From positions 1 through 35,568 of IMG/VR virus record IMGVR_UViG_3300048573_000086: DNA of 35,568 bases; one strand, given 5' to 3'. Below the pieces are notes generated by a model that made no database searches, was not told the DNA's origin, and saw only the letters and a program-made list of their open reading frames with translations. The translations under genes and the position numbers were made by a program. This document shows, piece by piece, positions 1 through 35,568 of this stretch. Numbering within the stretch: position 1 is the stretch's first letter; each line of letters begins with the position of its first letter. The DNA comes from a virus.

Positions 1-3000
1 TTTTTTGAGTTAATTTATTATATAAATTTTTATCAAATAATTCTATATCACTTTGATTTTCATTAATTGATTTAATATTAGTAAGTTTTATTTCTCCAAG
101 CCCTTTATTTTGTTTTTCTAATTTAAGATCTGTAACATATTTATTATAATACTCATTAAATTTTTGTTCTTGGATTTCTCTTAATATATTTTCATCTATA
201 ATTTTTTCTTTAGATGCTTTATGTATATAAGGTATTCTACCTCCTCCCATTTGATTAATACTAACATCAACATGATCTCTAACTGTATCAATAAATGCTT
301 GTCTTTCAGCAGCAAGAGTAACTAATTGTTTTACCTCATTACCAAGATAATTTTTAACTAATTCAATATCAGACAATTCTTGTAGATTTTTAATACGACT
401 AACTTCAATAATTGTACTTAATAATTCTTGTTGTTTATCTTTATCCACAGAATTTAAATATTTTAGTGTTCCTGTATAAAAATTATACGATTGCTTTGCT
501 ACAGGTAATATTAAATTTTCTTGATATGTTTTCCATACAGCTTTATTAATTGCTTCAGATACTCGAGTCACATATTTTACAGGAACATAGATACCATCAT
601 AAGTTTGTGTAATAAATGGTAAAATATCTTTTATATCTGGATTATTATAAAAGTGTTGGATCATCATTCCATCACCATTACCAATATTTGATGTAGCACT
701 AAATGCTACACCTAATGCTTCAACACCAGTGTAATATGAACCAACACTTTTACTATTAGAAGAAAATGAATCAAACCCGTATAAAGGATTTTTAGATAAT
801 ATTTTTTCTGATGTACCTAAATCAAATACATGATTTTTATGTTTTAACTCGGTTAAAATATTATCTTCTTGTAATTGTTTAAATATTTCTTTTTCTTGGT
901 TCTTACTTAACTGTAAGATATTTTTTGTATTATCTTCTAATTCATTAATAGATTTATTAATTTCTCTTAGTTTTTGTTCTCTTAAATCTTCATAAACACG
1001 TTTACCTACTTCTGATTGAAGATTTGTAAACTGTTGAATTGTATCAATATTTCTACCAGCAGAATTAAGAGTTTGTTTAGTTATAGAATGTACTTCTGAA
1101 CCAAAGATTGATTGAAATACTTTTGCAGCAGAATTAAACTCTTTCTTTGTTAATTCAAATAATTCAGAATTTTTAATTCGTTTAGATATATTTGTTTTAA
1201 TTTCTTGAATTTGATTTTCATTAAATCTTTTAAAATTAATTGTAGTAAGTTTTTTACCATCTTTATTTGTTTTAATATTTGTATTAAGTTCTGAGAACGA
1301 TAACATAAATGTTAATGTATCAATTAAATTATTTTGATCTGTAATAACATTATCTTGAATAGAAAGATCTAAAGCTACTTTATCTAAGAAAGATTTAAGC
1401 ATCTTTTTACTTGTACCTAATGAACCAGAACCATAAGTAATAGGTATAACAGAACCTTTTATTTCTGATCGAGGTAATGATATATCTTTATTTTCTTCTG
1501 TTAATTTAACAGATTGTAATAAAGGAATTACTTGAGATCTTATTTCAGGAAATAAATCAATAAAACTTACTTTAGAGAATTTATCATTTATTTTTATAAT
1601 TTTGTTTGGGTTTTGTAATTCATCAATGAATAAACTTTGTACGTTATTATAACTATCATTTGTGTCACCAGTAACATTATTAAAAAACTCATTACTTGTA
1701 GTAAAATCATTGTTATAAAACAATCCACCTCTTTGCATTAATGTCTGTAATTTATTATCTAAGAATGATGTATTATAGTTACCTATAGCATTGTTATAGC
1801 CATTAGCAATACCATCAATTTCTAATACAATCATTGTTGATAAAAAAGTATCATTATTTTTAATAGCATTAAGATATTTATTTAATTCCGTTAAACCGTA
1901 TATATGTTTTTCTTCTGGTTCATTATCAAATAAGTTTTTTAAATCATTAATTAAATTAATATCAAATTTTTGTTTTGGATCATTTAAATAATTAAAAAAG
2001 TTCTTAACTTCTGGTTTGTTTTTAAAATCATTTAGTTTACTTACGATTGATCTAAAATTATCAATTTGTTCTAATTTAACTAATCCTAGATTTTGAGCAA
2101 TAGCTGCTCTATACCAATTTAAATCAGTTTTATCATCACTTTTCAAATTAACACTATATTCTTCTGTAAGAAGTAACTGTCTTGAATGTTTATTCGATTG
2201 CTGTCCACCATAGGCTTCTTGTAATCTGTTTACAGATGTTGTGTTATATTTAAAGTAAACACCTGCTTCTGGATCATTTAAACTATCTAACTGTGAACCA
2301 ATAGACATAGCTATTTTCATATTTTCGTTAGTTGTTAATTCATGTCCAGTTAATGTTTTAACAAAAGATTTATTTAAATTATCAAAAGGTTTAAATGATT
2401 TATTTTGTAACGAAAACAATAAAGATAAATTCTTTTGACCAATACGTCTATATAAATCATACATTGGTTTATTAAGTTTTAATTTAATATTCTGTAATTG
2501 TTTAATAGCATTTTGAGTAAACTTAGTTACGTTAGTATTACGACCTGAAATACGGCTATCAATATCTGTTATTGGTTCATTAATTAAATAACCAATATCA
2601 TCATTATTTTGTGTAATCTTTTTAAGAAAATTTGTTTGATTAAAATATGATTTTTTATAAATATTATATGGAGTATTATCTTTGTTGTTTGGATCACTAA
2701 TATAAGGTGTTTTAGTTGTTAAAACATAAGTTTCATATATCTGAGTAACATCATCATTACTCTCATTAGTGTTGATATATTTAAGTGTAGCACCAAACTC
2801 TTCAGAATTAGTAATTAAATATCTTGCTAATAATTCTGCTATACCTACTGTGTATGTCTGGGATTGATTATTATCTTCTTCAACACCCCAATATTTTTTA
2901 ATTAGGTTTAATAAAGTATTTACTTCTTGTACTAATGTATGAACATCTTTACCTGAATAATCTGTATAATCATCAGCTTTTGATCCTAACAATTCAGCTG

Positions 3001-3345
3001 TAATTAATTTTTCATTTGATAAGTTTAATGACCAATCTACATAAGCCATAGATGTTTTATATACTAAATCACGATCTAACTCATCTTGTGAGTTTAATAA
3101 AAATCTTAAATGTAATGCTTGTTCAGAACTATAATTTTTTGAACCAACAGATATTTTACCTATAGCAGATTGTTTAGCAATATCTGTTAAATTATTTATT
3201 AAAGAATTTGCTGTCTTATTTATAAAGTTGTTAAATCTTTTAATAACAATATTACTATCAATAGTTTCAAAATCATTATTAGGTACAATAGGATTAAATA
3301 TTTCTATTAATCTTGTTGGATCAGTAAATAAATTTGTATAAAAAT
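1..3345 (-). CDS. Virion RNA polymerase, catalytic part (N4 gp50-like, partial)
   Basis: Open frame running off the left edge; about 1,115 residues are visible. It is a single-subunit T7-type RNA polymerase of the N4 virion type. Seen in order: the T/DNA motif with VNRLQ (Arg codon at 2225-2227), motif A EIDGIANG (Asp at 1814-1816), motif B with R-x3-K-x7-Y (Arg 1469, Lys 1457, Tyr 1433; the stretch reads KGSVIPITYGSGS), GDGMMIQ, and motif C YDGIYVP (Asp at 596-598). Spacings are about 137, 119 and 287 residues, close to those I recall for the N4 mini-vRNAP, whose matching segments are ADGVTNG, ITIYGSG and GDGMMMQ. A distal match (SINQMGGGRIPY against SIDQMAAVGAPY) supports it further. The protein is packaged and injected to transcribe early genes. 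This frame is open only below 3391 and has no ATG until about 3049, inside conserved sequence, so it is probably the continuation of the gene at 3321-6296 rather than a separate gene. The C-terminal domain lies outside the window. Confidence 0.93.
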
Positions 3346-6296
3346 TTACATTTAATACCTTCTTTAATTTTAGGAAAGAATGTTTTAAATGTCAAAGGTG
3401 CATCTTTATTACTTCGATTAGTTATTTTTTTAAATTCTTTGGTTTTATAAGTTTTTAATAAATCCTCTTCATCAGTGTAATAAGATTCTTGTATTGAACC
3501 AGCACTATGAACATTGTTATCTACTTTATCATTAGTAATATTTTCATCAGTTTTTGTTACTTGATCATTAACTAAATTAGTAGCAACTTTACCTACTTTA
3601 GTAGTTAAAGTATTAAATAACTCTTTGTTATCATTAGTTTTATCACTATCATTTTTAGTAGTAATACCTTCAGTCTTAGTAGTAGGTATTTGTTTAACAT
3701 CATTAACATTAGAATCAGGTATATTATTTTCTGGTTCAGTAGTATCTGTAATAGGGTTATTCTCAACAACTTTTTTAAGATTTTTTTTAACAGATCTAAA
3801 ACTTGTATTAGTTTTCTTTTTATCTTTTTGTTTATTTTCTTGTGTTGGTTCAGTTACTGTTGTTTTTACTGGAGCAATATTATTAAATCTTTCTCTAACA
3901 GAATCACTTACATTTTTTAACAATGCTTCTGGTACTTGAGGTAATTCAATCAAATCAGTTTCTAATTGTAACCCTTGTCTTTGAGCTTCTTTGACCATAT
4001 TATTATATGTATTGATTGTACTGTACGCATCATTAAATACAGCTAATCCTGTATAAATAGAGTTTTTTGAACCAAGATTAACATATACAGATGCTTTAGA
4101 TCTTTCATTATCTTTATTGTATTGTCTGAAACCACTAAACGGATCAAACTTAATTTGTTCACCTTTACCACCATTAATAGACTGTATAGCAGCTTCTGCT
4201 TTACGTTTCATGTGTCCAGCAAAACCACCTAAATTATTAATCAATTCATCAGCAGTATTATCAATACCATCTTGATTTCTAGCTGTCTTTGTTTCACTAT
4301 TTAACGCTGTAACAATACCTTTAATATGTTGTGATAATGATTTCTTACCATCTGCTTTACCTATATCAGATATTTCATAAGACACATTATCAACATTTGA
4401 TTTAACTAATTCATCAGCATTATCCACATTAGAATTAATTTCTTCATTAACAGATTTTGCTGCTTGTTCATCTTGTTTTGTATTATATAACGTATCAATA
4501 AAATCTAAATCTTCTTGTGTAAAATCTGTGTTTTTAGACAATATTTCTTTGTTATCATATAAATACTTAATAAACTTTTCACTAATACCTAATGGATTAT
4601 TTTCAAATACAGTTTTAGTTTGATTAAACACATTCTTTATTTTTCGTTGGTTCAATACAATATCTTCTTTTGATCCAGTAGAAATAATATCTTCAATTTC
4701 TTTATTATCCTCTTGTGTGAGAGTTTCTAACTCTTTTATAGAATTTTGATATTTTGTTGTTTGTGTAAACTGTTCGAGTAATTGTTGTTGCCTTTTAATT
4801 TCTTGATTTACAATTTTATCAGCTTCTGTAGTTTCTGCTAATAAAGGTATTGAACCATCTCTAATATCATTAACTAATGTTTTAAATAATCTAGCAGTTT
4901 CTATCTTCTCTTGATTTGTTTTAAAATCATTATTGTTAATAACATTCATTAAATTATTAACACCTGCTAGTGTAGATAACTGTGTTTCTTTATCACTATT
5001 AGGATACATCTTATTAAGATCAACATTAGGATATTCAGTTGATACAAAATTAAATATATCTTCTTTACCAGCAATAAGTTTACTATTAGCAGCTTGGATC
5101 AATTCATTATTAGGAATATTCTCTGTTGGTTGAACCAAACTAGATACAGTTTCTGAGGATTTATTAACTTCTTTAATTATATTACTAACTTCTTTATCTT
5201 CTGGTTTTTGAGTAACATCTTTAGCAATTTCTAATCCTGATTGAATTGTATTACCTACAAGTGATGGAGTTGATGTAATACCTGAACCAACAAGACCTTG
5301 TGTAATTGATGCTGTAACACCTTCTGATAAAGACTGACTTGGATCAACATTATCTTGAATAGCTTGATTAGAAGCATAAGTTGTTTTACCTTCATCAATA
5401 CCTTCACCAATCGCCTCAATACCTACATTTAATGGAGTATTTAAATTAGAATTAATTATTTTACCTTTAGCTAAACCTTTAGCTAAATTATTTGTTGCAG
5501 CACCTAATCCAAAACTTAAAGCTACATTTGTTGGATTAATATTAGCATCTTTAGCAGTTATTTCTGCAAGTGTTTGTCTAGCTAATTTTGGATCACCATT
5601 GCTTTGTTCTAGTACATTATTCCATAATGGAGAAGTCTGTGATAACTGTTCAATAGGTGTATTTATAACTTGTTGATATGCTTGTCCACCAGCATCAGTT
5701 AAACTACCTAATCCTGCACCAAATGATGCTCCTACACTTGCTCCTGTTGCTCCTGCTAGTCCACCAATACCACCTGTTGCAGCAATTACAGGAGCTAATC
5801 CTAATGCTGAACCAAAGGTACTACTTGCAGCTTGTTCTATATCTGTATTAGCAATATTAGCTACAACTTGTTTAATTCTTGTATTTAATGCTGATAATGA
5901 TGTTGGTGCTTTTTCTACTTGTTTATCAAACACTTTATTAGCAATATCTGATTCTTGAGATAATTGTTGTTCAAGATTTTTTGTATAATTTGTTTTTAAA
6001 TTATTAAATGTATTACTTATATCATTACCTAAATTATAAGCATCTGATCCAATAACTGCTCCACCAATATTACCTAGTGTACTAACAGCACTTGAACCAA
6101 CACCTAAACTTATATCTTTTAATTGTTGAGATACAGATCTCATATCTATTGTATTAGGTATAGATAAATCTTCATTTACTGTAGGTAAATTAGGATCATA
6201 ATCAAGACTTTTAGGAGAATTAACTTTAGGTAAATCTTTAGCAGTTATACCATAATTACGACCAATTTGATTTAAATTTGGAATAAGTTTATCCAT
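3321..6296 (-). CDS. N-terminal part of virion RNA polymerase (frame 0)
   Basis: 991 codons, starting 12 bases after the stop of the transglycosylase-like gene. A Gly/Ala-rich hydrophobic stretch at about residues 157-205 could insert into or cross the host membrane during ejection. The middle is Asn/Gln/Lys-rich and probably helical; residues around 850-930 are Thr/Asp/Asn-rich and look like a linker. In N4 the polymerase core follows about 1,000 residues of N-terminal domain, and this ORF has that length. Its last residues (NKDAPLTFKTFFPKI then GIKCKF) can be aligned by eye with the start of the N4 mini-vRNAP (SEAPLKDVAQALSSRAR), and the match continues (YTNLFTDP against YELFTEKE) only in the next frame. 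I therefore read this ORF and 1-3345 as one polypeptide joined by a +1 shift after about residue 985. The last six frame-0 residues (LYKFIY) would be read only by ribosomes that do not shift. A separately made N-terminal protein is the alternative. Confidence 0.75.
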   Translation of the reverse strand: MDKLIPNLNQIGRNYGITAKDLPKVNSPKSLDYDPNLPTVNEDLSIPNTIDMRSVSQQLKDISLGVGSSAVSTLGNIGGAVIGSDAYNLGNDISNTFNNLKTNYTKNLEQQLSQESDIANKVFDKQVEKAPTSLSALNTRIKQVVANIANTDIEQAASSTFGSALGLAPVIAATGGIGGLAGATGASVGASFGAGLGSLTDAGGQAYQQVINTPIEQLSQTSPLWNNVLEQSNGDPKLARQTLAEITAKDANINPTNVALSFGLGAATNNLAKGLAKGKIINSNLNTPLNVGIEAIGEGIDEGKTTYASNQAIQDNVDPSQSLSEGVTASITQGLVGSGITSTPSLVGNTIQSGLEIAKDVTQKPEDKEVSNIIKEVNKSSETVSSLVQPTENIPNNELIQAANSKLIAGKEDIFNFVSTEYPNVDLNKMYPNSDKETQLSTLAGVNNLMNVINNNDFKTNQEKIETARLFKTLVNDIRDGSIPLLAETTEADKIVNQEIKRQQQLLEQFTQTTKYQNSIKELETLTQEDNKEIEDIISTGSKEDIVLNQRKIKNVFNQTKTVFENNPLGISEKFIKYLYDNKEILSKNTDFTQEDLDFIDTLYNTKQDEQAAKSVNEEINSNVDNADELVKSNVDNVSYEISDIGKADGKKSLSQHIKGIVTALNSETKTARNQDGIDNTADELINNLGGFAGHMKRKAEAAIQSINGGKGEQIKFDPFSGFRQYNKDNERSKASVYVNLGSKNSIYTGLAVFNDAYSTINTYNNMVKEAQRQGLQLETDLIELPQVPEALLKNVSDSVRERFNNIAPVKTTVTEPTQENKQKDKKKTNTSFRSVKKNLKKVVENNPITDTTEPENNIPDSNVNDVKQIPTTKTEGITTKNDSDKTNDNKELFNTLTTKVGKVATNLVNDQVTKTDENITNDKVDNNVHSAGSIQESYYTDEEDLLKTYKTKEFKKITNRSNKDAPLTFKTFFPKIKEGIKCKFLYKFIY
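3336..3350 (-). other. Probable +1 frameshift site in the polymerase gene
   Basis: On the coding strand, frame 0 reads TGT AAA TTT TTA TAC and meets TGA at 3321-3323. Reading one base further on gives TTT TAT ACA AAT TTA, which runs open to position 1. The five-T run (A run at 3340-3344 on the plus strand) lets a Phe tRNA on TTT re-pair one base downstream on TTT. Removal of one T would also restore the frame. The sequence does not tell programmed slippage, transcript slippage and an assembly or sequencing error apart. Confidence 0.55.
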
Positions 6297-6308
6297 AGGT
6301 AATTACCT

Positions 6309-8999
6309 TTATTTATTTACAATTCTATCTACTAATTTTAAACGATTTGTATGTTCTATTTTATTATCTGAATTAAAAGTTTTTGTCTTTGAATTATTTA
6401 CAGGTTTAATATTATTTTTTAAATAATCAAACAATGATTTCTTTTCAGACTCAGTAGCAGTTCTTGTATTAATATTTGATGATCCAGCAATACCCCTACC
6501 ACTAACAGTTTTAGTCAGTATTGGTACTAGAATAGTTTGTTGTTTAAATTCTTCAAAAGGTATTATACGTTGATCAGAATTACCTCTAGCAACACGTCTT
6601 AAAATAGACACATTATTTGATTTAATAATATCTTTTAATTTCTGTGTACCACTTGAATATTTATATTCTTGTGTATTGTTTGGATCAACAATTTTACCTT
6701 CTTTTTGTGCTTTCTCTACATCTTGTTCTAATTGTGTTTTAGTAACTGCTGTATCAGTTTTTGGTAATCCTCTTTCATTAGGATTTAAACTTTTATTTAA
6801 TACTGGATCAGTTCTTTTAAGATTTTTTATTTGTGTATGTAATTTATTTAATTCTAAAACTTCTTTATCAATAGGTAAATCTACATTATTATTATTACTA
6901 ATATCAATTTGTATAGATTCAATACGATCAGTTAGTTTCTTTAATTTATCACTAGCATTTGTAAAATTCTGTTTTTCTAAAGTAATAGCTTTACTATCAG
7001 CTGTAGCATTATTTTCAAGAAAAGATACTGCTCTATCTAAATTAGGTACAAACTCTTCTGAACTGAACCAACCTCCATCACTATATCCAATACTAGATTC
7101 AATAGCAGCTACTGCTTGAGCATCTGTTATATTATATAATCTATCATCTGAACCTTCGTTAAGTTTACTTCTTAATTGTTGAACAGTTTTACTTAAATTA
7201 GTTGTAGCATTAAGTTTATCTTTTGGATCAAGACCACTATTTACATTTTCAGTAATAGCTTTATTAATTATTGCTTGAGCATTAGGTAAACTAGAATACT
7301 TTTTAACAGTTTTTAAATATCCTTCACTATCAGCAATAATTTTATTACTATTTGTAATAGTTTGTTTAGCAGATTCAGCATCAGCATTAATTATATCTAC
7401 AGTATTTTTAACTTGAACAGGTAATTCAGCATCAGCTCTAGGGATTAAATTTGAAGAATTATATTCTTTTAAATAATTACTTATTACAGATAATTCTTTT
7501 GGTTCAGTAATCCCCATTTGAGTTAATAATCTATTTTGTGTTTTAGGAGTAGTAGCTGTTTTAAATATTTGTTCAGCAATAGCTCGACGTTCAAAATTAC
7601 GAGATTCAGTAATCTGTTTTTTAGTTTCAGCAATAGTTTCTTTAGTTACAGGTAATGAATTTAAAGCAGCTAATCTAGGAGCATATTTTTGTTGTACTTG
7701 TTGACTAGCATTTTGTCTAATACGATTTATTAATTCAGGTGTATTTGTAGTTGTTGTATCACCAACAATTTTAGATTGGTTATTAGGTTTACCGTTATAC
7801 TCTTGATCTTTTGATACATAATAATTTTCAATATGATCTGTAAATTCTTTAGCAGTCATATCTAATCGACCACCGTTAGCTAATACTTTTTCTCTAGCTT
7901 TATCTATATTAGAGAATTTACTTAAAACAATATATGCTGGTTCATCTGCATTTTCTGGTTTATATAATTCAGTACCTCCTGCTCCACCTTGTTGATGAAG
8001 TACAGGTACTTGTTTTACTGTTGGCTCTGTACCTAAAGTATTTTTAAATATCTTTGCGTTTTGTTCATTATTTAATAAAGTTGTTTGTTTTTGTAATTCA
8101 GGATTAGATCTTATTTGACCTGGAGTAACACCTAATATTTTTGCATTATCTGCTACAATATCATTACCTAATTGAAAATTTCCTTGGTACTGACTTCCTT
8201 TTCTATCAGGAATTGTACCATTACCGTTTTCACCAGCATTTAAAACTGATAATACTTTACTTGTTGTAGCTGGATCATTTGGGTTATAAATTGAATCATA
8301 ATTTACAACACCAGTATTAGTATTTTGTGTAGCTGATGAACTAGAACTAAATAAACTAGGTGTGTTTAAATTACCAATATTTGCTAATGCTCTTGTTTGC
8401 TTATCATTAATTAATTTTGCTTTAGCGACACTAATTATTTTTAAATCTTGTGGTGTGCTTGCATCATTATATGTAAGTTCTTGTGAACCATCAAGAATAT
8501 CTGTTGATGCTTTATCACTAAATTCTAAATTACGTTTTGTGTTAGTAAAGTTTTGTTGGTTATTAACCAACTTACTATACAAAGCACCATATTGTAGTTT
8601 TTTGTTTGGATCAGTTTCGTTATCGTATAAATTTTTTACAGTAGGTAACTGCGTTAAATCAGTTGTATCAAATTGGTTAGATAATTGTTGTTGTTGAATC
8701 TTATTATTTAAATTCTGGTATTTTTGAATACCAGTTGTTTGTGCTTGACGTAATAAAGGATTAGCAAGTGTTGAATCAATAGAATCACTTACTTGATTAA
8801 ACTCTTGTTGAGTAGCAGCTCTATTTAATCTATCAATCAAAGGATTATTATAAGCATCACTTTGTCTTGTTTGATAGCGTTCTGCTGCTTTACCAAAGTT
8901 ACCAAAACTTTCTGTAATAGCTTTATTAGCTTCAGTCATTTGTTGTAAATAACCAGACAGATTAGGAATTGCTACTTGTTGAAGAGTATTCTTTACCAT
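6309..8999 (-). CDS. Internal virion protein with lytic transglycosylase-like domain
   Basis: 896 residues. A segment at about residues 250-345 looks like the SLT/lysozyme-like fold of phage ejection proteins: NAGENGNG supplies a candidate catalytic Glu (near residue 257), YQGNFQLG resembles the usual SxGxFQ element, and HQQGGAGG resembles the downstream HNxGPGG element. The rest is long, polar, Gln/Asn-rich and probably helical (several KLN/QLE-type stretches), as in T7 gp16-type internal proteins. It would be injected and cut peptidoglycan locally so that DNA and the virion polymerase can pass. It sits directly upstream of the polymerase gene, with 12 bases between them. The domain is recognised from short motifs only, so the enzyme call is moderate; a virion/ejection role is more secure from context. 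Confidence 0.65.
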   Translation of the reverse strand: MVKNTLQQVAIPNLSGYLQQMTEANKAITESFGNFGKAAERYQTRQSDAYNNPLIDRLNRAATQQEFNQVSDSIDSTLANPLLRQAQTTGIQKYQNLNNKIQQQQLSNQFDTTDLTQLPTVKNLYDNETDPNKKLQYGALYSKLVNNQQNFTNTKRNLEFSDKASTDILDGSQELTYNDASTPQDLKIISVAKAKLINDKQTRALANIGNLNTPSLFSSSSSATQNTNTGVVNYDSIYNPNDPATTSKVLSVLNAGENGNGTIPDRKGSQYQGNFQLGNDIVADNAKILGVTPGQIRSNPELQKQTTLLNNEQNAKIFKNTLGTEPTVKQVPVLHQQGGAGGTELYKPENADEPAYIVLSKFSNIDKAREKVLANGGRLDMTAKEFTDHIENYYVSKDQEYNGKPNNQSKIVGDTTTTNTPELINRIRQNASQQVQQKYAPRLAALNSLPVTKETIAETKKQITESRNFERRAIAEQIFKTATTPKTQNRLLTQMGITEPKELSVISNYLKEYNSSNLIPRADAELPVQVKNTVDIINADAESAKQTITNSNKIIADSEGYLKTVKKYSSLPNAQAIINKAITENVNSGLDPKDKLNATTNLSKTVQQLRSKLNEGSDDRLYNITDAQAVAAIESSIGYSDGGWFSSEEFVPNLDRAVSFLENNATADSKAITLEKQNFTNASDKLKKLTDRIESIQIDISNNNNVDLPIDKEVLELNKLHTQIKNLKRTDPVLNKSLNPNERGLPKTDTAVTKTQLEQDVEKAQKEGKIVDPNNTQEYKYSSGTQKLKDIIKSNNVSILRRVARGNSDQRIIPFEEFKQQTILVPILTKTVSGRGIAGSSNINTRTATESEKKSLFDYLKNNIKPVNNSKTKTFNSDNKIEHTNRLKLVDRIVNK

Positions 9000-9010
9000 A
9001 ACGGTAATCC

Positions 9011-9490
9011 TTATAAACTTTGTTTTTTAATAAAAGCATCAGCTTCAGTTTGAGATTTACCTTCAATACCAAATCTTGATCTTGCTCTATCCTCTAAGTA
9101 ATTATTATATGTTTTAACTTGTTGAGCATTTTGTCTATTAAAAGCATCTTTAGTAAAATTTAATGATCTACGAGCTTGTTGATTACCCACAAAACCTGTA
9201 TATAAACCTGATAAACCTTGAATTAATTGTGCTATACCAGTTAAGTCAGAAAGTGTATTATTTTTGATACCAGTATTCATACCACCATTAGTCCCAAGTT
9301 TCCCAAAACTAGAAATACCTGATCCACCGCCAGCACTAGGATTCTCAAAATCAATGTATTCATTAGATCTTAGTAACGTATCATACTGTGTTCGTGGCAT
9401 AGACATTGATGATCCATTGTTACCACTTGAACCAAAAATGTTAGGGAGAAAATCAAAGAACCCACTTGTATTTCCATTATTACCAGTCAT
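9011..9490 (-). CDS. Small internal virion / ejection protein
   Basis: 159 residues. The N-terminal half is rich in Gly, Ser and Asn (GNNGNTSGFF, GGGSGISSFG). The C-terminal half is helical and charged, with the pattern RRSLNFTKDAFNRQNAQQ followed by TYNNYLEDRARSR. Similar helices occur in small internal virion proteins of T7-like phages (gp14 type), which line the ejection channel. That likeness is from memory of the family, not a computed match. The gene lies between a large hydrophobic structural gene and the transglycosylase-like gene, where ejection proteins are expected. A short non-coding gap with a purine-rich ribosome-binding stretch precedes its start. Confidence 0.5.
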   Translation of the reverse strand: MTGNNGNTSGFFDFLPNIFGSSGNNGSSMSMPRTQYDTLLRSNEYIDFENPSAGGGSGISSFGKLGTNGGMNTGIKNNTLSDLTGIAQLIQGLSGLYTGFVGNQQARRSLNFTKDAFNRQNAQQVKTYNNYLEDRARSRFGIEGKSQTEADAFIKKQSL

Positions 9491-9512
9491 CTATAATCAC
9501 CTTTATGTTAAG

Positions 9513-12248
9513 TTACAGTTTACCTAAAATTTTTGAATAATCTACAAAATCATATACCATAGATAATGTTAATTGTCTAACAGATGTTCCAGTAATTAAA
9601 GACCTTGTTAAGAAATCATTTCTTTTTTCTGGAAAAACTAATGTATCTAATATTATTTCTTCTGTATTATCTATCTTTGGTTCAAGATTAAACAATTCTG
9701 TATTTTTTTCAATAATTTTTTTATTTTTATCAAATAATCTTTTAGCATTTTCTGTACCAGAAATCAGTTTATTCTGATTAGTTGTATTAACATAAGTCAA
9801 AGTAGCATCAGCTACATTAACTGTTAAAGCTAATAATGTTAATGGATCAGATAATATAGAAACTGCTGCTTCTGTAAATGATACGCCTTCATACGCTCCT
9901 GAAATACCTATAGTCACCACTATTGTCCCAATAGTAGCTAATAATGCTGCAAGTTCATCATCAAAAAATAATTTAAAAACTTCTTCTAATATAGTTTTTA
10001 TTATTATTCCTGCAATGACTGAAATCACTATTTGTAAAATTAAAGTTAATACTAAGGCTGCAGTACCAGTAACAGTTAATGCTGCAACAATAGCAGCAGC
10101 AACTGTACCAGCAGGACCTGTACCAATACCAACAGTAACAACAGTAATAATAACTAAAATATTAATCAATATATAAATAACAAATATTTTGAACCAAGTT
10201 GTTTGATACCATCTACGTTTAACAATCTCATAACTATTAAATACTAAATTATGTGATCGAACAACAACTTCATTTCTATAAGCACCAGGTAATCGTTTTA
10301 ATGTTGGTTCATGCAAAGGGATAATTAAATCACTTTTATCTGGGTCAAGTAATGCTTGTTTACTATTCACACTTGTGTATTTACCCTTGTAAACATAGTT
10401 TCTATGTTCTAAGCCTGTAACTTTTAAAACTTTATAATTATCTTCATCAACTTGAAAATATAAAAAGGAACTTATATTATTAAATCCTAAAGGAGCAGAT
10501 GTTGTTGTATCTGTAAATCCAGCTAAATATATAGCCCACCAATCTGCTCGAGGAGCAACATCAGTATCTACCCACCATAGATCTCCACGTTTAGCACCTG
10601 TTCTACCTACTCCTGTATATAAAGTTTCAGATATATTGAACCAAGATAATTGCATATAGAAATTATCTGTAAATGTTTTATTTGTCTTTAGTATAAGTTT
10701 ATTTATGACTGGAGTAGTAACTTGTGTCTGTGTTTTATTTGACAAAGGTGGATTATGTGGTCTAGGTGTACCATATAAAATATCACTTGGATTACTTTGG
10801 GCAGCTACCCATAAAGCGTAAAAATCATTAAAATCAATACTACTATCCATGGAATTACTCCATGCTGTATAATCTGTTTCATTAAAATTTTGGTATGAAA
10901 TTAAACCTTTTAAAAATTCATACACATATCTTAATTCATATTTTGATGTAGTATTTAATGGAATGCCTGAATGTATAAAAACATAATCAATATCACCTAT
11001 TCGTGGATTATCTGCTATCTGAGTCAATAATTCATCTATTTCTAAGTCCCTAGTAAGTTTTTTATATGCTTTTTTAACTTGATCATAAATTGTTGTATCT
11101 GGTAAATCTTTTATGCTAGTATTATTAAGTCTTAAAGGCATGATAGGATAAAATTCTGAACCAAGAGCTACACTATCCATTAAAGTATCTAATTCAGTTT
11201 CTCCTGAACCAATACGATAAATAAATACATTCTCTGATATAAATACATTATTATAAAATGTTTGTTCATCAAACTTTGTTTCATAAGTTTCAGTTAATAT
11301 CTCTGTTGTAGTAGTAGTTGTTATAGTTTCTGTGTATGAACCGTGATCAATAATATTTACATCTACATCAATATTTTCTTCAATTACATAAATTGTATTT
11401 TGTGTATAAGTGTGTTCTATGTATAAAGTTGTTGTATCTGTCATTAACCCTAAATATTCTATTTTATTTTTAATAGTTATATTGCCTGTAAAAACTTCTG
11501 TATGAGAAGTTGTACTACTTGTTGTTGTATCTGGATCAGAATTACTAAATTCTCTTAACACAACTACTGTTGTATCTAAACTAACATTAACTGGTGTAAG
11601 ATCCGTATCTGATACTAACGTATATTCTGTAGTATCTGGTAATACTGGATCAGTTACAGTAGCACCTTCTATTAAAGCATCTTCTGTCCCTGGATCATAA
11701 ACTTTATAATAACAAACTAAATAATTATTCTCACTATCATAAGTAATAGGTAATGCTACAATTTGTGTTGATAAATCTTCAAACGTAATTTTAATAGATG
11801 TATTTGTAAAAAACTCTGCTACCCAATTAGTAAATCTTCTTGCTGGATCATTATTAACTAACCATTCATCAGCAAACAAAGTTATATCAGCTGTATCAAT
11901 ATAAGTTTTCATTACATTGACAATCTTACCACTTGGAGTATTTAAAAATGGCTCAACAACATCACTTTCAATAGGTATTTGTCTAAACACATTAGTAATT
12001 AAATTACCTCTATAATTTGTTTTATTGCACCATTTTAAATAATTTTTAGTATCGTAATGAGGACCATATAAAACTGAGTTTGTAATATCTTCTGCTATGT
12101 TATTTGTATTCTTTAATACGTTATTAAGAATTAAAGAAGAAATAATATTATCTTTATCTTCATATCCTCCTGCCATACTGTAAATCGTAGAAGATACTAC
12201 AGTAGTCTTTTTAGTACCAAATAATTTTTTAAAAGGATTCCAACCCAC
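9513..12248 (-). CDS. Large virion protein with a multi-spanning hydrophobic segment
   Basis: 911 residues. The first two thirds are Thr/Asp/Tyr-rich and look like beta structure, with runs of Thr-Thr. From about residue 686 to 820 the protein is strongly hydrophobic (FVIYILINILVIITVVTVG, then Ala/Gly/Val-rich stretches), enough for several membrane segments, with acidic EEVFKLFFDDE in between. The C-terminus is soluble again. No enzyme motif was seen. It stands between the gp54-like gene and the ejection genes, so a structural protein that ends up in the host envelope, such as a channel component, is the best guess. This part of N4 also encodes large structural proteins of unclear function. 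The virion role rests on context; the membrane-like segment is seen directly. Confidence 0.6.
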   Translation of the reverse strand: MGWNPFKKLFGTKKTTVVSSTIYSMAGGYEDKDNIISSLILNNVLKNTNNIAEDITNSVLYGPHYDTKNYLKWCNKTNYRGNLITNVFRQIPIESDVVEPFLNTPSGKIVNVMKTYIDTADITLFADEWLVNNDPARRFTNWVAEFFTNTSIKITFEDLSTQIVALPITYDSENNYLVCYYKVYDPGTEDALIEGATVTDPVLPDTTEYTLVSDTDLTPVNVSLDTTVVVLREFSNSDPDTTTSSTTSHTEVFTGNITIKNKIEYLGLMTDTTTLYIEHTYTQNTIYVIEENIDVDVNIIDHGSYTETITTTTTTEILTETYETKFDEQTFYNNVFISENVFIYRIGSGETELDTLMDSVALGSEFYPIMPLRLNNTSIKDLPDTTIYDQVKKAYKKLTRDLEIDELLTQIADNPRIGDIDYVFIHSGIPLNTTSKYELRYVYEFLKGLISYQNFNETDYTAWSNSMDSSIDFNDFYALWVAAQSNPSDILYGTPRPHNPPLSNKTQTQVTTPVINKLILKTNKTFTDNFYMQLSWFNISETLYTGVGRTGAKRGDLWWVDTDVAPRADWWAIYLAGFTDTTTSAPLGFNNISSFLYFQVDEDNYKVLKVTGLEHRNYVYKGKYTSVNSKQALLDPDKSDLIIPLHEPTLKRLPGAYRNEVVVRSHNLVFNSYEIVKRRWYQTTWFKIFVIYILINILVIITVVTVGIGTGPAGTVAAAIVAALTVTGTAALVLTLILQIVISVIAGIIIKTILEEVFKLFFDDELAALLATIGTIVVTIGISGAYEGVSFTEAAVSILSDPLTLLALTVNVADATLTYVNTTNQNKLISGTENAKRLFDKNKKIIEKNTELFNLEPKIDNTEEIILDTLVFPEKRNDFLTRSLITGTSVRQLTLSMVYDFVDYSKILGKL

Positions 12249-12249
12249 A

Positions 12250-12930
12250 TTATAATCCTGATGCTGTTTTTAATGAAGACATAACATTATTAACTGTTGT
12301 ATTCTCAAACTGTGTAATTGCAGCTAATCCTTCATCTTGTGCTTTAAAGGCAATATGTGCAGAAGAATATAACTGTGCAGTCTTATATTTACCATCTAAT
12401 ATAAATGATGCAGATTGTTGTTCATATACTACTTTTTGAGCTTCTTTAATTTGTTTATCAACAGCTATTGTACCAGCAATAGTACCTCCACCAGCTAATG
12501 TATTTTTAGTCTTAGCTCTTTCAGAATCAATCTGTTCATCATATAGATCTAATTGTTTATCTATTAATGATTGTTGTTTTTGTTGTGTAAACACCTCTTC
12601 AATCTTACGACCATTTTCTAACTGTGCTGTATAAATCTGTTCTTTTAATAACAGATTTTGTAAATTAGCAGTTTCTCTCCCTAATAAAAAAGAAACTGCT
12701 GTTTGCATTGCTTGACCCATTGCAGTAACATATAGCTTACCAAACTCTTCTCCAGTAATTCTATCTTTGTCATACTGTGTTTCAAGATGTTCTCTAACAG
12801 ATGTCATTAACTCATCAAAGATACCTGATTCTACAGGTATCTTAGTTGTCAATGCAGCATTAGTAATTGTAATAGGGTTACTAACAGGATTTGTTATAGT
12901 AGTAATAGTTGATGCAACAATAGCAGTCAT
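12250..12930 (-). CDS. Structural protein, position of N4 gp54
   Basis: 226 residues. Ala/Thr/Ile-rich N-terminus, then predicted helices with many Gln and Glu (LLLKEQIYTAQLENGRKIEE, QQKQQSLIDKQLDLYDEQID), a short Gly-rich turn (LAGGGTIAGT) and a further helical part. The composition fits a virion protein forming helical bundles. Its place downstream of the capsid gene, and its length, fit N4 gp54, a virion protein of about 30 kDa, but I cannot claim sequence identity. It is separated by 1 base from the 911-residue gene and by 3 bases from the gene upstream, so the three are clearly co-transcribed and probably translationally coupled. Confidence 0.5.
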   Translation of the reverse strand: MTAIVASTITTITNPVSNPITITNAALTTKIPVESGIFDELMTSVREHLETQYDKDRITGEEFGKLYVTAMGQAMQTAVSFLLGRETANLQNLLLKEQIYTAQLENGRKIEEVFTQQKQQSLIDKQLDLYDEQIDSERAKTKNTLAGGGTIAGTIAVDKQIKEAQKVVYEQQSASFILDGKYKTAQLYSSAHIAFKAQDEGLAAITQFENTTVNNVMSSLKTASGL

Positions 12931-12933
12931 AAT

Positions 12934-13515
12934 TTAATCCTCAAGGTTATCAATAGCTCTAGTAGCTATTTGTCTTTGTGTTAATTCATGTAATTGTTGT
13001 AGTGTTAATGGTTCACATATTACAACATTATACTTTGGTGCTTGTCGTCTTTCAGTAGTGTCTATGTTACCTTTTTTAACATGACCATACAATGCCATTT
13101 TTTTATTAAGTAACATTGGTAAAAATACTTTTGGTATATGATAACCTTCACCACATTGATCACCGTAAGGTACAAACTTTGTAACCGTACCCCAATCATT
13201 ATTGAATGTAAATATATCACCTTTTTTATAAGACTCTGATGAATCTAAATTATAAACAATAACTCTAACTAATCTATTCAATTTTTGAAAGTTAGTTAAT
13301 CCACTTAAATCTTCAGTATCAAGTTCTTGTATTTTATCTTTTACTGATCCAAGACCTTGAGTGTCTTTAAGATATGTAGTAATTTTTTCTTGTAACGTAG
13401 ATAAAGCAATATTGGGGGAATGTTTAATTTTAAATAGTTTTGCTAATTGTTTAGCTGTTTCAAATTGTTCTTGTACACTTGGTGTAGTATCAACGATTGT
13501 ATCTTCTTCAGTCAT
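12934..13515 (-). CDS. Conserved phage structural protein with SAP/HeH-like N-terminus
   Basis: 193 residues. Near the N-terminus, KIKHSPNIALSTLQEKI resembles the short helix-extended-helix (SAP/LEM-like) element seen in proteins encoded next to podovirus capsid genes. The middle contains WGTVTKFVPYGDQ and GYHIPKVFLPML, and the end has ICEPLTLQQLHELTQRQ. I recall related proteins beside T7-like and crAss-like capsid genes, where they are annotated as structural or hypothetical. It is the first gene after the capsid gene's hairpin (13548-13581), with 75 bases between the two genes, the widest gap in this part of the late block. Function is not known. It may bind DNA or the capsid interior, but nothing in the sequence proves that. 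Confidence 0.5.
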   Translation of the reverse strand: MTEEDTIVDTTPSVQEQFETAKQLAKLFKIKHSPNIALSTLQEKITTYLKDTQGLGSVKDKIQELDTEDLSGLTNFQKLNRLVRVIVYNLDSSESYKKGDIFTFNNDWGTVTKFVPYGDQCGEGYHIPKVFLPMLLNKKMALYGHVKKGNIDTTERRQAPKYNVVICEPLTLQQLHELTQRQIATRAIDNLED

Positions 13516-13547
13516 ATTTTTACCTATTAAGTTAGTATGTTAATATT

Positions 13548-13581
13548 TTATAAACCAAGGTAATTAATCCTTGGTTTATAA
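13548..13581 (-). terminator. Perfect 13-bp hairpin after the capsid gene
   Basis: TTATAAACCAAGG (13548-13560) pairs perfectly with CCTTGGTTTATAA (13569-13581) around an 8-base loop. It lies just past the capsid stop codon on the minus strand. No T-run follows on either strand, so it is not a textbook intrinsic terminator. It is better read as an mRNA 3'-end stabiliser or weak attenuator that lets capsid transcript exceed that of the downstream genes. Confidence 0.55.
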
Positions 13582-13590
13582 TTAATTTAA

Positions 13591-14787
13591 TTATAAATCT
13601 TCTGCAAGAGTGTGTATTACAGCAATCCACTCAGGACGTTTAATAACAGTACCGTGCCACCAACGAATAGAATGGAATCCTTTTAAGCCATAAGGATTGT
13701 TTACATCAGCTGTTTCCATACCAGGTTTTTTATGGATATGAACAAACTTACTTGATTTACCATTATCCTGGAAACCGATAGTAACAAATGAATCTCCACC
13801 AACAATAAGAATTGGGAAAACATCATAACGTGTACCGCTAGCTTTGTATCCAGCATTGGCTGTTCCAGAAGTACCAACTAAAGCACCTCTATTTGGATAA
13901 GCAAGCATTTGATGAACAACAATAAATCTAAATGGACCTACTGCACCAATTTCACCATTCGCTACAGTTGAACCAGAAGCATACTGTTCTACACCAATAA
14001 ATGCAGGTCTATTGTGTCTATCAACTAATCCACGAATTGTATTTTCTAAATCATGTCCAATATACGCATAACGAGCAGCTTGAACAGTTTTAGTATCTAC
14101 TAAACGAGTACCAGTAATAATAGTTGTATTCTTTGACAAACGGTTTTTATCAAGAATTTTATTAACTTCAAGAAGTTTAGCTACCGATACAATATCTGCT
14201 GATTGTCCTAAGTTACCACTCATAGTAACAACAGATGTTGCACCACCACAGTAAGATTCAACACCAGCACCATCAATCAAATCTAATTGAATCAAATGCT
14301 CTTCTAATTCCATAGCAGCATTTGTTGCTTCACGAGTAATGTGCATTAACAATTCTGGATCAGAATCAAATTGTAGCGACTCATTGGTATATTCAAAAAA
14401 GAAACCATATTGGCTAATTGTACCTTGAACATCAGCACGAGTAAAACCAACTCGGTTTTTACGTCCACCAGCTTCATCAAGAACAGGCATTAAAGAAGGA
14501 ATAACACCAATATCTTTTGATGAACCAATCAAGTTACCGTTAGCAATAGTAGTACCTGCGGCATTAATACCTTCATCATTGACGTTACGAGAGTCAAGTA
14601 ATGGATAATATTGACGTACTTTAATTGTTTTACCTTTATTCTTAGGCATTTCCATAGTTGTTGACAACTGTGAAAAAACCATAATATGTTTATTATCATA
14701 GATTGCTTGGCGAGCAATCTCATAAGTAGTTAGTTGACTACCAATATCAGAAGCTGATCCTGGAGGTGCATTATACGACATTACCAT
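13591..14787 (-). CDS. Major capsid protein, N4 gp56-like
   Basis: 398 residues, close to the length I recall for N4 gp56 (about 400). The N-terminus (YNAPPGSASDIGSQLTTYEI) and the block IYDNKHIMVFSQLS followed by IKVRQYYPLLDSRN are typical of the N4-gp56 family of HK97-fold capsid proteins. Residues further on (ATNAAMELEEHLIQLDLIDG, VVHQMLAYPNRGALVG) fit the same family. Codon use is richer in G and C than in the neighbours, as expected for a highly expressed gene. The start is preceded by an AGGATACC ribosome-binding stretch. The scaffold gene lies immediately upstream and a strong hairpin immediately downstream, the usual arrangement for a capsid gene. It forms the icosahedral shell. Confidence 0.92.
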   Translation of the reverse strand: MVMSYNAPPGSASDIGSQLTTYEIARQAIYDNKHIMVFSQLSTTMEMPKNKGKTIKVRQYYPLLDSRNVNDEGINAAGTTIANGNLIGSSKDIGVIPSLMPVLDEAGGRKNRVGFTRADVQGTISQYGFFFEYTNESLQFDSDPELLMHITREATNAAMELEEHLIQLDLIDGAGVESYCGGATSVVTMSGNLGQSADIVSVAKLLEVNKILDKNRLSKNTTIITGTRLVDTKTVQAARYAYIGHDLENTIRGLVDRHNRPAFIGVEQYASGSTVANGEIGAVGPFRFIVVHQMLAYPNRGALVGTSGTANAGYKASGTRYDVFPILIVGGDSFVTIGFQDNGKSSKFVHIHKKPGMETADVNNPYGLKGFHSIRWWHGTVIKRPEWIAVIHTLAEDL

Positions 14788-14811
14788 AAAAGGTATCCTT
14801 ATTTAAAATGT

Positions 14812-15801
14812 TTAAAATTTATATTTAGTTTTCATGTATTTGACAAATTCTTCATCATTCATTGAACCAGGATCTAACTCTTGTTTACTGGTTGTCTTAC
14901 CAGATAAAGGAGATAATTTCTGAATGTTTGTTTGATTTAGTTTTATATCAGTTACGGCTTTCTTTACATCTACAACTTTTTGAGGTTGAGGATTAGGAGT
15001 TACATTACCTAATTTACCTTGTTCTACAAGTTGTTTACCAATAGACGCATAAGCATCTAGGTATGGAATATTACTCAAATTACCTAAAAGTTCCTGTCTG
15101 TGGATTTCTTTAATAATTATATCGTAATACCCTAATTTCTTATGTTGTGTTAAATCCGCTAATTGAGCAACATTCTCTGCAATAGAATTAATACTAATAT
15201 CGTCCCAATTATTTATATCATCAATAACAGCTTTACCATCTGGATCACTATACAAGTTCTCTACATAAGATTGTTTTTGTATTGTAACATCATCAGGTAC
15301 ATAACTTTTGCTTTTATATGTAGTTTCAGAATCAGTGTCTAATTCTACAGGATTTACATTTAATTCTTTTAAATGTTTAGTGATAGCTTGTTTATCGCCT
15401 TTATGTAAATCTATTAAAAAGTTAATCTTATCATCATCTAGTAATTCATTATCTTTTAAAGTTTTAATATACTTATTATATTGAGAAATCTCTTTAGTTT
15501 TACGAGTATAATTAACACCTTTTTGAGCCAGCGAAACTAATTCATTAACATCATTTAATTCAATATCTTGTCCATCAGCTTTAAATTTTAATAAATTTTT
15601 ATAAGCTGTTTTGTAATCAAACTCATCAATCTCTGGTTCAGTTACTTCTTCTGTAGAAATATCATCAGTAGTTTCTGTTTCTGGTTCAACAACTGTATCA
15701 AGTATTGTTTCTGTAGTTTTTTCTGTTGTTATATCTGGTTCAATAGTTTCTAGTTCACTATTATCAAATATATCTTTTTTTTCAATTTCTTCATCAATCA
15801 T
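14812..15801 (-). CDS. Capsid scaffolding protein (N4 gp57 position)
   Basis: 329 residues. The first 80 residues are extremely acidic and Thr/Glu-rich (ELETIEPDITTEKTTETILD and similar), followed by charged helical sequence and a short basic C-terminus ending MKTKYKF. High charge, low complexity, helical character and a basic tail are typical of scaffolding proteins, which fill the procapsid and leave on maturation. The gene lies directly between the portal-side genes and the capsid gene, where the scaffold is found in most podoviruses. No sequence motif proves the role. The assignment rests on composition and position and is fairly safe. Confidence 0.7.
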   Translation of the reverse strand: MIDEEIEKKDIFDNSELETIEPDITTEKTTETILDTVVEPETETTDDISTEEVTEPEIDEFDYKTAYKNLLKFKADGQDIELNDVNELVSLAQKGVNYTRKTKEISQYNKYIKTLKDNELLDDDKINFLIDLHKGDKQAITKHLKELNVNPVELDTDSETTYKSKSYVPDDVTIQKQSYVENLYSDPDGKAVIDDINNWDDISINSIAENVAQLADLTQHKKLGYYDIIIKEIHRQELLGNLSNIPYLDAYASIGKQLVEQGKLGNVTPNPQPQKVVDVKKAVTDIKLNQTNIQKLSPLSGKTTSKQELDPGSMNDEEFVKYMKTKYKF

Positions 15802-15815
15802 AATTTTTCCTATTT

Positions 15816-16139
15816 TTATTCATTAGAATCATTAAACATATAATTATTAATCATATCTCTAATCTCTATAATATCCTGTTGTATTGCTTCACGTTTTGTA
15901 CTCATACCATTAATTAACAATTTCAATTCAGTTAATGATTCTAATTGTTTTAAATAAATACCATTCTCAATTTCTGAACCAAATCTCAACTTAGATGTTA
16001 TTTCAAGTACCTTATCTTTAAATAAATAATTATCAAAAATTGTCTGATAATCTTTATTACTCTTTAATGATATTAAACTATTTACTATTTGTAAATCTTT
16101 TTCTTTATTTATTAAAGATTGTTGTAACTCTTTTAACAT
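15816..16139 (-). CDS. Small helical protein between portal and scaffold
   Basis: 107 residues, almost entirely helix-forming: LKELQQSLINKEKDLQIVNS at the N-terminus and REAIQQDIIEIRDMINNYMF near the C-terminus, both with heptad-like spacing of hydrophobic residues, which suggests a coiled coil. No cysteine, no signal peptide and no recognised domain. It ends 14 bases before the scaffold start and begins 5 bases after the portal stop, so it is translated with the head-assembly genes. A role in head assembly is inferred from position only. Confidence 0.45.
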   Translation of the reverse strand: MLKELQQSLINKEKDLQIVNSLISLKSNKDYQTIFDNYLFKDKVLEITSKLRFGSEIENGIYLKQLESLTELKLLINGMSTKREAIQQDIIEIRDMINNYMFNDSNE

Positions 16140-16144
16140 AAATA

Positions 16145-18286
16145 TTACTCTGTAGTTTCATTATATTGTATTGCAGCAGCAAGATCTTTACCATCAATAT
16201 CTTTATTCATTAATCCTTTAGTGATCTCTAAACTCTGATTACCTTTAGCTTGTGCTTGTTGTTTAACAACTTCTTTATTATGTTTAACACCTGTATAAGT
16301 TTCTTCATTATCAATAGATACAGCATCAGCTTTAGCATTTAATTCTTTAACTTTAGCTTCATTAACAGCAACTTCAGACTGTAACTTAGCTATTTCTAAC
16401 TGTTTCATTTGAAGTTCTAATTGCATCATTTGTTGTTCTTCTGGACTTGGTTCTTTAGGTGGTAATGTAAATGCTTTAATCTTTTGTTCTAATTCAGGCA
16501 TTTGTTTAAGATAAGCAATCTCACCTAGTATTAATTTATTAAACTCTATACCAGCCTCAGGTCCGATAGTTTGTAATAAACTAGGTCCTATTGTTTGTAA
16601 CATAAATGCTAAATCATTAGCTTTCTTTTCATTAATTTCTGGTACAGCAATTTTAATATCAATATCAAATTCACCAACAAGATCTTCTCTTCTAACTGTT
16701 ACAAATTCAGAATCATTTGTTAATCTAATAACTTCTTTTTCTGATAAATATACAGCATTAAGAATAGTAATCTTTCTAGCAACTTCTATTGTACCTTGAA
16801 CCAACCTTCTTAATATAGCAGATTCTCTTTCAGTAGTAGCTTTCAATGTACCTTTAATACCAGCAGCTACATCACCTAAAGCATTACCATTAATACCTTG
16901 ATTAAAAGAACTTTTACCAGTTAATGATTCAGCTTCTTGGTTCTGTTGTTGTAAAAATATTATTGTACTCTGACTTACTTCAGGAAACTTATGTTCATAG
17001 ATAGCTTGTTGAGGAATACTATTAGCAGTAAACTCATAATCTAATCCTTGGTTTTTTCTTAATTTATTTTGTACATCAATAAATCCTTGAGCAATACCTA
17101 CTTGACCATTTGATGCAGAAGCAAATGTATCAACAATACCTCTTGTTAAAGCACCAATAGTTTTCTGTGTATCTTCTAGTAACTCAGCATCTGATTCACC
17201 ATAAATAGAATCAAGAATTGGTCTATATTGTGTAATGACAAAAGGATTCATTCCTTCTGGATATGGATTTTCTTCTAAGCGGATTAATGTTTCTCCAACC
17301 CAAGTAGCAACAATAGGTACTAAATAACCATAATCATTAATATCATAATTACCCCAATACTCATAAGCAACTAATCTACTTCTACTTTTATCTTTAAAAT
17401 TAAAGTTCTGATCTGTATTTGTTGATTTATGGTCTGTATCAGATAAGACATCATTACTAATATTAATGCTTTCTAAGTTTTGATAAATACCTTTTTTCTT
17501 TAATTCTGCTAAAGATGTTTCATAAGATACAATTATAAAATTACTCTTTTCAAAATCTCCTCCACAAGAAGGATCAAAATAAACATTCTTAGGGTGATGA
17601 ATCTTTATATCAGGTTGGTTCTTAATAATCTTTTCTTGTTTTTCTTTTGTATAATCAACAATAACAACTTGAGTGATAATATTATTTTCTTCAAAATATT
17701 TTACACTTTCTTGTAACAAAGGATCTACATTACTAAACTCATTAGGATTAATATTTTTTAACTGTATTAGTTCTTGGATCTGATTAAATGCTTCTTCATC
17801 TTCAATTTCAGTGTAACTATAGATAGGTACATCAACTTCTACTTCTTTAGTTTCTCTGATCCAACAAACCTGTTTAATACATATTCCTTGATCAACATTA
17901 CGTCTTACAAATTGATCAAAATATTTTACTTTATTAATCTTTGTATTGAATTGCCAATTTAAAACTAATTCATTATGTCTTGCACCTTTAACATCTTCAA
18001 ATGTAATTGGTAATGCTTTAAATAAATTAGGTGTATTTAAAAATGGTTCAGTTAAACTAGGATACCTCCATTCAAATTGTTTCTGAATAGTCTTAGGTTG
18101 AAGAGAAGATTTACCTTGTCTTTTAGTAGGTTTATATTGTCCTACAACATTCTTTAAATCTTCCCATTTTTGGATCATAGAAACAAACTGTTTATGGTTA
18201 TTTAAGCAATTATTATAATCTTGTTTTAAATCTAATAAAGAAGGTTCTTGTTTCCAACTTGTAAACTTTTGTTTCACATCAACCAT
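16145..18286 (-). CDS. Portal protein (N4 gp59-like)
   Basis: 713 residues, near the roughly 760 residues recalled for N4 gp59. FEWRYPSLTEPFLNTPN near the N-terminus, VDQGICIKQVCWIRETKEVE, HPKNVYFDPSCGGDFEKSNF and the WVGETLIRLEENPYPEGMNP block are typical of portals of this group. The C-terminal 130 residues form long Gln/Glu/Lys helices (MMQLELQMKQLEIAKLQSEV), the barrel-like helices that enter the capsid. The portal forms the dodecameric ring at one vertex through which the terminase packages DNA and to which the tail binds. It starts after an AAGGAATAC ribosome-binding stretch. It lies upstream of scaffold and capsid genes, in N4-like order. Confidence 0.85.
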   Translation of the reverse strand: MVDVKQKFTSWKQEPSLLDLKQDYNNCLNNHKQFVSMIQKWEDLKNVVGQYKPTKRQGKSSLQPKTIQKQFEWRYPSLTEPFLNTPNLFKALPITFEDVKGARHNELVLNWQFNTKINKVKYFDQFVRRNVDQGICIKQVCWIRETKEVEVDVPIYSYTEIEDEEAFNQIQELIQLKNINPNEFSNVDPLLQESVKYFEENNIITQVVIVDYTKEKQEKIIKNQPDIKIHHPKNVYFDPSCGGDFEKSNFIIVSYETSLAELKKKGIYQNLESINISNDVLSDTDHKSTNTDQNFNFKDKSRSRLVAYEYWGNYDINDYGYLVPIVATWVGETLIRLEENPYPEGMNPFVITQYRPILDSIYGESDAELLEDTQKTIGALTRGIVDTFASASNGQVGIAQGFIDVQNKLRKNQGLDYEFTANSIPQQAIYEHKFPEVSQSTIIFLQQQNQEAESLTGKSSFNQGINGNALGDVAAGIKGTLKATTERESAILRRLVQGTIEVARKITILNAVYLSEKEVIRLTNDSEFVTVRREDLVGEFDIDIKIAVPEINEKKANDLAFMLQTIGPSLLQTIGPEAGIEFNKLILGEIAYLKQMPELEQKIKAFTLPPKEPSPEEQQMMQLELQMKQLEIAKLQSEVAVNEAKVKELNAKADAVSIDNEETYTGVKHNKEVVKQQAQAKGNQSLEITKGLMNKDIDGKDLAAAIQYNETTE

Positions 18287-18310
18287 TATATATGTATTCC
18301 TTTTTTATTT

Positions 18311-19036
18311 TTAAACTTGGTATGTAAATGAAATCCAAATTTTACCTGAACCACTTGCTTGACTAGCACATTGAACGTGTACTGCTGCTATATTATCTAC
18401 AGCGGTAAGACGTATAAAATCTTCACTATCTTTAATATAACCACTTAAAACTTTACCAGGAGGTAACGATAAACTATCATAAGTAGCAACACTACAACCA
18501 TATCTTAAATCACTAGAGGAACTTTGTGCTACATAAGGTAATCCATGAATTTGTGCATCACCATCTCCTGTAAAGAAATCCCAATCTAACACTAATGAAC
18601 CAGTAACAAAACTATTTAATCTGCTATATGTACCAAATGCTCTTGTATAAGTAGCTGTACCTACTGCATCAGTACCTTTTAATTCAGGCACAAAACCAAC
18701 ATTATTTTCAACATTTTCTATATCTGTAAATTTAACTAAAATTTTTTTCCATCGTTTACCATCAGCACCAATAATGACTGTATCTCCATTATCAAGTGAT
18801 GCTGAATCACTATAATCTACCTTATACTCTATATTTTTTACACCTGCTAAGAATATAACTTGTCCATTATAGCTAGAAGTAAATGCTCTTAATACAGTAT
18901 TATCATTAATTACAGTAATTCTATTATTAACTGAAATTAAAACAGATAAATTATCATACACAGTTTTTACAACTTCGTATGATTTATTAAACTGATCATT
19001 TAATAATGTATTAACATTAGCATAAGGATTTAACAT
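18311..19036 (-). CDS. Fibre- or tail-like virion protein, function unknown
   Basis: 241 residues, rich in Ser, Val, Asp and Gly, and predicted beta structure throughout. The N-terminus (NPYANVNTLLNDQFNKSYEV) is the only helical-looking part. ITVINDNTVLRAF and SASLDNGDTVIIGADGKRWK resemble the short beta modules found in tail-fibre and spike proteins, and TGDGDAQIHGLPYV followed by a Cys-containing strand resembles fibre C-terminal domains. No catalytic motif was found. It sits between the lysis genes and the portal, separate from the main fibre cluster. It may be a second receptor-binding or decoration protein. A 60-base AT-rich gap with no clear signal separates it from the putative holin. 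Confidence 0.4.
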   Translation of the reverse strand: MLNPYANVNTLLNDQFNKSYEVVKTVYDNLSVLISVNNRITVINDNTVLRAFTSSYNGQVIFLAGVKNIEYKVDYSDSASLDNGDTVIIGADGKRWKKILVKFTDIENVENNVGFVPELKGTDAVGTATYTRAFGTYSRLNSFVTGSLVLDWDFFTGDGDAQIHGLPYVAQSSSSDLRYGCSVATYDSLSLPPGKVLSGYIKDSEDFIRLTAVDNIAAVHVQCASQASGSGKIWISFTYQV

Positions 19037-19096
19037 TCTATGAACCTATCTTTTAATTTTAATTAATCATACAGTAAATTTATAAAAAATATATAA

Positions 19097-19447
19097 TTAT
19101 TTTTTATTAATCTTATCTAGTATTCTATCAGTAATTGCTTTTAACACTTTTGGTAATGCTTCATCTGTTGTGTATCTTAATGTAGCATGTCCTACTAAAC
19201 CAACTACTGTACAAATTAAAATACTAATATGTAGACTTGTACCATTATCTTTTAAAATAATTTCTGTAAGATGAGCGACAATAATACTAACAAAGACATA
19301 TTTTAAAAAACCGTATTTTTCCCATCTTTTATTATCTAACAACATTCCAATGACTGCTCCTGAATAATACTGATAGTGTGTTTGTATATAAAATGTAATA
19401 TCACACAAGTGTTGATAAAAAGATACTGATATAGGTTGTTTATTCAA
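19097..19447 (-). CDS. Putative holin
   Basis: 116 residues with two or three hydrophobic segments (YYSGAVIGMLL, YVFVSIIVAHLTEIIL, ISILICTVVGLVGHATL) and a strongly charged C-terminal tail (AITDRILDKINKK). Small size, several membrane segments, a charged tail and a position directly next to the endolysin gene are the features of holins, which make pores in the inner membrane to time lysis. It resembles class II or LydA-type holins in layout, but no family signature is certain. It is translated after the endolysin in the same leftward transcript, with 32 bases between them. Confidence 0.6.
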   Translation of the reverse strand: MNKQPISVSFYQHLCDITFYIQTHYQYYSGAVIGMLLDNKRWEKYGFLKYVFVSIIVAHLTEIILKDNGTSLHISILICTVVGLVGHATLRYTTDEALPKVLKAITDRILDKINKK

Positions 19448-19479
19448 TTTATTGTCCTTACTTGAATTTGATATAGTAT

Positions 19480-19902
19480 TTAAACTTCTCTATAACCAAG
19501 TACATTATCTTTCTTTAACCAAAGATAACATACTTTATTTTTTTGGTTTCCACCATATACTAATATATGTGTATCTCGTTGTTTGCCAGCATAAAATCCA
19601 ACATGACCTTGCCATACTGAATTACCACGCTTTAATACAACAATACAACCAAGGTAAAGAACTTTAACTTCTTTACCCCAATTTAACCATGATCTTGCAG
19701 CTGCTGAACCAGTACCTTTAACATTTACTTGTTTACAGCACCAATTAACAAATGAACTACACCATGAAGTTTCATCATCTTTAGCTTTAAGTGTTGTAGC
19801 AGAGTGGTACTCAACAATTTTAGGATTATTAACTAAACCAATAACTTCTGCTACATTACGTTCTTTTAATGCTACTTCATATATAGATTGTTGTGTTGAC
19901 AT
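19480..19902 (-). CDS. Endolysin, CHAP/NlpC-P60-like peptidase
   Basis: 140 residues. DETSWCSSFVNWCC places the candidate catalytic Cys at residue 48, and QGHVGFYAG places the His at residue 100. This Cys/His layout with WC..FVNW and GHVGFY belongs to the TIGR02594-type CHAP-like cysteine peptidases used as phage endolysins. Such enzymes cut amide bonds in peptidoglycan peptides at the end of infection. There is no signal peptide or wall-binding domain, so it needs a pore, and the neighbouring putative holin gene fits. It is distinct from N4 itself, whose gp61 lysin is a muramidase, so the lysis module differs from that of the type phage. A tail-associated wall hydrolase is a less likely alternative. 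Confidence 0.78.
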   Translation of the reverse strand: MSTQQSIYEVALKERNVAEVIGLVNNPKIVEYHSATTLKAKDDETSWCSSFVNWCCKQVNVKGTGSAAARSWLNWGKEVKVLYLGCIVVLKRGNSVWQGHVGFYAGKQRDTHILVYGGNQKNKVCYLWLKKDNVLGYREV

Positions 19903-19911
19903 AATTTACCT

Positions 19912-21924
19912 CTAATTAACTATTGCATTTTGTATATTTGATGCTGTTGACGTTTTATTACCTTTAACAGCTTTAACTCTAAAATTATATGTACCTGTTG
20001 TAAGTCCAGTTACTGTAGTTGATTTAACTGTAGATACGCCATCATTAAATACAATCCAATCATCAGCAGCTGCTAATTTATATTCAATAATATAATTAGT
20101 TACACCAGTGTCATTGTATAATGCCCATAATAAACTTACATTTTCACCACTAACAGTTGGTACATCTAACACAGGTCCAATCATTAAACCTAATGAAACA
20201 TTTGTAGTTGAACCATTACTATTAATAGCTACCACTTCAAATGTAAATTCACAACCTACATCTGTTGGTGTAAGTAAATATGTATATGTTGTTGTACCTG
20301 TAAAATTAACACCATCACGTTTCCATTGTACAACGTAAGAATCTACAGTATGAAACCATGTACCATTATCAGCAGTCAATACTGAACCAGTAAAAGGAGA
20401 TCCAGTAATTTGAGGTCTGCCAGCAGCTGTAGCTGATAAAGCTGGATCTAATGGGAATCTTGCTATTGGGTACACAGGAGCAAGATTCCCAATTAAAATA
20501 TTAATAACAGTATCTTTTGGACTATTACTAACAGAAGCTAATGTTTCTCTGATAGTAATATTATGTTTGTACCCTTCACTAAAATCTATATCAGCATTAA
20601 CTAAAATATTATTACCAGATAGAGAAAATCTACCGCCAGCACCATTAACAAGAGATACTATTGAACCATCTTGAAAATTAAACAATGTGCCAACAACCGT
20701 ACCTATAGAACTATGTTCTCGTACAATATTATTTGTTATATGTACTCGTTTTAATGTAACACTTTGTACACCTAATAAATCACTAAGTATAGGTATTAAA
20801 GGTTTACTTAAATAATAATGTCCTAACTTACTAGGGTGAACTACATCGCCATCAGCGAATAACCCATTAGCACCAGTAGTAATTGTACCTGTTAGTGGGT
20901 GAAAGTTAGCGTGTGTTTTACTAGGATCAGCAAAATCACAAAGATAATCTACACCATAACTTAAACAACCTGTTGCAGGATCTCTTCTTTTTTGATTAAA
21001 ATCATGTATTCGTTGGTTCAAAGTAGTATCATCTGTTCGTCTTATATCAGTTACTGCAATAATTTTTGTATTCGGGTGATCTTCTTTAAATTTTAATATA
21101 GCATCTTTTTCTATATCAAATAACTCTTGGGCAGTTAGTGATGTATCATAAGCAGTATCATTTGTACCAAAGCCTATTAAGATAGCACTATTAGTATTTA
21201 GATTCATAGTCTTGTATATCTGATTGTATTTTAAATTAAAGACATGGATAAAATCTACTTGATCTTCTGTACCTACAGTATTTGCATAACTTGCACCACC
21301 AACAGCGATTTTATGTACTGCTATTTTATCACCAAGAAACAGTCTATCACCTTCAGGACTCACTGGTTCTTTAGAATTAAAATAAGATTCTGATCTTACA
21401 TTTGTATCAACAGCTTCTATAGCTAATCTTGAATAATGAAATTCCTCCATACCATCAAAATTAAGCGTATAAATTTCTGTAGATGTAGGTGTTTTAATTC
21501 CTACACCATAATCAATACTGTCTCCTGCTATATAAACATTAAATAGTGAAGGGTGCATATGTTGTTGGTTTGGAGTACCATTACCAGTACCGCTAATAAT
21601 ATTAGTTGCTGAAGCAGTAGCTTCTTCAGCATCATCTAAATAAGGTAATAAAGCATTTTTTAATGCGGCTGATACTTTTAATACTGTACTTTTTGGTGGA
21701 GGTAACGCACTACTATAAGCTTCAGCAAGATCTGCTGACCTACATAAAGCAACAGTTTTATTACCAACTAATGTACCAATAGCTTCAATAGTTTGCCGTT
21801 GAGTTAATGTAGTAGGATAAACATTATCACCTACTGTACTATTAACTATAGGCGTACTATCATTTACAGATCTCAGAGTATCTGTTTTACATTTAATATA
21901 CCAAAATTCTGTAGCTTCTGTCAT
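19912..21924 (-). CDS. Tail fibre / spike with SGNH esterase domain
   Basis: 670 residues. An SGNH/GDSL hydrolase domain spans about residues 128-380: block I YIAGDSIDYG (nucleophile Ser136), block II AVGGASY (Gly near 209), block III GFGTND (Asn255), and block V DGDVVHPSKLGHYYL (Asp360, His363), so the complete catalytic set is present. This fold removes acyl groups from carbohydrates, so the likely role is deacetylation of host surface polysaccharide during adsorption. After it come an Ig-like beta stretch (about 490-580) and an FN3 domain at the C-terminus (YIIEYKLAAADDW, TVTGLTTGTYNFRVKAVKG). The N-terminal 120 residues probably attach it to the tail. It is the last of three large fibre genes in the leftward transcript. 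Confidence 0.82.
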   Translation of the reverse strand: MTEATEFWYIKCKTDTLRSVNDSTPIVNSTVGDNVYPTTLTQRQTIEAIGTLVGNKTVALCRSADLAEAYSSALPPPKSTVLKVSAALKNALLPYLDDAEEATASATNIISGTGNGTPNQQHMHPSLFNVYIAGDSIDYGVGIKTPTSTEIYTLNFDGMEEFHYSRLAIEAVDTNVRSESYFNSKEPVSPEGDRLFLGDKIAVHKIAVGGASYANTVGTEDQVDFIHVFNLKYNQIYKTMNLNTNSAILIGFGTNDTAYDTSLTAQELFDIEKDAILKFKEDHPNTKIIAVTDIRRTDDTTLNQRIHDFNQKRRDPATGCLSYGVDYLCDFADPSKTHANFHPLTGTITTGANGLFADGDVVHPSKLGHYYLSKPLIPILSDLLGVQSVTLKRVHITNNIVREHSSIGTVVGTLFNFQDGSIVSLVNGAGGRFSLSGNNILVNADIDFSEGYKHNITIRETLASVSNSPKDTVINILIGNLAPVYPIARFPLDPALSATAAGRPQITGSPFTGSVLTADNGTWFHTVDSYVVQWKRDGVNFTGTTTYTYLLTPTDVGCEFTFEVVAINSNGSTTNVSLGLMIGPVLDVPTVSGENVSLLWALYNDTGVTNYIIEYKLAAADDWIVFNDGVSTVKSTTVTGLTTGTYNFRVKAVKGNKTSTASNIQNAIVN

Positions 21925-24123
21925 TTAATAAATATTCCCATGTCTAGCGTTATATTCTGCTACTACTAATGCCATTTGTGAATTAGATAATCTAGTGTTA
22001 AATAATGCTACAGCTTTTAATACTGTATTGTTTACAAACCGACCTGTTGCTGCACCAGTACCACTACCTTGACCCATCATGTGTAATTTTTGAGCAGCAT
22101 TAGTTGTTGTACTATTATAATTTAATGTAGAGTTAGCTTGTGTTGTTGAATCACTCCAGAAAGCACAAGTATTCGTTCCACCATTAACATTACAACCAAA
22201 ACCTATGTAAGTAGGAGTATTTAATACAGCCGTTGCTGCTGTTGTTGGAGAAGTAACATTAGTTGTTCCCCCTCGTTGACCCATTCTTAATACTTCTGAG
22301 CTACTTACATAACCGTCTATACCAACTTCATTAGAACCATTTTTTGTAGTAAATAATATTTGAGAACTTGCACCATCTTTAATAGCTTCAAAAAATGCTA
22401 CAATAGTAAATGCTGATCCACCAGAACTTTTATGAATATTGTTTAAAAATGTTGTATTAGCACCAACAAGCGTTAAATGATCACCACCATCAAAAGTTAT
22501 TTTACCACTTGCTGTACCAGCAATTCCACTAAATACAGGGAATGTTGTAGCAAGAGATCCATCACCAAATTGCATATTATAAGCAGTTTGTCCTGAACCA
22601 TCAGCAGGAGATGTTACTAAATTCTTTAATACAGTACCTGTTCCATTATAAGAAGCCAATACTGTTAAATCTATATCCATCACACAAGATTCTAACCCTG
22701 ATACAGTTTGTAAGTTTCTTGCAGTAACTGGAGTTTCTGCTACAGTTGGTGTAGCTTCTGCACTCTCACCTTGAGAATTAACAGATGTAACATTTACTTC
22801 ATAAGAAACATTATTCGTAAGACTTGTAATTAATGTTTGTAATGTTCCTGATCCAGCAGGAATATTAGCAAATAATGTGTAAGCATTGCCTGAACCAGCA
22901 ATTCTATAATAAACTTTATGTGTTGTAATTGGATAACCATTAACATTAGGTGCTGTCCATAAAACAAGTAAACTATTTGAACCAGAAACTACTTGTAAAT
23001 CATCAATAGCATCTGGAGGTCCTGGATTAGCAGTAGGTGTAGTTTCTGCAATATTAGACCATAAACCTACACCAATAACATTTGTTGCTTTAACTCTAAA
23101 GTTGTACAACAAATCATTAGTTAATCCTGTAATTGTTATACCAGCTGTTGATGATACACTATCTGTAAAATCTAACCATGTACCACTAGAATTTAATTTA
23201 TACTGATACGAGTAATCAGTAATAGCTTTATTATGTGCATTAGGAGCAGTAAAAGATATAATAGCACTATTATTAGCAGTAGTTGCTGTAATTACTGGAG
23301 CATCTGGAATATCTAATCTTGTACTTTGTAAGTAAGCTAATTGATTGGTAATGTACGCTAATTCAAGTGAATCTTGAATAATCATTTCAGACAATACACC
23401 ATCAAATTTTGAACCAGAAGCTCCCTCAATCCCATCTGCCCCTAATATAACTTGTTTAAGTGGGAATGTAGCAGTAGAGGTATAAGGTGCTGATACCGTA
23501 CTTGTATCAACAACATTACCGTTAACATATATTTTTGCTATATCATTTTCTCTATCAATTAAAAATCCTAATGTGTACCATGTATCAGCAGCAAGGGCAT
23601 TTGTTGCAAGTTTAATAACTGTTATTGCTCCAGTATCTGCTCCATTAGGACTCATAGATATTTGTGGTTTTAATCCATTAAGAGAAAATTTACCTCTAGC
23701 ACCACGAATCTCAAAAGTATTTAATGAAAGTAATGTACCATTACCACTTGTAAAAATATTACAAGCAAAAAATAATCCAGTTTTATTTTCTGTAAATCCA
23801 GGTAAAGGATATAATTCCATAAACCTATCTGCTATATCCGTAGTATTACCAAAATTAATACCATCAGATAATTTAAATGGTTGGTAATCTTTTACAGGTT
23901 GTTCAAAAAATCTATAACCACTAACTAAATTAGGAGCATAAGATAAACTGTCAAAAGCAAAATCATCATACACATTTGAACCAGAATTAAAATCAAACCA
24001 ATAAGTAAAATCATTAGCTAAGAAAGGTGCTTTTGTATAAACTTGGTTCACACCTTTATATATTTTATCCACCTGATTACTACCAACATAATATTTTGCA
24101 ATATTATTTATACCTAATTTCAT
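21925..24123 (-). CDS. Tail fibre with LamG and fibronectin type III domains
   Basis: 732 residues. Residues 1-32 (YYVGSNQVDKIYKG) match the N-terminus of the next fibre upstream and are probably a tail-attachment motif. A concanavalin/LamG-type beta sandwich follows (about 40-265; WYTLGFLIDRENDIAKIYVN is the typical strand pair). Two FN3 domains come next (PDAPVITATTANNSAIISF with TITGLTNDLLYNFRVKA; then PPDAIDDLQVV with SYEVNVTSVNSQGES). A second LamG-like domain (about 500-732) completes the protein. LamG and FN3 modules bind glycans or serve as spacers. Its coding region ends one base before the start of the SGNH fibre gene, so the two are probably made together. It is most likely a receptor-binding fibre. 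Confidence 0.78.
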   Translation of the reverse strand: MKLGINNIAKYYVGSNQVDKIYKGVNQVYTKAPFLANDFTYWFDFNSGSNVYDDFAFDSLSYAPNLVSGYRFFEQPVKDYQPFKLSDGINFGNTTDIADRFMELYPLPGFTENKTGLFFACNIFTSGNGTLLSLNTFEIRGARGKFSLNGLKPQISMSPNGADTGAITVIKLATNALAADTWYTLGFLIDRENDIAKIYVNGNVVDTSTVSAPYTSTATFPLKQVILGADGIEGASGSKFDGVLSEMIIQDSLELAYITNQLAYLQSTRLDIPDAPVITATTANNSAIISFTAPNAHNKAITDYSYQYKLNSSGTWLDFTDSVSSTAGITITGLTNDLLYNFRVKATNVIGVGLWSNIAETTPTANPGPPDAIDDLQVVSGSNSLLVLWTAPNVNGYPITTHKVYYRIAGSGNAYTLFANIPAGSGTLQTLITSLTNNVSYEVNVTSVNSQGESAEATPTVAETPVTARNLQTVSGLESCVMDIDLTVLASYNGTGTVLKNLVTSPADGSGQTAYNMQFGDGSLATTFPVFSGIAGTASGKITFDGGDHLTLVGANTTFLNNIHKSSGGSAFTIVAFFEAIKDGASSQILFTTKNGSNEVGIDGYVSSSEVLRMGQRGGTTNVTSPTTAATAVLNTPTYIGFGCNVNGGTNTCAFWSDSTTQANSTLNYNSTTTNAAQKLHMMGQGSGTGAATGRFVNNTVLKAVALFNTRLSNSQMALVVAEYNARHGNIY

Positions 24124-24150
24124 AATCTTTATTACCTACTGTACTTTATT

Positions 24151-26103
24151 TTAATAACTTGAAATAGTATATTTATCTGCATACCAATTCATCATATTCT
24201 CAATTTCAGTTTCTGTTAATGCCGTTGTATTACTAGAACCCATAGATAAAGAATATAAATCCATATCAACAGGAACATGACCTTGTGCTGAATTAAAGAA
24301 TGTCCAAGGAGATCCATCTGCATCAGTGTTTGTAGATGCTCTTGTTAAGCCTTTAGCTCTATTTAATGTAACGGAGTTAATAGGACCTCTATTAACTTTA
24401 ATAAAAGCAATAGAGTTTGACCCTACAGGCGGGTTATAATCAATAGCTACAAAAACAATATGTTTCCTATCATAAGGAATCTCTGCTAATGTTGATGAAC
24501 TACCATTAGGAGATCCTGCTTCAAGCGAAGCAATAATACGAGATTTACCATCATCGTGGTGAAAATATACTGATCCAGTGGGTTGTGATGTAAACTTAAT
24601 ACCCTTAAAACTTACACTATTAGTCGCTACTCCTACACTATCAATAGCATCTTGTAATGTATTATGTAATCGACAAGTTGTAGCATGACCAGGTTTACGA
24701 GTAATATAGTATAAACCTTCATTTGTTAATTCAGCTGGTAGTGTTGTACCAGGTGGACTCCATAACCTTAATCTATCTAAATCTACTGCACCTAAACGAG
24801 TTACTTCACCTTGAGTAGAACCACTAATATAGAAATCTGAACCAAGTAAAATACCATTAGGAGATGGTAAGAAAGTATTATTATCTTTAACAGTTAAAGT
24901 GTTACCTCCTCCATCTGGCTCAATCCATTCAATGTAATCATTAAATACTTGTGTTTGTCCTACAAGTGTAGGAGCATACAACATATAACTACCACTACCT
25001 ATAGCACTAGGTATTATAATGTGTAAGTTTGCTTGGGCATCTGTTAATGTATTATGTAATGTAAAAGTATAAGAGGATATTTTTCTTATAAAATAATCTG
25101 TTGTTGTATCAAAAATTGTCGGTAACACAGAACTATTAATTAATTTAAATCTTACTTTATCTCCAGTAGTAAATTTATGTACACCTTTTTCTTCACTATT
25201 TCTTTCAGATAAAGTAATTACTCCTGTTGATGTACTAAAGTCAGAAAAATTTACTTTATGTTTTTTAACATTTCTAGTTTTAATCTTTCTTGTTTTACAA
25301 ACAAACATTAACCAAACATATCTTTTCAATCCACACTCTAGTCTACCAGCTGCTTTATTTGTATTCATCTGTAAAGTTTTACCATAAATATTATACCAAC
25401 CAGAAAGATCATTTTTACATAATCCTCCACCAGTGTATAAATATTTATCCCCATCACCATCTGTTTTACGAATCATATATGCGTGTCTATTTACTGTACT
25501 TGGTGTTACCATATTATAACCATTTTTCACATCTACAAGGTGTGACAATGTTTGCTCATGTGTAACTGTATGTGTACCTGATCCAGAAGTTGTAATGTCA
25601 ATAGAATTAAGTGTTTGAAAATAATGTTGTGCAGGAAATATATTTTCACCAGTAATTACAGTTTCTAACAAAGATGCGTCAGCATCAGTAGCTTTAGGAT
25701 AAACTTTATAAACACCTGTAGTTGTAGGTGATAAAAAATATTCTGTATTAGTCTGTAATGGTGCTGGTAATGTACCTGTTGTTGTAAATGTTACAGGTAT
25801 TGCTCCTTGAACCAAACCTTTAGGATAACCCGTAGGTAATCCTGGTGCTGCAAATTGTGGGTCAGTTACTGGAGTAATTTCATTTGTAGCTGTATTTACA
25901 GTAAACGTACTAGAATAATTATAAACCGTATTAGCTGCATTATCAGCATGATATGTAGCAAATGTTTGAGAAACATCTACAGGATTTACCATAGAAGGCG
26001 GTGTTACTAATGTTGTGTATGCAATCTCAGCACCTAAATAAATTTTATCTATCTGTGTGTTACCTACATAACAAGCTGAAATAGCACCATTACCTATTTT
26101 CAT
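24151..26103 (-). CDS. Tail fibre with internal beta repeats and LamG-like C-terminus
   Basis: 650 residues. It starts with the same motif as the 732-residue fibre (YVGNTQIDKIYLG). Three repeats of one beta module are visible: near residues 110-160 (LPAPLQTNTEYFLSPTTTG), 320-375 (LPTIFDTTTDYFIRKISSY then LHNTLTDA) and 455-510 (LPAELTNEGLYYITRKPG then LHNTLQDA). This type of repeat is common in fibres of marine podoviruses and similar phages. The C-terminal 150 residues resemble a LamG fold ending in the helix LTETEIENMMNWYADKY, typical of such domains. No enzyme motif was found. It probably binds the host surface or forms part of the appendages with the two downstream fibre proteins. Confidence 0.7.
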   Translation of the reverse strand: MKIGNGAISACYVGNTQIDKIYLGAEIAYTTLVTPPSMVNPVDVSQTFATYHADNAANTVYNYSSTFTVNTATNEITPVTDPQFAAPGLPTGYPKGLVQGAIPVTFTTTGTLPAPLQTNTEYFLSPTTTGVYKVYPKATDADASLLETVITGENIFPAQHYFQTLNSIDITTSGSGTHTVTHEQTLSHLVDVKNGYNMVTPSTVNRHAYMIRKTDGDGDKYLYTGGGLCKNDLSGWYNIYGKTLQMNTNKAAGRLECGLKRYVWLMFVCKTRKIKTRNVKKHKVNFSDFSTSTGVITLSERNSEEKGVHKFTTGDKVRFKLINSSVLPTIFDTTTDYFIRKISSYTFTLHNTLTDAQANLHIIIPSAIGSGSYMLYAPTLVGQTQVFNDYIEWIEPDGGGNTLTVKDNNTFLPSPNGILLGSDFYISGSTQGEVTRLGAVDLDRLRLWSPPGTTLPAELTNEGLYYITRKPGHATTCRLHNTLQDAIDSVGVATNSVSFKGIKFTSQPTGSVYFHHDDGKSRIIASLEAGSPNGSSSTLAEIPYDRKHIVFVAIDYNPPVGSNSIAFIKVNRGPINSVTLNRAKGLTRASTNTDADGSPWTFFNSAQGHVPVDMDLYSLSMGSSNTTALTETEIENMMNWYADKYTISSY

Positions 26104-26104
26104 A

Positions 26105-26566
26105 TTAACCCACTATAATATAAAATGTTGTAGGATTTTTTGTTACAATAGCGTCATATTCTGCTTGGGTCAAAGAAACGATATTAGTAATAGCATCAGC
26201 TCCAGTAATACCAGTAATATCTGACGTAGGTGTAATACCTAACTTTGTATTTAATGCAGTAGTGTATGAAGCAGTAGTTGCTTGTAATACACTCGAATAT
26301 GCTTGAACATTCGTACCAATAGCTAAACCTAAATTTGTTCTTGCTGTAGAAGCACTAGCTAAATCAGATAGATTACTTGCTTTTTGACAACTAACATCAA
26401 TAACACTATCAATAGTATCAACAACACTATCAAAAGCATTTTGTACAGGAACTCGTACATCAGCAGGAGATACTGCTCCACTTGTATTATCATTAATATT
26501 ATTTGTTGCTAATGTCTTAAATGTTCCAATATCACTTTTAAGTGTAGCAATTACTTTAACTGTCAT
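26105..26566 (-). CDS. Short tail-fibre-type protein
   Basis: 153 residues. KASNLSDLASASTARTNLGL is a phage tail-fibre element (a variant of the common NLSDLxSxxTARxNLGL repeat), and the C-terminus SLTQAEYDAIVTKNPTTFYI is the module found at the end of many fibre or collar proteins. The N-terminal part is Ala/Thr/Asp-rich. It is probably a trimeric connector or short fibre. It heads the fibre cluster and ends one base before the 650-residue fibre gene, which suggests that its product is the tail-proximal part to which the larger fibres attach. That assembly order is an inference from gene order. Confidence 0.6.
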   Translation of the reverse strand: MTVKVIATLKSDIGTFKTLATNNINDNTSGAVSPADVRVPVQNAFDSVVDTIDSVIDVSCQKASNLSDLASASTARTNLGLAIGTNVQAYSSVLQATTASYTTALNTKLGITPTSDITGITGADAITNIVSLTQAEYDAIVTKNPTTFYIIVG

Positions 26567-26764
26567 TTATGCGAATCCTCCGCTGAATCCATTACTAAAA
26601 CTAATATTACCTTCTTCAGGTGGTGGGCTATTAACGAGAACTTCAAAACCTATAGAAAATCCATCACTAAAAGAATAATATAAAGGAGAGGTACTTTCTA
26701 TAATAGTACCAAACACATTATTTAAAGGAAGTCTTAATACAGGTTGTAAAACTAATTTAAACAT
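26567..26764 (-). CDS. Very small protein in fibre operon, unknown
   Basis: 65 residues, with aromatic and Gly-rich repeats of the form FSDGFSIGF and FSNGFSGGF separated by a Pro-rich bend (NSPPPEEG). No recognised domain. It is tightly packed between two virion genes (0 and 12 bases) and in frame with them for expression, so it is probably a real gene and a minor virion component or connector. The two FSxGFSxGF copies suggest a beta-turn repeat. Confidence 0.4.
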   Translation of the reverse strand: MFKLVLQPVLRLPLNNVFGTIIESTSPLYYSFSDGFSIGFEVLVNSPPPEEGNISFSNGFSGGFA

Positions 26765-26776
26765 ACTATCTCTATA

Positions 26777-27046
26777 TTAATAACGTAATACTGCATAAGC
26801 ATTACCACCAGTAACTTGTAAATCACCACGAATTAATTTTGATCCAGCAACCCATAACTGTCCAGCAGGAATTTCAGCTGAAATAACACCAAACACTGTA
26901 TCATTTATATCATTAGGTTTCATTTTTAATAAAACTGTAACAGCATTATTTGGATCTGCTCGTATGTACAATTCATAATCGTCTACTAGAGTATCTTGAG
27001 CTACTCCATTTACTAATGATAAACTTTTTGTACGTTCCCAACTCAT
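26777..27046 (-). CDS. Small beta-rich virion protein, unknown
   Basis: 89 residues with alternating hydrophobic pattern (ELYIRADPNNAVTVLLKMKP, IPAGQLWVAGSKLIRGDLQV), typical of a single beta-sandwich domain. Similar short proteins occur next to collar and fibre genes in podoviruses and are often annotated as hypothetical. It overlaps the preceding gene by one base (stop/start overlap), so translation is coupled. No function can be assigned beyond a likely tail or collar component. Confidence 0.45.
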   Translation of the reverse strand: MSWERTKSLSLVNGVAQDTLVDDYELYIRADPNNAVTVLLKMKPNDINDTVFGVISAEIPAGQLWVAGSKLIRGDLQVTGGNAYAVLRY

Positions 27047-27747
27047 TATACAAATCCTTTTTGTTCTAAATGATAATTACTATCTTGAAAGTCTGGTGTT
27101 AAATTACTACGAATAATCTTATTACCTAATTCAGTGTATTGTACTAAATTGTTTTGTGCTTCTGCACTATTCTTACCCAAGTCTAAATAATATTTACTAG
27201 CTATTAAATATTTTAACATCTCATACATAATAGGAGGTAGTGATATAATATCTGTATTTATTGAACCAAGAGATAAAGGAATATGATCAGCTAAATAAAC
27301 TACAGAGAAATAATCTCCAATATTTAAATGACTAAACTGAACACAGTCAAATGAAATAGTATGAACAGATGAACAATTTAATCTATCATTGATTAATAAG
27401 TCACACCCATACTGATCAAATATATTAACTATCTTTATTATATAAGGATAAAATGGAGCATGAACAGTATCTTGTATGTATTTATTTGTAACAACTGTTG
27501 GATCACTTAAAGCATATTCTTTGCGTAAATAATATTCGGTATAAGGAGGGAATAACTTTAGCAACACAGACTTCTTTAACAAATAATATTCTGAATATAA
27601 GTTTGTTAATGCTTCGTTTGTATAAACAATTAATTGATCAATAAAATTTGTTTTAAATCCAGTAGTTTGATTAAGATCTACAGCAGCTGTATTCTTTAAT
27701 CGTGTAAGAGCTAATTGTTTTAAGAAGTCTTTAGCTAACATTATCAA
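27046..27747 (-). CDS. Putative head-to-tail adaptor / tail protein
   Basis: 233 residues. The helical N-terminus (LAKDFLKQLALTRLKNTAAV, FIDQLIVYTNEALTNLYSEY) is followed by a beta domain and a C-terminal helix pair (LPPIMYEMLKYLIASKYYLD, ENNLVQYTEL-type). The pattern of an N-terminal helical bundle, a central beta insert and a final LPxxLxxxLxxYxA-like helix resembles gp11-type tail adaptors of podoviruses. It lies directly downstream of the large terminase and overlaps it by four bases (ATGA type), near the place of N4 gp67. The adaptor role is an inference from this layout and is moderate; a collar protein is equally possible. Confidence 0.45.
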   Translation of the reverse strand: MIMLAKDFLKQLALTRLKNTAAVDLNQTTGFKTNFIDQLIVYTNEALTNLYSEYYLLKKSVLLKLFPPYTEYYLRKEYALSDPTVVTNKYIQDTVHAPFYPYIIKIVNIFDQYGCDLLINDRLNCSSVHTISFDCVQFSHLNIGDYFSVVYLADHIPLSLGSINTDIISLPPIMYEMLKYLIASKYYLDLGKNSAEAQNNLVQYTELGNKIIRSNLTPDFQDSNYHLEQKGFV

Positions 27748-29339
27748 TCTACTATATATGAATTTATTTGATTGTACTCATCTTCAAAACTATTGTCAAA
27801 ATAAATATTGTTACTATTATCACTTTTTCTAGTGTTACTATCTAATGAAGGTTTAATCATATTCATTTCTTGTAACATAGATATTGTATCTAAACAATCA
27901 TCTTTACCCTTTAATCCATTAATTGTAGCTAAATTAATTTCACTTAGAAATTCTGATACAGTAGTAGTTTCTTTTAATTCAGTAGGAAAATGTATCTTAC
28001 CTTGTCTAAACAATGGTACTACTAAATTAAACCTACTTAACTTATCCCCTGTGGGGTAAATACCTAATTCTGTTTTACCCTTCTGTCTAGCTATATTAAA
28101 AAATACATTTCTTCTCATCTGTTCCTTTTCGATCCAAGATATAAATCCTCCTTGTTGTCCTGATCTCTCAATACCTACAGTTTGTGGTTTATATTCCTGA
28201 CAAAAATCAAATAACTGATCAATCGAAACATCTACAGTCTGTCTTTTACAAATACCATCTACCCAGAAATAATCTCCATTATTACTATAAGCCCAAACAG
28301 ATATAACATTATAATCTGCTGTTTTCTTTTCCGATGTAGCAAAGTCTGTTGTTATATAAAAATTAAAATTATATTTTTGCTTTAACAAATCCACTCTACT
28401 GAACCAACGAATCTCATTATCTTGGATCAATCTATCTTCTGGTGATGATATTCTTAACATCATTTCTTGTTGAAATGCCCCTGATTGCCCATTTAAAGAT
28501 AATTTATTATATGTCTTTAACAGTGCATCATAACTAAATCTTTCTTCCCATGCTCCTTTAAAGTCTTGTTTATCACAAGGAAACTTCTCACAAACAGGAA
28601 ACACATTAACATAATATGCTCCAGATTCTGCTGCTTTATATAATGGATCTTCTTTATTAAACGGAGTACCATTCCATATAATCTTTTTCTGTGACATATC
28701 TAATGCTGGTTCAAGACTCTTATAAACTGTATCATTTATATCTTGCATAATTGTAGTTGATTGACTGTTCTTATCAGAAATCAAATCATCAAGTATTGCA
28801 ATCTGTGGGCGTTTACCAAACATCTTTTTACCACGAATACTGCTTGTAACACCAAACAAGTTAATACCTAATTGATGTCCTCTTTTATTAGTAAACTCTA
28901 TATATGGATCAGTAAATATAACTTTAGGTAACCACTCTTGTAAGAATGGAGATTTATCATAACGTGATTCCATATTCTTTCTTAAAGACTTAGCTCCATT
29001 CTCCATAGTATCATTAATAGATAATACGCCAGTAACTTCTCCAAAGTTAGGTAACTCTTCTTCTATTGCTAAGATAGGTAAAAAGAACTCACAAAACAAT
29101 GATGTCTTACCTGAACCACGAAACACTAAATTAATTATATCTAATCCTTTAGATTGTATAATTGCATCTAACATTTTTAAATGTATTATTGGAGTAGGGT
29201 GCGATTCAGGATTATCTTTAGTAATTAATTTCATATAAGATAAATATTTAAGTACATATTCTGAAGGAATATAATTATCATTCAGATCTCGATAATCAAT
29301 GTTATTTAAATACTCATCAACACTTATTGGTTTAATCAT
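27744..29339 (-). CDS. terL: Terminase large subunit (N4 gp68-like)
   Basis: 531 residues. The ATPase domain has Walker A FRGSGKTS at residues 73-80 and Walker B IAILDD (Asp184, Asp185) within RPQIAILDDLIS; IIWNGTP near residue 220 is the coupling motif. The RNase H-like nuclease domain has ITTDFATS (Asp332), GIERSGQQGG (Glu391) and GKDDCLDTISML (Asp480, Asp481, Asp484). All functional parts are present. It pumps DNA into the procapsid through the portal and cuts the concatemer. It is preceded within 1 base by the putative small subunit. The gene starts the late block, as in N4, where gp68 is near the right end of the linear genome. Confidence 0.93.
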   Translation of the reverse strand: MIKPISVDEYLNNIDYRDLNDNYIPSEYVLKYLSYMKLITKDNPESHPTPIIHLKMLDAIIQSKGLDIINLVFRGSGKTSLFCEFFLPILAIEEELPNFGEVTGVLSINDTMENGAKSLRKNMESRYDKSPFLQEWLPKVIFTDPYIEFTNKRGHQLGINLFGVTSSIRGKKMFGKRPQIAILDDLISDKNSQSTTIMQDINDTVYKSLEPALDMSQKKIIWNGTPFNKEDPLYKAAESGAYYVNVFPVCEKFPCDKQDFKGAWEERFSYDALLKTYNKLSLNGQSGAFQQEMMLRISSPEDRLIQDNEIRWFSRVDLLKQKYNFNFYITTDFATSEKKTADYNVISVWAYSNNGDYFWVDGICKRQTVDVSIDQLFDFCQEYKPQTVGIERSGQQGGFISWIEKEQMRRNVFFNIARQKGKTELGIYPTGDKLSRFNLVVPLFRQGKIHFPTELKETTTVSEFLSEINLATINGLKGKDDCLDTISMLQEMNMIKPSLDSNTRKSDNSNNIYFDNSFEDEYNQINSYIVD

Positions 29340-29340
29340 A

Positions 29341-30021
29341 TCAACTTATCTCTTTTGGTGTAACATCAATAATAGATTGTCTAGCTACATCTTTAGCACT
29401 ACTACCATTATTAATTTGTTGCATCTGTGCAGAAGCTAATTGTCTTAATGTTTCTTTTAAATCTTTAAGATCACTGCTATCTTTAGTACCGATCTGTAAT
29501 TCAATCTGTTTTGTTTCTGGTCTCTTTAAATGTGTTAATAAACTATTAGCTGCATCACATTTTACTTTATCAGACTTAGCTGTAAACATAAGATCAGCTT
29601 GAACATTAATAGCTTGCTGGTATATATTAGCATTTAAAACATGAACAGGTATTAGTGTTTGATCCAGAATAAGATTAACTAACTTATTTTTATTATAAGC
29701 AGCAACATAAGAAGATATATCTTTATCTGATACACCTTCTGCTATTAAATTCTGGTATCTTTCTGGGAATGTAAGTTTATAACTATCTTTATTACTATAC
29801 CCTAATATCTTATAACTAACATATTTCACAGCATTAAAATAATCTAATACTTTAAACTGACCATCTCTTACTACTGTTGAATAAGATACAAAGTTATTTC
29901 TAATTTCTTCTGCTACAATAGGATTATCAGATACTTCATTAAATAATCTTACAAACTCATCATTAATATGTAACTTAACTTGTGTAGGTAAAGATCTTTC
30001 AATATCTTCTTTTGACAACAT
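29341..30021 (-). CDS. Putative terminase small subunit (N4 gp69-like)
   Basis: 226 residues. The second half contains NANIYQQAINVQADLMFTAK and SDKVKCDAANSLLTHLKRPE, a block I recall from the protein encoded beside the terminase in N4-like phages. The N-terminal half is helical and includes a possible helix-turn-helix region (EGVSDKDISSYVAAYNKNKL). Small terminases recognise the packaging site and hand DNA to the large subunit. The call rests on position (one base upstream of the large subunit) and the remembered block. It is the first gene of the leftward late transcript, and its 5' end contains the -35 element of the rightward promoter at 30012. Confidence 0.55.
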   Translation of the reverse strand: MLSKEDIERSLPTQVKLHINDEFVRLFNEVSDNPIVAEEIRNNFVSYSTVVRDGQFKVLDYFNAVKYVSYKILGYSNKDSYKLTFPERYQNLIAEGVSDKDISSYVAAYNKNKLVNLILDQTLIPVHVLNANIYQQAINVQADLMFTAKSDKVKCDAANSLLTHLKRPETKQIELQIGTKDSSDLKDLKETLRQLASAQMQQINNGSSAKDVARQSIIDVTPKEIS

Positions 30022-30040
30022 ATAATAATTTTCCTATACT
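30012..30040 (+). promoter_or_regulatory. Near-consensus sigma70-type promoter facing right
   Basis: TTGACA at 30012-30017 and TATACT at 30035-30040 with a 17-base spacer: a perfect -35 box, ideal spacing and a 5/6 -10 box. It points to the gene at 30073, with a start point expected near 30047. The -35 box lies inside the first codons of the leftward small-terminase gene. This is the best host-type promoter I found, and would let host polymerase read the first rightward operon. Confidence 0.6.
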
Positions 30041-30072
30041 ATTTAAGTTAGTATTACTCAACAGGAAAAATA

Positions 30073-30423
30073 ATGCAAGTAGATTTACAAACACTCATAA
30101 AATATCAAGGTAACTATTTAAATGGAGTATCACATTTCTTAAGAGAATTAGCTTATGAACCAGAACTAAAAGATATTATAACATATATCTTTCTTGAACC
30201 AAACAATAAGACATTATCCTTAGTACATACTGATACAAAAACTTATTCTGATAAACTATTATTTAATATTCCCATTGATTTGTTTTCACTAAATAATGTT
30301 ATAACATCATACAATTTATTTTACAAAGATAAAGATAAAGTGGTATCATTATTTGATGGACAAGGATTTATCAAACTATCATTTATAGAATATATAAGGA
30401 ATCTCATTAATGAAACCAAATAA
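30073..30423 (+). CDS. Unknown protein, first gene of the rightward operon
   Basis: 116 residues, no recognised domain. Contains FLEPNNKTLSLVHTDTKTYS and a hydrophobic, Phe/Ile/Leu-rich second half (NIPIDLFSLNNVITSYNLFY). A similar word (LFEPNNKE) occurs in the gene at 30673, which might mean distant relationship, but the rest does not obviously match. Start ATG preceded by AGGAAA. It follows the promoter at 30012 and overlaps the next gene by 14 bases, so translation is coupled. Soluble, probably intracellular; function not known. Confidence 0.6.
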   Translation: MQVDLQTLIKYQGNYLNGVSHFLRELAYEPELKDIITYIFLEPNNKTLSLVHTDTKTYSDKLLFNIPIDLFSLNNVITSYNLFYKDKDKVVSLFDGQGFIKLSFIEYIRNLINETK

Positions 30424-30649
30424 ACTTACAGAATACAAATCTATTAAAGATTTAAAAATTAACACACCTTATTTATTTTACGGTAAAAATAAAAAAGGAG
30501 GTACATTCTATTCTACAGGTTATATCTCTGAAGAGGAATTATACGACCATAATCCAAAGAACATAAAGAAAGAAATGAAAGTTAGACTAGATGCAGATAT
30601 GTACTCTAATCCACCAGAGGTAACTCATTATTTAGAACTAGAGTATTAG
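30410..30649 (+). CDS. Unknown small protein
   Basis: 79 residues, charged, with PYLFYGKNKKGGTFYSTGYI in the middle, which suggests a small beta domain, and an acidic C-terminus (PEVTHYLELEY). No cysteine and no membrane segment. It begins inside the end of the gene at 30073 in another frame. Part of the four-gene operon that stops at the terminator at 31259. No function can be assigned. Confidence 0.55.
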   Translation: MKPNKLTEYKSIKDLKINTPYLFYGKNKKGGTFYSTGYISEEELYDHNPKNIKKEMKVRLDADMYSNPPEVTHYLELEY

Positions 30650-30672
30650 TTAATTATCATAGTAAAAATATA

Positions 30673-30948
30673 ATGATCCATACAAAACAATATATGAAAC
30701 AAAACTATAACTGCACAGTTAAGTTAAAGAATAGTAATCTTATCCTTTTTGAACCAAACAATAAAGAACAAGAATCTGCTGATAGAATTATTAATACATT
30801 ACCTAGTAGAGATATAGAAAATATTATTGTTTGTGGATTTACTAAAGATGGGTTACCATTCTATAATCATTCATTAATGAATAAGTCTATATTAAGTCTT
30901 ATACTATTTAACGTACAAGAATATATTAAAGATTCATTATTGGAGTAA
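30673..30948 (+). CDS. Unknown small protein
   Basis: 91 residues. LILFEPNNKEQESADRIINT and NIIVCGFTKDGLPFYNHSLM are the most structured parts, and the C-terminus is helical. The alternation of short strands and helices suggests a small alpha/beta domain. The ribosome-binding site is weak. It follows the gene at 30410 after 23 bases and is followed by the GTG-started gene at 30953. No known family recognised. Confidence 0.5.
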   Translation: MIHTKQYMKQNYNCTVKLKNSNLILFEPNNKEQESADRIINTLPSRDIENIIVCGFTKDGLPFYNHSLMNKSILSLILFNVQEYIKDSLLE

Positions 30949-30952
30949 TACA

Positions 30953-31204
30953 GTGTTACAAGATGAAGATGTAAAAACTATAATAAACATTGATTTTAAT
31001 AAACTATCTGAGTTTAAAGATTATCTATTATCCTATGACATACATAATTATATCTTAGATATTAATGATGGTTATAGATTAATAATCTACTACAATTATA
31101 AAATATTTACCTACTCAAAAATATCCATTAAAAGTAATATTATGTTGTTGCAATTAACTCATGTTGAACCAGTAAAACAATTTGATAATATTTACTGTTT
31201 ATAA
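30953..31204 (+). CDS. Unknown small protein, GTG start
   Basis: 83 residues, rich in Ile, Tyr, Asp and Asn (FKDYLLSYDIHNYILDINDG), with alternating hydrophobic strands later (IMLLQLTHVEPV). The start is GTG, preceded by GGAG at about 8 bases. No ATG is available near this point, and the frame is open and tightly spaced after the previous gene (4 bases). Last gene before the terminator at 31259. Function not known. Confidence 0.5.
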   Translation: MLQDEDVKTIINIDFNKLSEFKDYLLSYDIHNYILDINDGYRLIIYYNYKIFTYSKISIKSNIMLLQLTHVEPVKQFDNIYCL

Positions 31205-31258
31205 TTAATAATGTATGTTAAGATAATTTATTCTCCTAGATTGTTATGGATAAACTTC

Positions 31259-31291
31259 TACCTAGTAAAATAAATTACTAGGTATTTTTTT
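31259..31291 (+). terminator. Intrinsic terminator after the first rightward operon
   Basis: TACCTAGTAA (31259-31268) pairs with TTACTAGGTA (31275-31284) around AATAAA, ten pairs, followed by seven T (31285-31291). It lies 54 bases past the stop of the last gene of the operon. There is no T-run on the minus side, so it acts rightward only. Confidence 0.85.
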
Positions 31292-31452
31292 GTGTGAAAT
31301 CTATATAATATAGTGATAAGTATAGAGTGTAAATATCTAATATTTTTTATTATTAATTTTCTATAGAATATAGGTTTATATGCAGAGTGTTCCTCCTAGG
31401 GAGGTATATATACAAATAAATTATATCCCCCCCCTATACATCGTATAACACA

Positions 31453-31476
31453 GTATGCAAGCATACCAGTGGCAAT
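31453..31476 (+). promoter_or_regulatory. Hairpin promoter candidate 1 (virion polymerase)
   Basis: GTATGCAAGCATAC (31453-31466) is a perfect inverted repeat with AA at its centre, followed by two bases and GTGGCAAT. The copy at 31947 has different stem bases but the same core GCAAGC and the same downstream GTGGYAAT. In N4 the virion polymerase recognises small hairpins centred near -11. Placing the second A at -11 puts +1 on the G at 31471, so the transcript would start GGCAAT. The gene at 31505 follows 34 bases later. Confidence 0.6.
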
Positions 31477-31504
31477 CATGCCTAACAATATAGGAGAACA
31501 TACC

Positions 31505-31813
31505 ATGTCAGGTATCTTTAAATCATTCCAATCTACAACTGTACAGACTCTTACATCAGTTGGATCAGCATTCAATATGATCAATGATGGAATCACTATG
31601 GCAGCAAATGTCATAGAACGTCATAAACATAGTCAGCTTGTAAATAAGCAAGCAGACATTGATACTCTTGTCACCAATCATCGTAAAGAATTGGTAGCAA
31701 CAGTACAACAAACATACAAAGAAGTCCTTGATTTAAAAGAAAAAGAACAAAATACTTTTAACATGGCACTAGAACTTCTACAATTCGATGAACTTCTACG
31801 CATCAAAGCCTAA
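31505..31813 (+). CDS. Unknown early protein, helical
   Basis: 102 residues. The N-terminal part (SGIFKSFQSTTVQTLTSVGS) is amphipathic; the remainder is a long charged helix (HRKELVATVQQTYKEVLDLK) that could form a coiled coil. No known family. I chose the ATG at 31505 because AGGAGA lies eight bases before it; an in-frame GTG at 31469 would start upstream of the predicted transcript start. The gene looks somewhat less AT-rich than most neighbours. It is a single-gene unit between hairpin promoter 1 and its own terminator, the layout of an early phage gene that may act on the host. Confidence 0.65.
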   Translation: MSGIFKSFQSTTVQTLTSVGSAFNMINDGITMAANVIERHKHSQLVNKQADIDTLVTNHRKELVATVQQTYKEVLDLKEKEQNTFNMALELLQFDELLRIKA

Positions 31814-31825
31814 ACATATACTAAA
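31809..31825 (+). repeat. 17-base element next to terminator, copy 1
   Basis: CCTAAACATATACTAAA, ending exactly where the terminator stem begins. A second copy with one difference (C for T at base 11) stands at 33080-33096, again abutting a terminator stem. It overlaps the stop codon of the gene at 31505. Confidence 0.6.
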
Positions 31826-31857
31826 GACTAGAGAGCAATCTCTAGTCTAACTTTTTT
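31826..31857 (+). terminator. Intrinsic terminator with GCAA tetraloop
   Basis: GACTAGAGA (31826-31834) pairs perfectly with TCTCTAGTC (31839-31847) around a GCAA (GNRA-type) loop, followed by six T at 31852-31857. It ends the single-gene unit at 31505-31813. Confidence 0.88.
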
Positions 31858-31946
31858 AACACATAACACATTGGATAGTATATAGATTGCGTAAGTAAGC
31901 TATTTATCTAGTGTATCTTAAAGATTATCTATGTGTCATCATTGTT

Positions 31947-31970
31947 GTCAGCAAGCTGACTTGTGGTAAT
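31947..31970 (+). promoter_or_regulatory. Hairpin promoter candidate 2 (virion polymerase)
   Basis: GTCAGCAAGCTGAC (31947-31960), a perfect inverted repeat with AA at the centre, then TT and GTGGTAAT. Compared with copy 1, the paired bases at stem positions 3 and 4 change on both arms together, so the stem is kept while its sequence varies. The predicted start is the G at 31965. It precedes the small genes from 32027. Confidence 0.6.
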
Positions 31971-32026
31971 AATAATTTACCTTACTGCAAATATAATTAA
32001 CAACATATAACAACAGGAGAATATAT

Positions 32027-32191
32027 ATGTTACATTATGAAACAACAATCCAAGAAGATAGATCACTGGTTCAAACTCATTTGAATCTATCTCGTAAACC
32101 TATACCAGAACCAGATCATATCAGTGATGTTATAGAACAAGCAATTACAGATATACAAACAATCCTTAAAGGAGATATGTATGCAAAATAA
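32027..32191 (+). CDS. 54-residue early protein, unknown
   Basis: ATG at 32027 with CAGGAGA eight to ten bases upstream, a good ribosome-binding site. The product is acidic and helical, with IPEPDHISDVIEQAITDIQT in the second half. No known family. It is the first gene after hairpin promoter 2 and overlaps the next gene by 11 bases. Confidence 0.55.
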   Translation: MLHYETTIQEDRSLVQTHLNLSRKPIPEPDHISDVIEQAITDIQTILKGDMYAK

Positions 32192-32300
32192 TAAAATTCC
32201 AGTAGAACTTGTACAAAACTTATTATCAACTGAACCAGAAGATGAAGCATATTCATCAGACTTTGGATCAGATAATCAATCAACAAATGAAAGTAAATAA
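32181..32300 (+). CDS. 39-residue acidic protein, unknown
   Basis: ATG at 32181, inside the end of the previous gene in another frame, with AAGGAG about six to nine bases upstream. The product is strongly acidic and Ser-rich (LLSTEPEDEAYSSDFGSDNQ), with an amphipathic start. Small acidic proteins of this kind are common among phage early products and sometimes mimic DNA or block host proteins; nothing here shows such a function. Confidence 0.5.
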   Translation: MQNNKIPVELVQNLLSTEPEDEAYSSDFGSDNQSTNESK

Positions 32301-32301
32301 C

Positions 32302-32505
32302 ATGAACAAACAATTATTAATAACAACAGGAATTACAATATCATTAGTATTAATAGTAGCTTACAATGTAATAAATTACTTCTCATTACCAGAAGTACAT
32401 ACAAACAGTTATGGTGATTGTATCAGAGTAATTAATCATTCTGATACAAAATATGATTGTGAAAATATGCCAGATAAATTCATTAATTATGTGGTTCAAA
32501 TATAA
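32302..32505 (+). CDS. Small single-span membrane protein
   Basis: 67 residues from the ATG at 32302, one base after the previous stop. An ATG at 32287 in the same frame would add five residues; neither has a clear ribosome-binding site, so coupling with the gene before is likely. Residues about 4-26 (LLITTGITISLVLIVAYNVI) form one membrane segment, and the rest, with two Cys (near GDCIRV and YDCENM), probably lies outside the cytoplasm, where the Cys could pair. An early envelope protein, for example in exclusion of other phages, is one possibility, but this is a guess. Confidence 0.55.
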   Translation: MNKQLLITTGITISLVLIVAYNVINYFSLPEVHTNSYGDCIRVINHSDTKYDCENMPDKFINYVVQI

Positions 32506-32523
32506 GTAAAATATCAGCTAAAG

Positions 32524-32547
32524 CACATATATAATTATATGTGTTTT
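32524..32547 (+). terminator. AT-rich hairpin with short T-run, weak terminator
   Basis: CACATATA (32524-32531) pairs with TATATGTG (32536-32543) around TAAT, followed by four T. It stands 18 bases past the stop of the small membrane protein. GTGG follows at 32548, as after the hairpin promoters, but at a different distance, so I prefer a terminator. Confidence 0.45.
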
Positions 32548-32600
32548 GTGGTGTTTTATAATACCAATCAATAACTCAGCTATATCTCAGGAGAAATTAT

Positions 32601-33023
32601 ATGGCTTACATTTCAAAAACAAACAGAACAGCAGACATCAATAAAGCATTTAACATATTCAATACAGAAGATGTTAAACCAACAACTGAACCAAAGAATA
32701 ACATTTGGTTAAATATTGGTATCATAACAATGGTAGAGAATGAAGATGGAATAGAAGAAGAACAATTCATTAGTTTACCAATTAATATATCATTAGATAT
32801 GATTCAAAACTCTACTAATTATAAATATTTAATGAGTGGTAAATCTTTATCACCATTGAGTGTTAAAAAGAGAAATCTTATTAAAGCAATCGAAAAACAA
32901 ATGTCAACTTTAGACAATAATAATCCAACTTATGATTCAAAATTGAATGTACAATTCTACAAAGAATTACCAAAAGAAGCTCAAATTATTGAAAATGAAG
33001 ATGAATTTATTGATCTAATTTAA
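32601..33023 (+). CDS. Unknown phage protein with conserved-looking core
   Basis: 140 residues. NNIWLNIGIITMVENEDG and EQFISLPINISLDMI form a beta core; the middle is basic (SVKKRNLIKAIEKQM) and the C-terminus acidic (IIENEDEFIDLI). An acidic tail after a beta core is typical of phage single-stranded DNA-binding proteins, which in N4 also activate late transcription, but I do not see enough to claim that. AGGAGA precedes the start by six to eight bases. It is a single-gene unit closed by a strong terminator, as is the gene at 31505. Confidence 0.6.
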   Translation: MAYISKTNRTADINKAFNIFNTEDVKPTTEPKNNIWLNIGIITMVENEDGIEEEQFISLPINISLDMIQNSTNYKYLMSGKSLSPLSVKKRNLIKAIEKQMSTLDNNNPTYDSKLNVQFYKELPKEAQIIENEDEFIDLI

Positions 33024-33079
33024 GCTCAACTTTATATATCAAAACCTAAAGACTAGATTTTTAATATTTTACAAAAATA

Positions 33080-33096
33080 CCTAAACATACACTAAA
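33080..33096 (+). repeat. 17-base element next to terminator, copy 2
   Basis: CCTAAACATACACTAAA, 16 of 17 bases as at 31809-31825, again ending at the first base of a terminator stem. The shorter word CCTAAA recurs nearby at about 33047, 33152, 33187 and 33198. Confidence 0.6.
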
Positions 33097-33134
33097 CAAC
33101 AACATAGAGAAATCTGTGTTGTTGATTTTTTTTT
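33097..33134 (+). terminator. Strong intrinsic terminator with GAAA tetraloop
   Basis: CAACAACATAGA (33097-33108) pairs with TCTGTGTTGTTG (33113-33124), twelve pairs with one G-T, around a GAAA loop, followed by nine T at 33126-33134. It ends the unit of the gene at 32601. Genes further right need their own promoter; none was recognised in 33135-33205. Confidence 0.88.
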
Positions 33135-33205
33135 GTAAAAACAGATAGTAACCTAAAGATTAACACCTTAAATTTATAAAAAAATACCTAAAGGATACCT
33201 AAAGA

Positions 33206-33742
33206 ATGGAAACAATCTCACTAGAAGAACTTATTAATCTATTATCGAATGATGGATATGATCCATATGCTAAATTAACATACACTCGTAAAGGTACAAC
33301 TTATGAAATAGATAATACAGATAATTTTAATTGGTACATTAAAGAATTGGTAGAACATAAAATGAATACATATAAATTAGATAAATTAGTTATGTTTTTA
33401 AAAAGTGAAACAAAATTCTTTAAACATATTCCTTGGGACAATAAAATATTTATTAAAAATATTGATCCAATACATTTAACTATGATTAATCGAGAGTTAA
33501 TAGATAAAGAATTTACAACAAGAACTTTAATAAAAGAATACTGTAAAAAAGTATTTACACCTATTACAGCACTTGATTATTTAAAAGAACATGATCCAAC
33601 ATTAGAAATATCTGTTAGTTTAATGGACGCAAAAAATGAACATATTCTAAATGTTACATCAGTAGATTTAGCTGATGTATTATTTAAACATAAATTAGAG
33701 TTAGAAGTAGATAAAGCATTAGAATCATACAACTGGGAGTAA
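33206..33742 (+). CDS. Unknown protein upstream of RNAP1
   Basis: 178 residues, mixed alpha/beta, charged, with ISLEELINLLSNDGYDPYAK at the start, TRTLIKEYCKKVFTPITALD in the middle and a helical C-terminus. No recognised motif, membrane segment or signal. It ends five bases before RNAP1 and is therefore part of the same transcript. In N4, small genes of unknown function also precede the RNAP1 gene. A role in middle transcription or replication is possible from context only. Confidence 0.5.
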   Translation: METISLEELINLLSNDGYDPYAKLTYTRKGTTYEIDNTDNFNWYIKELVEHKMNTYKLDKLVMFLKSETKFFKHIPWDNKIFIKNIDPIHLTMINRELIDKEFTTRTLIKEYCKKVFTPITALDYLKEHDPTLEISVSLMDAKNEHILNVTSVDLADVLFKHKLELEVDKALESYNWE

Positions 33743-33747
33743 ATAAT

Positions 33748-34524
33748 ATGGACAATGAATTAGAACAACTATTTGATAACAGACTTAAATTTAAATTATT
33801 ATTGGATACATTAAATAATCCAGATTTAATATCTTATTTAAAAGATAATAATATACCAGAGAAATTTGGTCTTATGTTATTGGTTCAGATGAACTTATTT
33901 GAGATAGCTAATATAGAAACACTTGTAGGTGTATTACAGACACAATGTGATAACATACAAGAATGTGCTAATCTATTAGAACAAGCAATAGAACTAGATC
34001 TTGTAGATTATAATGGTGATTGGTTCATTGTAAGACATAAATTCAAACCAGATTTATTACAGAAAGTTAAATCATTAATATATCCATTACCAATGACTAC
34101 TGAACCAGTAACATTAAAAACTAACAATGATAGTGCATATAGTTATATTGGTTCAGAAAGTGTAATACTCAAACCTAAATTAAATTATCATAATAATGAA
34201 GTATGTTTATCTCATCTTAATAAAATGAATAAGATTGCTCTTAGTATTAATAATATTAATAAGACTAAAAATAAAGTTAAACCAAAGAAAGACGATACAC
34301 AGTTAAAAGTGAACCAGAAACAACAAAGACTTAATAAATTTATGTCTGAAGTTAATGATGTTTATAGTCATCTTATGATGCAAGGTAATAAGTTTTATCT
34401 AGCACATAGATATGACAAACGAGGTAGAATATATTGTTCTGGTTATCATATAAATTATATGGGAAATGAGTATCAAAAATCAATAATTGAATTATTTAAT
34501 AAGAAAGTAATCAAAGATGAGTAA
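33748..34524 (+). CDS. RNA polymerase subunit RNAP1 (N4 gp15-like)
   Basis: 258 residues, about the size recalled for N4 gp15. The last 45 residues (YLAHRYDKRGRIYCSGYHIN and following, with YMGNEYQKSIIEL) match the T/DNA motif of T7-type polymerases (DWRGRVY in T7), with DKRGR at residues 223-227. The protein then stops before motif A, so it cannot be a whole polymerase. In N4, RNAP1 carries the N-terminal part and RNAP2 (gp16) the catalytic motifs; together they read middle genes. GGGAG precedes the start. The following gene overlaps by eight bases. RNAP2 does not follow within the window, unlike in N4. A truncated pseudogene is the alternative, but the regular start, size and coupling argue against it. 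Confidence 0.8.
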   Translation: MDNELEQLFDNRLKFKLLLDTLNNPDLISYLKDNNIPEKFGLMLLVQMNLFEIANIETLVGVLQTQCDNIQECANLLEQAIELDLVDYNGDWFIVRHKFKPDLLQKVKSLIYPLPMTTEPVTLKTNNDSAYSYIGSESVILKPKLNYHNNEVCLSHLNKMNKIALSINNINKTKNKVKPKKDDTQLKVNQKQQRLNKFMSEVNDVYSHLMMQGNKFYLAHRYDKRGRIYCSGYHINYMGNEYQKSIIELFNKKVIKDE

Positions 34525-34771
34525 ATTTATAATAAATCTAATAACAACTGTTTTAGCTAGTTTTGTATTAGCATATTTGTTTATAGGATTAACAAATTGT
34601 TTTTATTGGTTTACTTTTCAGTATTTACCTTATGTAATAAATTTTACAGAAAGTAAACCTGTTAGTTTTATACCTTTGTTAAAATTTACTTTAATAGAAA
34701 GTATAACGGTAACACCTATAATAACTGTTGTAATGTTAATGATGGAATATAAATCAAATAAGGATAAATAA
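34517..34771 (+). CDS. Small two-span membrane protein
   Basis: 84 residues. Two hydrophobic segments: FIINLITTVLASFVLAYLFI near the N-terminus and LIESITVTPIITVVMLMMEY near the C-terminus, ending with a short basic tail (KSNKDK). Both ends are probably cytoplasmic. It overlaps the end of RNAP1 by eight bases, so the two are translationally coupled. The layout of two spans and a charged tail is like many small phage membrane proteins, including holins, but its place among early/middle genes makes lysis unlikely. Confidence 0.6.
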   Translation: MSKFIINLITTVLASFVLAYLFIGLTNCFYWFTFQYLPYVINFTESKPVSFIPLLKFTLIESITVTPIITVVMLMMEYKSNKDK

Positions 34772-34772
34772 T

Positions 34773-35201
34773 ATGGGAGCAGGTTGTTACTATACAAACA
34801 AATACTATGATAAAGATAACCATGAACAGTATGTTAAAGCTGTATGGTTAGATATTGATCCAGAAGATGAATATGATTATTCTGATCAAATGAGTAATCT
34901 ATTTCATGATTTAAAATCAATATTAAATGTAGTTTATAGTGATGATAAAGATTATGAAATTCAAACCTTATTATATAAAATATCATTTGAATCAACATAT
35001 TATGGAGATGGTATCATTATTAAACAAACGTGTTTATTAAATGATGCAGACTATCTTGAACCAAATGAAATAAAACTAAGAAACTTAGCAAACTATAACT
35101 TTGAAAAGAATTATTATTCAATGATTAATAAACTTTGTAAACTTGGTTATAAGTTTAGAATAGCAACAAGTAATTACACGTCAGGAGAATATCAACTATG
35201 A
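34773..35201 (+). CDS. Unknown phage protein (MGAGCYYT type)
   Basis: 142 residues. The start MGAGCYYTNKYYDKDN and AVWLDIDPEDEYDY recall a group of short hypothetical proteins found in many phages, often beginning MGxGCYxT, followed by a wide acidic region. Function of that group is unknown to me. The second half contains STYYGDGIIIKQTCL and a helical end. It begins one base after the two-span protein and overlaps the next gene by ATGA. Probably soluble. Confidence 0.55.
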   Translation: MGAGCYYTNKYYDKDNHEQYVKAVWLDIDPEDEYDYSDQMSNLFHDLKSILNVVYSDDKDYEIQTLLYKISFESTYYGDGIIIKQTCLLNDADYLEPNEIKLRNLANYNFEKNYYSMINKLCKLGYKFRIATSNYTSGEYQL

Positions 35202-35568
35202 TAGACAGAAATAAAATAACTTATAAATTAAAATTTTATACAAATTCATTAATTGATAATAAAATTTTTAATTTTACAACAAAAGAGTTTGAACCAATAT
35301 GTTATAACCCATTTGATTTTAATATAATTAAAACTAGAATAGATCATATTTGTTTTTCTGATACTTTAATTAATTCAGATGAAATAGGATTCAATACTAT
35401 TGGAGAAGTTATTAATAATCCTAGTCACATATTATTTAAAATAGATTATTGTTATGAAACATTAAAAATATTTAATCAGAATAATATATACCTTTTAGAT
35501 TCTAAAGAAGATCAAAAAATATTAGATAATTTAGATGGTATATTAACATCTAATATTACTAAAAAATT
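35198..35568 (+). CDS. Unknown protein, cut by window edge
   Basis: The ATG at 35198-35200 overlaps the previous TGA, with CAGGAGA about ten bases upstream. At least 123 residues are visible, starting MIDRNKITYKLKFYTNSLID, rich in Ile, Asn, Phe and Asp, without a stop before the edge. IDHICFSDTLINSDEIGFNT is in the middle. No polymerase motif A, B or C is seen, so it is not RNAP2 in the visible part. Function not known. Confidence 0.6.
   Translation, partial: MIDRNKITYKLKFYTNSLIDNKIFNFTTKEFEPICYNPFDFNIIKTRIDHICFSDTLINSDEIGFNTIGEVINNPSHILFKIDYCYETLKIFNQNNIYLLDSKEDQKILDNLDGILTSNITKK

Follow-up and report, generated by a model that had tools for sequence, protein, structure and literature searches.

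Two four-base-loop hairpins ahead of gp1- and gp2-like genes as probable virion RNA polymerase promoters of an N4-like phage

The virion RNA polymerase (vRNAP) of phage N4 is the textbook example of a polymerase that reads DNA hairpins, and the detailed rules of this recognition come from three promoters of a single phage. N4 also relies on a difference between the two strands, as a single-stranded-DNA-binding protein melts only the non-template hairpin. According to the available text of PMC4496689, the template bases recognised by N4 vRNAP are A or G at -11, G at -10, G at -8 and C at +1, the GAA and GGA loops are closed by a C-G pair and contain a sheared G-A pair, and the hairpin is read by residues K114, R119, W129, D901 and R904 of mini-vRNAP. 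Early hairpins ascribed to a vRNAP, similar to those described below but with three-base loops, have been predicted in LUZ7 (three hairpin promoters), LIT1 and PEV2 (PMC3715699, available in part) and reported for Pectobacterium phages CB1, CB3 and CB4 (PMC6027278, likewise); the annotated promoters in the CB1 record have the loop ATA and carry GTGG or GTGA after the linker. The open-access literature searched, including the accessible portions of PMC3915230, PMC3670811, PMC9525291, PMC13001222 and PMC10654107, yielded no description of vRNAP promoters with a four-base loop, and the words hairpin and promoter are absent from PMC7650795.

A search of the N4 early region (NC_008720) for recurrent hairpins returned three, at 90, 557 and 4546, each consisting of a 5-bp core stem and a 3-base loop followed by four bases and GG. 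On the non-template strand they read GTTGC TTC GCAAC ttat GGACAT, GAAGC TCC GCTTC tttt GGATGA and GCTGC TCC GCAGC tttt GGTAAT, respectively. Based on their number and order we take them to be P1, P2 and P3, and the P1 template-strand hairpin GTTGCGAAGCAAC, printed in the available part of PMC12633501, agrees with the hairpin at 90. The first two directly precede gp1 and gp2.

The stretch of DNA analysed here, referred to as the window, is a virus record of 35,568 bases with 28.4% G+C. PHROG matches on its minus strand comprise a vRNAP, a major head protein, a portal, a large terminase subunit and a gp69-like protein. With a giant vRNAP gene, N4-like versions of terminase, portal, major head protein, gp69 and RNAP1, and late genes that diverge from the early block, the contig is judged to be part of an N4-like phage (Schitoviridae). 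Its gp69-like protein stays below 60% identity with every one of the 464 phage records that match it (the best among those listed reaching 55.3%), indicating an N4-like phage without a close cultured relative in that collection. Searches for close relatives with the RNAP1 and TerL of the window returned only sibling contigs at 98-100% identity, a TerL search of genome_contigs found no relative and megablast of positions 22000-35568 against phages gave no match. Two siblings at 98% identity (L132 and L133) end before reaching the early region. The hairpin pair is also carried by two near-identical contigs, which speaks against an assembly error, although these contigs are not independent relatives. 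In another very AT-rich N4-like contig (IMGVR_UViG_3300043394_000327; 27% G+C, TerL 54% identical), the 9 kb preceding the terminase contain no recurrent hairpin.

The early block of the window, on the plus strand, is organised as follows, with the two hairpins referred to as promoters 1 and 2:

31259 to 31284, plus strand: terminator-like hairpin with T run, upstream of promoter 1, dividing the early block from four ORFs at 30073-31204
31453 to 31466, plus strand: putative hairpin promoter 1, stem GTATG/CATAC, with a loop that reads CAAG in the non-template and CTTG in the template strand
31467 to 31470, plus strand: linker CAGT of promoter 1, four bases, the same length as in the three N4 hairpins
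31471 to 31476, plus strand: predicted transcript start GGCAAT, +1 at 31471, template C at +1, spacing taken from N4 and relatives
31505 to 31813, plus strand: first early gene, N4 gp1 family (phrog_5020, E 2.2e-4)
31825 to 31848, plus strand: terminator-like hairpin with T run, after the gp1-like gene
31947 to 31960, plus strand: putative hairpin promoter 2, stem GTCAG/CTGAC, with a loop that reads CAAG in the non-template and CTTG in the template strand
31961 to 31964, plus strand: linker TTGT of promoter 2, four bases
31965 to 31970, plus strand: predicted transcript start GGTAAT, +1 at 31965, spacing taken from N4
32027 to 32191, plus strand: first small ORF of unit 2, no PHROG match
32601 to 33023, plus strand: N4 gp2 family protein (phrog_4099, E 2.2e-15; gp2 is the N4 RNAPII cofactor), about 640 nt past promoter 2
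33097 to 33124, plus strand: terminator-like hairpin with T run, after the gp2-like gene
33748 to 34524, plus strand: RNAP1 (middle-polymerase subunit resembling N4 gp15), with no hairpin promoter detected ahead of it

The original prediction had described two hairpins with shared outer GT/AC and core GCAAGC, differing by paired stem changes and followed by GTGGYAAT, and both sequences are present as described. Hairpin 1 is GTATGCAAGCATAC (31453-31466), followed by CA and GTGGCAAT, while hairpin 2 is GTCAGCAAGCTGAC (31947-31960), followed by TT and GTGGTAAT; the exact pattern matches at 31457 and 31951 in the window. Two stem pairs differ between the hairpins and, as can be seen directly, each is changed on both sides. 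By analogy with N4, GTGGYAAT likely straddles the transcription start, with GT at -2/-1 and the transcript beginning at the GG at 31471 and 31965, which would place the centre of the inverted repeat at about -11.5, close to the -11 at which N4 early hairpins are centred. Between the upstream terminator and promoter 1, at 31388-31440, lies the inverted repeat CCTCCTAGGGAGG, followed by a run of C's. The N4 genome end lies close upstream of P1, and this repeat may therefore be near a terminus.

The two hairpins had also been said to precede the first two units of the rightward block, and gene family matches now place them ahead of a gp1-like gene and a gp2-like operon. N4 gp1 itself matches phrog_5020 at 1.3e-46 and the gp1-like gene of the sibling contig at 1.1e-5; direct BLASTP of the 31505-31813 product against N4 gp1 gives only 18% identity over 67 residues. 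Two further features can be described. An imperfect direct repeat, AACCTAAAGA..ATACCTAAA (33043-33085 and 33150-33192), flanks the terminator after the gp2-like gene, and a candidate host-type promoter, TTGACA-17-TATACT (11/12), is located at 30012-30040 just ahead of the plus-strand ORFs at 30073-31204.

Written in the same way as the N4 hairpins, those of the window read GTATG CAAG CATAC cagt GGCAAT and GTCAG CAAG CTGAC ttgt GGTAAT on the non-template strand. They share with N4 P1-P3 the short hairpin, the four bases between the 5-bp core stem and GG, and the template C at +1, and with P1 and P2 the placement ahead of gp1 and gp2 orthologues, the latter in the window only as the head of an operon about 640 nt upstream of the gp2-like gene. 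The third N4 hairpin is followed by tttt GGTAAT and promoter 2 by ttgt GGTAAT. The N4 hairpin had been described as having a three-base loop, which is right; its functional hairpin is that of the template strand, where the loop of the window reads CTTG. This loop is closed by G-C, whereas the N4 loops are GAA or GGA closed by C-G. With the predicted +1, the window template has T at -11, C at -10, T (promoter 1) or A (promoter 2) at -8 and G at -9, so that of the four template bases recognised by N4 vRNAP in the available text of PMC4496689 only +1C is kept. N4 requires a three-base loop with a central purine, G at -10 and a 3' A / 5' G loop pair, while the window has CTTG. Further, two copies were found in the window compared with three in N4. 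Considering the loop, the bases at -8, -10 and -11 and the missing third promoter, we file the pair as a variant and not as an N4-class promoter.

Taken together, by analogy with N4, we consider it very probable (roughly 90%) that the two hairpins are early promoters of the virion RNA polymerase of this phage and work like N4 P1 and P2. That they are vRNAP promoters was already the core of the original prediction, and comparison makes this the best explanation, given the gene order, a GG spacing as in N4 and relatives, and a vRNAP with the N4 fold on the same contig.

The pair could instead have arisen by chance, as short inverted repeats are common in an AT-rich genome: the window contains 121 hairpins that have 6 or more pairs and a loop of 2-5. 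A motif-free scan of both strands for hairpin pairs within 3 kb (stem of at least 6, equal loop length), comparing loop, inner stem and downstream bases, ranked the pair as the best of 66 with a score of 7, above the best score of 5 in 60 dinucleotide shuffles. We then formulated an N4-type rule, consisting of a 5-bp stem with at least 2 G/C, a loop of 3 or 4, exactly four bases and then GG, which is not blind since the GG was part of the original prediction. On the plus strand of the whole window exactly two sites fit this rule, namely the two hairpins, and on the minus strand two unrelated sites do. The four sites over both strands are matched by the highest count among 400 shuffled windows (mean 0.96), a point in favour of chance; the number of sites alone is only mildly unusual, and it is their position that counts. 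When, for each unit, the 200 nt leading up to its first gene were shuffled, a site appeared in 0.42% and 0.28% of 20,000 trials, respectively, and in both stretches together in 0 of 20,000. As position and spacing are moreover those of relatives, a chance pair is the least probable of the alternatives weighed here. The further copies before early genes to which the original prediction had looked were found neither in the contig nor in the sibling reaching about 2.6 kb further. Specifically, no third rule-fitting site that could serve RNAP1 (gp15) is present on the plus strand of the window, and none turned up when the sibling was scanned under relaxed settings as far as about 2.6 kb past the window, with a G/C filter that would miss promoter 1 too.

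The position of such hairpins was then compared across records, using 20 matched of 31 records for phrog_5020 (gp1 family) and 22 matched of 30 for phrog_4099 (gp2 family), and leaving out the second, terminal-repeat gp1 copy of Pollock and one weak partial gp2 match. A rule-fitting hairpin lies within 450 nt upstream of the gp1-family match in 16/20 cases (one of the 16 being the sibling of the window), compared with 1/20 on the opposite strand, and upstream of the gp2-family match in 18/22, compared with 2/22. No site was found upstream of 4/20 gp1 and 4/22 gp2 matches; several records had less than 450 nt of upstream sequence, EaP8 gp1 only 14. EaP8 carries a single hairpin with the four-base loop TTAC ahead of its gp2 match. 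It should be noted that the window, which lies outside the gp2 count, would miss the 450-nt gp2 test because promoter 2 sits 640 nt from the gp2-like gene.

These counts bear on the proposal that both sites are double-stranded operators for a dimeric phage or host regulator of early genes, the hairpin being incidental to dyad symmetry. Operators of this kind would account for two 14-bp near-palindromes with the common core GCAAGC and outer GT/AC, and for the fact that only two copies fit, each ahead of a transcription unit. However, operators would not be expected to share a one-sided downstream word at a constant distance, the two copies preserve stem pairing despite different stem bases, and the same geometry recurs before gp1 and gp2 orthologues with different stems and loops. 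We therefore regard operator sites as highly improbable, and the vRNAP promoter reading is retained in what follows.

To place the loop of the window among those of other N4-like phages, hairpins were surveyed in sequence upstream of the terminase gene of viral contigs and in early regions of cultured phages. In a first set, 64 of 80 loci (at least 1.5 kb upstream of TerL) were used in one scan; after removal of siblings and most short loci, 63 of the 80 were combined with the window and seven cultured phages into 71 regions, which eight further cultured phages and 30 of 50 new loci extended to 109 regions (636 kb). Relatedness and near-duplication are widespread among these regions, and some of the counted cultured phages are represented a second time by IMG/VR copies or close relatives, so the counts given here do not represent independent events. 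Recurrent families of 3-base-loop hairpins with GG at offset 4 are present in 22/109 regions, compared with 0-6 for each of the other ten offsets from 0 to 10, and the loops most in excess at offset 4 among the 71 regions are N4's own: C(TCC)G with 24 against a mean of 2.2 and C(TTC)G with 20 against 1.7 elsewhere. Recurrent 4-base-loop families with GG at offset 4 occur in 3/109 regions, compared with 0-2 at other offsets, and the three are the window, Erwinia phage S6 (NC_019514) and contig L150 (IMGVR_UViG_3300025875_000016).

S6 and L150 share with the window the four-base loop (TAAC and TCAC on the non-template strand, respectively), the 5-bp stem and the four bases before GG, the latter in 2/3 copies in S6 and 4/6 in L150; the S6 copy ahead of the gp2 orthologue continues ttct GGCAAT, and in the L150 genome no rule-fitting site lies within 450 nt of the gp2 match. 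On the template strand the loops are C(GTTA)G in S6, C(GTGA)G in L150 and G(CTTG)C in the window, and by sequence those of S6 and L150 look like the GNA loops of N4 with one added base. Comparison with these phages favours reading each window hairpin as 5 bp with a CAAG loop. A two-base-loop reading (6 bp and AA) was also considered, which keeps the CG step beside the loop as in N4; the spacing in S6 and L150 fits the four-base reading. An even loop had been put forward as the mark of a variant class, and this interpretation gains support, with the S6 and L150 comparison favouring the CAAG form.

The spacing rule is not universal: the recurrent hairpins of CB1 (ATA, six copies), LIT1 (TTC, two), VBP47 (TAC, five) and pVa5 (TAC, eight) do not have GG at offset 4. 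The scan also misses some promoters, as it found no recurrent hairpin family in LUZ7, for which three promoters are predicted in the available part of PMC3715699; none was found in At2 and EaP8 either. Several records carry more early-region copies than the three of N4, with loops specific to each genome, and the hairpins of L150 (six, TCAC), VBP47 (five), pVa5 (eight), Pollock (five, TTC) and contig L323 (four, ACA) are candidate vRNAP promoters.

A recurrent CNNG loop was seen in only one of the 109 regions, the window itself, and among them no diverged relative emerged in which the CTTG loop recurs. Single CNNG hairpins at the same spacing occur in L154, L193, L303, L332 and L343, and we treat these as probably due to chance. 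The same applies to a single GCTTG CAAG CAAGC hairpin in L171 (region coordinate 3445; record G009), which is followed by four bases and GG and lies 229 nt upstream of a gp1 match; it may be chance or a second promoter class, and a TCC hairpin lies nearer the gp1 match. An exact-motif scan of viral_contigs returned at least 120 stretches, among which, besides the two siblings, four have complementary inner bases, all as single copies and fewer than the approximately 7 expected by chance. Conservation in relatives thus holds for part of what had been anticipated: architecture and position are kept, while the exact sequence is not kept in the other phages found.

Computed folding energies are modest, with -1.0 kcal/mol for promoter 1 and -2.1 kcal/mol for promoter 2, compared with -2.7 for the N4 P1 hairpin, and 46/200 and 23/200 shuffles, respectively, fold as well. 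Under another ViennaRNA DNA setting promoters 1 and 2 come to -1.8 and -3.0, and the three N4 hairpins to between -2.4 and -3.9, which places promoter 2 inside the N4 range and leaves promoter 1 weaker than that range. The DNA parameter sets inspected contain no special values for CTTG or CAAG loops. The motif gCNNGc is reportedly one of few selected stable DNA tetraloop motifs (Nakano et al., 2002). For comparison with a three-base loop, the accessible part of PMC5815330 gives d(GCA) -2.80 kcal/mol with C-G closure and -0.87 with G-C closure.

The vRNAP gene, whose product is the presumed reader of both promoters, is found in two pieces:

2 to 3049, minus strand: vRNAP core (phrog_2206), cut by the contig end
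3321 to 6296, minus strand: N-terminal part of the same vRNAP (also phrog_2206) in another frame, one open frame in the sibling

A small frameshift within 3050-3360 splits the gene in the window, while in the sibling (record G002; L139, L351) a single frame stays open for at least 2151 codons, up to the end of the locus; the break may thus be an assembly error or a variant. Among the vRNAP cores listed from viral_contigs, none but that of the sibling exceeds 24% identity with the window core, measured over the best segment. In an alignment of cores from 39 of 79 loci, the N4 positions R424, D559, R666, Y678 and D951 are identical in 39/39. An AlphaFold2 model of the core (mean pLDDT 68.8, pTM 0.73) has its best structural matches in seven entries for N4 vRNAP, of which three are promoter complexes, with Z 31.0-35.9 over 927-979 residues; the next structure match is a T7 RNA polymerase with Z 19.4, and Foldseek ranks the same entries first. 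Based on this model, the window core has the N4 mini-vRNAP fold. The residues aligned with the hairpin-reading K114, R119, W129, D901 and R904 of N4 are a gap, K, Y, N and S, at places where both alignment and model are weak; position 129 is W in 21, Y in 8 and F in 4 of the 39 cores, and the loop-contact region of the model is of low confidence (pLDDT below 50 at 126-144 and 148-153). As these positions are variable and poorly modelled, we conclude no more than that recognition has diverged. Elsewhere, open frames with vRNAP matches reach 6500, 5434 and 4592 codons (G004, G008 and G003; L234, L240 and L232), well above the 3500 residues of the N4 protein, and the G008 frame contains four separate vRNAP matches.

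The presence of a virion polymerase that has the residues conserved across its family is also at odds with early transcription being started by host sigma-70 type promoters, the hairpins having some other role. A TTGTCA-17-AATAAT match does overlap hairpin 2 (31945-31973), but none is listed at hairpin 1, and the 47 sigma-70-like matches in 29900-35568 represent no excess over shuffles (mean 57.2, sd 8.5). This possibility appears even more remote than that of operator sites.

Hairpin anatomy, gene families, spacing, recurrence across the family and polymerase fold come from the computations above; extrusion, binding, start sites and termination are carried over from N4. On this basis, initiation at the proposed vRNAP promoters can be envisaged as follows. 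The vRNAP would enter the cell with the phage DNA, and negative supercoiling would extrude the short inverted repeats. The polymerase would then bind the template-strand hairpin, 5'-GTATG CTTG CATAC-3' or 5'-GTCAG CTTG CTGAC-3', and start towards the 5' side of the hairpin, four bases past the stem and opposite two template C's, yielding transcripts that begin with GGCAAU and GGUAAU. The first transcript would cover the gp1-like gene and probably end at 31825-31848, the second would cover the small genes and the gp2-like cofactor and end at or after 33097-33124, and the two would jointly set up the change to the middle polymerase. The variant loop, with four bases (CTTG, closed by G-C) instead of the three of N4, would be matched to a strongly diverged polymerase.

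The hairpins of the window are placed as in N4 and carry a different, four-base loop, and the vRNAP polymerase family therefore appears to have changed its signal during evolution. More speculatively, and with considerable doubt, vRNAP promoters of Schitoviridae may fall into loop classes that change with the polymerase, C(GNA)G, C(GNNA)G and G(CTTG)C, the last recurrent only here so far. As CTTG reads CAAG on the other strand, template and non-template hairpins share the same C..G loop frame, so that the strand difference of the N4 type would be weakened or replaced by some other choice of strand. As this natural pair of promoters keeps the geometry but has another loop, and its polymerase is only about 20% identical to the others, it allows a test of which elements of recognition are structural (stem and start distance) and which are sequence (loop), and the simple rule of a hairpin, four bases and GG finds candidate early promoters in many uncharacterised N4-like phages.
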